Source: a virus. From it: a DNA stretch of 43,849 nucleotides. Every line of letters begins with the position of its first letter. Positions within the stretch are counted from its first letter, which is position 1. Of the stretch, positions 1 to 43,849 are shown one piece after another. A program made the translations under genes and the position numbers. The notes under the pieces are model-generated. The model was not told the origin of the DNA and did not search any database. It saw only the letters and a program-made list of their open reading frames with translations. The stretch covers positions 1 to 43,849 of the IMG/VR virus record IMGVR_UViG_3300044799_000709. One strand, given 5' to 3'.

Positions 1-2
1 AA

Positions 3-146
3 AATCATCTGATTGATAATTTTGCTGATTCGAACGCCTGTCAGAATATTTCCATTGTCCTGCAAAATCTCGGCCTTCTCGACAGGGCAAGCTTTATGTG
101 GGAAAACCTCGAGGATACCGCCAAACAAGCCTTAAAAATGTTATAA
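3..146 (+). CDS. C-terminal fragment of a host gene (5' end outside window)
   Basis: An open frame runs in from the window edge and ends with TAA at 144-146, giving 47 residues ending in TAKQALKML. I do not recognise the family. It ends 25 bases before the left att repeat, so the phage has inserted in the gap downstream of this gene without disrupting it. It converges on the right-flank host gene, which is on the minus strand. Confidence 0.5.
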   Translation, partial: NHLIDNFADSNACQNISIVLQNLGLLDRASFMWENLEDTAKQALKML

Positions 147-171
147 ATTTCTGAATTACCCCAATGAAACA

Positions 172-189
172 TAACATATATTATGGGAC
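172..189. repeat. Left attachment site core (attL), 18-bp direct repeat
   Basis: TAACATATATTATGGGAC occurs here and again at 43388-43405 in the same orientation. The minus-strand stop codon TAA of the integrase (181-183) lies inside this core, so the integrase reading frame would stay closed correctly in both the integrated and the excised forms. The core is not part of a tRNA gene; the site is an intergenic gap between convergent host genes. Confidence 0.85.
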
Positions 190-1152
190 TGTTGACATAT
201 AATATTTTGAAACAACATTCAGCGATTTTTGGATAAGATTCTGCTCTTCAACCCTGACATAATATCGCATCGTTGTTTCAATCGAACTGTGCCTCATCAG
301 CCGCTGCGTCTCCTTCGGGTTCATACCTGAGTTGATTATGTTCGTTGCGAAACCTGCCCGAAAGTTTCGGAATTCACGGCTTTCAACTTTCGCCTGTCTC
401 AAAACATGATGAAAATCCCTGTTAAAATTCGACCAGGGCAGCAGACGGTCTTGATATGTTAGAGTCCCAGATTTCTTTTTGACCATCAATCTCAAATAAT
501 GTTTTGGCGGTAAAACTATATACGGTTGAATACTGCCTACCTCGTCGAGCAGGTCGATTAAGCCCTGGTGCAGGTTTAACTCGATATTCGGAAATCGAAA
601 AATTTCAGGCATAGGCGCTATTGCCTGCTGGTGATTTTTCAGGTCCCATAGCCACGTCAGATTCGTATCTGCCTTTGGCGTTATTGTGATGTACGACTTA
701 TCGAATCTCAAGTCTTTAACACACAGGTTTAATATCTCGCTACGCCGCAACGAGCATAAGGCAAGCATGATTATCACCTGCCAGCGCTTGTCTGATATTA
801 ACAGCATCCGTTCAATCTCATCGGCAGTATAGAGGTCCCTTTTCAGTTCCATCGTCTGTAATTTTTTTATCAGACCGAATGGATTGACTTTTATGAAACC
901 TCTTTTTACCAGCCATTCGAAGAACGGCTTGATATTCTGCAGGTATGTATTCACGCTGCCGGCTGACCGCCCTTTAGTGAGGATATTCACATAATCCTCT
1001 GCTATCCCGTAATCGACATCTTCGACATCAATATCGCCGAATGCCTCGATAAAATATCGAACCGCCCTGCTCTTTATCTCAACCGAGTTATCCGCCAGTT
1101 TAGTCCGCGAAAGATACATCTTAAAAGTTAATGCAACTGACCGGGTTTCCAT
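181..1152 (-). CDS. int: Tyrosine-recombinase integrase
   Basis: This is a 323-residue site-specific recombinase for phage integration and excision. The N-terminal core-binding (SAM-like) domain spans about residues 1-95 and the catalytic domain follows. Visible catalytic residues are Arg in SLRRSEIL, Arg in RNFRAGF, His in LMRHSS and the nucleophile Tyr in MRYY. The first His of the usual HxxR is replaced (RNFR). I chose the ATG at 1152 because AAAGGAGG lies just upstream; the longer frame to 1206 runs through an inverted repeat and is unlikely to be translated. The last codons and the TAA stop lie within the att core. It stands alone, divergent from the plus-strand gene at 1562. Confidence 0.93.
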   Translation of the reverse strand: METRSVALTFKMYLSRTKLADNSVEIKSRAVRYFIEAFGDIDVEDVDYGIAEDYVNILTKGRSAGSVNTYLQNIKPFFEWLVKRGFIKVNPFGLIKKLQTMELKRDLYTADEIERMLLISDKRWQVIIMLALCSLRRSEILNLCVKDLRFDKSYITITPKADTNLTWLWDLKNHQQAIAPMPEIFRFPNIELNLHQGLIDLLDEVGSIQPYIVLPPKHYLRLMVKKKSGTLTYQDRLLPWSNFNRDFHHVLRQAKVESREFRNFRAGFATNIINSGMNPKETQRLMRHSSIETTMRYYVRVEEQNLIQKSLNVVSKYYMSTVP

Positions 1153-1170
1153 AATGCCTCCTTTCATTTT

Positions 1171-1197
1171 ATACGGACAGCCGCAAGCCGTCCGTAT
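1171..1197. promoter_or_regulatory. Perfect 8-bp inverted repeat in the integrase leader
   Basis: ATACGGAC at 1171-1178 pairs with GTCCGTAT at 1190-1197 around an 11-base loop. It sits immediately upstream of the integrase ribosome-binding site. It could be an operator or a leader hairpin limiting integrase expression. No protein binding can be read from the sequence. Confidence 0.4.
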
Positions 1198-1561
1198 TAT
1201 AGTCACCGGCCGATTTGAAACAATCGCAAAGCCTCTATTAACTTTTTAAAGAGCGAAAAATCTATCCCCTGTCGGGGGTTAAATACCTGTTTTTTTGATT
1301 GCCCTGCCCTGCCTGAAAGCTGATTGATGATTTTTTCATTGACTTTTGCCCAGTTTTTTCTTATGATTTAAGGCCTGCGAGGATGCTACTTTTTTTTTAA
1401 CCACGGATGTTTGGCCTTTGTTTTATAAATATCGGCATTGCTATTGCTCTGTCAATATAAAAATATAGTCATAATACAAATGTATAGCTTATATATTCAT
1501 AACATATTATTACATAAAGACTTGCAAAAAATAAAATTTTTGTTAAAAGTTAAATTTTATT
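1198..1561. other. Divergent intergenic region between integrase and the plus-strand cargo genes
   Basis: No convincing ORF is visible in this stretch. From about 1370 it becomes very A+T rich, with T runs and TATA-like hexamers (TATAAA, TATAGT, TAATAC around 1420-1480), so it probably carries the promoters for both divergent genes. I could not fix a -35/-10 pair with confidence. Confidence 0.4.
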
Positions 1562-1918
1562 ATGAAAAAACAACAAACAACTGTTAATTTGACTTGTAAA
1601 GCCCAAACAATTAAAGATGATTTGGCTCCAATTTTTGGACTCAAAAACATACTTTCCGCAGGCTTATTGCTCTTTAACAAACTTTCTTCTGATGAGCAAA
1701 AACAATTGATTGATAACGCCCATGATGAAAATAAATCAGTTATAGAAATTAAACCTCATAATCTCAGGGAAGCCATAAAAAATATCGTTGAAAAGACAAA
1801 GGCAAAGCAGGATGTGCCGGCAATGACAATCCGAATCGAACCATCGGACAGGGAGGCCTGGTCTGAATTGGAAAAAATCGCCGGCGTAGAGACTGAAAAA
1901 AAGGCCAAAAAAGCCTAA
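1562..1918 (+). CDS. Small protein, possibly ribbon-helix-helix-like; function unknown
   Basis: This 118-residue Lys-rich protein is one of two plus-strand genes at the integrase end. Residues 1-45 could form a short strand (TTVNLTCK) followed by two helices (AQTIKDDLAPIFG, LKNILSAGLLLFNKL), reminiscent of a ribbon-helix-helix DNA-binding fold; this is a guess from pattern. The C-terminus is charged (EKKAKKA). There is no clear Shine-Dalgarno motif; the leader is A+T rich. Opposite strand and base composition from the phage backbone suggest an independently expressed cargo gene, perhaps active in the lysogen. Confidence 0.6.
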   Translation: MKKQQTTVNLTCKAQTIKDDLAPIFGLKNILSAGLLLFNKLSSDEQKQLIDNAHDENKSVIEIKPHNLREAIKNIVEKTKAKQDVPAMTIRIEPSDREAWSELEKIAGVETEKKAKKA

Positions 1919-1989
1919 TAATCTTCTGTTTTTTTATTGCAATTTAATAATTTATCATCTATAATATTTTCCAGACTGGGAAAATAAAT

Positions 1990-2919
1990 ATGAAAGTTCA
2001 ATGTCCAAATTGCCATAAGAATTTAATCATCCCTGAAACTCACGAGGGGAAAAAGATACGTTGTGCATATTGCAGGGAAGTGATTATCGCCATTGATTTT
2101 GATACCAAGAAAACAGTTGTCCCTCTGGATAAGATAACACAGGATAAACCCAAAATTCATTTCCTGACTAAGTTATGGCTTGGCATTCCCAATCCTTTCA
2201 AGGTCTCATTTTTAGGCACAATCGGTGTTATAAGTGCTTTGGCATTATGTTTTTATGTTTATATTTCTTTGATTATGCCTCTTATTCAAAAGAAATCTTA
2301 CAATAATATTGAAAATAATATAGAAAATAAATCAAATTCGTTATTTGTAGAAGATAATACCACAAAAGAGATTCCAATAAATGAGGATAGTAAATATAAT
2401 TATCAATCAATCAAGGAACAACTGATTAAAAATGAACTCTATCCCGATGTATCCGGCCCTAAAAATGAAATATTAAGAGGTCGTTTTTTATTAGCATACA
2501 CTTTTTTCCCTGATGCAACTGATATTAATTATTTCTTAAAAATATATTATGATGATAATAATAAACTTACTGCCTTATCTGCCCAATGGCTCGCAGATTC
2601 TTCAGGATTTTTCCCCTCAGATTTGGATTATAACAAAATACAAAATAATTTTATCTTTGAAAATGATGGTATTATCTTATTAAGGGATGCCAAAATTCTA
2701 TTATCTTTTAGATATATATCTGATTTCAACCCAATCATACCGGGTTTCAGGTATAAGAGAAATTTTAATGAATTTTGGGATGAAAATGATAACTGGAAAT
2801 TCGAACTTCATAGGATTGATTCAGGAATAAAAGCTAAAAAAGAATACATCCAAAAATGTAAAAAAGAGAATATAGACCCCAATATTTATGTTTACATAGC
2901 TATCGGTAGAAACTGGTAA
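1990..2919 (+). CDS. Zinc-ribbon plus transmembrane protein, probable lysogenic cargo
   Basis: The 309-residue protein begins with a zinc-ribbon (CPNC at residues 4-7, CAYC at about 25-28), then has one hydrophobic segment around residues 72-97 (FLGTIGVISALALCFYVYIS), an Asn-rich linker and a soluble C-terminal domain I do not recognise. N-terminal ribbons of this kind followed by a membrane segment are frequent in planctomycete proteins. It is A+T richer than the structural genes, on the opposite strand, and followed by a strong hairpin. It fits a cargo (moron) gene. Function unknown. Confidence 0.6.
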   Translation: MKVQCPNCHKNLIIPETHEGKKIRCAYCREVIIAIDFDTKKTVVPLDKITQDKPKIHFLTKLWLGIPNPFKVSFLGTIGVISALALCFYVYISLIMPLIQKKSYNNIENNIENKSNSLFVEDNTTKEIPINEDSKYNYQSIKEQLIKNELYPDVSGPKNEILRGRFLLAYTFFPDATDINYFLKIYYDDNNKLTALSAQWLADSSGFFPSDLDYNKIQNNFIFENDGIILLRDAKILLSFRYISDFNPIIPGFRYKRNFNEFWDENDNWKFELHRIDSGIKAKKEYIQKCKKENIDPNIYVYIAIGRNW

Positions 2920-2947
2920 ATCCCTTTTCCCTTTATGCCACAAATGC

Positions 2948-2980
2948 CCCCCGCTGCCCCTTTGGGGCAAACTGCGGGGG
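2948..2980. repeat. GC-rich palindrome, outer-constant/inner-variable family, downstream of cargo gene
   Basis: CCCCCGC...GCGGGGG outer arms enclose TGCCCCTTTGGGGCA. It lies between convergent genes (ends at 2919 and 3063) and could act as a bidirectional terminator, but no T-run follows. Related palindromes occur at 12143, 15968, 22826 and 30343. Confidence 0.6.
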
Positions 2981-3020
2981 TGAATCAGTTGTTTACCGGC
3001 AAAACCCTCACTACTGATGC

Positions 3021-3067
3021 AAATAATTTATGATTTATTAATCAATAATCATTTATCACTAATCATT
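3021..3067. repeat. Heptamer array, AATCATT type
   Basis: Tandem 7-mers of the form AATCATT/TATCACT/AATCAAT run up to the stop codon of the minus-strand gene that ends at 3063. The same heptamer type recurs at 10027 and 12100. Confidence 0.6.
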
Positions 3068-3512
3068 TGGGCCAATAATTTTTTGGGCAATCCTTGCTTG
3101 CCCACAGGGTTGCAAGGTTTATACAGCAGCCGCATTGAGAACAGCGTTCTCCTAATCTCGAATCGGCAATAAAAAACTCACAAGGCTTTCCATTTTTTCT
3201 GGTATGGCAAATATCCTTGCATCGCTGCTGTTCCGCCGGTGTCCTGTTTTTGAAACCGCTTCTTGCATATTTGATGGCTACCCCAGCAAAGTTTTTAGCC
3301 ATTGTCCGCATCGGTGGCAGTTTTGGCTGGGGTCGAATAATCTTTTTTGAGGGCTGAATTATTGTGCCTGCCTCGATAATCCAAACTCCAAAATGGCAGC
3401 ACCATCTTTTCTTACCGCTTATCCATCTGCAGGACTGGCACTCTGCAATCTGCTCTTTTGTAAAATCAGGTTTTTGAAGTTTATTACAGAGCATATAAAT
3501 TAACATGTCCAC
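3063..3512 (-). CDS. Cysteine-rich phage protein at the end of the tail operon
   Basis: The 149-residue frame has a Cys-rich C-terminus with ERCSQCGCCINLATLWASKDCP, matching by eye a zinc-binding-like motif (CxxCGC...CP) found in small proteins at the end of phage tail operons. An earlier group (CQSCRW, RWCCHFG) may form another metal site. It overlaps the upstream gene by 29 bases; the in-frame ATG at 3494, inside the overlap, is an alternative start. It is the last gene of the leftward late operon. Role in tail tip or fibre assembly is inferred from position. Confidence 0.65.
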   Translation of the reverse strand: MDMLIYMLCNKLQKPDFTKEQIAECQSCRWISGKKRWCCHFGVWIIEAGTIIQPSKKIIRPQPKLPPMRTMAKNFAGVAIKYARSGFKNRTPAEQQRCKDICHTRKNGKPCEFFIADSRLGERCSQCGCCINLATLWASKDCPKNYWPK

Positions 3513-4263
3513 TTCGCATCATGTGAAAAGATGCTGAATCAATAAAACAATTAGTCAATAAATTATTCATAGGATAATTACCAGTCGCAAAACAGGTGGC
3601 AGGAATTGAACCTACATCTTTACCACCAGTTCCAAAAACCCATACAGGAAATGATGAACCACTACCGAGAGACCCTATAAAATTTATCCAGAAACTAACC
3701 CATAAATGTGCATGTCCCATAACAGGTTCTATTTGTATTTTAATAATCCAATAACTGGAAATGTAATCGATATAACTTCCAGAACAATTCCTGGCGGGAT
3801 AATAATATCTGAAAGTATAATCGTTAGTCTCTACCTTTTTTTCCCATAGGCAATATCCGTTTTCAATTCCTTTCCAGTCTAATATATGCGAAGCATTTAT
3901 TATCGGTTCAAAGTTCTGCAGTAATTTCGCTGACCATGTTGCAAATTCGTTTTCTTGGAGAATACAACCACATTGACTTACCCCAGAAAATATTGCATTT
4001 ACCGAACTATAAACATCCGAACATGATTCGCAAATAGAAAGGCAGCAGTCATCGGGAATTTCCACTTGAAATTTATGAGTGGAAAAGTCCAAACAACCGT
4101 AAAAGGTATCGTTGCAATCTTCATTGTAATTTGCGTTCGTTATAGTGATTGCAATCTGACCTGCGTGTTCTCCTGTAAAAATAGGCTCGGCACAGTAATC
4201 TATACAGCCAGGCAAATCACAGAATACCGCCCCATTAGGTTCAAATGTTCCGTGTATTGTCAT
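3484..4263 (-). CDS. Putative tail-tip or fibre-associated protein, unknown family
   Basis: A 259-residue, Cys- and aromatic-rich protein with mainly beta-type composition. The ATG directly follows the TAA of the upstream gene (TAAATG), implying translational coupling. There is no recognised domain. Its position after the hub-like gene and before the Cys-rich protein suggests a distal tail component or receptor-contacting protein. The reading frame is well supported by its length and by the lack of gaps in this operon. Confidence 0.6.
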   Translation of the reverse strand: MTIHGTFEPNGAVFCDLPGCIDYCAEPIFTGEHAGQIAITITNANYNEDCNDTFYGCLDFSTHKFQVEIPDDCCLSICESCSDVYSSVNAIFSGVSQCGCILQENEFATWSAKLLQNFEPIINASHILDWKGIENGYCLWEKKVETNDYTFRYYYPARNCSGSYIDYISSYWIIKIQIEPVMGHAHLWVSFWINFIGSLGSGSSFPVWVFGTGGKDVGSIPATCFATGNYPMNNLLTNCFIDSASFHMMRSGHVNLYAL

Positions 4264-5160
4264 TTAACATGGTTCCCAATGCTGGAATCCTTCAGTCGCA
4301 TACCAAATATTATTCAAATCCTTAAAAACAGAAAGAATATCTCCGCTTACAAGTCTTCTGACACAATGGTCAAGATTGCCACCCCCGGATATATGACAAT
4401 AAACATTAAAGGCACTGCCGGTGACATTTCCAGTTGAATCCAAAAGCTTGCAGGATATATAGGTATGTGCTCCAGCTATCTCTTGCGTTTTTGCCCTTCT
4501 TACTTCGCTACCGTTTCCACCTGCACAAGGTAAGCCGACTAATCTGCTTACACTACCATCATCATCTTCCGGCCAGGCGGCCAGATAATCACCGACAGCC
4601 AGATTATGCTGACCTGCTGCAGGCTCTGCCTCTGCAAGATTGAGAATCTCCACTGTCGGTGAGGTTAAGATAAAGGTGTCATATTCTACGATATCATTTG
4701 TGCAATCGGCGGTAAGAGTAATAACCCCCGTGCCTTCTACATAAGTCGCAATTATTGCCGTTCCTGTATTTGCAGCCCCTTCGTCCCACGTCAGAGTAAA
4801 GCCGTTATAATCACCCGATGGTTCTGTAAGTTCAGCGGTAAATATTTTTTTCGGATTTGAACCTACCGACTCGACATAACCATCCGTTCCTTCGTCAGAA
4901 GTATCAACAAGTTTTACCGCCCCGCCGACATCTGCCCACTCTGAATTGTCAGGAATTACCTCGATACCATTATAAATCTCGTCGCCGATTGCATTTGATT
5001 TTATCTTATAAACTTTGATATTAACATCGTTCGTTGTTCCGCCGCCGCCCTTTTTTATTAAGGGAATGCCTAATCGCAGCGGGAAATGATGTATAACACC
5101 CTTTAAGGCATTTATCTCTTTTTGCTGCTGAGCAATCAATCTTTTTTCTTCAACGCCCAT
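4264..5160 (-). CDS. Putative distal tail protein with N-terminal coiled coil
   Basis: 298 residues. The N-terminus (EEKRLIAQQQKEINALKG) looks like a short helix or coiled coil, then a Gly-rich linker (KKGGGGTTND, residue about 37) leads into a beta-rich, Asp/Gly/Thr-rich region typical of tail appendages. It lies between the hub-like gene and the gene ending at 3484, which starts right after its stop. No family recognised. Confidence 0.6.
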   Translation of the reverse strand: MGVEEKRLIAQQQKEINALKGVIHHFPLRLGIPLIKKGGGGTTNDVNIKVYKIKSNAIGDEIYNGIEVIPDNSEWADVGGAVKLVDTSDEGTDGYVESVGSNPKKIFTAELTEPSGDYNGFTLTWDEGAANTGTAIIATYVEGTGVITLTADCTNDIVEYDTFILTSPTVEILNLAEAEPAAGQHNLAVGDYLAAWPEDDDGSVSRLVGLPCAGGNGSEVRRAKTQEIAGAHTYISCKLLDSTGNVTGSAFNVYCHISGGGNLDHCVRRLVSGDILSVFKDLNNIWYATEGFQHWEPC

Positions 5161-5163
5161 AAT

Positions 5164-5213
5164 TCTTTCATCATCAATCGAGCATCAAGCATCGAGTATC
5201 TGGTATCGAGATT
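5164..5213. repeat. Heptamer array, ATCGAGC/ATCGAGT type
   Basis: Degenerate 7-bp units (ATCGAGC, ATCAAGC, ATCGAGT, ATCTGGT, ATCGAGA) fill most of the gap between the genes starting at 5160 and ending at 5214. Confidence 0.7.
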
Positions 5214-7286
5214 TTATTTACCTGTCAGCAGGTTTTCGATATTCAGTTCCGCAAAATCTGTTCTCACTATCGTAGCGACAGGCTTGCAAAAGTTATAGCT
5301 TATACTCGTTACAGCCGAGCCTGCCGCCCCCTGGCCTGTCACACCCAAGTTATTGATTAGAGTTCCGAGCTCTATACCGGCATCTATCTCTCGAATTGTT
5401 ATATTAAGGCGGTTTCTCTGCCTGCCATACCAGGCGACGGCGGCGGCCAGCACATTTCGAATCCGCACCCGGTCATCGCGGATAAATGGCTCTCCCTCAT
5501 AAAATACCGGCACTCCATCTGCATCAATATCGACAATCGTCCCCCATGCAATATACCACAGTTCCGCATCGGGACAGTAGATAGATTTTATCCTTTTATT
5601 TTCATAATTATTCAGGTTATAAATCATCTTTACAACCTGGTCAGTTTCGACAAATATTGTTGCCATCAGGTTTTCGTAATCGATACCTATATCCGTAACC
5701 TCGCCATCGAGATTATGCTCAGCCGGCTCCGCCCCTGCGAAATAGCCGTTAGCCGCCATATAGGCCGGTGTGAAATGGCAGATAAAGCCTAATTCTCTCG
5801 CCATCGGCCGGACCGATGCCCCGAACTGTTGTGCCTCGCCATCCTGATCCGTAACGTGCATATCCTCGGCAAACTGGTACCTGCCGTCGTTATCGAGCGC
5901 TACAACGAACATCTTTCTATATTCCGGCTCGCTATTTGCAGGGTTATTATTCACAGGGTATAAACTCGAATAGTCATAGCCGACAAGGAAAGGCAGTTCA
6001 TGCCTTATCCTTTTATCTGCATTATAATATGGCGCCACTAAATAATCAGCCCCGCCCGGTATCTCTACACCTGCACCATCCAGTAACGGTACACAACTAT
6101 GACCTTCTATTGTCCAGTCGAATGAATACGGTAATCGGAATGCCGCGAAAACCTTATCGAATTTATCCGTCGCCCTGTAGTTGTCGTTTAACCGGGCCTT
6201 TTCATCGTCATCGAGCTCGTCATAACCATCTATATTTTTTGCCGCATCCAAATATGCATCTTCTTCTGCGAGGCTCCATCCCTCGAAGAGTGTATTAGTC
6301 GCAAAATCGACCGTAAAGCAGGTCTTCATTTTTTCACCATATACGATTATCTGGTCATATTGCTGACTGGTATCCTGCTCGATCTCGATTTGGGTCTTCT
6401 GGTTATCCCAGAGATTTACAGATATCTGGCAGTCGTTTGCCGGTATTGTCACACCGCCGATTGTTATCGGTATATCGAGTAGTGAATAAGGAATTATAGT
6501 CACAATCCCGTAATAATCGATTACATATCGCCATGTCAGCCCGCGATTTCTATCTATGAGTTTATTCAGCGCCGCCCGGAGTGTAAGATTACTGAAATCC
6601 CAGACCTCTTTTTGATTTGTCAGGGCAGTTAATATATCAGCGTTTGCCCAGAAATTAAAGAACGGGCCGTTATTAAACTGGTAGTTCAGAAGCAGGTATT
6701 GAATTATATCGTAATTTGACCATACTCCTCCATTGTGCCCGAATACGTAGCAGCCGAGTGTTGCGTTCCAGTCCGATTTATTGCCTATAATTGTGCCGCC
6801 GATTTCATGTTTTTTATTGAAGACCGGCAGGTGATTTATCCAGACCGGCGTTTGACTTATTACAGGCTCGGCGTAAGCGCCTTCGAGCCTCGAATCCATC
6901 AGCCAGTCCAGACTGAAACCCTTTATCGTCTGGTCAGCTGTATAAGTAAGCCCTGACCTTCCTAACAGCTTGAATTCTTCTGTCTGTATAACGCCTGTCC
7001 ATAGTATTTTTTCAAATTGGCCGATGAATCCTCGAATCTGGATATATACGAAAGTGAAGGACGACATAAAGTCACCGTTTATCATAGAGGCGCCATCCTC
7101 CCAGAACCCGCTGCCGTAACGCATCCTGAAGGTCGCCTGGCCTAAGGATGGCGCCGCCGATTTGATTGCGCTAATCGGCTCGAGGTATGGCAACGGTATC
7201 CACACCGCCGACCAAACCCATTTATAGTAACAGAGGGTTCTCAGCGTCCCCGATTCCAGATTTTGCAGTTGCATTATTGCCATCAA
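5214..7286 (-). CDS. Tail hub / baseplate-like protein
   Basis: At 690 residues this is the largest tail-end gene. The N-terminal third reads like the first hub domain of siphovirus tail-associated proteins (short beta strands such as QATFRMRYGSGFW and IQIRGFIGQFEKILWTGVIQ). The middle has a segment QYDQIIVYGEKMK, and the C-terminus contains DIGIDYENLMATIFVETDQ. It follows the tape measure and small tail genes in transcription order, where hub proteins normally lie. Assignment is by size, position and composition, not by a catalytic motif. The first codon in this frame is TTG; the ATG three bases later is equally likely. Confidence 0.6.
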   Translation of the reverse strand: MMAIMQLQNLESGTLRTLCYYKWVWSAVWIPLPYLEPISAIKSAAPSLGQATFRMRYGSGFWEDGASMINGDFMSSFTFVYIQIRGFIGQFEKILWTGVIQTEEFKLLGRSGLTYTADQTIKGFSLDWLMDSRLEGAYAEPVISQTPVWINHLPVFNKKHEIGGTIIGNKSDWNATLGCYVFGHNGGVWSNYDIIQYLLLNYQFNNGPFFNFWANADILTALTNQKEVWDFSNLTLRAALNKLIDRNRGLTWRYVIDYYGIVTIIPYSLLDIPITIGGVTIPANDCQISVNLWDNQKTQIEIEQDTSQQYDQIIVYGEKMKTCFTVDFATNTLFEGWSLAEEDAYLDAAKNIDGYDELDDDEKARLNDNYRATDKFDKVFAAFRLPYSFDWTIEGHSCVPLLDGAGVEIPGGADYLVAPYYNADKRIRHELPFLVGYDYSSLYPVNNNPANSEPEYRKMFVVALDNDGRYQFAEDMHVTDQDGEAQQFGASVRPMARELGFICHFTPAYMAANGYFAGAEPAEHNLDGEVTDIGIDYENLMATIFVETDQVVKMIYNLNNYENKRIKSIYCPDAELWYIAWGTIVDIDADGVPVFYEGEPFIRDDRVRIRNVLAAAVAWYGRQRNRLNITIREIDAGIELGTLINNLGVTGQGAAGSAVTSISYNFCKPVATIVRTDFAELNIENLLTGK

Positions 7287-7303
7287 TCAAATTTCCAATC
7301 TTT

Positions 7304-7337
7304 TCAAGTCCCGAGTCACGAGTCACGGGTCACGTGG
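7304..7337. repeat. Heptamer array, GTCACGA/GTCACGG type, supplying a stop codon
   Basis: Units GTCACGA, GTCACGG and GTCACGT are in tandem. Read on the minus strand, the last unit contributes the TGA stop (7330-7332) of the gene 7330-9006. Confidence 0.7.
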
Positions 7338-9006
7338 CAAACAACGCCTTTCCCTCCACCTTCTCCGGTCCTTCAGTCTCGGCAATTGTCGAATAAATTG
7401 CCGTATTTGTGCTGTCGAAATCAATCTCATCGACCGTTCTTCTCGTCCTGACAATCACCTTTAATATATCCTCATTATCCGCCGCCGGTGATTGCCAGTT
7501 CAACCTGGCAATGCCGTTGCTCTTGGTCATTGCAACAACAACAGGGGTATCATTATCCGGGTCCGGGTCAGAGTCATCGTCTGTAAAATAAATCAGCCAG
7601 TCTGTAGCCTCATAATATTCAGCATCAACTTCATAAAAATAACGGGCCTCGACAATTGCCGTCCCTGCCGCCGCCGGTATTATTGTTATATCCAGCGGTG
7701 CTGCAGGCACCGGTTGAACCTCATTGCCCTCGGCATCAATCTCTACCTGCCAGCTTTCGATATTTTGTGAGCAAAGATTGAACTTATTGCGGTATCGCAG
7801 AACAAATTTATAGGTATGACTTACAGCCAGCGCCGCCGATTCGTGTGGCAGTGTTGTAAAGGTCTCCCATGGGCTTGCAGACAGGTCAGGCTCGGCATCC
7901 ACGCCCCGATACAGCTCGTAGCCGGTGATTGTGTCATCGGCAACCCTGTATAAGCCGGAGGCCTCACCTGTATAGTCTATTGTATCCAGAGTCCAGCTCC
8001 ACGATAGGCTATTTTCAAGCGTGGCTGCCGCTGTCTGCCCAACCGGCACTACAAGCCATATCCAACAGCCCATTTTTGCATTTGAGGCCATTGAGCCGAT
8101 ATTAAGACCATTTGCCGCTATTATACCGGTCGTCCATGATAAGCCCGAAACGGCTTCAATATCGTTTTCGTCATCAGCTATCGAGAACAGGCCGTTGCCG
8201 TCCGGGCTTTCGCTTGCTATTTTTACGCCGGGTATGGGATATATCTTATCTGTCGCCGTACCGGCGGCGGACGAGGTGCCCAATAATGCCCTGCCCGCCG
8301 CTGGGACGGTTATGACTACTGAATTTCGATTCGAATAATAAACTATTTCTCGAAGGCTTCCGGCCGCCGTCTCTATCCTGCAAAAGCCGGTTAGGGGCCA
8401 ATCTGCCAGAGAGCCGGCCGTCTCGATTGTCCCCGCCCCGGATGCACCAAGCTGGTCAATATCACTTACCCGTTGGGTCCCGAGTGTCTTAATCCAGACC
8501 TTGAGATTTGTAATTGATAGAGAGGCGTGGACATTCTTTAACGCTATACAGCGCAACTTGTTCTCTCCTGCCTGCTGCTCGGCCCCCGATATATTCGACA
8601 TACCGAATACGTTATTATAGATAGCCACGATATTTATCGTTAGCGAGCCTTTCAGGTCCTCGATAGTTTTTCTTTTAACAACTGCGAAATAAGCCGGCTC
8701 GGTTCCATCCTCGAGCATTTTTGTCTCATTATTTGCTATTGTTACTGCCGCCCCTGGTATGCCAGACGGCGCTGTGAACCGCAGGTTATTTTCATCGACG
8801 GCCTCGATTGAGCCGATGCCTTCCGGTCCTGCCAGCCTCAATATCTCGACGCCGATAAGATTACCACTAACATAAAATCCTTTTTTGTCGGCATATTTAT
8901 TAGATGTATAGCCGCCCAAAGATTCATCATCTGTTATTTCCGCCGGGAAAGCCGATTCGTTTGTCAGTAATATTGCAAGGCTGTCAGCCTTAGTCTTTTC
9001 GTCCAC
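7330..9006 (-). CDS. Large tail protein with Ig/fibronectin-like regions
   Basis: 558 residues, Ala/Thr/Asp-rich with long beta-type stretches. Segments such as SHTYKFVLRYRNKFN and TAIVEARYFYEVDAEYYEATDWLIYF resemble fibronectin-III or Ig-like modules, so it probably forms part of the distal tail. It starts with GTG at 9006. Its stop codon is inside a GTCACG heptamer array. Function beyond tail appendage is not evident. Confidence 0.6.
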   Translation of the reverse strand: MDEKTKADSLAILLTNESAFPAEITDDESLGGYTSNKYADKKGFYVSGNLIGVEILRLAGPEGIGSIEAVDENNLRFTAPSGIPGAAVTIANNETKMLEDGTEPAYFAVVKRKTIEDLKGSLTINIVAIYNNVFGMSNISGAEQQAGENKLRCIALKNVHASLSITNLKVWIKTLGTQRVSDIDQLGASGAGTIETAGSLADWPLTGFCRIETAAGSLREIVYYSNRNSVVITVPAAGRALLGTSSAAGTATDKIYPIPGVKIASESPDGNGLFSIADDENDIEAVSGLSWTTGIIAANGLNIGSMASNAKMGCWIWLVVPVGQTAAATLENSLSWSWTLDTIDYTGEASGLYRVADDTITGYELYRGVDAEPDLSASPWETFTTLPHESAALAVSHTYKFVLRYRNKFNLCSQNIESWQVEIDAEGNEVQPVPAAPLDITIIPAAAGTAIVEARYFYEVDAEYYEATDWLIYFTDDDSDPDPDNDTPVVVAMTKSNGIARLNWQSPAADNEDILKVIVRTRRTVDEIDFDSTNTAIYSTIAETEGPEKVEGKALFAT

Positions 9007-9021
9007 TTTTTATTTGTCCCT

Positions 9022-9060
9022 TACGAGTATCGAACTTCTGGTATCGAGCATCAATCCTCT
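9022..9060. repeat. Heptamer array, ATCGAGC type
   Basis: Degenerate units (GAGTATC, GAACTTC, TGGTATC, GAGCATC) fill the gap between the genes beginning at 9006 and ending at 9051. Confidence 0.6.
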
Positions 9061-9569
9061 TCGATTGTTATCGTTTGATTTTCCGAATCATAATCGTAAC
9101 TAACCGCCGGCACATCCGGGTGTCGAACGCAGAGGACGGCAAATTCCTTCGCCGCACCTTCGTTTCCGTTTGTCCCGACCGGTATTATCCTGAACTGGTG
9201 GCTGATGCCGTCCTCCAAAAATCTGGATTCGAGAGACATATAGCCGCCGTTATCCCTTATTTGTGCCCTTGTCACCCAGGCATCTGTTATATACTCATCG
9301 ACCTTATAATAGTCCGTATCTTCGGATGAGAACCAGAACAGCCTGGCCTTGCCTGGAAATACCTGCATTGGTATTTCGTTTATATCATCGAGTATTTCGA
9401 CTACATAACTTTCATCGAGGTTTACGCCGATTGAGATCTCCTTCTGTAACGAGGTCGCTATTAGGCGCCCATCCAAATAGATATAGAAAGTGGCGTTCTC
9501 GATAGTGCTCGAGTATTTGATTAGTGTCGAGTATTGTCCCGTAACGATTATTTTTTCTATTGTAACCAT
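9051..9569 (-). CDS. Putative tail protein with a fibronectin-like domain
   Basis: 172 residues from the ATG at 9569; the frame continues upstream to 9626, but that extension only translates heptamer repeats (Arg/Asn/Glu-rich), so I reject it. The body has beta-strand patterns (ATFYIYLDGRLIATS, ISHQFRIIPVGTNGNEG) like a small fibronectin-III or Ig module. The start is preceded by ACGAGATT, the end of a heptamer array, which may also serve as a weak ribosome-binding site. Similar in flavour to the next gene (7330-9006); probably part of the same tail appendage. Confidence 0.6.
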   Translation of the reverse strand: MVTIEKIIVTGQYSTLIKYSSTIENATFYIYLDGRLIATSLQKEISIGVNLDESYVVEILDDINEIPMQVFPGKARLFWFSSEDTDYYKVDEYITDAWVTRAQIRDNGGYMSLESRFLEDGISHQFRIIPVGTNGNEGAAKEFAVLCVRHPDVPAVSYDYDSENQTITIEED

Positions 9570-9657
9570 AATCTCGTTTCTCGATTCTCGATACTCGTTT
9601 CTCGATTTCCGTTTTCCACGAGCCACTGGTCACGAGCCACGGGTCACGGGTCAAAGC
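9570..9657. repeat. Two-part heptamer array at a gene junction
   Basis: Read on the minus strand, GTGACCC/GTGGCTC units lie next to the stop of the upstream gene (TGA at 9651-9653), followed by ATCGAGA/ACGAGTA units that end in ACGAGATT-ATG at the next start. This is a clear example of the stop-side/start-side arrangement. Confidence 0.75.
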
Positions 9658-10025
9658 GTCGGTTTCAGTATCCAGACCGCGTTTATAAGGTAGTTCAGGT
9701 TAGCCGGGCTCGATACGGCCATCGCCTGCACTCCTAAGACCCGGACATCGATTACCTTTACAGAATATGTTATCCGACCTGTATCATCGCAGACGGTTAC
9801 GAACCATCCCTTCAGCGATGCGTAGTCATCTGCTGCCGACTGGGCCGTCGAAAGGTTGGCGACTGCCTCAGTCGTATATTTCGTGATATCCTCGGCCTTC
9901 AATGCATCAATCCTGGTCGCCACCGAATCGACGCCGTCTCTATCTATAATCTCCACAGCCGCCGCTAAGCTTGGCACCTGCGGCCCTTCCATCTTCACAA
10001 AATTTACAGCGCCTATATATGACAT
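9651..10025 (-). CDS. Small tail-region protein, unknown function
   Basis: 124 residues, with a helical Ala-rich centre (TKYTTEAVANLSTAQSAADDYASLKGW) followed by beta-type sequence (GRITYSVKVIDVRVLGVQ). No family recognised. It lies between the small gene after the tape measure and the 9051 gene. Its stop codon TGA is inside a GTCACGG heptamer. No Shine-Dalgarno motif precedes the ATG. Confidence 0.6.
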   Translation of the reverse strand: MSYIGAVNFVKMEGPQVPSLAAAVEIIDRDGVDSVATRIDALKAEDITKYTTEAVANLSTAQSAADDYASLKGWFVTVCDDTGRITYSVKVIDVRVLGVQAMAVSSPANLNYLINAVWILKPTL

Positions 10026-10026
10026 A

Positions 10027-10088
10027 TATTAATCAATAATCATTTATCATTAATCATTTACGAGTATCGAGCATCGAGCATCGAGTCA
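10027..10088. repeat. Mixed heptamer array, AATCATT then ATCGAGC types
   Basis: AATCATT/TATCATT units pass directly into CGAGTAT/CGAGCAT units. Two heptamer families are joined in one 60-base gap. Confidence 0.75.
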
Positions 10089-10319
10089 TACTTTCTTTAT
10101 TGCATTCATACTTGTTATTATTCTTATCTTGCTTTCAACAAATTCTATCAGGCATGAGTTCATTGTCGCTCTTTTTATAAGTCTGCATTTCTTACCCTTA
10201 AACTGCTTTCTGTATCTGCCGACCGCGTTTTCTTTACCCCGTGAGATAAAGCCTTTGCCGTCTATCTCACGGGGTGAATTACCCCATCTATAAACATATA
10301 TCTGTTCATCTTTTTCCAT
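10086..10319 (-). CDS. Small phage protein carrying an in-frame palindromic-element insertion
   Basis: 77 residues, clearly homologous to the product of 33761-34003: both have QIYxYRWGN, AVGR, QFKGxKCRLxK, NSCxxxF and NAI in the same order. In this copy 17 residues (SPREIDGKGFISRGKEN) replace three (NKD) between YRWGN and AVGR, a net gain of 14 codons. The extra DNA is palindromic element copy 1 (10233-10278) read in its only open frame on this strand. The frame remains open, so the insertion is tolerated. The family is a small phage protein of unknown function. Confidence 0.7.
   Translation of the reverse strand: MEKDEQIYVYRWGNSPREIDGKGFISRGKENAVGRYRKQFKGKKCRLIKRATMNSCLIEFVESKIRIITSMNAIKKV
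10233..10278. repeat. Palindromic element copy 1, inserted inside a gene
   Basis: Arms TTTACCCCGTGAGATA and TATCTCACGGGGTGAA flank a short loop. It lies wholly within the coding sequence of 10086-10319, where it adds about 14 residues relative to the paralogue at 33761-34003. Other copies: 20886, 29836, 32322, 39785, 42996. Confidence 0.92.
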
Positions 10320-10464
10320 TTTTTACGAGTAACGAGTATCAAGCATCGACTTCTGTTCTTTTTTTCCTATTTTTTTACGAGTATCAAGTATCGAGCATCG
10401 ACTTCTGTTCTTTTTTTCCTATTTTTTTACGAGTATCAAGTATCGAGCATCGAGCATCGATTCA
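10320..10464. repeat. Heptamer array duplicated as ~50-bp tandem units
   Basis: Units ACGAGTA/TCAAGTA/TCGAGCA are embedded in a larger tandem repeat that includes CTTCTGTTCTTTTTTTCC followed by a T run. The larger unit occurs twice in full and then partially, showing two levels of repeat growth in one gap. Confidence 0.8.
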
Positions 10465-12084
10465 CTCACTCTCTCTCATCGCCGGCCTCGCCGTATTAAC
10501 CTTTATAAGTTCGTTATGTATATTAATAAGACTATTAAGAATTGCCTTAGACCAATCCAAATTGCCTGCAGGGACCGCTGTCGATTGAGAATTAAGATTC
10601 CTATTTTTTTCAATTCTATCTATAAGTTGTGAAATCATTGCACCGGCTTCAGGATTATAATAAGGATTTGGTTCTCCACCAGGTACAAGATATGGTTCCC
10701 CACCTGCACCTAATGGGGTTCCGCGTGGTGTTACATATCTTGGCCTTGTTTTAGATTCCAAATAAGTTTTATTTACTTTTCTTAATCTATTTATAGCTAC
10801 TCCAGAATAATCTTCTCCAATCCTTCCCTCAATCTGTATTGCCCCCATAATAAATTTTCTTTCGGTCTCTCCCATAAAACCTGGGGGTATTGTTTTTAAT
10901 ATTTCATCTGTCCATCCGTAAACGCGTGCTCTTTGTGCCGCTTCATTTTGACCTATTAATGCATTTTTTACTGCAATAGCATTTTCAGCATCGAGTTTTT
11001 GCTGTTCGAATAATGGTGTTTTTAAGGCCGCCGTTCTTTTAGCCGCATCTTGTTTTTGTGCATCTAATGAACGTTGTCTTCCGGCCGCAATCCTTCCTTC
11101 CTGCCAGATTGGTTGAACTGATCTTGTCTCTGTAATCCCGAATATATCCTCCCATTTTTCAGGCCGTTCGATTATCCATTCGCCGATATTCGCCCCTGCA
11201 GGCGCCTCCTGCAAAGCCTGCCACATCTTACCTTCATCGGTTTTGAGCCAGTCTCTTCTTTCCTTTCTACCCTCTTTTCCTTTAGGCCCTTCTTTAAGTG
11301 ATTTCCTTGCCCTTGCAACAAGATCTGCAACTTTCGATAAATTTCTTGTCCCTGCATCGGTTTGAAGACCGGCCCATGTAACAGCCAGTGTTGTTTCAGG
11401 ACTGATACCCTGTGCCTCGAGTTGCCTGGCCGCCCTCATTGCCTCTGATATATCACCTGCTTTTTGGGCAAATTCCTCTCTGAATGCAACTGTAATATCG
11501 GCAATATCATCAATTTCCTTTGTCTCCGGAAAAAGTTCCTGTATCTTTGCAAAATTCTGAATCCATTCAGGCCTTACCGCTGGTAAAGCTACCTTACCGG
11601 CCAACATCGCCGCAGTTTCCGCCTGTTCAATGGTTGTCTTTTCATCTCGAGCAGCCCTGTAAGCAGCCATTAAACTTGCTGCCTCTTCTTGACCTATATA
11701 TGGCATTTTCCCGCTTATCCTTTTTGCGGCTGCCTGAGCCGGTATTATTTGACTTGGTGCAAATTGTCTTCCTAATATATCCAGAAATGTTGACTGATAT
11801 TCCTTCGATGCTGCAAGTGCCTCTTTTTCTTTTCTTATAATTCCATCCCATTCATTTCCTAATAATGCGACCGCTTTTTGGGCAAGACCTATTCCGCTTG
11901 TAGCCACCCCCAAACCTGAGGCAAAGGTTAAGACATCCTTGCCGAAATCCGCGAATTTACTCGTTCGATTGACCTCGCGCATCTTGGCGACCATTCCCTC
12001 GAGTTTGGTTATAGTCTGTGCCATCCCCTGGATAGCCAGGTCACCATCGAACGTCGCCTTTATTCCGAGGTCTTCTTTTGCCAT
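10462..12084 (-). CDS. Tail tape measure protein
   Basis: 540 residues, largely alpha-helical, Ala/Glu/Lys-rich with a short hydrophobic patch (VLTFASGLGVATSGIGLAQKAVALLG, about residues 50-75), as expected of a tape measure that sets tail length and is ejected with DNA. It follows the chaperone-like and tail-completion-like genes and precedes the hub. For a tape measure it is short; by the usual length relation (about 0.15 nm per residue) the tail would be around 80 nm. It begins at an ATG with GGGA upstream. Confidence 0.75.
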   Translation of the reverse strand: MAKEDLGIKATFDGDLAIQGMAQTITKLEGMVAKMREVNRTSKFADFGKDVLTFASGLGVATSGIGLAQKAVALLGNEWDGIIRKEKEALAASKEYQSTFLDILGRQFAPSQIIPAQAAAKRISGKMPYIGQEEAASLMAAYRAARDEKTTIEQAETAAMLAGKVALPAVRPEWIQNFAKIQELFPETKEIDDIADITVAFREEFAQKAGDISEAMRAARQLEAQGISPETTLAVTWAGLQTDAGTRNLSKVADLVARARKSLKEGPKGKEGRKERRDWLKTDEGKMWQALQEAPAGANIGEWIIERPEKWEDIFGITETRSVQPIWQEGRIAAGRQRSLDAQKQDAAKRTAALKTPLFEQQKLDAENAIAVKNALIGQNEAAQRARVYGWTDEILKTIPPGFMGETERKFIMGAIQIEGRIGEDYSGVAINRLRKVNKTYLESKTRPRYVTPRGTPLGAGGEPYLVPGGEPNPYYNPEAGAMISQLIDRIEKNRNLNSQSTAVPAGNLDWSKAILNSLINIHNELIKVNTARPAMRESE

Positions 12085-12099
12085 CAGTTAAATCCCAAT

Positions 12100-12142
12100 A
12101 ACCAAGATACAATAATCAATAATCATTTGTCATTTATCATTT
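12100..12142. repeat. Heptamer array, AATCATT type
   Basis: Units AATCAAT, AATCATT, TGTCATT, TATCATT lie between the tape measure start and the next upstream gene, next to a palindrome at 12143. Confidence 0.6.
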
Positions 12143-12180
12143 CCCCACAGTTTTGCTACCGCAAAACTGTGGTTGTCCCC
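12143..12180. repeat. Palindrome supplying the stop codon of gene 12156
   Basis: CCACAGTTTTGC and GCAAAACTGTGG are exact inverted arms with outer CCCC on both sides. Read on the minus strand it gives the final residues VLR and the TAG stop of 12156-12662. It resembles the family seen at 2948, 15968, 22826 and 30343. Confidence 0.6.
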
Positions 12181-12662
12181 GCCGTCTGATTCATTCTCGC
12201 TACAACCTCTTTTCGAGCCAATTGTGCCATTGCCCTGATTTCATCCTTCGCCAGTGTCGTCAGTTCCTTGGCCATATTCATTGTTCCTTTGCGTTTTCTC
12301 GTATCCCGCCTTTGGATATAGATATATCTTATTTCCGGTCCTGCTATGAATTTACCCGTCGCTATCCCCGTTTTTTTGCCCTTCTCTTTTGTCACCTTAT
12401 AAAAGCCGTGCCTGAGCAGCCTTTCCCTTGTCCTGCCTGACCAGACTAATGCGGGCAGGCCTTTCTTTCTTTTTCTCTTTTGGTATGCCGGTGTTCGCTC
12501 CTGGTATTGATATTTAACGGCCGCTCCCTGTTTGAAGTGCCCGGGCGCCGTATTATAGAACCAGTTATAGAGGACCTTTTCGAGCACATCTGTCGCTATA
12601 GCCGGCAGTTGCTTCATGCACTCCTGCATCTTATTATTGCTTGTCAATTGCAAATGAAACAT
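12156..12662 (-). CDS. Tail-completion / virion morphogenesis-like protein
   Basis: 168 residues from the ATG at 12662. The frame extends to 12695 but that part only translates heptamers (AENRESRNEN) and is rejected. The product is basic and helical, with YQERTPAYQKRKRKKGLPALVWSGRTRERLL, resembling the arginine-rich, LxxSGxxRxxL-type motif of small tail-completion proteins (HK97 gp10 / phage morphogenesis type). The start is preceded by a heptamer array ending ACGAGAAT-ATG. It lies between the chaperone-like gene and the tape measure, not upstream of the tube gene as usual. Confidence 0.6.
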   Translation of the reverse strand: MFHLQLTSNNKMQECMKQLPAIATDVLEKVLYNWFYNTAPGHFKQGAAVKYQYQERTPAYQKRKRKKGLPALVWSGRTRERLLRHGFYKVTKEKGKKTGIATGKFIAGPEIRYIYIQRRDTRKRKGTMNMAKELTTLAKDEIRAMAQLARKEVVARMNQTAGTTTVLR

Positions 12663-12752
12663 ATTCTCGTTTCTCGATTCTCGATTCTCGGCCATCCCGA
12701 GTCACGGGTCCCGATTTACCAGTCACGGGCCACGACCTACGACCCACATCTC
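12663..12752. repeat. Two-part heptamer array at a gene junction
   Basis: On the minus strand, GTGACCC/GTGGCCC-like units on the stop side give way to ATCGAGA/ACGAGAA units that end at the ATG at 12662. The TGA of the -1 frame of the upstream gene (12723-12725) is inside the first part. Confidence 0.75.
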
Positions 12753-12775
12753 TCCTAACGTCGGAGTATAACTGG

Positions 12776-13516
12776 TTATCCTGCCGCTGAGCCAGAGTTC
12801 GAAGACTGTTCTTCTGCTATAGCAGTTTTTTTTTGACTAACAGATTTATTGATAAACTCCTCGACTGCCTCGAAATCGATAATCGCCTTACAGACCTCCC
12901 TGATATTATTCGTATTCAGGAGTTTCATTATATTTATCTCATCAGTCGAGATGTGGTAATTGATATTCAGGGCCTCGACCGCCATTTCCCAGGCCTGCTC
13001 CATAGTTGTCGCTGGCTTGCCTTCGGCAACGCCTATTATTATCAAAAAATCTGTCCAGTATTTTTCCGCTTTTTTTGAAAACTCTATAAACCGCGGTATC
13101 AACTCGGCCTTTAATACCCCATCTTTTCCCATAATCAGGGCCTGCGGCAGAGCCGTCCCGGCCGGGAACGCCCGCGCCAACGGTATCTGCCATTTTTTGC
13201 CATCGCCCAAAAAGACCTGATGGCCATCAATCTGCTCTTTACGGGCGAGTTCAATTGGCCCGGGCATTGCATTTACATACCAGCCTATCCAATATTTACC
13301 GTTCAGGGCCTTTTGCCAGTCCTGCTCTTCTGGTTTATAAAGAAGGTGTTTCGAATCGGTCCCTTGGCCTGCTATTAAAAGACCCTTGCCGCCTCCCGGC
13401 AGCATATTTGTCTGCCGTGTAGTGGGATTATCGCCTAAGACCTTATTGAGTTCGGTATCGGCAAGAACCTGTTTATTTATTTCGTTTGTTGCTAAGCCAT
13501 ATATAAAACCGCCCAT
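12776..13516 (-). CDS. Tail assembly chaperone-like protein (possible gpG/GT analogue)
   Basis: 246 residues. It lies between the tube-like gene and the tape measure, where lambda-like phages encode tail assembly chaperones. The C-terminal half is helical and acidic (TTMEQAWEMAVEALNINYHISTDEINIMKLLNTNN). Near the end is a run of nine A's on the coding strand (12826-12834, codons Q-K-K), an efficient slippery type. A -1 shift there would bypass the stop at 12776 and read about 34 more codons to a TGA at 12723. No family was recognised beyond this positional analogy. Confidence 0.6.
   Translation of the reverse strand: MGGFIYGLATNEINKQVLADTELNKVLGDNPTTRQTNMLPGGGKGLLIAGQGTDSKHLLYKPEEQDWQKALNGKYWIGWYVNAMPGPIELARKEQIDGHQVFLGDGKKWQIPLARAFPAGTALPQALIMGKDGVLKAELIPRFIEFSKKAEKYWTDFLIIIGVAEGKPATTMEQAWEMAVEALNINYHISTDEINIMKLLNTNNIREVCKAIIDFEAVEEFINKSVSQKKTAIAEEQSSNSGSAAG
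12826..12834 (-). other. Candidate -1 ribosomal frameshift site (A9 run)
   Basis: The coding strand reads CAAAAAAAAAC. The -1 frame after it is free of stops for about 34 codons (beginning NCYSRRTVFELWLSGR) and ends at 12723. Programmed -1 shifting near the 3' end of the chaperone gene is known in many tailed phages. Confidence 0.4.
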
Positions 13517-13519
13517 ATT

Positions 13520-13568
13520 TCGTTCCTCGTTTCTCGTGACCCGGGACCCGGATCACTGGTCACTATTC
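13520..13568. repeat. Two-part heptamer array at a gene junction
   Basis: GTGACCC/GGGACCC-type units lie beside the TGA of the gene ending at 13553, followed by ACGAGAA/ACGAGGA units leading to the ATG at 13516. GAGG within the last units may act as ribosome-binding site. Confidence 0.7.
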
Positions 13569-13783
13569 ACGGATTTCCGTCCCATCGCAATTCTTTGCAC
13601 CTCGTTAGCCGCCTCTCTTTTGGCAGCCAGCGCAGCCTGGCATACAGCCGTATGCGCCAGTTTTTCCTCATCTGTCGCATTTACAGGCAGCACCTTTTTA
13701 ACTAAGAGGTGGTATTCATGTTGTGTCTTCTGCAGTTTTTCCCGTGCAATCTGCAGTTCCGACTTTTCTGTCTTGGCCGTCAT
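13553..13783 (-). CDS. Small helical protein between tube and chaperone-like genes
   Basis: 76 residues, predicted almost entirely helical (KTEKSELQIAREKLQKTQHEYHLLVKKVLP; DEEKLAHTAVCQAALAAKREAANEVQRIAMG). A good ribosome-binding site (AAGGAG) precedes the ATG. Its stop codon falls in a heptamer array. Position suggests a tail assembly role; no family recognised. Confidence 0.6.
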   Translation of the reverse strand: MTAKTEKSELQIAREKLQKTQHEYHLLVKKVLPVNATDEEKLAHTAVCQAALAAKREAANEVQRIAMGRKSVNSDQ

Positions 13784-13809
13784 ATCTATCTCCTTATTAA
13801 TATTTTTTT

Positions 13810-13843
13810 CCCCGAATCACGAATCACAGGTCACTGTTCACGA
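13810..13843. repeat. Heptamer array, GAATCAC/GGTCACT type
   Basis: Units AATCACG, AATCACA, GGTCACT, GTTCACG are in tandem immediately beyond the stop codon of the tube-like gene. Confidence 0.6.
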
Positions 13844-14740
13844 TTATGTTATTCCCGTTATTGCCAGTATCGCATTCAGACCATCATAGACCGGTGTTAT
13901 AACCGCCTGTCCTGCAATTGCCTGTCCATCACTGCCCGGCACCGAATCGAAGTGGATAATACCCGAATCGATTGAGAATGTAATCGGTGCCGAGCCTCGG
14001 ACGCCGCCGGCTGCCTGGTCCAAAAGCTGGATAGTTGAATCTGTCTCTCCCTGTGCCTGGCCGGGCAGGCCCCACGATGCGAATTTTGCCATATCGAGTG
14101 TGGTTATCGTGATATTCGGGCTTCTGCGAGTCACACCGCATGCGGTGACATATATATGGCCGTCTAAGATATTCGTCCAGACCTCCATACCGAAATCAAT
14201 GTCGATATTTGATACCATCTCGAGTGCGACGCCGTTGATTGTTACCGGTCCTAAGGTATAAACTTCAGTTATCGCATCCTGTGCAGCCTCTAACGATTGA
14301 CCGGCCGTCATTGCAAACGGTGATGTGACTCCATCTGCGCTTCGCGGTATTGCCCTATAAGACAGGACCGCAGGCTGGCCCTGTGCCGCCCTGATTCGAA
14401 CAGGTACAATCAGACCCAATGCAGCTACGCATTTTATATGGCTCAATGCCCCGCCCCGCAGACCGTCACCGAGCATTTTTTGAAAATAGAATGTATCGTT
14501 CGAGATGGCCGCCCCTGATATGCCGCCGAGACCTGCCAGCGCTGTCTTTATTGCGAGCGTGTCGAAGTTTATCTCATTGAGGATTTGCCCTATCCCTACA
14601 AACGATGGGTCAACCGCTCCTGAGCCGCGGCCGATCATCAGTTGAGCGCCGGGCACGACATTCAGCGACTGGATTCCTTTGAGCAGTGTCGAACTGTGTT
14701 TGAACGCGCTTATCGTGTAGTTATCTGTTATTAACGTCAT
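13844..14740 (-). CDS. Major tail tube-like protein
   Basis: 298 residues, beta-rich with hydrophobic alternation (PVTINGVALEMVSNIDIDFGMEVW; HIYVTACGVTRRSPNITITTLD). It lies after the terminator-like gene and before the chaperone and tape measure genes, the usual place of the tail tube (lambda V). AAGGAG precedes the ATG. Length fits a tube protein. Assignment rests on position and composition; a sheath is less likely because no second contractile-type gene is present. Confidence 0.6.
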   Translation of the reverse strand: MTLITDNYTISAFKHSSTLLKGIQSLNVVPGAQLMIGRGSGAVDPSFVGIGQILNEINFDTLAIKTALAGLGGISGAAISNDTFYFQKMLGDGLRGGALSHIKCVAALGLIVPVRIRAAQGQPAVLSYRAIPRSADGVTSPFAMTAGQSLEAAQDAITEVYTLGPVTINGVALEMVSNIDIDFGMEVWTNILDGHIYVTACGVTRRSPNITITTLDMAKFASWGLPGQAQGETDSTIQLLDQAAGGVRGSAPITFSIDSGIIHFDSVPGSDGQAIAGQAVITPVYDGLNAILAITGIT

Positions 14741-14770
14741 ATTTTACTCCTTAAATTCTTAAATTTATTT

Positions 14771-14808
14771 TACGAGTATCGAGTATCCAGTATCCAGTAT
14801 CGAGTTTT
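14771..14808. repeat. Heptamer array, ATCGAGT/ATCCAGT type
   Basis: Units GAGTATC, GAGTATC, CAGTATC, CAGTATC, GAGTTTT run between the ribosome-binding site of the tube-like gene and the stop of the preceding gene. Confidence 0.75.
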
Positions 14809-15408
14809 TCATTTCATTCCCCATCCCACCAACAGCCTTATTACATAAACATATTTTTCCGAACTTGTCGGGTCATATTTCACCGGCCCTTCGATTACAG
14901 ATATTGAATTGATTACTAAGTAGCCGGGCCTGCCCGCCAGTGCCGATATATCATTTATTACGCCCTCGTAGAAATTCTCGAAGTCTGCCTCAGCGTTCGC
15001 TTCCTGTCCTGTTTCCCGGTATGTTTCGGGTATTTCTCTTTCGAGTCTCAACTCGAGGTCGCCGCCTTTTATAAAATCCCGGACCCCGCTGCCGCTGACG
15101 GCTACAGCCGAATCATCGTTATTCTGAGTATTTAAAATCAGTGCAAATGGTCTTAGAAATGCCCCCGTCTCTTCTGCCGCGACTGCATATTCTGTTTTAT
15201 GTATTCTTGTTTTTGCGTAAGCGATTCTTATCTCGGTTTCGCCCCCCGACAGTCCGAGCGCCGTTTGGAAGGTCTCGGACTCCGCCACTAATTGCTTGAG
15301 GGCATCTTTAACTATCCCGCGGGGAGTCGAGACAGTCACCTCATCGGGATATTCCGGTACTATTATCCCGCCTCCGCTTGCCCCGAATCCGAGTCCTAAC
15401 TGAAACAT
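14809..15408 (-). CDS. Tail terminator-like protein
   Basis: 199 residues. It sits directly upstream of the tube-like gene, the place of lambda U. A helix (RGIVKDALKQLVAESETFQTALG) precedes beta-rich sequence (ETEIRIAYAKTRIHKTEYAV; LELRLEREIPETYRE) and a C-terminal strand (YVYVIRLLVGW), consistent with small tail terminators. The start is preceded by ATGAGATT at the end of a heptamer array. Identification is positional. Confidence 0.55.
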   Translation of the reverse strand: MFQLGLGFGASGGGIIVPEYPDEVTVSTPRGIVKDALKQLVAESETFQTALGLSGGETEIRIAYAKTRIHKTEYAVAAEETGAFLRPFALILNTQNNDDSAVAVSGSGVRDFIKGGDLELRLEREIPETYRETGQEANAEADFENFYEGVINDISALAGRPGYLVINSISVIEGPVKYDPTSSEKYVYVIRLLVGWGMK

Positions 15409-15520
15409 AATCTCATTTCTCGATTCTCGATACTTGTTTCTCGTTTAATCGCAAATCCCGGGCCACCCTTCTTCGCTGCGCTACGCAGGGCAGGCGAGCC
15501 ACGGGTCCCGGGTCACGATT
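15409..15520. repeat. Two-part heptamer array with an inserted hairpin
   Basis: GGGTCAC/GGGTCCC units at the stop side (TGA at 15513-15515) and TTCTCGA/TACTTGT units at the start side are separated by CGCTGCGCTACGCAG and nearby GC-rich sequence. The same order is seen at 9570, 12663 and 13520. Confidence 0.7.
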
Positions 15521-15956
15521 CCGGCTCCACTATTTGTCCTATTACTGTCGTTACACTTTTAACGGCCACGCCATCGACATCGTTAAGGTCCTTGGTCATA
15601 AGGACAGCGCCTGTATCCTTATTTTTCACAACCATTTTCCACTGGTTCGGGTCTGTTTTATCTATAATACAGTCGCCCTCGAGGATATTCTTTATTATTG
15701 TCACATCATCGGCTTGACTTATTACCCTGAAAATTCCAAAGCCCTTTTTAACGCCATTCTCAAAAAACACACCCACATAATCGCCTGCATCTGCAAAATC
15801 ATAATCAAGGAAATAAAGGCCGCTTTCAATCTCTATAAGTGTCTGCAAACCACTCTTAATCAGAGTCGGGCTCCAGATATAGGCAGTAACCGTTTTGCCG
15901 GCTGCAAAATCAGTCGCCTTATAAAAAATCCTGTTTGTACCTATAGAGTATGACAT
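15513..15956 (-). CDS. Beta-rich protein related to the next gene; appendage module
   Basis: 147 residues. Its N-terminal domain (FYKATDFAAGKTVTAYIW...GLYFLDYDFADAGDYVGVFFENGVKKGFGIF) resembles the domain in 16077-16616 (YQAVGLATGKTITMSVYD...GRYYKAFTPNAEGIWTVIIIN), so the two are probable paralogues. This repeated module, about 90 residues, looks like a structural (Ig-like) unit. It lies between the spike proteins and the tail terminator. Its TGA stop is in a heptamer array. Confidence 0.6.
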   Translation of the reverse strand: MSYSIGTNRIFYKATDFAAGKTVTAYIWSPTLIKSGLQTLIEIESGLYFLDYDFADAGDYVGVFFENGVKKGFGIFRVISQADDVTIIKNILEGDCIIDKTDPNQWKMVVKNKDTGAVLMTKDLNDVDGVAVKSVTTVIGQIVEPES

Positions 15957-15967
15957 ATTCGTAACAT

Positions 15968-16000
15968 CCCCACCGCTTTGCCCCTAAGGGGCAGTGGGGG
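15968..16000. repeat. GC-rich palindrome (outer CCCC/GGGG, inner TGCCCCTAAGGGGCA)
   Basis: CCCCACCGCTT and AGTGGGGG form outer arms around the perfect inner hairpin GCCCCTAAGGGGC. It is in the leader of 15513-15956 and is the sister of copies at 2948 and 22826, which share the outer sequence but differ in the inner stem. Confidence 0.6.
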
Positions 16001-16008
16001 TGACCTTT

Positions 16009-16078
16009 CTACACGGGTTGCCTGCCCCTGCGCTTTCTTGCGAAAGCAAGAGCAGGGGGCGGGGAAGCCCGTGTTACT
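16009..16078. repeat. CACGGG...CCCGTG hairpin with a second hairpin nested in its loop
   Basis: The outer arms TACACGGG and CCCGTGTTA are those of the hairpin family found at 16629, 21343, 23689, 31915 and 35715. The usual loop CTGGAAG is replaced by a second palindrome (CTGCCCCTGC, GCTTTC/GAAAGC, GCAGGGGGCG). Confidence 0.65.
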
Positions 16079-16616
16079 ACCCAACCATTGCGGGCGATGC
16101 TATTGCCGCAAAACCTGCATCCACGACGCTATCCAGGGCTGCGATAGAAGCTGCTGTTGCAGCCGCTGCAAATCCCGCATCTATAACACCGTCCAATGCC
16201 GTGATTTCTGTCGTTGCTGCTTTTGCATCTATAAGAGTTTTCAAAGCGCCGAGGCCATCCGTCTCATTTGACAGGTCTGTCTGGATGCCATCAACCACTG
16301 TTTTATTGGCAGCGACTGCATCGCCGATGTCATCTATAGAGTGACCACAAACGGCATATTGTTTCACGACAGGACCGTTACTATCTGTGGTGTTTATTAT
16401 TATTACAGTCCAGATACCCTCGGCATTAGGAGTAAATGCCTTGTAGTATCTGCCCGTAGCGCCTATTTCGGTCATTGTCCCGCTTTTAGGGGCATCAAGC
16501 GCATGCGTCGCATCATAGACGCTCATTGTAATAGTCTTACCGGTAGCAAGACCAACCGCCTGGTAAACTACCTCAATTGCATCGTCCTTCAAATATTCAC
16601 CCTGTTTTGTCGCCAT
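16077..16616 (-). CDS. Appendage module protein with C-terminal helical repeats
   Basis: 179 residues. Residues 1-95 match the beta domain of 15513-15956. The C-terminal half has short Ala-rich repeats (ITALDGVIDAGFAAAATAAS; IAALDSVVDAGFAAIASPAM) typical of trimeric fibre or coiled-coil-like shafts. GAAAGGA precedes the ATG. The stop TAG abuts a CACGGG hairpin. Probably a tail-fibre or spike base component; inferred. Confidence 0.6.
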   Translation of the reverse strand: MATKQGEYLKDDAIEVVYQAVGLATGKTITMSVYDATHALDAPKSGTMTEIGATGRYYKAFTPNAEGIWTVIIINTTDSNGPVVKQYAVCGHSIDDIGDAVAANKTVVDGIQTDLSNETDGLGALKTLIDAKAATTEITALDGVIDAGFAAAATAASIAALDSVVDAGFAAIASPAMVG

Positions 16617-16628
16617 AAATATCCTTTC

Positions 16629-16652
16629 TACACGGGCTGGAAGCCCGTGTTA
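16629..16652. repeat. Intergenic hairpin TACACGGGCTGGAAGCCCGTGTTA
   Basis: Near-perfect arms CACGGGCT/AGCCCGTG. It lies between the stop of 16653-17006 and the ribosome-binding site of 16077-16616. This hairpin is one I associate with planctomycete intergenic regions. Confidence 0.65.
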
Positions 16653-17006
16653 CTAACCAACCATAGCCGGTTGAATATTAATATCGATTGCCGAGCCATC
16701 CCAGGCGATTAGTTCCCTGTCTAATGGAATATCGCCATCGCCGGGATTGCTTCCAATCTTTATAAAAAACTGCTGATAATAAATTCCTGCTGCAATTGCC
16801 GGCATATCCTCCGAATACCAGCATCCGGCATCACCGGCCCCGCCGCCCGCCCCCGAAACATCATAATCGGTGTATGACCTCCCACCGGTCCCCCACGTCT
16901 CGAATGTCAAATTACTGACTCTCAAAACCTGACCGGCGAGGTTACGGATTGTCGGATATAAAATATCGGTATTCGGATAATGAGATTTTCTGATTTTATC
17001 AGCCAT
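16653..17006 (-). CDS. Small appendage-module protein
   Basis: 117 residues, Gly/Tyr-rich, with a phage-head-fibre-like character (NLTFETWGTGGRSYTDYD; GIYYQQFFIKIG). It ends QPAMVG, very like the SPAMVG end of the neighbouring gene, and both stops sit against the same hairpin type. The ATG overlaps the stop of 17006-18175, with AAAGGT upstream, so it is translationally coupled to it. Confidence 0.6.
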   Translation of the reverse strand: MADKIRKSHYPNTDILYPTIRNLAGQVLRVSNLTFETWGTGGRSYTDYDVSGAGGGAGDAGCWYSEDMPAIAAGIYYQQFFIKIGSNPGDGDIPLDRELIAWDGSAIDINIQPAMVG

Positions 17007-18175
17007 TAGTTTACCTTTATCGCCTTAACCCGGTTCCCCGCATCCACGGTAGGCAGGCCGCCGTTTGTTCCTGCTGCCGATGAAGGTATTGCATTGGCAT
17101 CAAGAATATTCTCAAGTTTTGATACGGTTGTGGCCTTTCCATTTATCCATCCTAAATCTGCATGTGTATAAATAAAACCATCTTCAAAAAAGTAAAACTC
17201 GCCGCCTAGACTGTTTGGCGCAATAACTGGCAAACCGCCCGATGTCCCCGCCTGATAAGCTGGTAAATACTGTGTCTTAAGATCTACATAATATATTTGG
17301 TCAGCTATATCAAGAACCTGTTGATATGTTGCCAGTAAATTCCCGCTTGTATCGACAACCTTAATCCATCCCTCTGCCGTCGGTGCAGCAACATCAGTCC
17401 CATTCCACTTGCCGACATCTACGGTCTCACCATCGAGTGTTGCCTTGACATCGTTGCCTGAAAAATTCAGGCCGTCCGTCTTTGCCTTGATTGCATTTGC
17501 CGCTGTCCAAATGGCATTAGCATCTCCTGTTCCGCCTTCATAAATAATTTTCAAAATAGCTGCCGCCGTTTCGACAAATTCATTCGCCTGAACCCATGTC
17601 GGCAGTCCCGCCCCGTTAGAATCGACAACCTTAATCAGGCCTCCCGCTGTCGGTGCAGCAACAACAACTCCGCCCCATTTGATGACATTCACATCGGCCA
17701 CGACTGCCAATCCCCCGCCAGAATTGACTTTAAGGGGGTTTGCAGGCGTTCCAGAGCGAACTAATTTGGCATTGCCATAATCAGTATTGTTTACTATTGC
17801 ATAAGAATCGCCTGTCTGTCTTATCTCTGTCGTTCCCGACCAGTTTAATTCAATACCGCCTGCGAGGGCATCGGTATTTGTCGCCGTTGCCTTTGTTCCG
17901 TTATATACAGGTATTTCATAAAGACCTGCCGTTGAACTGGGGAATGTGGCATAATAGCATCTTCCAACAATCGATTCGGTCAAGTCTATCGCCGAGTTTG
18001 CCCAGGTTGGCGAGGCAATGAAGGTTGAAGTCGGAGTATTCCAATAATAGAGCGTTGATGTCTGAATTATCTGACAGTATCTGTGCTGATTATTGGCATC
18101 GTAAAATCTAATTTCATTGGCAGCAAAACAAAAGGTTGAAAAGAATAAAATTAAAAAGATAATTACTTTCTTCAT
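17006..18175 (-). CDS. Secreted or spike-like protein with signal peptide and Ala/Asn-rich repeats
   Basis: 389 residues. The N-terminus MKKVIIFLILFFSTFCFA is a clear Sec signal peptide with cleavage expected after FCFA. The mature part resembles the neighbouring appendage proteins: an N-terminal beta domain (IRFYDANNQHRYCQIIQTSTLYYWN) and repeats such as VVAAPTAGGLIKVVDSNGAGLPTW and DVAAPTAEGWIKVVDTSGNLLATY about 100 residues apart. AAAGGG lies upstream of the ATG. A signal peptide on a putative virion protein is unusual. Confidence 0.7.
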   Translation of the reverse strand: MKKVIIFLILFFSTFCFAANEIRFYDANNQHRYCQIIQTSTLYYWNTPTSTFIASPTWANSAIDLTESIVGRCYYATFPSSTAGLYEIPVYNGTKATATNTDALAGGIELNWSGTTEIRQTGDSYAIVNNTDYGNAKLVRSGTPANPLKVNSGGGLAVVADVNVIKWGGVVVAAPTAGGLIKVVDSNGAGLPTWVQANEFVETAAAILKIIYEGGTGDANAIWTAANAIKAKTDGLNFSGNDVKATLDGETVDVGKWNGTDVAAPTAEGWIKVVDTSGNLLATYQQVLDIADQIYYVDLKTQYLPAYQAGTSGGLPVIAPNSLGGEFYFFEDGFIYTHADLGWINGKATTVSKLENILDANAIPSSAAGTNGGLPTVDAGNRVKAIKVN

Positions 18176-18188
18176 CGGTTAATACCCT

Positions 18189-19676
18189 TTAGTATTCATA
18201 ACCTACCACATTTATTGTTGCCGTGGCGGGAAGAATAGAACCATTCGTATTTGTTATTTGAAAGGCCGTTCCAGATGTCAGAATCGTGTAAGCAGTTGCT
18301 GATACCGGAAAGACAATCGCAAACATTGTATTGGTTGTTAGCGAACTTAACGGCGCTCCCGATTTCCAGCCTGTAAACGCATAAGAAGAAGTTCCGCTTG
18401 AGGCGAGCGAGGCCGTTGGCGCACGAACAGTGACCATTGTTACTATTGCCGATTTGCCATTTGGAGTATAAAGTGTTGTCGGCCCTTTCCCAGCCATCAT
18501 ATTCACATCAGGAACAGTTGCAAGAATTTTTATCAAAGCCGGTGTAGTAATGCCATTTATCGAGGTCGCTAAAGCTACACCCAAAGTCGGAGTAATTAAA
18601 GTCGGGGAAGTTGCCAAAACAATATCACCTGTCCCCGTTGCTCCCGTATCCGAAGTTGTAATATTTCCCCTGCTAATCGCTGCCGTCTGTTCGTAAAAAT
18701 CACTTGTCGAGCCAGAGGAGGCCAAATCATTATTGAAAATTCTTATGTCTGTCCCTGCATAATTCCATATCCCGTATGCCTGGGTATTATCACTTGTGGC
18801 ATTACGAACCACATTGCCAAAAATAAAGTTATTCGTTCCTGAATAACTTTTTATTCCTGCATAGGTATTATCAGTTTGCCTTCCGCAATTTCGGACAAAA
18901 TTATTTGATACAATACATCGAGAAGATGATACTAAACGTATTCCTTCTTTATAACACTCTGTAACAATATTATTTGACCAAATGCTATCATAACAACCGG
19001 AAATATTCAATCCGTAATCCCGATTTGTGCTGGTAATGATATTACCAATTATAGTCAAATACGATGCAGAATCCGCCGTATTTATTCCATCAACTGTATC
19101 GGTTATAATATTATTTTTAATGACACAATAGGTCGTTCCTGAACCGGTGGGGACTATGGCCTCGCAACTTGACTTATTTATATGACCTAAATGCTCAATC
19201 CAGCAATTTTCAACTATACTGTGACTTGTATTATGTAGATATATGCCCTTTTGATTACCCGTGCAGGTATTCATACCATTATTGCCATCAAGCAATAGAT
19301 TTGCGATTCGCACTTTGGTTATGCCGTTGCAGTCAATCATATTGAGAGCGCCGAGTGTTCCAGTTGCAATCTGAATCTTTGTTCCATAACCACTCCCGAT
19401 AATCGTAATATTTGATGTGGGCAATATACTGCCATCGATTGTGTAAAGACCTTCGGAGAGATAAACCGTGCCTCCACTGCCAGCCGCAATGATTGCAATA
19501 TTGATTTTATCCTCATCCGAAGAACCACTGCAAATATAGGGAGTGTTTTTGTTCGCCGAATTAGATGCAGCAATGATAATCGTAGCAGGCATGCTTTGCC
19601 TGATATTAAACTTCTGCCCCTGAACCGAAGTAGCCAGACAAACCAGAATCAAAATCACCGTCAAACTCTTTTTCAT
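18189..19676 (-). CDS. Right-handed beta-helix (pectate-lyase/NosD-like) spike protein with signal peptide
   Basis: 495 residues from the ATG at 19676, chosen because TTGAGGG precedes it; a longer frame exists to 19709. Residues 1-20 are a signal peptide (MKKSLTVILILVCLATSVQG). Residues about 45-330 show repeated short strands and Asn turns (GIYLHNTSHSIVENCWIEHL, IIGNIITSTNRDYGLNISGC) typical of a parallel beta-helix as in polysaccharide-degrading spikes. A segment GDIVLATSPTLITPTLG (about 365) matches a common tail-fibre repeat. The last 100 residues are a separate beta domain. Likely binds or degrades surface glycan; export is predicted by the signal. Confidence 0.8.
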   Translation of the reverse strand: MKKSLTVILILVCLATSVQGQKFNIRQSMPATIIIAASNSANKNTPYICSGSSDEDKINIAIIAAGSGGTVYLSEGLYTIDGSILPTSNITIIGSGYGTKIQIATGTLGALNMIDCNGITKVRIANLLLDGNNGMNTCTGNQKGIYLHNTSHSIVENCWIEHLGHINKSSCEAIVPTGSGTTYCVIKNNIITDTVDGINTADSASYLTIIGNIITSTNRDYGLNISGCYDSIWSNNIVTECYKEGIRLVSSSRCIVSNNFVRNCGRQTDNTYAGIKSYSGTNNFIFGNVVRNATSDNTQAYGIWNYAGTDIRIFNNDLASSGSTSDFYEQTAAISRGNITTSDTGATGTGDIVLATSPTLITPTLGVALATSINGITTPALIKILATVPDVNMMAGKGPTTLYTPNGKSAIVTMVTVRAPTASLASSGTSSYAFTGWKSGAPLSSLTTNTMFAIVFPVSATAYTILTSGTAFQITNTNGSILPATATINVVGYEY

Positions 19677-20518
19677 AATGAAACCCTCAAGAGAATTCTT
19701 ACGACCCACGAATTACTGCCTACGGGGTCATTTACGACTTCGATTGCATTTACTGTAATAGGTGTTTTGGTTTCTTCTGTTAAACTTTCTGTGCCAGTCG
19801 CAAGGAATGTTATTTCTTCCTGCGAGAGTGCCTTATTAAAAATCCTTACATCGTCTAATGCGCCCTTAAAGGCGTCAAAAATGGGAAAGTGATAATTCAT
19901 AGAGCCGATATGAATATGTGAATCCGAATTATAGAGTGAAAAATCACAACCCGTTGTATTACCGTTGAAAGTTGCATCGAGGTCTTGAAGAACGCCATCA
20001 AAATATATCTTCTTACCACCGATACCGTTTATTGTGCTGTCGGCCACACAGACAACGTGATGCCAGTCGGATGCACCGGCGGCAAGAACGGCGTTCGCAG
20101 TCTTTGCAGGTCTGCTCCACTTTCCCTTTACTCCATACCAGAAATTGAGTTTTCCGCTGGATTCAAGTCCGACTCCCATCGAACAATTTGGAAAGATATC
20201 ATCAAGACCGATAATATCGTTGTATCCGTTATCGAATCCATCCGGCGGATGTCCGTCAAAGGGTTTAATCCAGATAGAAATACTAAAACTTCCCTGAAAC
20301 GTGCTTTTCAGAGAGATATTGGTATCTATGTAATCGCCTGTATGATATGCCCCATCGAAATGCAGTGCGCCGTTTACTTTACCGGTTGTTGCTATGGCAT
20401 TAGTATTCTTGAGAGATGTGCCATTAACCGCACCGATAGACTCAACTACGATCTTATTTGCAGCGTTATCGTTGAGTTTCCACCAGGCAACACAATTAGA
20501 TGTTAGATCTATTCGAAT
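19673..20518 (-). CDS. LamG/concanavalin-like protein with no canonical start codon
   Basis: The first ATG in this frame (20179) begins in the middle of the domain. Upstream, the frame stays open to 20533 and encodes the missing N-terminal half: VAWWKLNDNAANKIVV, GALHFDGAYHTGDYID and FSISIWIKPF, then DWHHVVCV, KIYFDGVLQ and GALDDVRIFNKALSQEEI downstream. That is a whole LamG-type jelly roll. No ATG, GTG or TTG lies upstream of the domain; the best candidate is ATT at 20518, eight bases after AAGGA. A short ORF from ATG 20555 (MKKGLMVIKE) ends at this point, so re-initiation or a +1 shift at GAATAA are alternatives. Overlaps 18189-19676 by four bases. Confidence 0.65.
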   Translation of the reverse strand: MRIDLTSNCVAWWKLNDNAANKIVVESIGAVNGTSLKNTNAIATTGKVNGALHFDGAYHTGDYIDTNISLKSTFQGSFSISIWIKPFDGHPPDGFDNGYNDIIGLDDIFPNCSMGVGLESSGKLNFWYGVKGKWSRPAKTANAVLAAGASDWHHVVCVADSTINGIGGKKIYFDGVLQDLDATFNGNTTGCDFSLYNSDSHIHIGSMNYHFPIFDAFKGALDDVRIFNKALSQEEITFLATGTESLTEETKTPITVNAIEVVNDPVGSNSWVVRILLRVSL

Positions 20519-20622
20519 TTTTTTATTCCTTAATCACCATCAAACCCTTTTTCATATCAAACCTCATTTTTTTTAGCCGCAGAAAAATAATCCAAAATCG
20601 GAAATCCAAAATCTAAAATCCT

Positions 20623-20874
20623 TTATATCTTCATCCCTTTTTCAATCTCCATCTTTTTGATTAGGAAATCCCTTCTCCCTCTCATAAAATCCAAGAAGCC
20701 CTGGCCGATGATATAAATCGCCGTAACCGCAGAGACGGCCATAATGGCATTGTAGCTGTCCTTGATTTGCATCATCGAGAGGATATACGCTATTATTGCG
20801 TTCGACTTCTTCTTGTCGAGAAGCTGGCCATACCACTTCGTCCCGCCGTTTGATTCCTTGATTTCGTCTGCCAT
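20623..20874 (-). CDS. Small membrane protein, holin-like
   Basis: 83 residues with two hydrophobic stretches (NAIIAYILSMMQ and YNAIMAVSAVTAIYIIGQGFLDF) and a charged, basic C-terminus (RGRRDFLIKKMEIEKGMKI), the layout of a small phage holin. AAAGGAG precedes the ATG, directly beside palindromic element copy 2. It follows the other holin-like gene. No endolysin was recognised nearby, so the lysis role is an inference. Confidence 0.5.
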   Translation of the reverse strand: MADEIKESNGGTKWYGQLLDKKKSNAIIAYILSMMQIKDSYNAIMAVSAVTAIYIIGQGFLDFMRGRRDFLIKKMEIEKGMKI

Positions 20875-20885
20875 TTTTTATCTCC

Positions 20886-20923
20886 TTTACCCCGTGAGAT
20901 ATGAAATTATCTCATGGGGTGAA
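20886..20923. repeat. Palindromic element copy 2
   Basis: TTTACCCCGTGAGATA with TATCTCATGGGGTGAA and a shorter loop than the other copies. Read on the minus strand in another frame it supplies the last residues FTP and the TGA stop of 20912-21307. Confidence 0.88.
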
Positions 20924-21307
20924 TTTGTCATTTCTAACTTTATTATTTTCTGTTTTTTGCATTTCTCCAATTGCCTTTTCAAATTTAGATTGTGAGTAAA
21001 GATTGAGCATAAAAAATATGAAGGCAACGATAAGAGCCGCTATTACAGGCGCTGTTATTTTTTCAAAAAATCCCTTTACCTCACTTTTACATTCCTTAAT
21101 TCGCTTTACATCTTTTTTCAGGTCCCCGACATCTGTCTTTATTCCCTGGTTGCCGTTGCCGTATAAATCATTTTTAACATCATTGATAGGACAATTCTTT
21201 TGATGCTCCTCTATAACAGTGGGCATGCATTCCTTGACAGCTAATTTCACCGCCTGGCCTATAAAATAAAGCAGGTCAACCTCGACCATTTTTTTATTTC
21301 CGCTCAT
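20912..21307 (-). CDS. Membrane-anchored coiled-coil protein, XhlA/holin-accessory-like
   Basis: 131 residues from ATG 21307. A longer frame to 21427 only translates hairpin repeats and is rejected. A helical region (NDLYGNGNQGIKTDVGDLKKDVKRIKECKSEVKG) is followed by one transmembrane segment (ITAPVIAALIVAFIFFMLNLY, about residues 85-105), the design of haemolysin XhlA-type holin partners. The C-terminal residues FTP and stop come from palindromic element copy 2. Confidence 0.55.
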   Translation of the reverse strand: MSGNKKMVEVDLLYFIGQAVKLAVKECMPTVIEEHQKNCPINDVKNDLYGNGNQGIKTDVGDLKKDVKRIKECKSEVKGFFEKITAPVIAALIVAFIFFMLNLYSQSKFEKAIGEMQKTENNKVRNDKFTP

Positions 21308-21312
21308 ATTCG

Positions 21313-21366
21313 TAACACGGCCATCTTGACCGTGTCCCTTTCTACACGGGCTTCCAGCCCGTGTCA
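21313..21366. repeat. Paired hairpins CACGGTC/GACCGTG-like and CACGGGCTTCCAGCCCGTG
   Basis: Two hairpins stand side by side separated by CCCTTTC. The second one, read on the minus strand, contributes the TGA stop of 21364-21729 (codons GTG TGA). Pairs of the same design are at 23689, 31915 and 35715. Confidence 0.7.
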
Positions 21367-21729
21367 CACCGGCAGTTTCTTCTTCCCGAATTCCGACCTC
21401 TTTGAAACAGGTGTATCTTTTCTGCACTGCAGGATTGCCGAGTCATATTCGACAGCCGGGCCATTAACGACTATCCAGTCTGTCTCATCGATTGTGAATT
21501 TATCGTTTAACTGCGGGTCAGGGATAGTTAATAATGATATCTCAATCCTGCGATGCTCCAGCTTTATCTCATTGCCGTTATCCTGCTCAAATTCGGTATC
21601 TATCGGGCCTGCCAATATTTTGACTTCTGATGCCTCACCATCGACAGGTGTATAAATAGCATCGATGCCCTCAATATCGAGCAACTGCCCGAATGCAGAC
21701 CTCATAACCTCATCGAATCCGACGCCCAT
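21364..21729 (-). CDS. Head-tail joining protein
   Basis: 121 residues, directly after the major capsid gene. The first half (FDEVMRSAFGQLLDIEGIDAIYTPVDGEASEVKILAGP) and the strand pattern RIEISLLTIPDP...KFTIDETDWIVVN match by eye the small beta-barrel head-tail joining family (lambda FII-like). AAAGGAACG precedes the ATG. Joins the filled head to the tail in virion assembly. Confidence 0.7.
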   Translation of the reverse strand: MGVGFDEVMRSAFGQLLDIEGIDAIYTPVDGEASEVKILAGPIDTEFEQDNGNEIKLEHRRIEISLLTIPDPQLNDKFTIDETDWIVVNGPAVEYDSAILQCRKDTPVSKRSEFGKKKLPV

Positions 21730-21737
21730 ATTTCGTT

Positions 21738-21839
21738 CCTTTATCGCAAGTCGTATATCGTATGTAGTATGTCGTTTTTTCGATTGCCGATTTACGCATT
21801 ACGCATTACGACATACGACTGCCGCATTACGCATTTTTA
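21738..21839. repeat. Heptamer array, TCGTATG and CGCATTA types
   Basis: TCGTATA/TCGTATG units and CGCATTA/CGACATA units fill the gap next to the capsid stop codon. This is one of the longest arrays. Confidence 0.78.
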
Positions 21840-22790
21840 CTACGCATCAACCTTCAATAGATGTCCGAAATACGGGTCGAATAATTTTTCCTGGCAGAAC
21901 TGGTTGCAGCGAATAATATCGCTCTTTGTCTGCTCTTCGCGGTAGCTTTCGACGGGTGTCAGTTCCCCGCTTATCGGGTCCCACAGAAGTATCCTGCCGA
22001 GCCCCGGGTTTGCCTTCGTGGCGCCAACTTGTCTCTTGAAAATCAGGGCATAATCATCGCTGAATATGTCGCCGGATGCAAAAACCTGTCCTTCCTTGGC
22101 TGAATCATAGACGGATTTGCCGACAAACAAATTTCTAAGATTCAAAATCGCGGCTAAGTTGGCCATCAGCAAGTCATAAGTCAGGACTGTAACTCCCGGG
22201 AATCTCGCCAATATTCCCGTATTTGCCAGGATATTATTCAGTGTCACCGGCCCAATCAGCATCGAATCGGCGACGGCACCCGTATTCCTGCGAACCTTTT
22301 CGACCGCGGCATTGACATGACCCATAACACCGCTCGCTATATTATCCCAAGGTGCAGCGGATACATCCGTATAAAGGTCGGGGCCTGAAAAAGTCGTTGC
22401 ATTGAACAGGGCCGTTGCCGCCCTTATCTCCTGCTCGACCTTTATTTTTCTAACTATGGATTGTGTTGCCTCCATATCGGCGTCGAAGTCATTGATGTAG
22501 TTTTCCCGGTCAGTATCTGTAACCTGCTCTTCGAGTCCGTAATCCTGGCAACTATAATCGAGGTCTGCCGCAATAAGGCTAACCCTGTTGAATACGGCTC
22601 CGTTGGCATGCTTCGCATCGGCACGTTTTATGTTTGTCCTTTTGATAACCGAAATTGTGGCCGCCTTTTTCTGGACCGTCATCACGGGCAGCACCTGTTC
22701 GGCAACGAATCCCTCGGCTGCATTATCGAACTCGTGGAAAGCAACCCCGAGGTCCTCGCGAGGCACGGCATAAGTACTTTGCTGTATCAT
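21840..22790 (-). CDS. Major capsid protein (HK97 fold, lambda gpE-like)
   Basis: 316 residues. The sequence has features of the E-type family: an N-terminal arm, AEQVLPVMTVQKKAATISVIKR, a helix-rich spine (MEATQSIVRKIKVEQEIRAATALF), MLIGPVTLNNILANTGILARF and the C-terminal strand LGRILLWDPISGELTPVESYREE. No scaffold domain is fused, fitting a separate scaffold nested in the protease gene. AAGGAG is at proper spacing. A terminator-like hairpin lies upstream, so the level of capsid mRNA may be set separately. Confidence 0.88.
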   Translation of the reverse strand: MIQQSTYAVPREDLGVAFHEFDNAAEGFVAEQVLPVMTVQKKAATISVIKRTNIKRADAKHANGAVFNRVSLIAADLDYSCQDYGLEEQVTDTDRENYINDFDADMEATQSIVRKIKVEQEIRAATALFNATTFSGPDLYTDVSAAPWDNIASGVMGHVNAAVEKVRRNTGAVADSMLIGPVTLNNILANTGILARFPGVTVLTYDLLMANLAAILNLRNLFVGKSVYDSAKEGQVFASGDIFSDDYALIFKRQVGATKANPGLGRILLWDPISGELTPVESYREEQTKSDIIRCNQFCQEKLFDPYFGHLLKVDA

Positions 22791-22825
22791 TTTCTATCTC
22801 CTTAAAAGATTTTTAACTGGTTTAC

Positions 22826-22858
22826 CCCCGACGCTTTGTGGCTTAGCCACAGTGGGGA
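22826..22858. repeat. Palindrome CCCC...TGTGGCTTAGCCACA...GGGG
   Basis: Outer CCCCGACGCTT and AGTGGGG match the copy at 15968, whereas the inner stem is completely different yet still self-complementary. Confidence 0.6.
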
Positions 22859-22905
22859 CAAAAAAAAACACGGCCGGCAGGGGTGCGGCCCCGCACGGCC
22901 GTGTT
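22858..22905 (-). terminator. Intrinsic terminator between decoration and capsid genes
   Basis: On the minus strand AACACGGCC and GGCCGTGTT form the stem, followed by an uninterrupted run of T's. It is downstream of 22941-23645 and upstream of the capsid gene. A similar hairpin with similar flanks is at 26814. Confidence 0.65.
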
Positions 22906-22940
22906 CTTAAAACAAACTTATTCACTTTTCAGATTTTCCC

Positions 22941-23645
22941 TTATGCAATCGGTATGCACAGAATAAATACCTCACCGGTCCCGGTATTTGCCGGGACAAG
23001 TGAGAGCGAGCCGCCGAGTGCGATGGTGTTGTAGGCATCATCGATTGTTCCCGCATGCACAACTACCTTATCGACGGCGCAAATCATCGCATCGGTGATA
23101 TCATTTGTGCCATCCGTGAGTTTTATCGTGCCATTCGCATGAGCCGCCGAACAAATCAGCCAGGCCCCGATAATCAATATCTTCCGCGGGCAATCGGCGG
23201 TAAAGACCGCGACAGTCGAGCCTGCAACCTGCTCGCGAATCAATAGTGGCACCCCGAGAATTGCATCCGCCAGTGTTCCTATTACAGCGGCAAGGTCTGT
23301 TCCGGTTATCACCTCCACAATATCATGCGCTGCAGTTGCCGCCTCTAAGGCAATACCCTGAACCTGGCCGAGAACCACATCATCTATTTCACCATCGGCA
23401 GCCCCGTAAACTTGCGCCCCTGCGCTAAATGCCCCTGCCACCCTCATTTTTCGGGTGCCGGATGCAGTTCTCAAACGGACCGTCACCTGCTCGCCGTTCG
23501 CAACCGCTATCTCCGTTGTTCCTATCCAGTCCTCAGCAACACCGGAATAAATTACCGTTCCTGCGCTTAATTTTACCCGGCAAAAGGCATTCAACGCCTC
23601 GCCGGCAACGAACGCCTTTGAATTTCCTTCTGAATACTGACTCAT
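22941..23645 (-). CDS. Capsid decoration / DUF2190-like protein
   Basis: 234 residues. The N-terminal 110 residues (SEGNSKAFVAGEALNAFCRVKLSAGTV...GVAEDWIGTTEIAVANGEQVTVRLR) match the small beta-barrel family DUF2190, usually found between protease and capsid genes and acting as a head decoration or stabilising protein. The C-terminal half is a second, beta-rich domain of unknown role. AAGGAG precedes the ATG. Confidence 0.7.
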   Translation of the reverse strand: MSQYSEGNSKAFVAGEALNAFCRVKLSAGTVIYSGVAEDWIGTTEIAVANGEQVTVRLRTASGTRKMRVAGAFSAGAQVYGAADGEIDDVVLGQVQGIALEAATAAHDIVEVITGTDLAAVIGTLADAILGVPLLIREQVAGSTVAVFTADCPRKILIIGAWLICSAAHANGTIKLTDGTNDITDAMICAVDKVVVHAGTIDDAYNTIALGGSLSLVPANTGTGEVFILCIPIA

Positions 23646-23665
23646 TTTTTATCTCCTTAATTAAT

Positions 23666-23688
23666 ATTCGTATATCGTATTTCGTAAG
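23666..23688. repeat. Short heptamer array, TCGTATA/TCGTATT type
   Basis: Three degenerate units next to a hairpin pair. Confidence 0.5.
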
Positions 23689-23737
23689 TAACACGGCCAT
23701 CCTGGCCGTGACTACACGGGCTGGAAGCCCGTGTTAC
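23689..23737. repeat. Paired hairpins at the protease stop codon
   Basis: AACACGGCCATCCTGGCCGTG and TACACGGGCTGGAAGCCCGTG stand in tandem. The TAA stop of the protease gene (23734-23736) is inside the second hairpin. Confidence 0.7.
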
Positions 23738-24165
23738 TGTTTTCCTTTTTTCCCCCCTTTTGTCTTGCATTTTTCGATATGCTGGTTATAGACCTCCGGG
23801 AGTTCGCGGGCGATCTGTTTCATCGCCTCCGACATCTTGATTTTCTTTTCCTCGGCACGGGCCTTTGCCAGTTCCATAAAATCGGCATCACCGTCGGCAG
23901 CCTCATTGTGTTCGACAGGCGGCGCCCCGCCGGCCGGCTTTTTGGCTCCGTTTTTCAACCTGCCCTTCAAAACCTCGCAGTATTCGGCCTTTGCCTGCTC
24001 GATTGTATTTCCTTTTTCTAATTGCTCGAGCACGAAGGCAGGGTCATCGCCGAATGCCTCTTTGAATTCACTGATATTCACTTTTTCAATCTTTGCATCC
24101 GCAACTACTGCGGTCTGACCGGTATTATCTGCCTCCGATTTTTGCTCATTTTTTTCGTCCAACAT
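23734..24165 (-). CDS. Nested in-frame scaffold protein (Nu3-like internal start)
   Basis: Within the protease gene, codon MLDEKNEQ at 24165 is preceded by AAAGGAGATACT, a strong ribosome-binding site at correct spacing. The product (143 residues, same frame) is just the acidic-helical scaffold domain. This is the arrangement of lambda C/Nu3, where the scaffold is made from an internal start and removed by the protease. Confidence 0.72.
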   Translation of the reverse strand: MLDEKNEQKSEADNTGQTAVVADAKIEKVNISEFKEAFGDDPAFVLEQLEKGNTIEQAKAEYCEVLKGRLKNGAKKPAGGAPPVEHNEAADGDADFMELAKARAEEKKIKMSEAMKQIARELPEVYNQHIEKCKTKGGKKGKQ

Positions 24166-25065
24166 AGTATCTCCTTTCGATTGAGAACTATTCCCGTTTT
24201 TGTTTTCTTCTTTATTTGTATCCGAGCGCCGACTAATGCCGGGTCGCCAGTTTGAATTGGGTAAAACAAAATTTTTAACATCATCAATAAGGCCTAATTT
24301 CAGGGCCTCTGACGCTATCCAGACTTTGCCCGAAGATAATTCCTGTGCCTTTTGATTCGTGATTTTTCTGCCGGCAGCCACCTTTGCCGTAAAGTTTGAC
24401 CCCATTGCATCTATTACCTCCTGAATAGCGCCGATTTGCTCAGGGGTAATCGGGGCGCCGGTAACACCGACTCCCTTATGCTCGCCACTTTTTATAACAT
24501 GTACTGAAATACCCGCATTCTCAAACATCCTCGACCAATCTGCAATTACGCAGAAAACACCGATTGCCCCAACCTCGGCATTCGGTCCCGCTGATATGAA
24601 ACCAGTCTGTGAGGCCAGAAGATATGCCCCTGATGCCCCCAAATCCTGAATATGGGCTGTTATATTTTTTATCTTTGACGCCTCGGCTATTGCCTCGGCA
24701 GTTTCGATAACACCTGATACCGAACCACCCGGTGAATCAATATTCAAAATGATAGAATCAATATCATTATCATTTATAGCCTCCCCAATCATTTTGCGGA
24801 TTTCGCCGTATTCCATCGCCTCTATCCCGAACCATTTGAAAACAGCAGGCACCGTTTTCATTAAAATACCGCTTATATTGATAATTGCAGTCCTGTTATT
24901 TTTTGTTAAAATATTTTTAGGCGTAACAATCTCGATTTTCTGCATAAATTCGCAGAATAAAGGATTATCAACCCCTAATTTCGACAATTGCATAAAAAGA
25001 CCATTGAGTCTGGCCGGCTCCATTGCCCAATTTTCTCTCTGTAATTCCGCGATAATATTATTCAT
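23734..25065 (-). CDS. S49-family capsid protease with C-terminal scaffold domain
   Basis: 443 residues. Residues about 55-265 are an SppA/ClpP-fold S49 peptidase with LNIDSPGGSVSG, the nucleophile Ser in DLGASGAYLLAS and the general-base Lys in HVIKSGEHKGVG, as in lambda C. From about 290 the sequence becomes charged and helical (DEKNEQKSEADN; ISEFKEAFGDDPAFVLEQLEKG; basic C-terminus GKKGKQ), a typical scaffold. An internal start at 24165 would express the scaffold alone. It overlaps the portal gene by eight bases. Confidence 0.88.
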   Translation of the reverse strand: MNNIIAELQRENWAMEPARLNGLFMQLSKLGVDNPLFCEFMQKIEIVTPKNILTKNNRTAIINISGILMKTVPAVFKWFGIEAMEYGEIRKMIGEAINDNDIDSIILNIDSPGGSVSGVIETAEAIAEASKIKNITAHIQDLGASGAYLLASQTGFISAGPNAEVGAIGVFCVIADWSRMFENAGISVHVIKSGEHKGVGVTGAPITPEQIGAIQEVIDAMGSNFTAKVAAGRKITNQKAQELSSGKVWIASEALKLGLIDDVKNFVLPNSNWRPGISRRSDTNKEENKNGNSSQSKGDTMLDEKNEQKSEADNTGQTAVVADAKIEKVNISEFKEAFGDDPAFVLEQLEKGNTIEQAKAEYCEVLKGRLKNGAKKPAGGAPPVEHNEAADGDADFMELAKARAEEKKIKMSEAMKQIARELPEVYNQHIEKCKTKGGKKGKQ

Positions 25066-26518
25066 TGTTTTTATCCTTTTTCTCCTCTTTTACATCTTTT
25101 GTTTTCGCCTCCTTAACCTTTACAGACCGTCCGCAGAAAATCTCCCACGGCACATCGGTTCCGGTATCTGTCTTTATCTTCTTTGCCCGTTCGATTGCAT
25201 CCCTGACCTCTCGCTCGGCGGCATCGACAATCTCTGTTCTGTCCCTGTTCAGTGATTTGCAGACCTGCGCATGCGTCGAGAACGTCCTGTCCACCTTTTC
25301 ACCGTATGCCTCAACTTCTTTTAATTGGTCAATCCACGGGAATGTCGGCTTTATCCATTCATGCTCGAAGGCATCTTTCCTGTTCGTTAAAAGGCCATCA
25401 TCAATCCACTCTGTCACTTTCCATTCGTAGGTCGGGACATAATAAAAATCCTCGAGCGTCTCCTGCTTATCGAGAAATGTCGTATATGCCTGCTCGAGCA
25501 CAGCTCGGGATTGCGAGTAATTCGACTGAGTCCAGTCTAAAAGTATCAGCTCGAGGGGCAGGCCCAGCGGCAGGCCCAGCAGCCTCAAGAACATACGCAG
25601 CGACTCGGAGAAATTCATGCCGGGAATATTATGCTCAATCCCCTTTATCTCCTCGCCCGGCTTACCGAAAAACATCAGGGCATAATCGAGTTCGGTCAGT
25701 CTTGTCGTTAACTGCCCTTCGCCATTTGCCCTGTCCGGGTCCTCTTTTGTTTTTTGTAGTATTACCTCATCGCCTGCCTCGCTTATTACGGCCACAGCTA
25801 TCCTCGCAAGCAATTGCCATGCTATCGCCTCTGAGTCGCAGACATCGTTAATCCTGTGCAGCATCGGAAAAGACGCCTGGCAGGGCGGCACACCTCTTGT
25901 AGAGGACGGTCTTTCCGGGTCAGTCAGAAACATTATAAATTCAGGTTTATAGGAAATCGGATTGCTTTTATCGACAAACCCGTTTTTATCGTATTTACAA
26001 ACTGAAAATTCGAGTATATTGCCGTAAGTTCCTTTTCTGATGCCGTCGCTTTTTAAGCCCTTGCCCGCTATCTGTTCAGCCTCTATATGCTGCAATAACC
26101 CTTTATTCGTTTTAATCAGGGCCGTATCACCCGCAACCAGCATCTCCCTGCATATCATTCGGTCAAGTTTTGCCCCCGACAGGACACCCCTTATTTCCGG
26201 CCTGCGCCGGAAATCCTTCCAGAGTTTTTCTGCCTTCTGGTTCCAGGCCGGGTTTGCCGTCTTTGCCTGCATCTCGAACCCGTTGCCGACAATATAACTT
26301 ATGCACCGCTCAATCATCCCCTTATATATGGCGTTATCCCGCATGAATTGCCGCGACTGGTTTATTATGCGGGGCCGATCATAGACCTCGTGCATCTCTC
26401 CCGATGCCGGTGTTGCCGAGAGCCCTTCCCTTGTCGCCATCCGCACAGAACGGTATCCTAACTGGCTGTAATAGCCTTTTCGTCTTTCAATATCGACATT
26501 TGCAATCCTTCCGTTCAT
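25058..26518 (-). CDS. Portal protein (lambda gpB type)
   Basis: 486 residues. N-terminal YDRPRIINQSRQFMRDNAIYKGMIERCISYIVGNGFEM, then WKDFRRRPEIRG and LDRMICREMLVAGD are characteristic of the lambda-type portal family. The dodecameric ring forms the DNA entry vertex. The ATG overlaps the TGA of the gpW-like gene (ATGA), and the 3' end overlaps the protease gene by eight bases. Confidence 0.9.
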   Translation of the reverse strand: MNGRIANVDIERRKGYYSQLGYRSVRMATREGLSATPASGEMHEVYDRPRIINQSRQFMRDNAIYKGMIERCISYIVGNGFEMQAKTANPAWNQKAEKLWKDFRRRPEIRGVLSGAKLDRMICREMLVAGDTALIKTNKGLLQHIEAEQIAGKGLKSDGIRKGTYGNILEFSVCKYDKNGFVDKSNPISYKPEFIMFLTDPERPSSTRGVPPCQASFPMLHRINDVCDSEAIAWQLLARIAVAVISEAGDEVILQKTKEDPDRANGEGQLTTRLTELDYALMFFGKPGEEIKGIEHNIPGMNFSESLRMFLRLLGLPLGLPLELILLDWTQSNYSQSRAVLEQAYTTFLDKQETLEDFYYVPTYEWKVTEWIDDGLLTNRKDAFEHEWIKPTFPWIDQLKEVEAYGEKVDRTFSTHAQVCKSLNRDRTEIVDAAEREVRDAIERAKKIKTDTGTDVPWEIFCGRSVKVKEAKTKDVKEEKKDKNNE

Positions 26519-26781
26519 GTGAGCATTTTGCCTTTGACAAATGGATTCCTGTTTACCGATGAATTTCGTACATACTCCTCGAGTCTCTTTTTTTCCTGCT
26601 CGAGCAGATTGTAATTGACGCTCCTGCCCAGCCCATCATCGGCCCTGACAGGCCTGTTTACGAGAATGAAACGAACGGCCTCGAGGGCGAGAATTGCCTT
26701 TGCCGAATTGCCGTCCCATGAGAGATTATCGTTATATTGGTCAAGTGCATTTTTAAGAGTTGAGCTCGAAGTAAGCGACAT
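26515..26781 (-). CDS. Small head-tail connector, gpW-like by position
   Basis: 88 residues from ATG 26781 (AAGGA upstream; a longer frame to 26805 exists). It lies between large terminase and portal, just as lambda W does. The C-terminal helix (NYNLLEQEKKRLEEYVRNS) and the preceding GRSVNY resemble the gpW pattern of a short beta hairpin followed by a helix. The ATGA overlap couples it to the portal. Confidence 0.6.
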   Translation of the reverse strand: MSLTSSSTLKNALDQYNDNLSWDGNSAKAILALEAVRFILVNRPVRADDGLGRSVNYNLLEQEKKRLEEYVRNSSVNRNPFVKGKMLT

Positions 26782-26805
26782 TTTTTTCCTTACTTCGCCG
26801 GCCAA

Positions 26806-26843
26806 ATAAAAATGGCCGTGCGATTATGCGGCCCCGCACGGCC
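26806..26843 (-). terminator. Terminator-like hairpin upstream of the gpW-like gene
   Basis: On the minus strand GGCCGTGCG pairs with CGCACGGCC, followed by ATTTTTATTT. The hairpin and the sequence beside it (TTCTTAAAA...ACTTTTCAG on the plus strand) are shared with the hairpin at 22867, so both descend from one repeat. Confidence 0.5.
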
Positions 26844-26978
26844 TGATTCTTAAAAATTAAAATCTTTACTTTTCAGCCTCTATAATGCTGAAAAAATATT
26901 ATTGCAACACAAAATAAACTTTTTTTCGAATATTTTTACAAACTTGTAAAATATTTTTACAAACTTGTAAAAAACAGG

Positions 26979-27263
26979 TCAGATTTTCGTACCCTCAACG
27001 GAATATTTGAATCTGCAGACGGGTGTCTGGCATTCCCTGAATTGCCGATTGCCCTGCGTTGAAACGGCCTTCGTATTCGTTCCCCCGCACCGCGGGCATC
27101 TCGATTTTGTCGGAAAGGCATATTCGTCGCCCGTGACTCGTGGCCCGGGAGCCGTAACCTGTGGCCCGGGAGCCGTAACCTGTGGCCCGGGAGCCGTAAC
27201 CTGTGGCTTGTGACCCGTAATTGCCTGTTTTTTTACATCCTGTTTTTCTACCTTTGTCTTCAT
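26979..27263 (-). CDS. Zinc-ribbon protein with three heptapeptide repeats
   Basis: 94 residues. The C-terminus is a zinc ribbon (CPRCGGTNTKAV...CQTPVCRF, Cys pairs about residues 57-60 and 78-83). The N-terminal part contains PQVTAPG three times, encoded by 21-bp units, i.e. three heptamers each, which keeps the frame. It lies between large terminase and connector; lambda-type phages do not usually have a gene here. Function unknown. Confidence 0.6.
   Translation of the reverse strand: MKTKVEKQDVKKQAITGHKPQVTAPGPQVTAPGPQVTAPGPRVTGDEYAFPTKSRCPRCGGTNTKAVSTQGNRQFRECQTPVCRFKYSVEGTKI
27126..27213. repeat. 21-bp coding tandem repeat built from 7-bp units
   Basis: CCTGTGGCCCGGGAGCCGTAA-type units occur three times, with partial units either side. 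Length 21 = 3 x 7 and units resemble the GTCACGG/GGCCCGG heptamers elsewhere. Confidence 0.85.
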
Positions 27264-27276
27264 AAAATCCCTTTCT

Positions 27277-27400
27277 TTATTCGTTTATCGTATGTCGTAT
27301 GTCGTTTTTTTCTGGCTCGGTCATCCCTTTCGGGAGATTGCCGATTTATGGCTTAGCCATTTACGCATTACGCATTACGAATTACGATTTACGAATTGCT
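27277..27400. repeat. Heptamer arrays around a hairpin upstream of the zinc-ribbon gene
   Basis: TCGTATG units, then TATGGCTTAGCCATTTA (hairpin), then CGCATTA/CGAATTA/CGATTTA units. The segment GCCGATTTATGGCTTAGCC followed by CGCATTA units recurs at 31972-32035. Confidence 0.75.
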
Positions 27401-29324
27401 AATATTTAGTCCTTATTTTTGGCACTATTTGGTTTTTTTCTGTTATTTTTGGTGCTGATTGCTGCCCCTCTCTCATCAGGTGCACCTTCTTGTACCAGGC
27501 CGCCGCCGCCGCCAGCACCCCCAGATCGAGGGCATGAGTTGGCGCACTGTCGAATACCGGCACCCACCTGTAGCTGATATTCCCGTATTTATCCGTCAAT
27601 TTTATCTTGTGCTCGTTCGAGAACTCGCTGAAAAACCATGGTGGTATCTCCGAATAGAATTTTGTCTTTGGCTCAGCTGTTATCTCACCTTTTTCGTTAT
27701 ATTCCGGCTCACACCATGCAGTCACTTTATCCTTGAAAAATTCGGTGTCGATAATCAGCAATTTATCATAAATCCTTTTTTGCATCGCCGTTGATTTTCT
27801 CTTTGTCCGCTCCAACTCACTCCACTTCAGGACCGTATCGGGCCTGCCCGATGCCCCGTTTGTCGGTATGCAAAGACCAGGCCTCTTGCGGCAATAGGCA
27901 TAGACCTTATCCTTCATATATTTGGCATCGATAAGCATCAAATTGACAGATAGTTCCTCCTCGTCTTTATGATTATCAGGATTAGACCACGGAAACCTGT
28001 TCAGCCAGGTTGCCTTATCTAAAAGGTCGAAACTCGTTACAGAGCCATAGCTAACGACCCAGTTCCTTTCAGAGTACCCGAATCCCCAGACCGCATAATC
28101 GATACGTGCTATCCCTTTTTGGCTTTCGTGGTAATCGGCAACTGCAAATAATATTTTGCACCCGTCAGGGACAGTATCCCTGCTGTAGTCGCCTTTTAAT
28201 TTATCGAGAACTCCCGGCTCAATCTTTTTTCCTTCCTCCTCCCAGACCTGGACAAGGACGTTATTCTTGAATTCACGCAGGACGCCAGGCTTGATTTTCT
28301 CGGTCTCATTCGCCTCGAACCACTCGGCCAATATATCAGGCCATTTCAGCCAGGGGCTTAATAATTCGGTTATTGTAAAACCGGAATGTCTTTTACCCCT
28401 TTTCGGGTTCCCAATAATTTTACCATCTGAATCTATCGATTGTCCCGCAGCCACCCATTTTCCGGCCTCGAGCATGCTGAATTGCTCGAAATTATATATT
28501 TTGCCTGCGCAATATAGGCATTCGTAATAAACGCACCCTGTCTTTCTTATTATCTCCGGGTCTCTCATATCAGGTGGGTCAATCTTCAGATTCGCAAATT
28601 TCAATAACTGGTATCTTCCGCACCGCGGGCATGGTATCTGATATTTCTGGTCATTGGATTTTGCGATGGATACTGATATTGCGCCATTCTTTGTCGTCAC
28701 GGTCGATAGCCGGACTATCTTCCTGTCAGGGAAGGTTATCGAGCACCGCTCGGCGAGCTTGGCCGGGTTCCCGAACGAGCCTATCTGAGCCGGGTATAGA
28801 TTCAACTCATCGAGAAATACCCTACCAACCGTAATGCTGACTAATCCAGCTATAGTCTCTGCCGATGTAAAAAAAAGGGGCATCGTATCGAAATCGAAGA
28901 CCCTGCCCACCTTCAGCGACCTCGGGCTTGCTAATAGATGCTTTTCCAGTTCAGGACTATCGCGAAACATCGGCTCGAGCTTTTTTGTGCATACCTTCTC
29001 GATATTATCCTGCGAGGCATTGACGTATAACGCCGGTATATGCTCGATTTCGACATCGAAATCAATCATATTGAAAACCGCCTCGGTCTTACCGCACTGT
29101 CGGGGCCCTGCAATATCAATTTCCTCGACCTCCGGTTCGCTGTAAGCGTCCATAATTGCCGTCAAATAAGGCGCCCTCGAGTTCCGCCACGGGCCGGGCT
29201 CGGCTGCATAAGAGCCGATTACCCTGATTTGCTCGGCTAATCTGCTCACGGTCAGACCTGCCGGCGGCAGCCGCCAGGCCTTTCGTTCTTTATCAGTCCA
29301 GATTTTCTGTAGTGTCGCAGGCAT
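27399..29324 (-). CDS. terL: Large terminase subunit, lambda gpA type (GpA family)
   Basis: 641 residues. The ATPase domain has Walker A GPRQCGKTEA (about residues 73-82) and Walker B VFLDELN. A zinc-binding pair follows (CPRCGRYQ, CLYCAG, about 240-285), typical of GpA terminases, then the nuclease domain with acidic residues (AVADYHESQ; LMLIDAKYMKD). It cuts concatemers and powers DNA packaging with the portal. The ATG directly follows heptamers ACGAGTA-ACGAGTT with no better ribosome-binding site. Confidence 0.93.
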   Translation of the reverse strand: MPATLQKIWTDKERKAWRLPPAGLTVSRLAEQIRVIGSYAAEPGPWRNSRAPYLTAIMDAYSEPEVEEIDIAGPRQCGKTEAVFNMIDFDVEIEHIPALYVNASQDNIEKVCTKKLEPMFRDSPELEKHLLASPRSLKVGRVFDFDTMPLFFTSAETIAGLVSITVGRVFLDELNLYPAQIGSFGNPAKLAERCSITFPDRKIVRLSTVTTKNGAISVSIAKSNDQKYQIPCPRCGRYQLLKFANLKIDPPDMRDPEIIRKTGCVYYECLYCAGKIYNFEQFSMLEAGKWVAAGQSIDSDGKIIGNPKRGKRHSGFTITELLSPWLKWPDILAEWFEANETEKIKPGVLREFKNNVLVQVWEEEGKKIEPGVLDKLKGDYSRDTVPDGCKILFAVADYHESQKGIARIDYAVWGFGYSERNWVVSYGSVTSFDLLDKATWLNRFPWSNPDNHKDEEELSVNLMLIDAKYMKDKVYAYCRKRPGLCIPTNGASGRPDTVLKWSELERTKRKSTAMQKRIYDKLLIIDTEFFKDKVTAWCEPEYNEKGEITAEPKTKFYSEIPPWFFSEFSNEHKIKLTDKYGNISYRWVPVFDSAPTHALDLGVLAAAAAWYKKVHLMREGQQSAPKITEKNQIVPKIRTKY

Positions 29325-29364
29325 AACTCGTTACTCGTTACTCGTGACTCGATACTCGTCAATC
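29325..29364. repeat. Heptamer array, ACTCGTT type, at the terminase start
   Basis: Units ACTCGTT, ACTCGTT, ACTCGTG, ACTCGAT, ACTCGTC abut the ATG of the large terminase gene. Confidence 0.8.
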
Positions 29365-29385
29365 ACTTTTCATTCCTCAATTTTT

Positions 29386-29823
29386 TTAATCCCAGGTTCT
29401 ATGTTCCTCATTTATCCATTCTTTGCCATCATAGACTTTTAATTGCCATTTAATATCATCGGGGATATTTACAATTTTCAAACAAGCGGCATCTCCATTG
29501 GCTTCTTTACCCAATATTTCCACGGCCTTTATCAATTCCGGCGATGTTCGCGAATAACCATCATTAAATTTTCTGGTATAACCATAGCCGTAAAATTTAC
29601 TTTTCCTTAAATATTTTGCATTAATCATCAACGATGATATAGACGATTTCGGGCAATCTACCGGCCAGGCGCCGGTTTTAAGAAATTCCATTATCCAGTT
29701 ATTTTCCTGCTCGAATTCCTCTAACTCTGCCCTTGCCTGCTCATTACCCATCTCAGACATTAATTCGGCACATTTTTGACTTATTGAAAACCCGCCATAA
29801 CAAGAATTTATTACAATTTTCAT
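29386..29823 (-). CDS. Conserved phage protein (MKIVINxCYGGF family), function unknown
   Basis: 145 residues beginning MKIVINSCYGGFSIS, a start I recognise from small phage proteins of unknown function. The C-terminal half contains ELIKAVEILGKEANGDAACLKIVNIPDDIKWQLKVYDGKEWI. AAAGGTG precedes the ATG, directly beside palindromic element copy 3. It lies between the two terminase genes, an unusual place. Confidence 0.65.
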   Translation of the reverse strand: MKIVINSCYGGFSISQKCAELMSEMGNEQARAELEEFEQENNWIMEFLKTGAWPVDCPKSSISSLMINAKYLRKSKFYGYGYTRKFNDGYSRTSPELIKAVEILGKEANGDAACLKIVNIPDDIKWQLKVYDGKEWINEEHRTWD

Positions 29824-29826
29824 ATT

Positions 29827-30405
29827 TCACCTTTCTTTACCCCGTGAGATAAAGTCGTTGCCGTCTATTTCACGGGGTAGATTTTCACCAGAAAAAATCC
29901 TTATACAATATTCGATTTCTGTCTTTATCATTTCAAGCCTCTCGGCCTCGTTCTTTCCTTCCAATCGCGGCGCCAGCTTTCTCGGCAGCCCTAATAACTG
30001 TCTTTTGACAGCCGATATTCTCTTCAATCTATCCACCTCAATCTCCTCGAACGGCAGCAACCGGCCCTGTTTTATCTTCAGCTCCAGTTCTAACAGCTTT
30101 GCCTTTATCTCCTTTACATCAGCCTCTGCCTTTTTGTGGCGGTTGGTATCCTCATCGTAATCGCGGCCGCCCGTCTTTTTATAATGGTCTAAAATCGCCT
30201 TAAAATAACCGCCGCCCTTGACAATCGGCATCCCCTGGTCATGCCAGCGCCGAATAGTCCTTTCATCGACCCCGGCGTATGCAGCCGCCTCTTTTTGAGT
30301 GGCTATTATCTGCGACCTGTCGAATGCCTTCTTCTTTTTCATGCCCCCGCATTTTCTTGTCGAAGAGGAGTGTGGGGACTTTATTTTTTTTTTATTTTTT
30401 ACCAT
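29827..30405 (-). CDS. terS: Small terminase subunit (Nu1-like)
   Basis: 192 residues in the long frame. A MerR-like winged helix (IATQKEAAAYAGVDERTIRRWHDQGMPIVKGGGYF) matches the Nu1 DNA-binding domain, followed by a helix-rich oligomerisation region. The MKKKKAFDRS start at 30342 is the more natural beginning, since the residues before it come from a palindrome at 30343. The C-terminus PREIDGNDFISRGKER is encoded by palindromic element copy 3 in the same frame as copy 1 in gene 10086. So repeats appear to have altered both ends. Confidence 0.8.
   Translation of the reverse strand: MVKNKKKIKSPHSSSTRKCGGMKKKKAFDRSQIIATQKEAAAYAGVDERTIRRWHDQGMPIVKGGGYFKAILDHYKKTGGRDYDEDTNRHKKAEADVKEIKAKLLELELKIKQGRLLPFEEIEVDRLKRISAVKRQLLGLPRKLAPRLEGKNEAERLEMIKTEIEYCIRIFSGENLPREIDGNDFISRGKER
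29836..29881. repeat. Palindromic element copy 3, encoding the terS C-terminus
   Basis: TTTACCCCGTGAGATAAAG with TATTTCACGGGGTAGA. It contributes about 15 codons to terS; the TGA stop follows five codons outside the arm. Confidence 0.9.
30343..30378. repeat. CCCC...GGGG palindrome at the terS 5' end
   Basis: CCCCCGCATTTTCTT and AGGAGTGTGGGG, weaker pairing than other members. It separates two possible terS starts. Confidence 0.45.
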
Positions 30406-31909
30406 TTACTATCTCAAATAATCCCTTCTGATTCGGGTTTTTTGCCTGCTCTTTTATCGGCACACCCGTTTCGACTGCCTTTATTCGTGCCTCCGCAATC
30501 CGGCAGTAATCGGGGCTTATATCAATACCTATAAAATCCCTGTCCGTATTTATACAGGCCAGTGCCGTCGTCCCGCTGCCCATAAACGGGTCAAGCACAA
30601 TCCCCCCGCTCGGGGTCTTTGTCAATCTGCACAGATATTCCATCAAATCAAGAGGCTTGACTGTCGGATGATTATTTTTTACTTGTCTTGCCCCTCGGTT
30701 TCTCGGATTATTGCCCCCCGGATTTTCCGGCCTTCTTCCCTCATCGGTTTGCCTGTCCTCCATTTCATATAGACCTACATTTCTTTCTGTCCTGTCCGCC
30801 TTCGCCGTATAGAAAAATCTCGATGCCCCGCCGGAATCATTATGTCCTCTCTCTGTGCTTTCACCTATCCAACTATTTTCTTTTTTAAATATTTCAACAT
30901 CACCCCGTTGATTTCGCACAGATTTACTTTCCCCGCTCTGTTCATCGAGCATCGCCGCCGCCTCTCCATCGAGTATCACATTCGCCGGCCATCGACCCTT
31001 AATATTGTGACGGACACTTAATGGATGTGGATTTTCAACTGAACGTTTTGTCATAGTCTTATTATAATCAGCCCCAGGCAAAGCAATATGGTCTGAAATA
31101 CATGCTGTCAATCTAAAATCTTTTGAGTTTAATGCTTCATTAGAATCAATTTCAATCCTTCCGCCATCAATATTCAGGCCTGCAACGCCCCATTTTTGGG
31201 CATTCTCGGCAAAAGTCCCCTCTATCGGTTTCATTGCGACAATAATCGGCTCAAATGCAGGTTTCAACGCCGTCCCCCAGCCAGACCAGAACTTTGCAAG
31301 GTCTGTGGCAGGTTCGTTTGTTTGAATCATATTCCAAGACCGAGCATTGCCATTTTCTTTCCCTGCATGAAGCGCACCACCTTTTATAGTTCCAGAAAAC
31401 TTTAATTCTCTTTTGCGCTTTGCCTCCACCGCCTTATCAATCGCCTTACTTATATCCAACGATTTCGGGAATCCCGACCCGTAAAGCCACATAATACAAT
31501 CCCTTATCTGCCAGCCTGCATCCTCGATTGCGCAGGCGATTCTATGCGATGTCCTTGAACCGCCGAAACATAATAGAATCGCCCCTGGCTTTGCAACCCG
31601 CAGGGCCTCTTTCACCCATTGATAGCACCAATTCTGATATTCATTATTGCGGGAATAATCGTAAGAACCAGCATCTGAAGCATTATCCCATCCTTTTACA
31701 TTGCGTCCATCTGTTCTTGATTTGCGTCTCAAATCTTTTTCTCTGCTTATCTGTAATTTTTCGGGATTGAAAGTATCCCAATCTTTGCCCATAAATCCCA
31801 GACCATAAGGAGGGTCAGTTATAATCGTATCGATGGAATCTGCCGGCATCGTTTTCATGACCTCGATACAATCCCCGCAGATAATCTTATTTACAGACAA
31901 TTCCATCAT
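30392..31909 (-). CDS. Beta-class DNA methyltransferase (N4-cytosine or N6-adenine)
   Basis: 505 residues. TDPPYGLGFMGKDWD (about residue 34-48) is the catalytic motif IV; SAM-binding motif I (LDPFMGSGTTALACI) lies near the C-terminus, the IV-before-I order of the beta class. The target-recognition region spans about 150-380. It modifies phage or host DNA, likely as protection from host restriction or for regulation. No cognate endonuclease is adjacent. The stop overlaps terS by 14 bases. Confidence 0.88.
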   Translation of the reverse strand: MMELSVNKIICGDCIEVMKTMPADSIDTIITDPPYGLGFMGKDWDTFNPEKLQISREKDLRRKSRTDGRNVKGWDNASDAGSYDYSRNNEYQNWCYQWVKEALRVAKPGAILLCFGGSRTSHRIACAIEDAGWQIRDCIMWLYGSGFPKSLDISKAIDKAVEAKRKRELKFSGTIKGGALHAGKENGNARSWNMIQTNEPATDLAKFWSGWGTALKPAFEPIIVAMKPIEGTFAENAQKWGVAGLNIDGGRIEIDSNEALNSKDFRLTACISDHIALPGADYNKTMTKRSVENPHPLSVRHNIKGRWPANVILDGEAAAMLDEQSGESKSVRNQRGDVEIFKKENSWIGESTERGHNDSGGASRFFYTAKADRTERNVGLYEMEDRQTDEGRRPENPGGNNPRNRGARQVKNNHPTVKPLDLMEYLCRLTKTPSGGIVLDPFMGSGTTALACINTDRDFIGIDISPDYCRIAEARIKAVETGVPIKEQAKNPNQKGLFEIVNGKK

Positions 31910-31914
31910 ACTTG

Positions 31915-31967
31915 TAACACGACCATCTTGGTCGTGTCCTTCTACACGGGCTGGAAGCCCGTGTTAC
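31915..31967. repeat. Paired hairpins upstream of the methyltransferase
   Basis: AACACGACCATCTTGGTCGTG then TACACGGGCTGGAAGCCCGTG. The first hairpin has compensated changes relative to copies at 21313 and 23689 (GGCC to GACC/GGTC), preserving pairing. Confidence 0.7.
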
Positions 31968-31971
31968 TTTT

Positions 31972-32038
31972 GATTGCCGATTTAGGGCTTAGCCCTTTAT
32001 GGCTTAGCCATTTACGCATTACGCATTACAACTTACGA
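31972..32038. repeat. Hairpins and CGCATTA heptamers at a stop codon
   Basis: GGGCTTAGCCC and TGGCTTAGCCA hairpins, then CGCATTA/CGCATTA/CAACTTA/CGAA units. The TAA of 32033-32308 is inside the last unit. Close copy of 27340-27385. Confidence 0.7.
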
Positions 32039-32308
32039 ACCTGCAAAATTTCCCTGTTTTGCCTCTATTGTTATTCGAACAACCTCTTTTGACTTTATAA
32101 TCCCCGCAAGCTGGTCAATCTGGCCGTCTGTAAACCTGAGATTATCGAATTTCAGGTCCGCTCCCTTCGGTTTGATATTGCAGTTTTTGATTATTGCCTC
32201 GGTCGCAATCTTAAAAAATACTGTCTGCGCCTGCGGTTCAGTTACACCGCCAAAATTTTCCTGTTCTGCGTTTACCTGTTCCTGTGAGATGCTCTTTTTT
32301 CTTCCCAT
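32033..32308 (-). CDS. Small phage protein, unknown function
   Basis: 91 residues. The C-terminal pattern KFDNLRFTDGQIDQLAGIIKSKEVVRITIEAKQ looks like a conserved small fold but I cannot name it. AAAGGAGG precedes the ATG, supplied at the edge of palindromic element copy 4. An upstream in-frame TAA rules out an extension through the element. Confidence 0.6.
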   Translation of the reverse strand: MGRKKSISQEQVNAEQENFGGVTEPQAQTVFFKIATEAIIKNCNIKPKGADLKFDNLRFTDGQIDQLAGIIKSKEVVRITIEAKQGNFAGS

Positions 32309-32321
32309 TTTTTTTTCCTCC

Positions 32322-32400
32322 TTTACCCCGTGAGATATTTACCACGTGGGATATGCCTTTTTTTATCCCATCGTGGTTGCCGTCTATATCACGGAGCGAA
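32322..32400. repeat. Palindromic element copy 4, element nested within an element
   Basis: Outer arms TTTACCCCGTGAGATAT and ATATCACGGAGCGAA are separated by an inner pair ACCACGTGGGATATGCC and TTTATCCCATCGTGGTTG. The inner pair aligns with the standard arms in diverged form, so a copy appears to have inserted into another. Confidence 0.75.
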
Positions 32401-32404
32401 TTCA

Positions 32405-32546
32405 TTATTTGTCTTTCAAAATCAGGCGGCCTAACCGGTGACCGCCTTTATCAATTTCGCCAACGGTAATTATTTCCGCCGCCGGCTCGGCACGATACAA
32501 TCAGTTATTAACATCCATCTGGTTTCGGCTTCGGTTTTTTAGCCAT
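32405..32546 (-). pseudogene. Remnant small gene, related to sequence at 36833-36905
   Basis: AAGGAG precedes ATG 32546, which opens only 12 codons (MAKKPKPKPDGC). A different frame then encodes AAEIITVGEIDKGGHRLGRLILKDK to a TAA at 32405. A closely similar stretch with RIITVSEIDRAAAGFDRLILKRLR exists downstream of the gene starting at 37598. The parts suggest a small gene broken by a frameshift. Confidence 0.4.
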
Positions 32547-32556
32547 ATTTTTCTCC

Positions 32557-33357
32557 TTAAAATTTTAACTGCATCTGTGAAAAAGGTTTATTTATCTGTC
32601 TTTTTATTTTTCTGTTATCGGAGTTATAATATGAAAAACCCTGTAAATATTCGTTCAGTTCCGATTTTATAAAATAGTTTTTCTTCAGCTCCCTGCACAG
32701 ATTCACCGCGGCCATACCGAACTTCCGCCAGCTAATACTGCTTTGCGAGTAATTTAACATCCCGATTTTATATAAATCAACGCTACTATAAGTCTGCCGA
32801 ATCAGTTCGAGGCTTTGCTCAGCATCTATTACAGGCTCTAACGATACCCAGGTGTGGATATTGACCTCTTTGGCCCGTTTTAGCGCCTCTATTCTCTGGT
32901 TAGGCAGGGACGCACCCGGCTCATATTCAAGCGATTGTTTATCATTTATAAAGGTAAGAGTTACTGCGAAGGCATCCTCAGGCCCGTAAATATCAAAATC
33001 CCTTTGTGAATCTATCCCGTTTTTTGTCAGTATTTGAAACGGTATATGATGACTTTTCAGTAACTGCAGGATTTTTCGGGTCAGCATTAGTTCTCTTTCA
33101 ATTCGCGGGTACGGGTCGCCCATAAAGGACAGCAGCACCCTGTTTTCCGTCCAGGCAAAACCATTAACCTCTTTTTTCAAGAGTTCCAGTACATTTTCTT
33201 TCGGTACAACAGCGGCCTTGAAAAAATCCTCGTTTTGCCATTGCGGCATACTTGATACATAGCAGTACCTGCATTTATGGTCGCAGCCGGTATAATGATT
33301 GATTGCAAGGTGCGAGTATTCGGCCGCCCTGCCTTTCGGCTCATATATTATTGGCAT
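32557..33357 (-). CDS. Radical-SAM protein, SplB-like
   Basis: 266 residues with the iron-sulphur motif CDHKCRYC (CxxxCxxC, residues 25-32), followed by LLSFMGDPYPRIE, ILTKNGIDSQRDFDIYG and WVSLEPVIDAEQ, the pattern of spore-photoproduct-lyase-like radical-SAM proteins often carried by phages. AGGAGGTG precedes the ATG. It may repair or modify DNA; the substrate cannot be read from the sequence. Confidence 0.85.
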   Translation of the reverse strand: MPIIYEPKGRAAEYSHLAINHYTGCDHKCRYCYVSSMPQWQNEDFFKAAVVPKENVLELLKKEVNGFAWTENRVLLSFMGDPYPRIERELMLTRKILQLLKSHHIPFQILTKNGIDSQRDFDIYGPEDAFAVTLTFINDKQSLEYEPGASLPNQRIEALKRAKEVNIHTWVSLEPVIDAEQSLELIRQTYSSVDLYKIGMLNYSQSSISWRKFGMAAVNLCRELKKNYFIKSELNEYLQGFSYYNSDNRKIKRQINKPFSQMQLKF

Positions 33358-33360
33358 TTT

Positions 33361-33816
33361 TCACCTCCTATCTTCTGCCGCCGGCAGAAGCCTTTTGAAT
33401 CCATTATCTTTGAACTGCTCATAAAGGGTTTTATGGGTCACCGGATTGAAAACATAAGGCAGAAAAACCTCTGTAAAATCCACCTGCGATAAATCTATCA
33501 TCGCCATTTGCGCATCAATCCAGTCGGCTATAATCTTCCATGCAGTTCGTTCAGCCTGCTCGTCGATACGCTTCAAGGTATCTTTTCGCGGCCTGCGAAC
33601 ACTTTCCCTTAAAATCTTTTCACACTCTTTTATCCTGGCCGGCAGCTTAAACGGCAGTTCCTGACCATTCAGATTTATGGCGAATGTTATAGATGCAACC
33701 TTGCCATCGGGCGTATATTCCTTCATTATCTTTGTTGCCTTGTGTGCAGCCAGTTTCTCCTCAATCCACGCAATTGACCGGCCTGCCGTCACCGCACTTG
33801 TGTAGTTTTTTAACAT
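33361..33816 (-). CDS. Conserved phage protein, function unknown
   Basis: 151 residues. The opening MLKNYTSAVTAGRSIAWIEEKLAAHKATKIMKEY and the middle LPFKLPARIKECEKIL...AERTAWKIIADWIDAQMAMI are familiar from phage early regions, without known function. AAAGGCG precedes the ATG. The start lies inside the 3' end of 33761-34003. Confidence 0.7.
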   Translation of the reverse strand: MLKNYTSAVTAGRSIAWIEEKLAAHKATKIMKEYTPDGKVASITFAINLNGQELPFKLPARIKECEKILRESVRRPRKDTLKRIDEQAERTAWKIIADWIDAQMAMIDLSQVDFTEVFLPYVFNPVTHKTLYEQFKDNGFKRLLPAAEDRR

Positions 33817-34003
33817 TTTTCGCCTTTCTTATCGCATTACAACTGCAATTCAAATTCTCGCCTGTATCTATAAACTGGACAAAGCAACTATTCAGTCCCG
33901 CCTTCTTTAACAATCTGCACTTGCGGCCTTTGAATTGCAACCTGTTTCGGCCAACCGCATCTTTGTTATTGCCCCATCGATATTCGTAAATCTGCTCGCT
34001 CAT
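33761..34003 (-). CDS. Small phage protein, uninterrupted paralogue of 10086-10319
   Basis: 80 residues: QIYEYRWGNNKDAVGRNRLQ, KGRKCRLLKKAGLNSCFVQF, NCSCNAIRK. It aligns with the product of 10086-10319 but lacks the palindromic insertion. It has 20 extra C-terminal residues overlapping the next gene by 56 bases, perhaps because an earlier stop was lost. GAGGTG precedes the ATG. Confidence 0.7.
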   Translation of the reverse strand: MSEQIYEYRWGNNKDAVGRNRLQFKGRKCRLLKKAGLNSCFVQFIDTGENLNCSCNAIRKAKNVKKLHKCGDGRPVNCVD

Positions 34004-34024
34004 TTTTCACCTCTTCAAATATTT

Positions 34025-34918
34025 TCATTTTTCAAATAAACCCTTTTGTCCCTCTTTAATATTTGTCAATAAAACCTCAATTGCCCGAATATTTTTTTTG
34101 CCGCGACTGCCGGCATTTGACATTGCCTTACTGACATTTATCTTGTGTTGAGACCACCCCGGGTACATATTATCGAGTCTCAGGTCATCATAATAAGAAA
34201 CGACTACCCTTGCCTTTTTGAATCTCTGTAATGCCGATGCAAGTCTCTGGTGGTCCTCAGGTTTAAAGTCGTGAATATATTTAGCCCCTTTAACAAGATA
34301 TGGTGGGTCAATATAAATCGCCACCCCCTTCTCATCCAATATTCTATCGAGCAGCTCGAAGGCATCCCTGTTAAGTATCGTGACGTTACACAGCCGCCAC
34401 TGCCAGGCCGGAATACTTTCAATTGCCGAACGCCATCTCTTCGCCGCATGCCCACCTTTGGCCGTATATCGCACGCAGAATCCCTGATTATATAAACCTG
34501 TCCCTGCTACCCCATTTCTGCCGAGCCAGGCACAAAGGAAATAATCATAAGCCCTATCAATGGCTGAGCCATCAATATCCGGCTCTTTGCTTTCTGAATA
34601 ATAACCCCTTTTCTTATATCTTTCAGCCGCCTCTGTATGGAGCTGCTCGCACATTAAGGTTCTTGATAATCTGCTGTAAAGTATTTTTGCTGTTTCTTCT
34701 TTTTGTATTACCCTGGCAAGGTTTATCAAATCGCCGTGCAGGTCATTTACTGTCTCCATTGAGCAGGGTTCTTTTGCTAACAGGACCGCCATAGACCCGC
34801 AGAATGGCTCCCAGTAAACCCTGTGCGGTCCCAGCAGCCTCATAATCTCAGCAGCAAGGTTTCTCTTAGAGCCGAACCACGGCGCCAGCGCCGTAATCTT
34901 CATATCTGCTTTTGTCAT
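34025..34918 (-). CDS. Dam-like DNA adenine methylase (alpha class, D12 family)
   Basis: 297 residues. N-terminal WFGSKRNLAAEI, SAM motif EPFCGSMAVLL (about 38-48) and catalytic IDPPYLVKGAKYI (about 198-210) show an N6-adenine methyltransferase of the Dam/D12 type. A Cys replaces the usual small residue in EPFxGSGA. The ATG overlaps the stop of the nuclease-like gene (ATGA), so the two are co-translated. Confidence 0.9.
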   Translation of the reverse strand: MTKADMKITALAPWFGSKRNLAAEIMRLLGPHRVYWEPFCGSMAVLLAKEPCSMETVNDLHGDLINLARVIQKEETAKILYSRLSRTLMCEQLHTEAAERYKKRGYYSESKEPDIDGSAIDRAYDYFLCAWLGRNGVAGTGLYNQGFCVRYTAKGGHAAKRWRSAIESIPAWQWRLCNVTILNRDAFELLDRILDEKGVAIYIDPPYLVKGAKYIHDFKPEDHQRLASALQRFKKARVVVSYYDDLRLDNMYPGWSQHKINVSKAMSNAGSRGKKNIRAIEVLLTNIKEGQKGLFEK

Positions 34919-35526
34919 AAATTAGTCTTTCCTGCCCTGTATGCCTTTAGCCACGCCCTATTAGCCGCATACCGCGTTCTGTGATGGCATCGAATCGCGA
35001 CAGTCGCCATAAAATCAATCATATCACCCGGATGTTGAGCATGAATTAAACCTGAACGCCATAACCAATCCTTATCGTCATCAAAAGTCATTCTCAAAAG
35101 ACTATTTCCTTCACTGTCTGTCTCCAATCCGAACCATCCTACAGGTGGTTTCTCTATAAGGCCCTTTGGATAAGCCAGATAGCAAAGGCTGGCCGGAAAT
35201 ATTCTGCTATCGAACTTCTTATCTTTTATGTAATCCCCTTTGGAAGTTTTAACCTCGACAATTGCCGTAAAAATCCTCCCATATCTGAATAGAAATTTTT
35301 CCTCGTTATATTCAGGCTCGACAACTTTTCGGCCGCCGATAAGTTTAAGATTTTTCTTTTCGGTCATTGTCGGATATGCGAACGAGGCCAAATCAGCAAT
35401 CCAGCCGTCGTGGACTGATACCTCAGTTTCAATCGGCTTAAAACCCCTGCTGGCAAGGTAGGCTGCCGCTATAGCCGTTACCCTATGCGTCAAATCAGTT
35501 TTGTTTTTATCAAGTGATTCTGTCAT
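34915..35526 (-). CDS. PD-(D/E)XK-type nuclease-like protein (MmcB-like)
   Basis: 203 residues. VHDGWIADLASFAYP (D at about 44) and FTAIVEVKTSKGDYIKDKKF (ExK) form a plausible PD-(D/E)XK active site, and SLCYLAYPKGLI fits a following strand. It resembles MmcB-type repair nucleases. Its four-base overlap with a Dam-like methylase raises the possibility of a paired nuclease/methylase function. Confidence 0.7.
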   Translation of the reverse strand: MTESLDKNKTDLTHRVTAIAAAYLASRGFKPIETEVSVHDGWIADLASFAYPTMTEKKNLKLIGGRKVVEPEYNEEKFLFRYGRIFTAIVEVKTSKGDYIKDKKFDSRIFPASLCYLAYPKGLIEKPPVGWFGLETDSEGNSLLRMTFDDDKDWLWRSGLIHAQHPGDMIDFMATVAIRCHHRTRYAANRAWLKAYRAGKTNL

Positions 35527-35683
35527 TTTCCTTTTCCTTATGTTTTGCCGGCCTTATGGATATTCCCTGGTGCATTTCGGCACAGTCATTACAGGTATCG
35601 GGTGTGTGCATTTCCGCCGGCGGATACTTTTCTCCGCAGCATGTGCATCTTAATTTCTTTTCTTTAACTTCAATTGCCTGCAA
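35510..35683 (-). CDS. Small zinc-finger-like protein with TTG start
   Basis: 57 residues from TTG 35683: LRCTCCGEKYPPAEMHTPDTCNDC contains CxCC and CxxC pairs, a probable zinc site, with basic flanks (KEKKLR, RPAKHKEKE). GAAGGA lies upstream. It overlaps the start of the nuclease-like gene, typical of coupled phage genes. Too short and without ATG to be noticed by simple ORF calling. Confidence 0.55.
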   Translation of the reverse strand: MQAIEVKEKKLRCTCCGEKYPPAEMHTPDTCNDCAEMHQGISIRPAKHKEKENDRIT

Positions 35684-35714
35684 TTTTTATTCGTCCTTCG
35701 TTAATCGTCAATCG

Positions 35715-35797
35715 TAACGTGGCCAGGATGGCCGTGTTCTTCTACACGGGCTGGAAGCCCGTGTTACTTTCGATTTACGCATTACGCATTACGACAT
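35715..35797. repeat. Paired hairpins followed by CGCATTA heptamers
   Basis: AACGTGGCCAGGATGGCCGTG and TACACGGGCTGGAAGCCCGTG, then CGCATTA/CGCATTA/CGACATA units that carry the TAA stop (35782-35784) of the ASCH-like gene. Confidence 0.7.
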
Positions 35798-36546
35798 ACA
35801 AACTCCTGAACGCCTTTTCCGCCTGTTGCGGGTATTATCCACTTAAATTCTATAACCCAGACCCACGGATTTGTTGTCCAGCCAAAACCTCTTTTGGTAT
35901 TGATGGAATCCCAAAGGCTCTGATAAGATTCAATAGGCGATGAAGTGAAAGATAATTTTTTACAAGAATAATCTCTATATAATCGCCCATCAAGTGCAGT
36001 ATCAGCAAATTCTATTCCCTCCGCCTTTGCATCTTCCTCTGTGATATCCTGCAACCTCTCTACTCGAATACCTGTTATCTCAAGCCGGATTCGAGCCGCC
36101 CATTTGGGCATAAAACGTCCAGACCGCCATTTTGCGTGTTGTCCTTCTTTATCTTTATTTTGACGTTGTTTAGTATATTTCCCCGCCTTTTTATTGAATT
36201 TTATGCCATTATTTTTATATTCTACACCCGCAGCACGGCCTCCACATCCCAACATAAAAACTGCATATCGAAAAGTTTCTCTCACCCAGAGTAAATCGCC
36301 GACCTGACCGTAAGGACAATATTGTAAAAGACAATTTGGCCAATCATAATGGGCTTCCTCAAAAAATTTATTATGCGCCTCCCATCCCCACAATTTTTTA
36401 ATTGTGCCATTCGGCTGGCCTGGTGCATGCCTGGCTGTATCCCATAAGAAAGGTTGCGGTTTTATTACCCTTCTCGTCATCGCCTTTCGGTTATCAAGAA
36501 TCCCCTGAATTGATTCACCGCAAAAAGATATTCCTGTTTCTTTCAT
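35782..36546 (-). CDS. ASCH/PUA-like phage protein
   Basis: 254 residues. GISFCGESIQGILDNRKAMTRRVIKPQP is the signature start of phage proteins with an ASCH-type RNA-binding fold, with VGDLLWVRETFRY and RIRLEITGIRVERLQDITEEDAKAEGI farther on. GAGGT precedes the ATG. The last residues (VCRNA, stop) come from heptamers. Presumed role in RNA-linked regulation; not demonstrated. Confidence 0.75.
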   Translation of the reverse strand: MKETGISFCGESIQGILDNRKAMTRRVIKPQPFLWDTARHAPGQPNGTIKKLWGWEAHNKFFEEAHYDWPNCLLQYCPYGQVGDLLWVRETFRYAVFMLGCGGRAAGVEYKNNGIKFNKKAGKYTKQRQNKDKEGQHAKWRSGRFMPKWAARIRLEITGIRVERLQDITEEDAKAEGIEFADTALDGRLYRDYSCKKLSFTSSPIESYQSLWDSINTKRGFGWTTNPWVWVIEFKWIIPATGGKGVQEFVCRNA

Positions 36547-36549
36547 CTT

Positions 36550-36819
36550 TTACCTCTTAAAAAAGCCCAGATAATTTTTTCCTGTTATGACAAGTATGCC
36601 ATTAGATTTGAGATATTTGTGCAAAGGGTCTTTATGAAAAGCCTTTTTAATATCTTTATCATCGAGAATTTCTGATTTTATTTTCAAACCTATACCTCTA
36701 TAAAAAATATGCAATGAAGGCGCATTCGCAGATCCGTCACTTGCTTTAAGAAAATATTCCAATTTAATTTCATACCAAAATCTATACCCGAATTTCACAA
36801 GTAACCATTTGATAAACAT
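36550..36819 (-). CDS. Small protein, unknown function
   Basis: 89 residues, basic and aromatic at both ends (MFIKWLLVKFGYRFWYEIKLEYF; ILVITGKNYLGFFKR). GAGGTG precedes the ATG. No family recognised. Confidence 0.55.
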   Translation of the reverse strand: MFIKWLLVKFGYRFWYEIKLEYFLKASDGSANAPSLHIFYRGIGLKIKSEILDDKDIKKAFHKDPLHKYLKSNGILVITGKNYLGFFKR

Positions 36820-36908
36820 CCTTCACCTCAATCTTTTCAAAATCAGGCGGTCGAAGCCGGCGGCCGCCCTGTCAATTTCGCTGACTGTAATTATTCTTTC
36901 GACTCCAC

Positions 36909-37598
36909 TCAAGATGGTTCTAGTGATGGTGAGCGGAGTCGAACCATTTCCGCTGCCGATTCAGCCCAATACGCTCCTGCTTTCCCCGGGTCCTTCCTGC
37001 TTTCCCCGGGTCCTTCCTGCTTTCCACGGGTCCTTCCTACTTTCCCCGGGTCCTTCCTGCTTTCCACGGGTCCTTCCTGACTGAATCCTTCCTGACAATT
37101 ATTTTCAACGAATAACCTGTCCCAAAACTCGTTGCTGAAATATTTACTGCGGACATCCCTTTTTTTGAGCAAAAAATCACCCTTGCGCTCGATCTGAGAC
37201 CAACTTTGCTGAAAAGCCTCAGGAAGGACCCAAATAAATTTTATTATATTGACCAATTTGATGATACTTTGATTCTGGATTGTATTAGTATTAATTGCAT
37301 TATTAGGATGATAATGCGGTTTTAATGCTCCTGCGATTTTGAGCCAATAATAAGGATTTGGATAAAAAAGCGGACATTTAGCATGTCCGGTTGTCTGGTC
37401 AATCTTTGTTTTTAGCTTAAAAACCCATTTAGACATTCTATATCTTGTCCGCCCTTTATTACTTGCAAAAAATAACGTGCATTTAATACGCCTGTAAATA
37501 TCCAATATGCAAAGACTTATGGGGGAAATTGTAAATAATATCCTGTTCAGACCCTGAAAACTTACCATTGATAACTGTTTGTCTTTGATTCCTGACAT
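36909..37598 (-). CDS. Unknown protein with a 20-bp tandem repeat in its 3' end
   Basis: 229 residues in the longest frame; MSKWVFKLKTKI (ATG near 37435) is a more plausible start but neither has a clear ribosome-binding site. The C-terminal 60 residues (QEGPVESRKDPGKVGRTRGK...) are encoded by 20-bp tandem repeats, so the repeat is read in all three frames in turn. No domain recognised. It follows the small recombinase gene. Confidence 0.45.
   Translation of the reverse strand: MSGIKDKQLSMVSFQGLNRILFTISPISLCILDIYRRIKCTLFFASNKGRTRYRMSKWVFKLKTKIDQTTGHAKCPLFYPNPYYWLKIAGALKPHYHPNNAINTNTIQNQSIIKLVNIIKFIWVLPEAFQQSWSQIERKGDFLLKKRDVRSKYFSNEFWDRLFVENNCQEGFSQEGPVESRKDPGKVGRTRGKQEGPGESRKDPGKAGAYWAESAAEMVRLRSPSLEPS
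36974..37080. repeat. 20-bp tandem repeat, five copies
   Basis: Unit TCCTGCTTTCCCCGGGTCCT with variants (CCACGGG, CTACTTT). Because 20 is not a multiple of three, any copy-number change alters the reading frame of 36909-37598. Confidence 0.92.
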
Positions 37599-37614
37599 AT
37601 TTTTATCTCAAAAT

Positions 37615-38301
37615 TTAATCCCAAAAGGTAGGACTCAGCCGCTCCCCAAGTCCTTTCAAATGGTCCTTCGTAAGATGCAGATAACCGGCAGTAATCGCTA
37701 TATTTGAATGCCCCATAAATTGTTTCAAAGTATAAATGTCAATACCTTTATCCAATGTATTTGTCGCAAAGGTGTGCCGCAGCATGTGTGGATGCAATTC
37801 CTTGGTCAATCCTGCCTGCCTGCCAATCCGGTGAAACAGTTTATTGAGACTGTTAGGCGTATCTTGTTTTTTGATATGCGAATAAAATACCGGCCTCAAA
37901 TTGTCCGACCGTGAATGGTGCCTTGGCATTGTCCCCGGTCTGACTTCCCTGATATATCCAGTCAAGGCATCCGCCAGTTTTTTGCTGATTGGTATTTCCC
38001 TGTCTTTGTCATTTTTCCCGCGATAGACCATAATTATATTTTCGCCGAGTACAACCGGCGTATCCTGTAATCTTAAATCACAAAGTTCCGCAGGTCGTAA
38101 TCCTGTGCTTAACATCAACTGATAAATCATCAAAACCCGGGCACCATTCACGGTTTTAGGATGGCACAATTTATTATTCATCCCTTTGACCTTGCCGCTG
38201 AGATAATCATAGACCGCCTTTTGTTCACCCACGTTGAGTATTTTGTTGTGGCCTATAATCAATTTACGTCTTAATATCTGTCCTTCAAATCGCGGTCTCA
38301 T
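37615..38301 (-). CDS. Second tyrosine recombinase, catalytic domain only
   Basis: 228 residues from ATG 38301, chosen because it overlaps the TGA of the preceding gene (ATGA). Catalytic residues are complete: Arg in STGLRPAEL, Lys in RGKNDKDREI, HMLRHTF, GHSNI and nucleophile Tyr in GYLHL. The usual N-terminal core-binding domain is missing or reduced to about 30 residues. XerC/D-like. It could resolve dimers, assist integration or act on another site. Confidence 0.85.
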   Translation of the reverse strand: MRPRFEGQILRRKLIIGHNKILNVGEQKAVYDYLSGKVKGMNNKLCHPKTVNGARVLMIYQLMLSTGLRPAELCDLRLQDTPVVLGENIIMVYRGKNDKDREIPISKKLADALTGYIREVRPGTMPRHHSRSDNLRPVFYSHIKKQDTPNSLNKLFHRIGRQAGLTKELHPHMLRHTFATNTLDKGIDIYTLKQFMGHSNIAITAGYLHLTKDHLKGLGERLSPTFWD

Positions 38302-38522
38302 TGTTTGCTCCAAATCCTGATGAGGATTAAAAAAATAATATCTCGAATGCATAACGACCACACATGAAGGTTTGCGTATATAAAAAGGCTCGCCGTCAGC
38401 GCAAATGAATTACTCAAAATCCAGAGCCAAAAGCAGAATTTCATCTTCCGGTTATTGAGTATGACGCCGGCAACCGCAAGAATCGTTGTTATCAATCCCA
38501 AAATTTCATTCATTTCTGGCAA
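38298..38522 (-). CDS. Small membrane protein, three hydrophobic segments
   Basis: 74 residues: EILGLITTILAVAGVILNNRK, FCFWLWILSNSFALTASLFIY and LCIRDIIFLILIRIW. The ILNNRK...WxxSN...RDIIF pattern recalls small PnuC-like phage membrane proteins. Its stop overlaps the recombinase start. Confidence 0.65.
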   Translation of the reverse strand: MPEMNEILGLITTILAVAGVILNNRKMKFCFWLWILSNSFALTASLFIYANLHVWSLCIRDIIFLILIRIWSKQ

Positions 38523-38561
38523 TAATTTCTCGATTGATTAGAATCTTTTTGTTCGGGTGGC

Positions 38562-38663
38562 TCACCCCCACAGGGTTTCATCATCGAGCGGTATTTGTTC
38601 TTCTTTTTTTTCCATATATAAAAGCCCCGGCCTTGCCTCCGTTACCTGTCCCTGACCGGCCAG
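38562..38663 (-). CDS. Possible micro-protein with CTG start
   Basis: AAGGA lies seven bases upstream of CTG 38663, opening AGQGQVTEARPGLLYMEKKE and EQIPLDDETLWG. An internal ATG (38615) would give 17 residues only. Codon pattern and composition look coding, and the gap between neighbours would otherwise be about 150 bases. Weak call. Confidence 0.35.
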   Translation of the reverse strand: MAGQGQVTEARPGLLYMEKKEEQIPLDDETLWG

Positions 38664-38674
38664 GGCAATATCCT

Positions 38675-39073
38675 TTATTTTCTCGCCTCATTGAAATGGT
38701 CATTGAGGAATCCGTGCATATAAAACAGTGCGAACAATGCCCCTGTCAACCACCATACCAGGCCGATGAATCCGAACATTGCGATATTATCTATTCCTTT
38801 CGGCAGCAGGTCTCTAATCCAGCGTGTTATCATAATCGCCGGAATACCCTGTCTCTTTGCCTGATATTTAATTACAAGGTCTATTATCCCCACCGGCGTT
38901 AGAATACCCCAGCCCCACCAAAAGGCTATTGTTTCGCTGTTCATTCGAGCCGCTATTATGGCGATAATAAAGGCCGGTATCAGGAGAACAGCGCCAATTA
39001 TCTGGAGTCTGTATTTTTGAATATCGAATTTTTCTTTAAACTTGTTTTTCAGATTTTCAAACCAAAGGTTCAT
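38675..39073 (-). CDS. Membrane protein with three transmembrane segments
   Basis: 132 residues. Hydrophobic stretches IIGAVLLIPAFIIAIIAA, IAFWWGWGILTPVGIIDLVI and FIGLVWWLTGALFALFYM; amphipathic start. AAGGAG precedes the ATG. Function unknown; with 39085 forms a membrane-protein pair in the early region. Confidence 0.6.
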   Translation of the reverse strand: MNLWFENLKNKFKEKFDIQKYRLQIIGAVLLIPAFIIAIIAARMNSETIAFWWGWGILTPVGIIDLVIKYQAKRQGIPAIMITRWIRDLLPKGIDNIAMFGFIGLVWWLTGALFALFYMHGFLNDHFNEARK

Positions 39074-39084
39074 CTTGTTTCTCC

Positions 39085-39771
39085 TTAAGCAATTTCCTCT
39101 TTTTTACCTCTTGTTTTATCAACTATTCTTTCAACCATGCTTGTCTTATTGGCAGTGCTGCCCTGTGCGGTTTTCTGGGCAACCTGAAATTTAACTAATG
39201 CGGTTGAGTCGGCTCCTTTTTTGAATAACTCTCCCCCTAAAATTACCCTTTTTAATGTCAAAAATATCAGGTAGAGTATGCCGATACAGATGGAATAGAA
39301 AAGAACCAGGCCGCCGGCTGATACCCATTTCGGGTAATATATCCCGGCATTATTCAGTCCCCAGCCGAATATGCACCCGCCTGCGACTGCTATACCTATC
39401 CCGATAAACCACTGGTTTTTTAATAATATTCCACCGATTACAACAATCGCACCAAGCACAATCCCGCCGAATATAAATCTCTGCAACCAGGTCAAATCCT
39501 TCGTAATTGTTTGCCATTTGATGATTGCCGCCTTTGTCGCATTTTCATCTTTGATGACCTCGACCTTTGCCGCTGTCGCATCCTCGATGACCTCGATTCT
39601 GCCGGCCTCTGTTTTTGGCTCTGTCCCTGTATTAAGTTTATCGAGCTTGTTTGTAACATCGATATTTTGGTCGGCCTTGTTTTCATTACAACTCGCACAA
39701 TACAGGATAATCGCCATATAAATACAGAATATCCCCATACCGACTACAAATATTTTCGTTCCTTTTTTCAT
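39085..39771 (-). CDS. Membrane protein with N-terminal signal/anchor and coiled-coil region
   Basis: 228 residues. An N-terminal hydrophobic segment (IFVVGMGIFCIYMAIILYCASC) could be a signal anchor or an imperfect lipobox. A charged helical region follows (AGRIEVIEDATAAKVEVIKDENATKAAI), then three further membrane segments between about 95 and 185. AAAGGCG precedes the ATG, next to palindromic element copy 5. Function unknown. Confidence 0.6.
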   Translation of the reverse strand: MKKGTKIFVVGMGIFCIYMAIILYCASCNENKADQNIDVTNKLDKLNTGTEPKTEAGRIEVIEDATAAKVEVIKDENATKAAIIKWQTITKDLTWLQRFIFGGIVLGAIVVIGGILLKNQWFIGIGIAVAGGCIFGWGLNNAGIYYPKWVSAGGLVLFYSICIGILYLIFLTLKRVILGGELFKKGADSTALVKFQVAQKTAQGSTANKTSMVERIVDKTRGKKEEIA

Positions 39772-39784
39772 AATTGCGCCTTTC

Positions 39785-39830
39785 TTTACCCGGTGAGATA
39801 AAGCCGTTACCGTCTATCTCACGGGGTGAA
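39785..39830. repeat. Palindromic element copy 5
   Basis: TTTACCCGGTGAGATAAAG with CTATCTCACGGGGTGAA. In its third frame it supplies HPVR and the TAG stop of gene 39814-40014. Confidence 0.9.
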
Positions 39831-40014
39831 CCTTTCCTTTCGGCTTAAATTCCCATATATCCTTTTTGAATATTCTTACATTTCCCTGGTGGTCAAGGGC
39901 ATCGACGGTATTGTTCGTAATCTTCATAGCCAGAAAAGGCCCGAACATTGCATCTTTACCGGTTTGCTTTTCTATAGCCCTGAATCTGTCTTTTTTCTGT
40001 GGTATCCAGTACAT
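39814..40014 (-). CDS. Small protein whose C-terminus is encoded by a palindromic element
   Basis: 66 residues (MYWIPQKKDRFRAIEKQTGK...DIWEFKPKG) ending KVHPVR; the last four residues and the TAG are element sequence. The ATG directly follows the TAA of the replication gene. No family recognised. Confidence 0.6.
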   Translation of the reverse strand: MYWIPQKKDRFRAIEKQTGKDAMFGPFLAMKITNNTVDALDHQGNVRIFKKDIWEFKPKGKVHPVR

Positions 40015-40773
40015 TTAAGCCCTCAATAATCGGCCGGCCGGTTTATAACCGGTCTGCTCTTTAAGTTTCGCCATAAATAGCCCTTTTTTATTATTCGCAT
40101 TCGATGCCCTTGCGCTTCTTGCCCACTCGACGGCATCCTTAAAAATCGATATATGAAGTTTTCCCGCCTGGCACTGCTCAGCCATGAATGTAAATGCCCT
40201 CGAAAAAGTAGTTATCTCTTTGCCGTCAAAATGAAAAATTCCCCTCTGTTTGCCGTCCCCGATAACCTGTTTTGCGAGAAACTGCTTTTGCTCCGCTATT
40301 TTCAAATCCAATTCCAGAATTTCAGAGGGGTTTTTCAAAGGGTTTTGCTTTGTTAATTTTGATTGTTCATTATTGATGTTAGTTTGGGATTGTTCATCCT
40401 TATTATATGAGTTGACTTTTAAATCAATAGGGTCTTGACTTTTTTGCCTATAGCTATTGACTTTTAAATCAATAAGTATTGACTTTTTTATCAATAGGGA
40501 TATATACCTTTTATTGCCTTCTTTTTTACTGATTTCGTAGTTTATAAAACCCAATTCTTTGAGGTGCAAAATCCATCTGCTGACTGTGCAAACATCAACT
40601 CCATAAAGGTTCGCAAAATATTGATTCGATGCCCAGCAGGTTCCGTTTTTATCACAAAGAGCTGTGATTTCACCATAGAGTAGCTTTTCATTCGGCTTGA
40701 GTTCTTTATGGTATCTTATCTCTGCGGGTATTATCGCATAATAATTCGGTCTTGTTTTTTGTATATCTTTCAT
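40015..40773 (-). CDS. Phage replication initiator-like protein with internal iterons
   Basis: 252 residues. The N-terminal winged helix (YYAIIPAEIRYHKELKPNEKLLYGEITALCDKNGTCWASNQYFANLYGVDVCTVSRWILHLKELGFI) is of the HTH_36 type found in replication initiators. The central region (ILIDLKVNSYRQKSQDPIDLKVNSYNKDEQ) is encoded by 22-23-bp direct repeats, as in lambda O where the origin lies in the gene. The C-terminus is helical and basic. The ATG overlaps the stop of the preceding gene. Confidence 0.78.
   Translation of the reverse strand: MKDIQKTRPNYYAIIPAEIRYHKELKPNEKLLYGEITALCDKNGTCWASNQYFANLYGVDVCTVSRWILHLKELGFINYEISKKEGNKRYISLLIKKSILIDLKVNSYRQKSQDPIDLKVNSYNKDEQSQTNINNEQSKLTKQNPLKNPSEILELDLKIAEQKQFLAKQVIGDGKQRGIFHFDGKEITTFSRAFTFMAEQCQAGKLHISIFKDAVEWARSARASNANNKKGLFMAKLKEQTGYKPAGRLLRA
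40412..40498. repeat. Four iterons, probable origin of replication
   Basis: TTGACTTTTAAATCAATA-like repeats begin at 40412, 40435, 40457 and 40479 (spacing 23, 22, 22), A+T-rich, within the replication gene. Two helical turns apart, they fit initiator binding sites. Confidence 0.65.
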
Positions 40774-41051
40774 ATTGTTTTATTCAATTCCGGCTTAATA
40801 TATTCTACAGTTGCTCTATTAAACCAATCAGGAGTTTCCAATCGAAAAACAATCTCTCTTTCATCTTGTTTTCCGGTCATAATCGCAAATGATAAAATAC
40901 GGCCTTTATTTTTACCAATCACCTCTAACATTTGAAATTCGGCAATAAAGATACCACCAACTTTTTGGTGAATCGAAGGATTATTTGTGGCATAAATTTC
41001 ATCATCTGGTGAAATATTTGAAAATTGCTTTAAGAAATCCTTTATTTTCAT
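40770..41051 (-). CDS. Small protein upstream of the replication gene
   Basis: 93 residues, mixed alpha/beta (IKDFLKQFSNISPDDEIYATN; GRILSFAIMTGKQDEREIVFRLETPDWF). AGAGGTT precedes the ATG; the stop overlaps the replication start. No family recognised. Confidence 0.6.
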   Translation of the reverse strand: MKIKDFLKQFSNISPDDEIYATNNPSIHQKVGGIFIAEFQMLEVIGKNKGRILSFAIMTGKQDEREIVFRLETPDWFNRATVEYIKPELNKTI

Positions 41052-41097
41052 GATAACCTCTGTGTTCTCTGTGCCCTCTGTGGTTTAATATTGTCCT

Positions 41098-41604
41098 TTA
41101 CGAAAATAATAACTGTGTTTGTCTATCCTGATTTTGCCTGTTTCTTCTGCATTCTCGAAGTATCCTGCCAGCACGTGATGGCGACATCGTATAATCGGTT
41201 TTTTCATTTCTTTTTACCGGCGTCGGCAGCCTGACAGGCTCTCTTGTTTCAATGATTTTTACCCAGTAGCCGGCAGGTTCCCTTTTATCACCGCATACCC
41301 GCCATATATGAACTGCGCATCGCCTATCCGGGTGTTGGAATTTACCCATATCCTCGACAAGCCTCATCCCTACCAGTTCACCGCGTCTCGGTGTCACCTC
41401 GTTTATTGACCAATAGTGTTTTAGATATTTTGGTTTGATTGTCTTTGCCTCTTTTTGATTTAAGGCCTCGCAGATTCTCAGGTCATCGGCAGGCCCTATT
41501 TCTTCGAGTATGGCAAGCACCGCATCCTGGTTCGGCTCAAGGTGATCTCGATTTATTATCAAGGCCTCACAGCTTGTCTCTCTAACCGGCATAAATAATC
41601 TCAT
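41098..41604 (-). CDS. Winged-helix DNA-binding protein
   Basis: 168 residues. NQDAVLAILEEIGPADDLRICEALNQ...SINEVTPRRGELVGMRLVEDMGK is a winged helix of the kind seen in phage regulatory or replication proteins. The C-terminus is Arg-rich (RAGRILRECRRNRQNQDRQ). The ATG overlaps the stop of the repeat protein (ATGA). Confidence 0.7.
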   Translation of the reverse strand: MRLFMPVRETSCEALIINRDHLEPNQDAVLAILEEIGPADDLRICEALNQKEAKTIKPKYLKHYWSINEVTPRRGELVGMRLVEDMGKFQHPDRRCAVHIWRVCGDKREPAGYWVKIIETREPVRLPTPVKRNEKTDYTMSPSRAGRILRECRRNRQNQDRQTQLLFS

Positions 41605-42362
41605 TTTTTTAGAATAATATTTTTCGCTTTTATTTTATTTGCATTTTCCGGCAGCGCCGTCAGGCTACTCAGGTCAAGGTTTCCACCGGCTTTTATATTT
41701 GCATTTTCCGGCAGCGCCGTCAGGCTGCTCAGGTTAAGGTTTCCACCGGCTTTTATATTTGCATTTTCCGGCAGCGTCGTCAGGCTGCTCAGGTAAAGGG
41801 ATCCACCGGCTTTGAGTTTTGCATTTTCCGGCAGCGCCGTCAGGCTGCTCAGGTCAAGGTATCTACCGGCTTCGAGCTTTGCATTTTCCGGCAGCGCCGT
41901 CAGGTTGCGCAGGTCAAGGTCTCCACCGGCTTCAAGTTTTGCATTTTCCGGCAGCGTCCTCAGGCTGCTCAGGTAAAGGTCTCCACCGGCTTTTATATTT
42001 GCATTTTCCGGCAGCGCCGTCAGGCTGCTCAGGTTAAGATATCCATTCCACGATAATTGGTTTGATTTGATATGTTTTGCGATATCTTGTTGAAATTGCC
42101 GAATCGCCTGTATTGTGTGCTCTTCTTCCCACCAGTTTGGCTTGCTGGCATCAAAGATAAGTGCATATTTATCCCACTCATCAAGACCACCTTGAGGTAT
42201 ATATTCAAGAGGCGTCTGTTTTGTCGCGCCAGCAGAAGCGTCGTCTCTGATTTTATATTCTTTATGGCATTCGGTGTGACTATCATTATTGGGAAGTATG
42301 AATACTTTGATTGTATTATCGGTTATATTTAAGACTGCGATTCCACTTCTAAAGTGACACAT
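41601..42362 (-). CDS. Repeat protein with seven 20-residue LPENA repeats
   Basis: 253 residues. The N-terminal 115 residues form a separate domain (DEWDKYALIFDASKPNWWEEEHTIQAIRQFQQDIAKHI). From about 116 on, units such as LYLSSLTALPENAKLKAGGD repeat every 20 residues, giving a leucine-rich or beta-solenoid strand stack. AAAGGCA precedes the ATG. A protein-binding role is likely; target unknown. Confidence 0.75.
   Translation of the reverse strand: MCHFRSGIAVLNITDNTIKVFILPNNDSHTECHKEYKIRDDASAGATKQTPLEYIPQGGLDEWDKYALIFDASKPNWWEEEHTIQAIRQFQQDIAKHIKSNQLSWNGYLNLSSLTALPENANIKAGGDLYLSSLRTLPENAKLEAGGDLDLRNLTALPENAKLEAGRYLDLSSLTALPENAKLKAGGSLYLSSLTTLPENANIKAGGNLNLSSLTALPENANIKAGGNLDLSSLTALPENANKIKAKNIILKK
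41640..42045. repeat. 60-bp tandem repeat, seven copies, coding
   Basis: Each unit begins GCATTTTCCGGCAGCGCCGT. Copies differ by few bases and keep the frame exactly, indicating recent duplication under coding constraint. Confidence 0.95.
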
Positions 42363-42395
42363 TTGTATTGCCTTTCAAAATATTCGTAAACTCCT

Positions 42396-42599
42396 TTAAT
42401 TACGGCATTTAAACTGTAATTCTGCAAATTTTACTAATCTCTCTTCTAATAATGGGATCTCCGCCAATGGTATATGCAAATCCACCTCCTGCAGGATGAT
42501 TATCTGCTCGTAGATATCCATCCGGGATAGTCTTGTCATCCGCAGCGGCTCTTTAATTGAATTAAGATTATTTCTATTTATTATATCTGCGATTTGCAT
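42396..42599 (-). CDS. Small helical protein
   Basis: 67 residues (MTRLSRMDIYEQIIILQEVDLHIPLAEIPLLEERLVKFAELQF), acidic and helical. It starts within the 3' end of the preceding small gene. No family recognised. Confidence 0.55.
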   Translation of the reverse strand: MQIADIINRNNLNSIKEPLRMTRLSRMDIYEQIIILQEVDLHIPLAEIPLLEERLVKFAELQFKCRN

Positions 42600-42727
42600 A
42601 TTTGATTCCGTTCAGGAAGATTCAATCCGTTATTTTTGATATCTATTTTGATAATCTCCTCACAGTCATCAGGGACAAATCCCATCAAAACAAGTGGTAA
42701 TATTATGATTAGTTCAATGATTCTCAT
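42581..42727 (-). CDS. Micro-protein with N-terminal membrane segment
   Basis: 48 residues from ATG 42727: RIIELIIILPLVLMGF is a membrane or signal segment, then DDCEEIIKIDIKNNGLNLPE. The ATG overlaps the stop of the preceding gene (ATGA) and the 3' end overlaps the next, so it fits the compact early operon. Below usual ORF-calling length. Confidence 0.55.
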   Translation of the reverse strand: MRIIELIIILPLVLMGFVPDDCEEIIKIDIKNNGLNLPERNQICKSQI

Positions 42728-42897
42728 TTTCCGCCTATCTCTTTCTCGATACCATTGGCTATATCATCCAGTGCATTCTTCTCAAATCTAATCGGTATTG
42801 CCATAGAAGCATCCATAAATGCCTGACCTGTTTTAACGACAAGATTCACGGTGCGAATTGGTAACGTAATTATTTTACTTATCAATTTCAGTATCAT
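42724..42897 (-). CDS. Small amphipathic protein
   Basis: 57 residues from ATG 42897 (AAAGGTG upstream; a longer frame to 42930 exists). N-terminal amphipathic segment (ILKLISKIITLPIRTVNLVVK) then acidic helix. First protein gene of the leftward early operon. Unknown function. Confidence 0.55.
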   Translation of the reverse strand: MILKLISKIITLPIRTVNLVVKTGQAFMDASMAIPIRFEKNALDDIANGIEKEIGGK

Positions 42898-42995
42898 TTT
42901 TTCACCTTTCATTTTCAAAAACAGGGACAAGAATAGGCATCCTTGCCCCTGTCGGAGGAGGGTGATTATAAGACACCCATCGTGCCATAACCCGG

Positions 42996-43041
42996 TTTAC
43001 CCCGTGAGATAGACTACAAAGGCTTTATCTCACGGGGTAAA
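42996..43041. repeat. Palindromic element copy 6, abutting the tRNA 3' end
   Basis: TTTACCCCGTGAGATA with TTTATCTCACGGGGTAAA; loop orientation opposite to copies 1, 3 and 5. Its arm ends exactly where the tRNA ends, so it may act as trailer hairpin. Confidence 0.9.
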
Positions 43042-43115
43042 TTGCGGGGGCAGGATTCGAACCTGCGACCTGGTGGTTATGGGCCACCTGAGCTGCCAGA
43101 CTGCTCTACCCCGCG
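43042..43115 (-). tRNA. Initiator-type tRNA-Met (CAT anticodon)
   Basis: 74 nt without encoded CCA. The cloverleaf folds with acceptor CGCGGGG/CCCCGCA, leaving a C1-A72 mismatch, and A11-T24 in the D stem, the two hallmarks of bacterial initiator tRNA. The anticodon loop is CCCATAA. The anticodon stem GGTGG/CCACC keeps two of the three conserved G-C pairs (29-41 is T-A). The sequence is otherwise very close to E. coli tRNA-fMet from memory. It lies about 270 bp inside the right att site. Confidence 0.9.
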
Positions 43116-43118
43116 GTG

Positions 43119-43151
43119 AAGTGACCGGCCACATCCGGGGACCGGTCACTT
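43119..43151. promoter_or_regulatory. Perfect 10-bp inverted repeat upstream of the tRNA
   Basis: AAGTGACCGG at 43119-43128 pairs with CCGGTCACTT at 43142-43151. No T-run follows, so an operator or processing hairpin is more likely than a terminator. Confidence 0.5.
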
Positions 43152-43387
43152 TGGGGAAATATAATCTAAGATGCCGCCCCCGCTCGCTGACCTTTAATTA
43201 TCGATGTAAATGGAATGTTGCTTATCTGAATTAACGATAACGACGGGGACTTTGCGTGATTGAATAAATGTATTTTGTGGATTATGACTTATGGCTAAAC
43301 CACTTGCCATAAATGGCTTGCGACTGTCTTTTTTTGACACATAACTTGATACATAATCATCGAAATCTGATACCTAATCAGACCACC
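43152..43387. other. Right-end non-coding region
   Basis: No ORF with a start and ribosome-binding site is seen. It contains an imperfect inverted repeat (TTATGGCTAA...TTGCCATAAA) and a near-repeat of TGATACATAATCA / TGATACCTAATCA close to the att core, which could be recombinase or excisionase arm sites. It probably also holds the leftward early promoter, but I could not define one. Confidence 0.4.
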
Positions 43388-43405
43388 TAACATATATTAT
43401 GGGAC
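43388..43405. repeat. Right attachment site core (attR)
   Basis: Exact second copy of TAACATATATTATGGGAC, same orientation as 172-189. Sequence beyond it belongs to the host. Confidence 0.85.
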
Positions 43406-43463
43406 GTTGGATATTTTGTATTCTCAGCCTATTTCAAGTATCCATATTTAATTGCCCGCACTC

Positions 43464-43849
43464 TTAATAATAGAAAGGATAATCTCTTAACGACAAAGGC
43501 TTGCCGAGAATCTCATAATAAACTATTGCCTTTTTAATCTCTGTTGCGGAATCCAATTGATAAATAGTCCTGCTGCCTTTTTCTGCACCTTCCCTGGCCT
43601 TCTTTTCCTCGACCTGAGATTTATAAACATCCTCAACAACGGCAGGCTGATTTAAAGTACTCTGTTTAAACGAATCTTCCCTCTGTTTTAAAACAACCGG
43701 CTCGGAAAGTTTCCGTGAATACGAAGGTTTAGTAATAGTCGCCTTAATTTTCTTTTCTATAGCAGCAGGTGCTTTATATTCATTCTTTACGACTTCAGTC
43801 TCTTGAATTTCTTTCTCTTCAGCTGACTTTATAATCACAATACCTTCTG
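43464..43849 (-). CDS. Host gene, 3' part (5' end outside window)
   Basis: The frame is open to the window edge (128 residues visible), Lys/Glu-rich and low-complexity until a C-terminal segment (TIYQLDSATEIKKAIVYYEILGKPLSLRDYPFYY). Function not recognised. It converges on the left-flank host gene. Confidence 0.55.
   Translation of the reverse strand, partial: EGIVIIKSAEEKEIQETEVVKNEYKAPAAIEKKIKATITKPSYSRKLSEPVVLKQREDSFKQSTLNQPAVVEDVYKSQVEEKKAREGAEKGSRTIYQLDSATEIKKAIVYYEILGKPLSLRDYPFYY

Follow-up and report, generated by a model that had tools for sequence, protein, structure and literature searches.

Are the heptamer arrays between the genes of an uncultured tailed phage working parts of its gene boundaries, or filler that has grown within them? 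The arrays lie in IMGVR_UViG_3300044799_000709, an IMG/VR contig of 43,849 bases that was analysed whole and is called the window here. The original prediction, made from the sequence alone, held that the junctions are built from interchangeable modules, with TGA-bearing units closing the upstream gene and GAG-bearing units leading into the next ATG, and that these might aid gene shuffling as homologous linkers and supply a weak ribosome-binding site.

Period-7 arrays of the window and known heptamer repeats

The window encodes a terminase large subunit (terL), portal, protease, and major head protein (MCP), as well as two integrase-family genes and one D12 methyltransferase. The minus strand carries nearly all window genes, including every one at the junctions discussed here. 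Gene calls came from a simple codon-usage program written for this analysis and leave part of the starts uncertain; in the start-adjacent list, two were shifted to the far side of an array and flagged as ambiguous. The genes of the 9570-15520 region had no family match in PHROGs or Pfam, and Rfam returned no family in the window except a tRNA.

Using a 15/18-match threshold, we found 16 period-7 arrays in the window, against 0-2 for each period not divisible by 7, and Tandem Repeats Finder concurred. The arrays occupy about 7.3% of the non-coding sequence but just 0.3% of the coding sequence, with units such as CGAGAAT, GTGACCC, CGTAATG, and CTCGATA. In their 7-bp tandem period, preference for intergenic sequence, and lineage specificity with variation among relatives, they belong with the intergenic heptanucleotide tandem repeats. 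The arrays discussed below, including those of four junctions labelled J1 to J4, are as follows.

7302-7340, minus: stop-side GTGACCC/GTGACTC array containing the TGA of gene 7330-9006
9570-9607, minus: J1 start-side array CGAGAAA/CGAGTAT/CGAGAAT, ending CGAGATT-ATG (ATG at 9569)
9616-9653, minus: J1 stop-side array GTGACCC/GTGGCTC, opening with the TGA stop of gene 9651-10025
10027-10088, minus: CTCGATG (stop side) and AATGATT (start side) arrays
10301-10463, minus: three 52-bp repeats, each with CTCGATG/CTCGATA arrays
12663-12690, minus: J2 start-side array CGAGAAT/CGAGAAA, ending CGAGAAT-ATG (12662)
12700-12747, minus: J2 degenerate GTGACCC/GTCGTAG-type array, apart from the TAA at 12776
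13517-13537, minus: J3 start-side array ACGAGAA/ACGAGGA/ACGAAAT-ATG (13516)
13538-13573, minus: J3 stop-side units GTGAATA/GTGACCA/GTGATCC, translated as VNSDQ-stop at the end of gene 13553-13783
13810-13835, minus: GTGACCT/GTGATTC array 10 nt past the TAA at 13844, then the Shine-Dalgarno (SD) sequence AAGGAG
14769-14809, minus: stop-side CTCGATA/CTGGATA array, then a true SD (AAGGAGTAAAATATG)
15409-15446, minus: J4 start-side array, a near-copy of that of J1, ending TGAGATT-ATG (15408)
15459-15516, minus: J4 stop-side TGACCCGGGACCC units, broken by a hairpin-like insert
21742-21820, minus: CGTAATG/GTCGTAT (stop side) and ACGACAT/ATACGAT (start side), downstream of the MCP gene
27277-27403, minus: CGTAATG array then ACGACAT array, downstream of terL
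27399-29324, minus: terL
29319-29359, minus: start-side array CGAGTAT/CGAGTCA/CGAGTAA, ending in the ACGAGTT-ATG of terL (29324)
32011-32038, minus: CGTAATG array containing the TAA of gene 32033-32308
35775-35801, minus: CGTAATG array containing the TAA of gene 35782-36546

Three of the four junctions first described, at 9570-9657, 13520-13568, and 15409-15520, carry the stop- and start-side units that were quoted for them. J1 (9570-9657) runs from the stop TGA and CCCGTGACCCGTGGCTCGTGACC to AATCGAGAAACGAGTATCGAGAATCGAGAAACGAGATT and the ATG; homology with a related phage, G032, confirms this start, and the stop position of gene 9651-10025 is conserved between the two. J4 (15409-15520) begins with the TGA and CCCGGGACCC and finishes with CGAGAATCGAGAAATGAGATT before the ATG. 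In J3 (13517-13573) the TGA lies inside GTGACCAGTGATCC, gene 13553-13783 extends five codons into the array, and the junction ends in CACGAGAAACGAGGAACGAAAT before the ATG. At J2 (12663-12752) the start-side array meets the ATG as described, but the upstream stop, the TAA at 12776, is about 30 nt ahead of the GTGACC-type units. The J2 start is itself ambiguous, with an in-frame ATG at 12695 preceding the array and G032 homology favouring 12662. The CGTAATG units said to close the genes at 32033 and 35782 do have the TAA inside the array, and ACGAGTT lies directly against the terL start.

The terminal CGAAATATG of J3 matches none of the three end forms quoted for the start-side arrays. The J1 and J4 start arms are identical at 33 of 35 bases and share their unit order (unit-permutation P = 0.017 with five units and 0.003 with six, uncorrected, with six pairs compared). 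Junction modules do get copied within this genome, as these two arms show.

To our knowledge, intergenic heptamers have been known from several groups of bacteria since the 1990s and have no agreed function. The STRR heptamers are 7-bp units between cyanobacterial genes, some of them hairpin-forming, and we know of no stop/start ordering reported for them. They resemble the phage arrays in being 7-bp and intergenic, but the units and organisms differ (STRR of filamentous cyanobacteria are mentioned in PMC2670836). The GGGAATC and GGGGAYT heptamers of Xanthomonas and Nostoc are lineage-specific, intergenic, located near ORF ends, and G-quadruplex-forming, and their loci mark stable regions and not phage junctions (PMC4692102). 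The intergenic repeats of halovirus HF2, which likewise recur between virus genes, are 29 and 58 bp long and hold AT-rich promoter motifs (PMC8707807), whereas the phage units are 7-bp and show no promoter excess.

The nearest known case is that of the TAACTGA heptamers of marine Beggiatoaceae, which are intergenic direct repeats, mostly start-oriented, that end near the start codon, usually with no ribosome-binding site (RBS), and in which the stop carried by each unit restricts how far they can overlap the preceding gene (MacGregor 2015, PMC4679880). The phage arrays share the 7-bp, intergenic character, although only their start-side subset points to and abuts the start with no SD, and none of their units is TAACTGA. 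Where the Beggiatoaceae have one unit in a bacterial chromosome, several unit families occur in one phage, sorted by stop or start side. New here are the setting in phage genomes, the presence of several unit families per genome, and the sorting of family by junction side.

Relatives, and the order of arrays between stop and start

Neither terL nor the 13844 gene, each searched as a single protein, retrieved any relative. With an aligned terL pair, from the window and from G001 (IMGVR_UViG_3300014656_000053), as the query, we recovered G027 (IMGVR_UViG_3300031885_000098), G032 (IMGVR_UViG_3300033145_001475), and the fragments G028, G029, and G030, at 40-50% terL identity; searching for more relatives with the 13844 tail protein returned G027 and G032 again and no others. 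G002 (IMGVR_UViG_3300031566_013099) has a D12 methyltransferase 69% identical to that of the window. The phage is a mosaic in which terL and the tail genes resemble G032, while the portal-to-MCP genes resemble G028, G029, and G030.

Arrays were variably present or absent across terL relatives of 40-50% identity. G027 had 13 period-7 arrays with other units (GATTGAA, AAATCGA), G029 and G030 had few, G028 had none, and G032 had just one low-complexity stretch at period 7. In G002, the units are TGAATAT/GTGAATA on the stop side and ATCGAGT on the start side, where the array ends at the ATG. The exact 21-mer TTACGAGTATCGAGCATCGAG was absent from the viral contigs searched, annotated phages contained no DNA-level relative of positions 5200-16000, and the exact start-module pattern had no match in viral contigs. 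Its 17 matches in genome contigs were set aside as chance, since their 8-kb surroundings held no period-7 arrays.

We compared array placement with random placement across five phages (41 array junctions). At 19 junctions the array ended no more than 3 nt from the start codon (10.8 expected, P = 0.001), and at 20 it began no more than 3 nt from the stop codon (10.8 expected, P < 0.0005). Order was assessed with an unsupervised test, in which gaps were split into stop and start halves and the sharing of 5-mers on the same side was compared with that on opposite sides, without preselecting unit types. Label-swap P values were 0.035 for the window, 0.057 for G001, 0.024 for G002, and 0.87 for G027, with a combined P of 0.007, or 0.002 when junctions were flipped as reverse complements. 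The ordering of array types that was predicted from the window is thus real there and in G001 and G002, but it is absent from G027.

Unit orientation was also sided. CGAG-type units ran forward:reverse at 44:5 in the start half and 7:14 in the stop half, and when counted once per junction half, the ratios were 15:3 and 5:6 (p = 0.048). The same trend was present (p = 0.012) in a larger collection, made up of 108 viral stretches matching the pattern WCGAGNAWCGAGNAWCGAG and the Omnitrophota loci, with p = 0.13 once the window, G001, and G002 were removed; the set so reduced contained no start-abutting array. In all 14 start-abutting CGA-type arrays (window, G001, G002, and G030), the last CGA began 5-7 nt ahead of the ATG, and at one G001 start with a stand-off array, it lay at 12 nt. 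These 14 cases are not independent, as some arms are copies of each other.

The idea of TGA-bearing units as an end module fared less well. Because a stop-bearing unit, with its stop in one of three frames, halts any entering gene within 21 nt, overlap of stop and array is largely automatic. TGA was not enriched among upstream stops (17/50 at array junctions against 20/56), and some stop-side arrays, such as those of CTCGATA, contain no stop codon.

Array junctions and their array-poor counterparts in G032

G032 is collinear with the window genes from 15408 to 5214, except for a few extra genes, and its gaps are short. The gap from 9651 to 9569 is 81 nt in the window and 11 nt in G032, with corresponding lengths of 68 and 11 nt from 14809 to 14740, 60 and 16 nt from 13844 to 13783, and 36 and 3 nt from 13553 to 13516. 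The 104-nt gap from 15513 to 15408 matches a 3-nt G032 gap by position, with upstream genes that are not recognisably homologous. Median same-strand gaps were 69.5 nt in the window and 22 nt in G032.

At J1, the two upstream proteins finish at an equivalent residue (VWILKPTL-stop in the window, GWLLKPTE-stop in G032), and both downstream proteins begin with MVT, so both gene ends are conserved and the array occupies precisely the space between them. The G032 linker is TAAAGGAGCTCGTCATG, including a standard SD; the window has the 81-nt array, and the SD is gone. The gap from 14809 to 14740 holds CTCGATA units in the window, AAATCAA-type units in G027, and no array in G032. Since gene order is the same and the G032 gaps are small, the arrays would have grown inside fixed junctions, not shuffled ones. 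They are lineage-specific content of fixed junctions. The window could have gained arrays, or G032 could have lost them.

We therefore consider it probable, though far from certain, that the arrays are lineage-specific heptanucleotide filler of pre-existing tight junctions, shaped by slippage, local copying, and selection at the boundaries. Replication slippage would lengthen them, and fragments of junctions would be duplicated elsewhere in the same genome, as intergenic heptamers behave in some bacterial hosts. No close phage pair with a change in unit number was found, and so slippage is a step that we infer; polymerase slippage has been suggested as the origin of heptamers (literature cited in PMC4692102). 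Coding sequence on either side would halt the spread of an array. On the stop side, an in-frame stop-bearing unit would end the gene immediately and could persist as far as the gene and a little way inside it, while on the start side an array could reach the ATG when its A/T-rich part faces the codon. Boundary filtering, together with copying of whole arms, might then produce apparent end and start modules.

The CGAG/CTCG vocabulary was also present between genes of one Omnitrophota metagenome-assembled genome (MAG; G214), and given this, the arrays may mirror the conditions of replication inside particular hosts. Omnitrophota terL matches covered most of the protein at no more than 35% identity, and the tail protein had no match there, so these searches gave no evidence for Omnitrophota as the host.

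Alternative roles for the arrays

The CGAG orientation in the wider set (p = 0.012) and the 5-7 nt phase could mean selected function, a point against filler. One alternative is that start-side arrays are initiation elements without an SD, forming an A- or purine-rich leader to which S1 or some other host factor perhaps binds, and that selection maintains their orientation and phase. The forward bias of CGAG units and the constant phase in the start-abutting arrays both fit this idea, as does the weak SD pairing at array starts, and the TAACTGA arrays, which stop roughly 1 nt short of the start codon, in most cases with no RBS, offer a precedent (PMC4679880). Against it, start-region accessibility at array starts was no higher than with flipped or shuffled upstream sequence, related phages differ freely in units at the same junction, and the cases are few and partly mutual copies. 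We regard such leaders as rather unlikely, while giving them a real chance. A more elaborate version, a polar two-part cassette in which an in-frame-stop arm and an SD-less initiation arm, with its phase read by a host factor, are copied as standard parts, strikes us as quite doubtful.

The proposal that arrays are homologous linkers promoting modular gene exchange draws on the near-identity of the J1 and J4 arms and on the mosaic phage genome, in which arrays sit directly after terL, at the terL/portal switch, in the window, G001, and G030. By hand classification, arrays occur at 6/9 conserved adjacencies and 5/5 mosaic-switch junctions. Most comparable array junctions, however, are conserved adjacencies collinear with the array-free G032, and the shared stretches are imperfect and just 20-40 bp long. 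A linker function is thus very unlikely, although the arrays at the terL/portal switch leave room for a minor role in shuffling.

Pairing of stop-side with start-side arrays as intergenic stem-loops, for mRNA processing or termination, is a poor candidate that we think highly improbable. Clear inverted pairs exist at a few junctions (21840 to 21729, and 14634 to 14568 in G001), and same-junction halves pair slightly better than swapped halves (P = 0.026). Yet the native stop half pairs with the start half at -12.4 kcal/mol, against -15.2 kcal/mol for its reverse complement, and none of the terminator-like sites listed on the coding strand falls inside the arrays located at 5-16 kb. A stem-loop with a T tract is thus found at a few single junctions only, and the arrays as a whole do not qualify as terminators.

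GAG is present in every CGAG unit, but a weak GAG-type SD is scarcely credible, since anti-SD pairing with a generic anti-SD, which may not be the host's, was weaker at array starts than at other starts (-3.5 and -5.0 kcal/mol, p = 0.009) and did not exceed that of their own shuffles (-4.7), and the spacing is off. By that same generic measure, pairing with the 16S 3' end at a suitable spacing did not exceed background. The last GAG is mostly just 1-3 nt from the ATG; in CGAGATTATG it is 3 nt away and the preceding GAG 10 nt, whereas other genes of the phage use AAGGAG at about 6 nt. Strong SD motifs were found at 3/25 array starts and 22/81 others, which is not significant alone. At 14740 and 13783, AAGGAG sits between a stand-off array and the ATG. 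The SD is usually lost where an array abuts the ATG and kept between array and ATG elsewhere. Promoters showed no excess in arrays; like the anti-SD, stem-loop, and accessibility explanations, the promoter explanation was dropped or demoted after testing.

Collectively, the window and G032 give a direct before/after view of the same junctions, 3-16 nt long on one side and 36-81 nt with repeats on the other, with both genes and their ends kept. This comparison makes it testable whether heptamer arrays are passive filler or translation leaders, and it cautions that repeated junction sequences should not be read as recombination linkers.

Mosaic relationships

The phage is mosaic, as judged by comparing positions 29386-15408 of the window with the nearly array-free collinear relative G032, three further terL relatives (G028, G029 and G030, all fragments) and the heptamer-array phage G001. 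In this five-phage comparison, G032 was nearest to the window in terL and the tail genes, and G028/G029/G030 were nearest in the portal-to-MCP stretch.

Dispersed hairpins and palindromes

Five intergenic copies of a hairpin, GGGCTTCCAGCCC, were observed in the window (16634, 21348, 23718, 31948 and 35748), with TAACACGGGCTTCCAGCCCGTGTAGAAAGG as a frequent form within the gap. The family resembles REP elements, and no copies were detected across the five relatives checked. A second element, CCGTGAGATA or its complement, occurs eight times (10239, 10263, 20892, 29842, 32328, 39815, 43002 and 43026), with the palindromic arrangement ACCCCGTGAGATA...TATCTCACGGGGTAA at several copies; G001 also has two copies of this element.

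In G002, another phage with heptamer arrays, a hairpin, CTTGTCCGCCGTAGC(C/T)TT(A/G)GCGAAGGCGGA, lies within the arrays at three junctions (9612->9515, 6326->6234 and 5839->5717), which look as though the hairpin had inserted into them.

Longer repeats and contig ends

The window also carries longer tandem repeats and a tRNA gene:
10301-10453, three tandem repeats of 52 bp, each with a short CTCGAT heptamer array
27140-27220, 21-bp tandem repeats (GTGGCCCGGGAGCCGTAACCT)
36975-37079, 20-bp tandem repeats (TCCTGCTTTCCCCGGGTCCT)
41636-42045, seven repeats of 60 bp, within the gene at 41601-42362
43042-43115, minus strand, tRNA-Met gene close to the contig end

The string ACGAGTATCGAGCATCGAG, found in the window at 10060-10078, recurs between genes of the Omnitrophota MAG G214, with intergenic occurrences on contigs 19, 23 and 47 (L168, L169 and L170). 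The tRNA-Met gene is located at the contig end opposite the integrase gene (181-1206), and is a possible attachment site.

Follow-up and report, generated by a model that had tools for sequence, protein, structure and literature searches.

What is a 46-bp palindrome doing inside a small phage gene, and how did that gene stay readable? The question is raised by the window, by which we mean the whole stretch of DNA that was analysed, a virus record from IMG/VR, 43,849 bases long, that encodes portal, terminase, head-protease and integrase proteins. The palindrome (TTTACCCCGTGAGATA AAGCCTTTGCCGTC TATCTCACGGGGTGAA) is copy 1 of six element copies in the window and lies within the ORF of a small protein, P0001, whose paralogue P0002 in the same genome is uninterrupted (Table 1). 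A sequence-only reading had claimed that the two products are homologous and that the first has about 14 extra residues exactly where the palindrome lies. Both claims were confirmed: the pair gave a local score of 173.5 against 28.6 +/- 5.9 for shuffled sequences (tblastn E 2e-17), and the alignment extends over nearly the whole shared length with a single 14-residue gap, at SPREIDGKGFISRG, corresponding to 10233-10278. The element had been described as a 46-nt insert, which needs correction, since it adds 42 nt. It had also been described as read in the only frame open on its strand; the in-frame reading stands, but the opposite strand, too, is open across the SPREI frame, where it translates as LPREIKPLPSISRGE. 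The palindrome is well beyond what chance would give: the pattern with perfect 12-bp arms had two matches in the window, at 10237-10274 and 43000-43037, and none in 100 dinucleotide shuffles, and a single arm with up to three mismatches was found 12 times against 0.28 expected. Folded as single-stranded DNA, copy 1 reached -13.7/-14.7 kcal/mol (z -6.4/-6.7).

Table 1. Element copies in the window and the ORFs that they interrupt or extend, with the uninterrupted paralogue.
Feature	Coordinates	Strand	Remarks
Palindromic element copy 1 (46-bp subfamily)	10233..10278		46 bp; net insert 42 bp = 14 codons, within ORF
P0001, 77-aa small phage protein, predicted SH3/KOW-like barrel	10086..10319	-	interrupted in frame by copy 1
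P0002, uninterrupted paralogue, 80 aa	33761..34003	-	
46-bp subfamily copy	29836..29881		in frame at terminase small subunit C-terminus, adds NLPREIDGNDFISRG before KER*; end 12 nt upstream of next start codon
Terminase small subunit, element-extended	29827..30405	-	extension about 14 codons, in frame
46-bp subfamily copy	39785..39830		gives stop codon to ORF 39814-40014 (...KVHPVR*); ends 13 nt before start of ORF 39085-39771
46-bp subfamily copy, opposite orientation	42996..43041		flush against tRNA-Met 43042-43115(-)
Copy split by a second, nested palindrome (TTTACCACGTGGGATA...TATCCCATCGTGGT)	32322..32400		ends 13 nt before start of ORF 32033-32308
Short-spacer copy, 38 bp	20886..20923		gives stop codon to ORF 20912-21427 (...NDKFTP*); ends 11 nt before start of ORF 20623-20874

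The P0001 product is small and matched nothing in Pfam or PHROG, as might be expected if the ORF were spurious, or if copy 1 were an intergenic REP without coding meaning. We consider this very improbable, given the conserved paralogue, the homologues in phages of other contigs that share the motifs EQ.Y.YRW and KG..CR, and a second in-frame case in a recognised gene, that of the terminase small subunit. Homologues of P0001 beyond the paralogue were found in a prophage-like contig (in a genome from the order of a Sedimentisphaerales MAG) and at five IMG/VR loci representing three distinct sequences, and every one of them is without the insert. Parsimony therefore favours insertion over loss, as the sequence-only reading had proposed in calling the pair an insertion that left the gene unbroken. 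A single-protein scan of IMG/VR with P0002 and the large terminase confirmed no related loci. Linker length does differ among the homologues, so one could suppose that the ancestor already had the 14 residues and that the paralogue and the other homologues lost them. They are, however, absent from all other homologues found, and the same 46 bp stands at unrelated loci of this phage and of a second phage, so that it cannot be an inherited part of the P0001 gene family; we give the ancestral origin hardly any credence. The exact ancestral junction in P0001 is unreadable because the paralogues have diverged.

The place of the insertion appears to have been a forgiving one. At this site no homologue has an unrelated loop of comparable size, though the site is a naturally length-variable linker, between YRWGN and KG, and it is this variability across the homologue family that marks it as tolerant. 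In the AlphaFold model of P0001, residues 15-34, which hold the inserted ones, are modelled as disordered, being the only long stretch with pLDDT below 50, while the remainder forms a small beta barrel with weak SH3/KOW-like matches in Foldseek (best E 0.016). Copy 1 would have fallen in a flexible loop of this small SH3-like protein and been tolerated there, the added peptide being presumably neutral.

Four of the six copies in the window belong to one 46-bp subfamily and occupy unrelated sites. The copy in the terminase small subunit repeats the situation in P0001, since homologues in three prophages end at the insertion point or within a few residues of it. The net 42 bp of the 46-bp subfamily amounts to 14 codons, and each strand has one phase free of stops, so that a gene stays readable in one of the three possible phases of insertion. 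The other phases would truncate, which may be why such copies are seen only at gene ends, where they supply the stop codon. In the split copy, the arm changes of the second palindrome are compensated.

The arrangement of the copies also invites a different explanation, namely that the palindrome serves the phage as a regulatory hairpin, acting in the 5'-UTR or in translation control and kept by selection, with the copy inside the gene as a by-product. In four of the six, a start codon follows 11-13 nt after the end of the copy, whose terminal TAAA begins TAAAGGAG-like ribosome binding sites; the folds are stable; and the density of about one copy per 7 kb in the phage is far above that of host-order genomes. 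Against this, the remaining copies lie inside a gene and against a tRNA, and a position just before genes would also be expected from a TTTA target, given that the TAAA in TAAAGGAGG reads TTTA on the other strand. We regard the regulatory explanation as unlikely, also in the light of the related phage and of the arm deviations described below.

Several other repeats were seen in the same window. A second palindrome family (GTAACACGG...) occurs as inverted pairs like REP dimers at 21312-21368, 23688-23738, 31914-31968 and 35714-35768 (also 16626-16654), and the predicted N-terminus of ORF 20912-21427 includes the translated pair at 21312 (VTRAGSPCRKGHGQDGRVTN). Many AT-rich intergenic micro-repeats, e.g. 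ACGAGTATCGAGCATCGAG and TTACGCATTACGCATTACGAC, are spread over 9004-15530 and 21737-35795. A tandem repeat with a 60-bp period (41578-42117, seven overlapping register copies) lies within ORF 41601-42362 or on its border, and a 20-bp tandem repeat (TCCTGCTTTCCCCGGGTCCT, 36955-37099) within ORF 36909-37598. The record also carries two tyrosine-recombinase (phage integrase) genes, at 181-1206 and 37615-38361.

The 46-bp type was also found outside the window. The exact two-arm pattern had no match in IMG/VR; looser patterns gave five contigs, of which two are the same phage and one (L185) looks like an ordinary hairpin. The related phage, IMGVR_UViG_3300031746_000114, was seen in two metagenomes, as L186 and L187, which agree without a difference over 2,491 bases. 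Its methyltransferase, terminase and portal proteins have homologues in the window, and its terminase is 37.5% identical to the one there. A copy of the 46-bp subfamily sits at the 3' end of its methyltransferase gene, a place without a copy in the window, and a second copy, of a different kind, is present in one of the two records. This presence at another gene junction speaks against the regulatory explanation. Among 159 genomes of the presumed host order, no member of the 46-bp subfamily was found within three mismatches, and since the same type is present elsewhere in the related phage, the subfamily has therefore moved within the phage lineage. The 46-bp query against named phages and plasmids returned nothing convincing.

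The sequence-only reading dealt with the element in this phage and needs a further correction: the element is not confined to it, and the family recurs across many bacterial phyla besides the related phage. Its layout is TTYACCCCGTGAGATA-spacer-TATCTCACGGGGTRAA or, with the ends, TTYA-CCCCGTGAGATA-variable spacer-TATCTCACGGGG-TRAA. A two-arm scan of 84,980 species genomes gave 41 loci, and loci with TTYA ends came from Planctomycetota, Omnitrophota, Elusimicrobiota, Bacteroidota, Chlorobiota, Verrucomicrobiota and Acidobacteriota, so that the family is present in at least seven bacterial phyla. The same scan returned many 12-bp-arm matches in CPR genomes, which were not counted as family because TTYA ends are absent and they may be chance hairpins. 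Two of these matches (L028, L043) stand in sequence resembling RNase P RNA genes, as judged by eye only. Of 18 genomes selected from the two-arm scan, 14 contain the 16-base arm TTYACCCCGTGAGATA, with 68 occurrences in all (reversed control 0), and it is found 75 times in 24 of the 161 genomes from the order of a Sedimentisphaerales MAG, four of which were already known from that scan (reversed control 1).

Element length ranges from 36 to 145 bp across the family. Spacers vary across it and are common within subfamilies, and therefore whole units multiply. In two 139-bp copies of a Bacteroidetes MAG (L087, L089), a second palindrome (arms CCCCGTTGGATA) is nested in the spacer, as in the window copy at 32322. 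A TTTA end tag is paired with a TTCA one in 28 copies, whereas symmetric copies number 4 and 4, and this asymmetry points to a fixed orientation. Deviations from the arm consensus affected one arm in 31 cases and both arms in matched fashion in 4, in a sample biased by the requirement for one exact arm. This resembles decay after insertion rather than conserved pairing, and would favour selfish DNA over a conserved hairpin.

Cellular genes have received the element as well, with independent in-frame insertions in HldD and in radical-SAM-like paralogues. In the HldD of a planctomycete MAG (L044), 45 residues take the place of 5 in the E. coli protein, and they stem from the element, read as SPREINLNRQSYKASVESSISRG, and an adjacent second repeat. 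The repeat-like peptide PVPSEACPEQSRRVEG beside the palindrome means that two different inserts are found in this one gene at nearly one place. Two neighbouring paralogous ORFs of an Elusimicrobia MAG have one in-frame copy each, at different sites, and for one of these copies the paralogue supplies the empty site: GGAATTCA/CCATACG compares with the filled GAAATTTA/CCCC...TAAA/CCCTACG or, with the element in brackets, GGGAATTCACCATACG with GGAAATTTA[CCCC...GATAAA]CCCTACG, a net gain of 48 for a 52-bp element. In this clearest empty site TTCA stands at the junction and there is no target duplication. A 68-bp copy near the end of an apparent gene in another genome (G042) gave a net gain of 64 against two relatives, which carry TTGA, so that the case is not by itself proof of TTYA. 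As 64 is not a multiple of three, the in-frame cases are those left after filtering, and staying in frame is not inherent in the insertion. One intergenic comparison departed from the rule, with a net gain of 68 for a 75-bp element, and spacer indels may lie behind it. The net gain is thus mostly the element length minus 4; the kept-TTYA junction is clear in one DNA-level pair, and the lengths are consistent with it in the others.

Taken together, copy 1 probably represents the insertion of a small non-autonomous mobile palindrome of REP/RPE-like kind, TTYA-adjacent, with a net gain of its length minus 4, and tolerated in a flexible loop. Points against this reading are the intergenic exception, the lack of a good copy near the sampled Y1_Tnp loci and the absence of the 46-bp subfamily from the 159 host-order genomes. 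The element would land beside a TTYA tetranucleotide, which would be kept as the target, and would leave no target-site duplication. The retained TTYA, the net gain, the lack of duplication and the asymmetric hairpin ends resemble IS200/IS605-type transposition and REP biology, and by this analogy we infer movement in trans by a single-strand (HUH/Y1-type) transposase. Y1_Tnp genes were present in 14 of 15 carrier genomes; no good element copy was found near Y1_Tnp at 30 sampled loci in carrier genomes, and it is for this reason that the moving enzyme is named by inference only. A MITE moved by a DDE transposase was rejected, as the readable empty sites have no direct duplication and the net gain is less than the element length; likewise, the spacing of exact arms gave no sign of an autonomous DDE-type element with such arms as its ends.

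How does the family relate to known systems? IS200/IS605 elements insert 3' of a tetra- or pentanucleotide, without target duplication and with recognition of single-stranded hairpins. The present element would likewise keep a tetranucleotide on one side and make no target duplication, and it has hairpin ends, but it has no transposase gene, and one hairpin is the whole element. GTAG REPs and REPINs, mobilised by RAYT (Y1 tyrosine transposases), are similar in their hairpin, conserved end tetranucleotide and asymmetric ends (PMC3733652, PMC3116915), and also in intergenic and intragenic placement and in termini able to provide stop codons. They differ in that the tag here is TTYA rather than GTAG, the spacer is very variable in length, and no RAYT was seen close to copies of the present family at the sampled Y1_Tnp loci. 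Both GTAG- and CGTC-tagged palindromes have been described, with insertions inside many genes and with repeat ends supplying stop codons, and RPE-4 and RPE-6 are the CGTC-tagged REPs of R. conorii (PMC3733652). Rickettsia palindromic elements (RPE), which the sequence-only reading had named as the precedent, are alike in being short palindromes in frame in unrelated genes, recognised via shorter homologues. An in-frame palindrome that homologues lack is what we observed in P0001, the terminase small subunit, HldD and the Elusimicrobia paralogues. The precedent is therefore apt as to behaviour and fails as to the tag, which is CGTC in RPE-4/6 (PMC3733652) and TTYA/TRAA in the window copies and most family members; in contrast to RPE, the present family sits in a temperate phage and many environmental bacterial lineages. 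It works like REP/RPE elements but bears neither the GTAG nor the CGTC tag. A search for the arm sequences in open-licence papers gave only unrelated matches, and a description elsewhere is possible.

Short palindromes that add codons without disrupting the gene are known mainly from Rickettsia and REP-rich bacteria. To these the present analysis adds a family with a different tag in unrelated phyla, together with temperate phages that carry members of it. It is tempting, though speculative, to see in TTYA a third cross-phylum superfamily of tagged palindromes beside GTAG and CGTC, one subfamily of which resides in phages, adds a net 42 bp that can be read on either strand, and is perhaps spread between genomes by phages. 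Carriage by temperate phages offers a possible route for such elements across lineages, and the clean before/after pairs allow tests of the chemistry of insertion and of the tolerance of proteins to random peptides.
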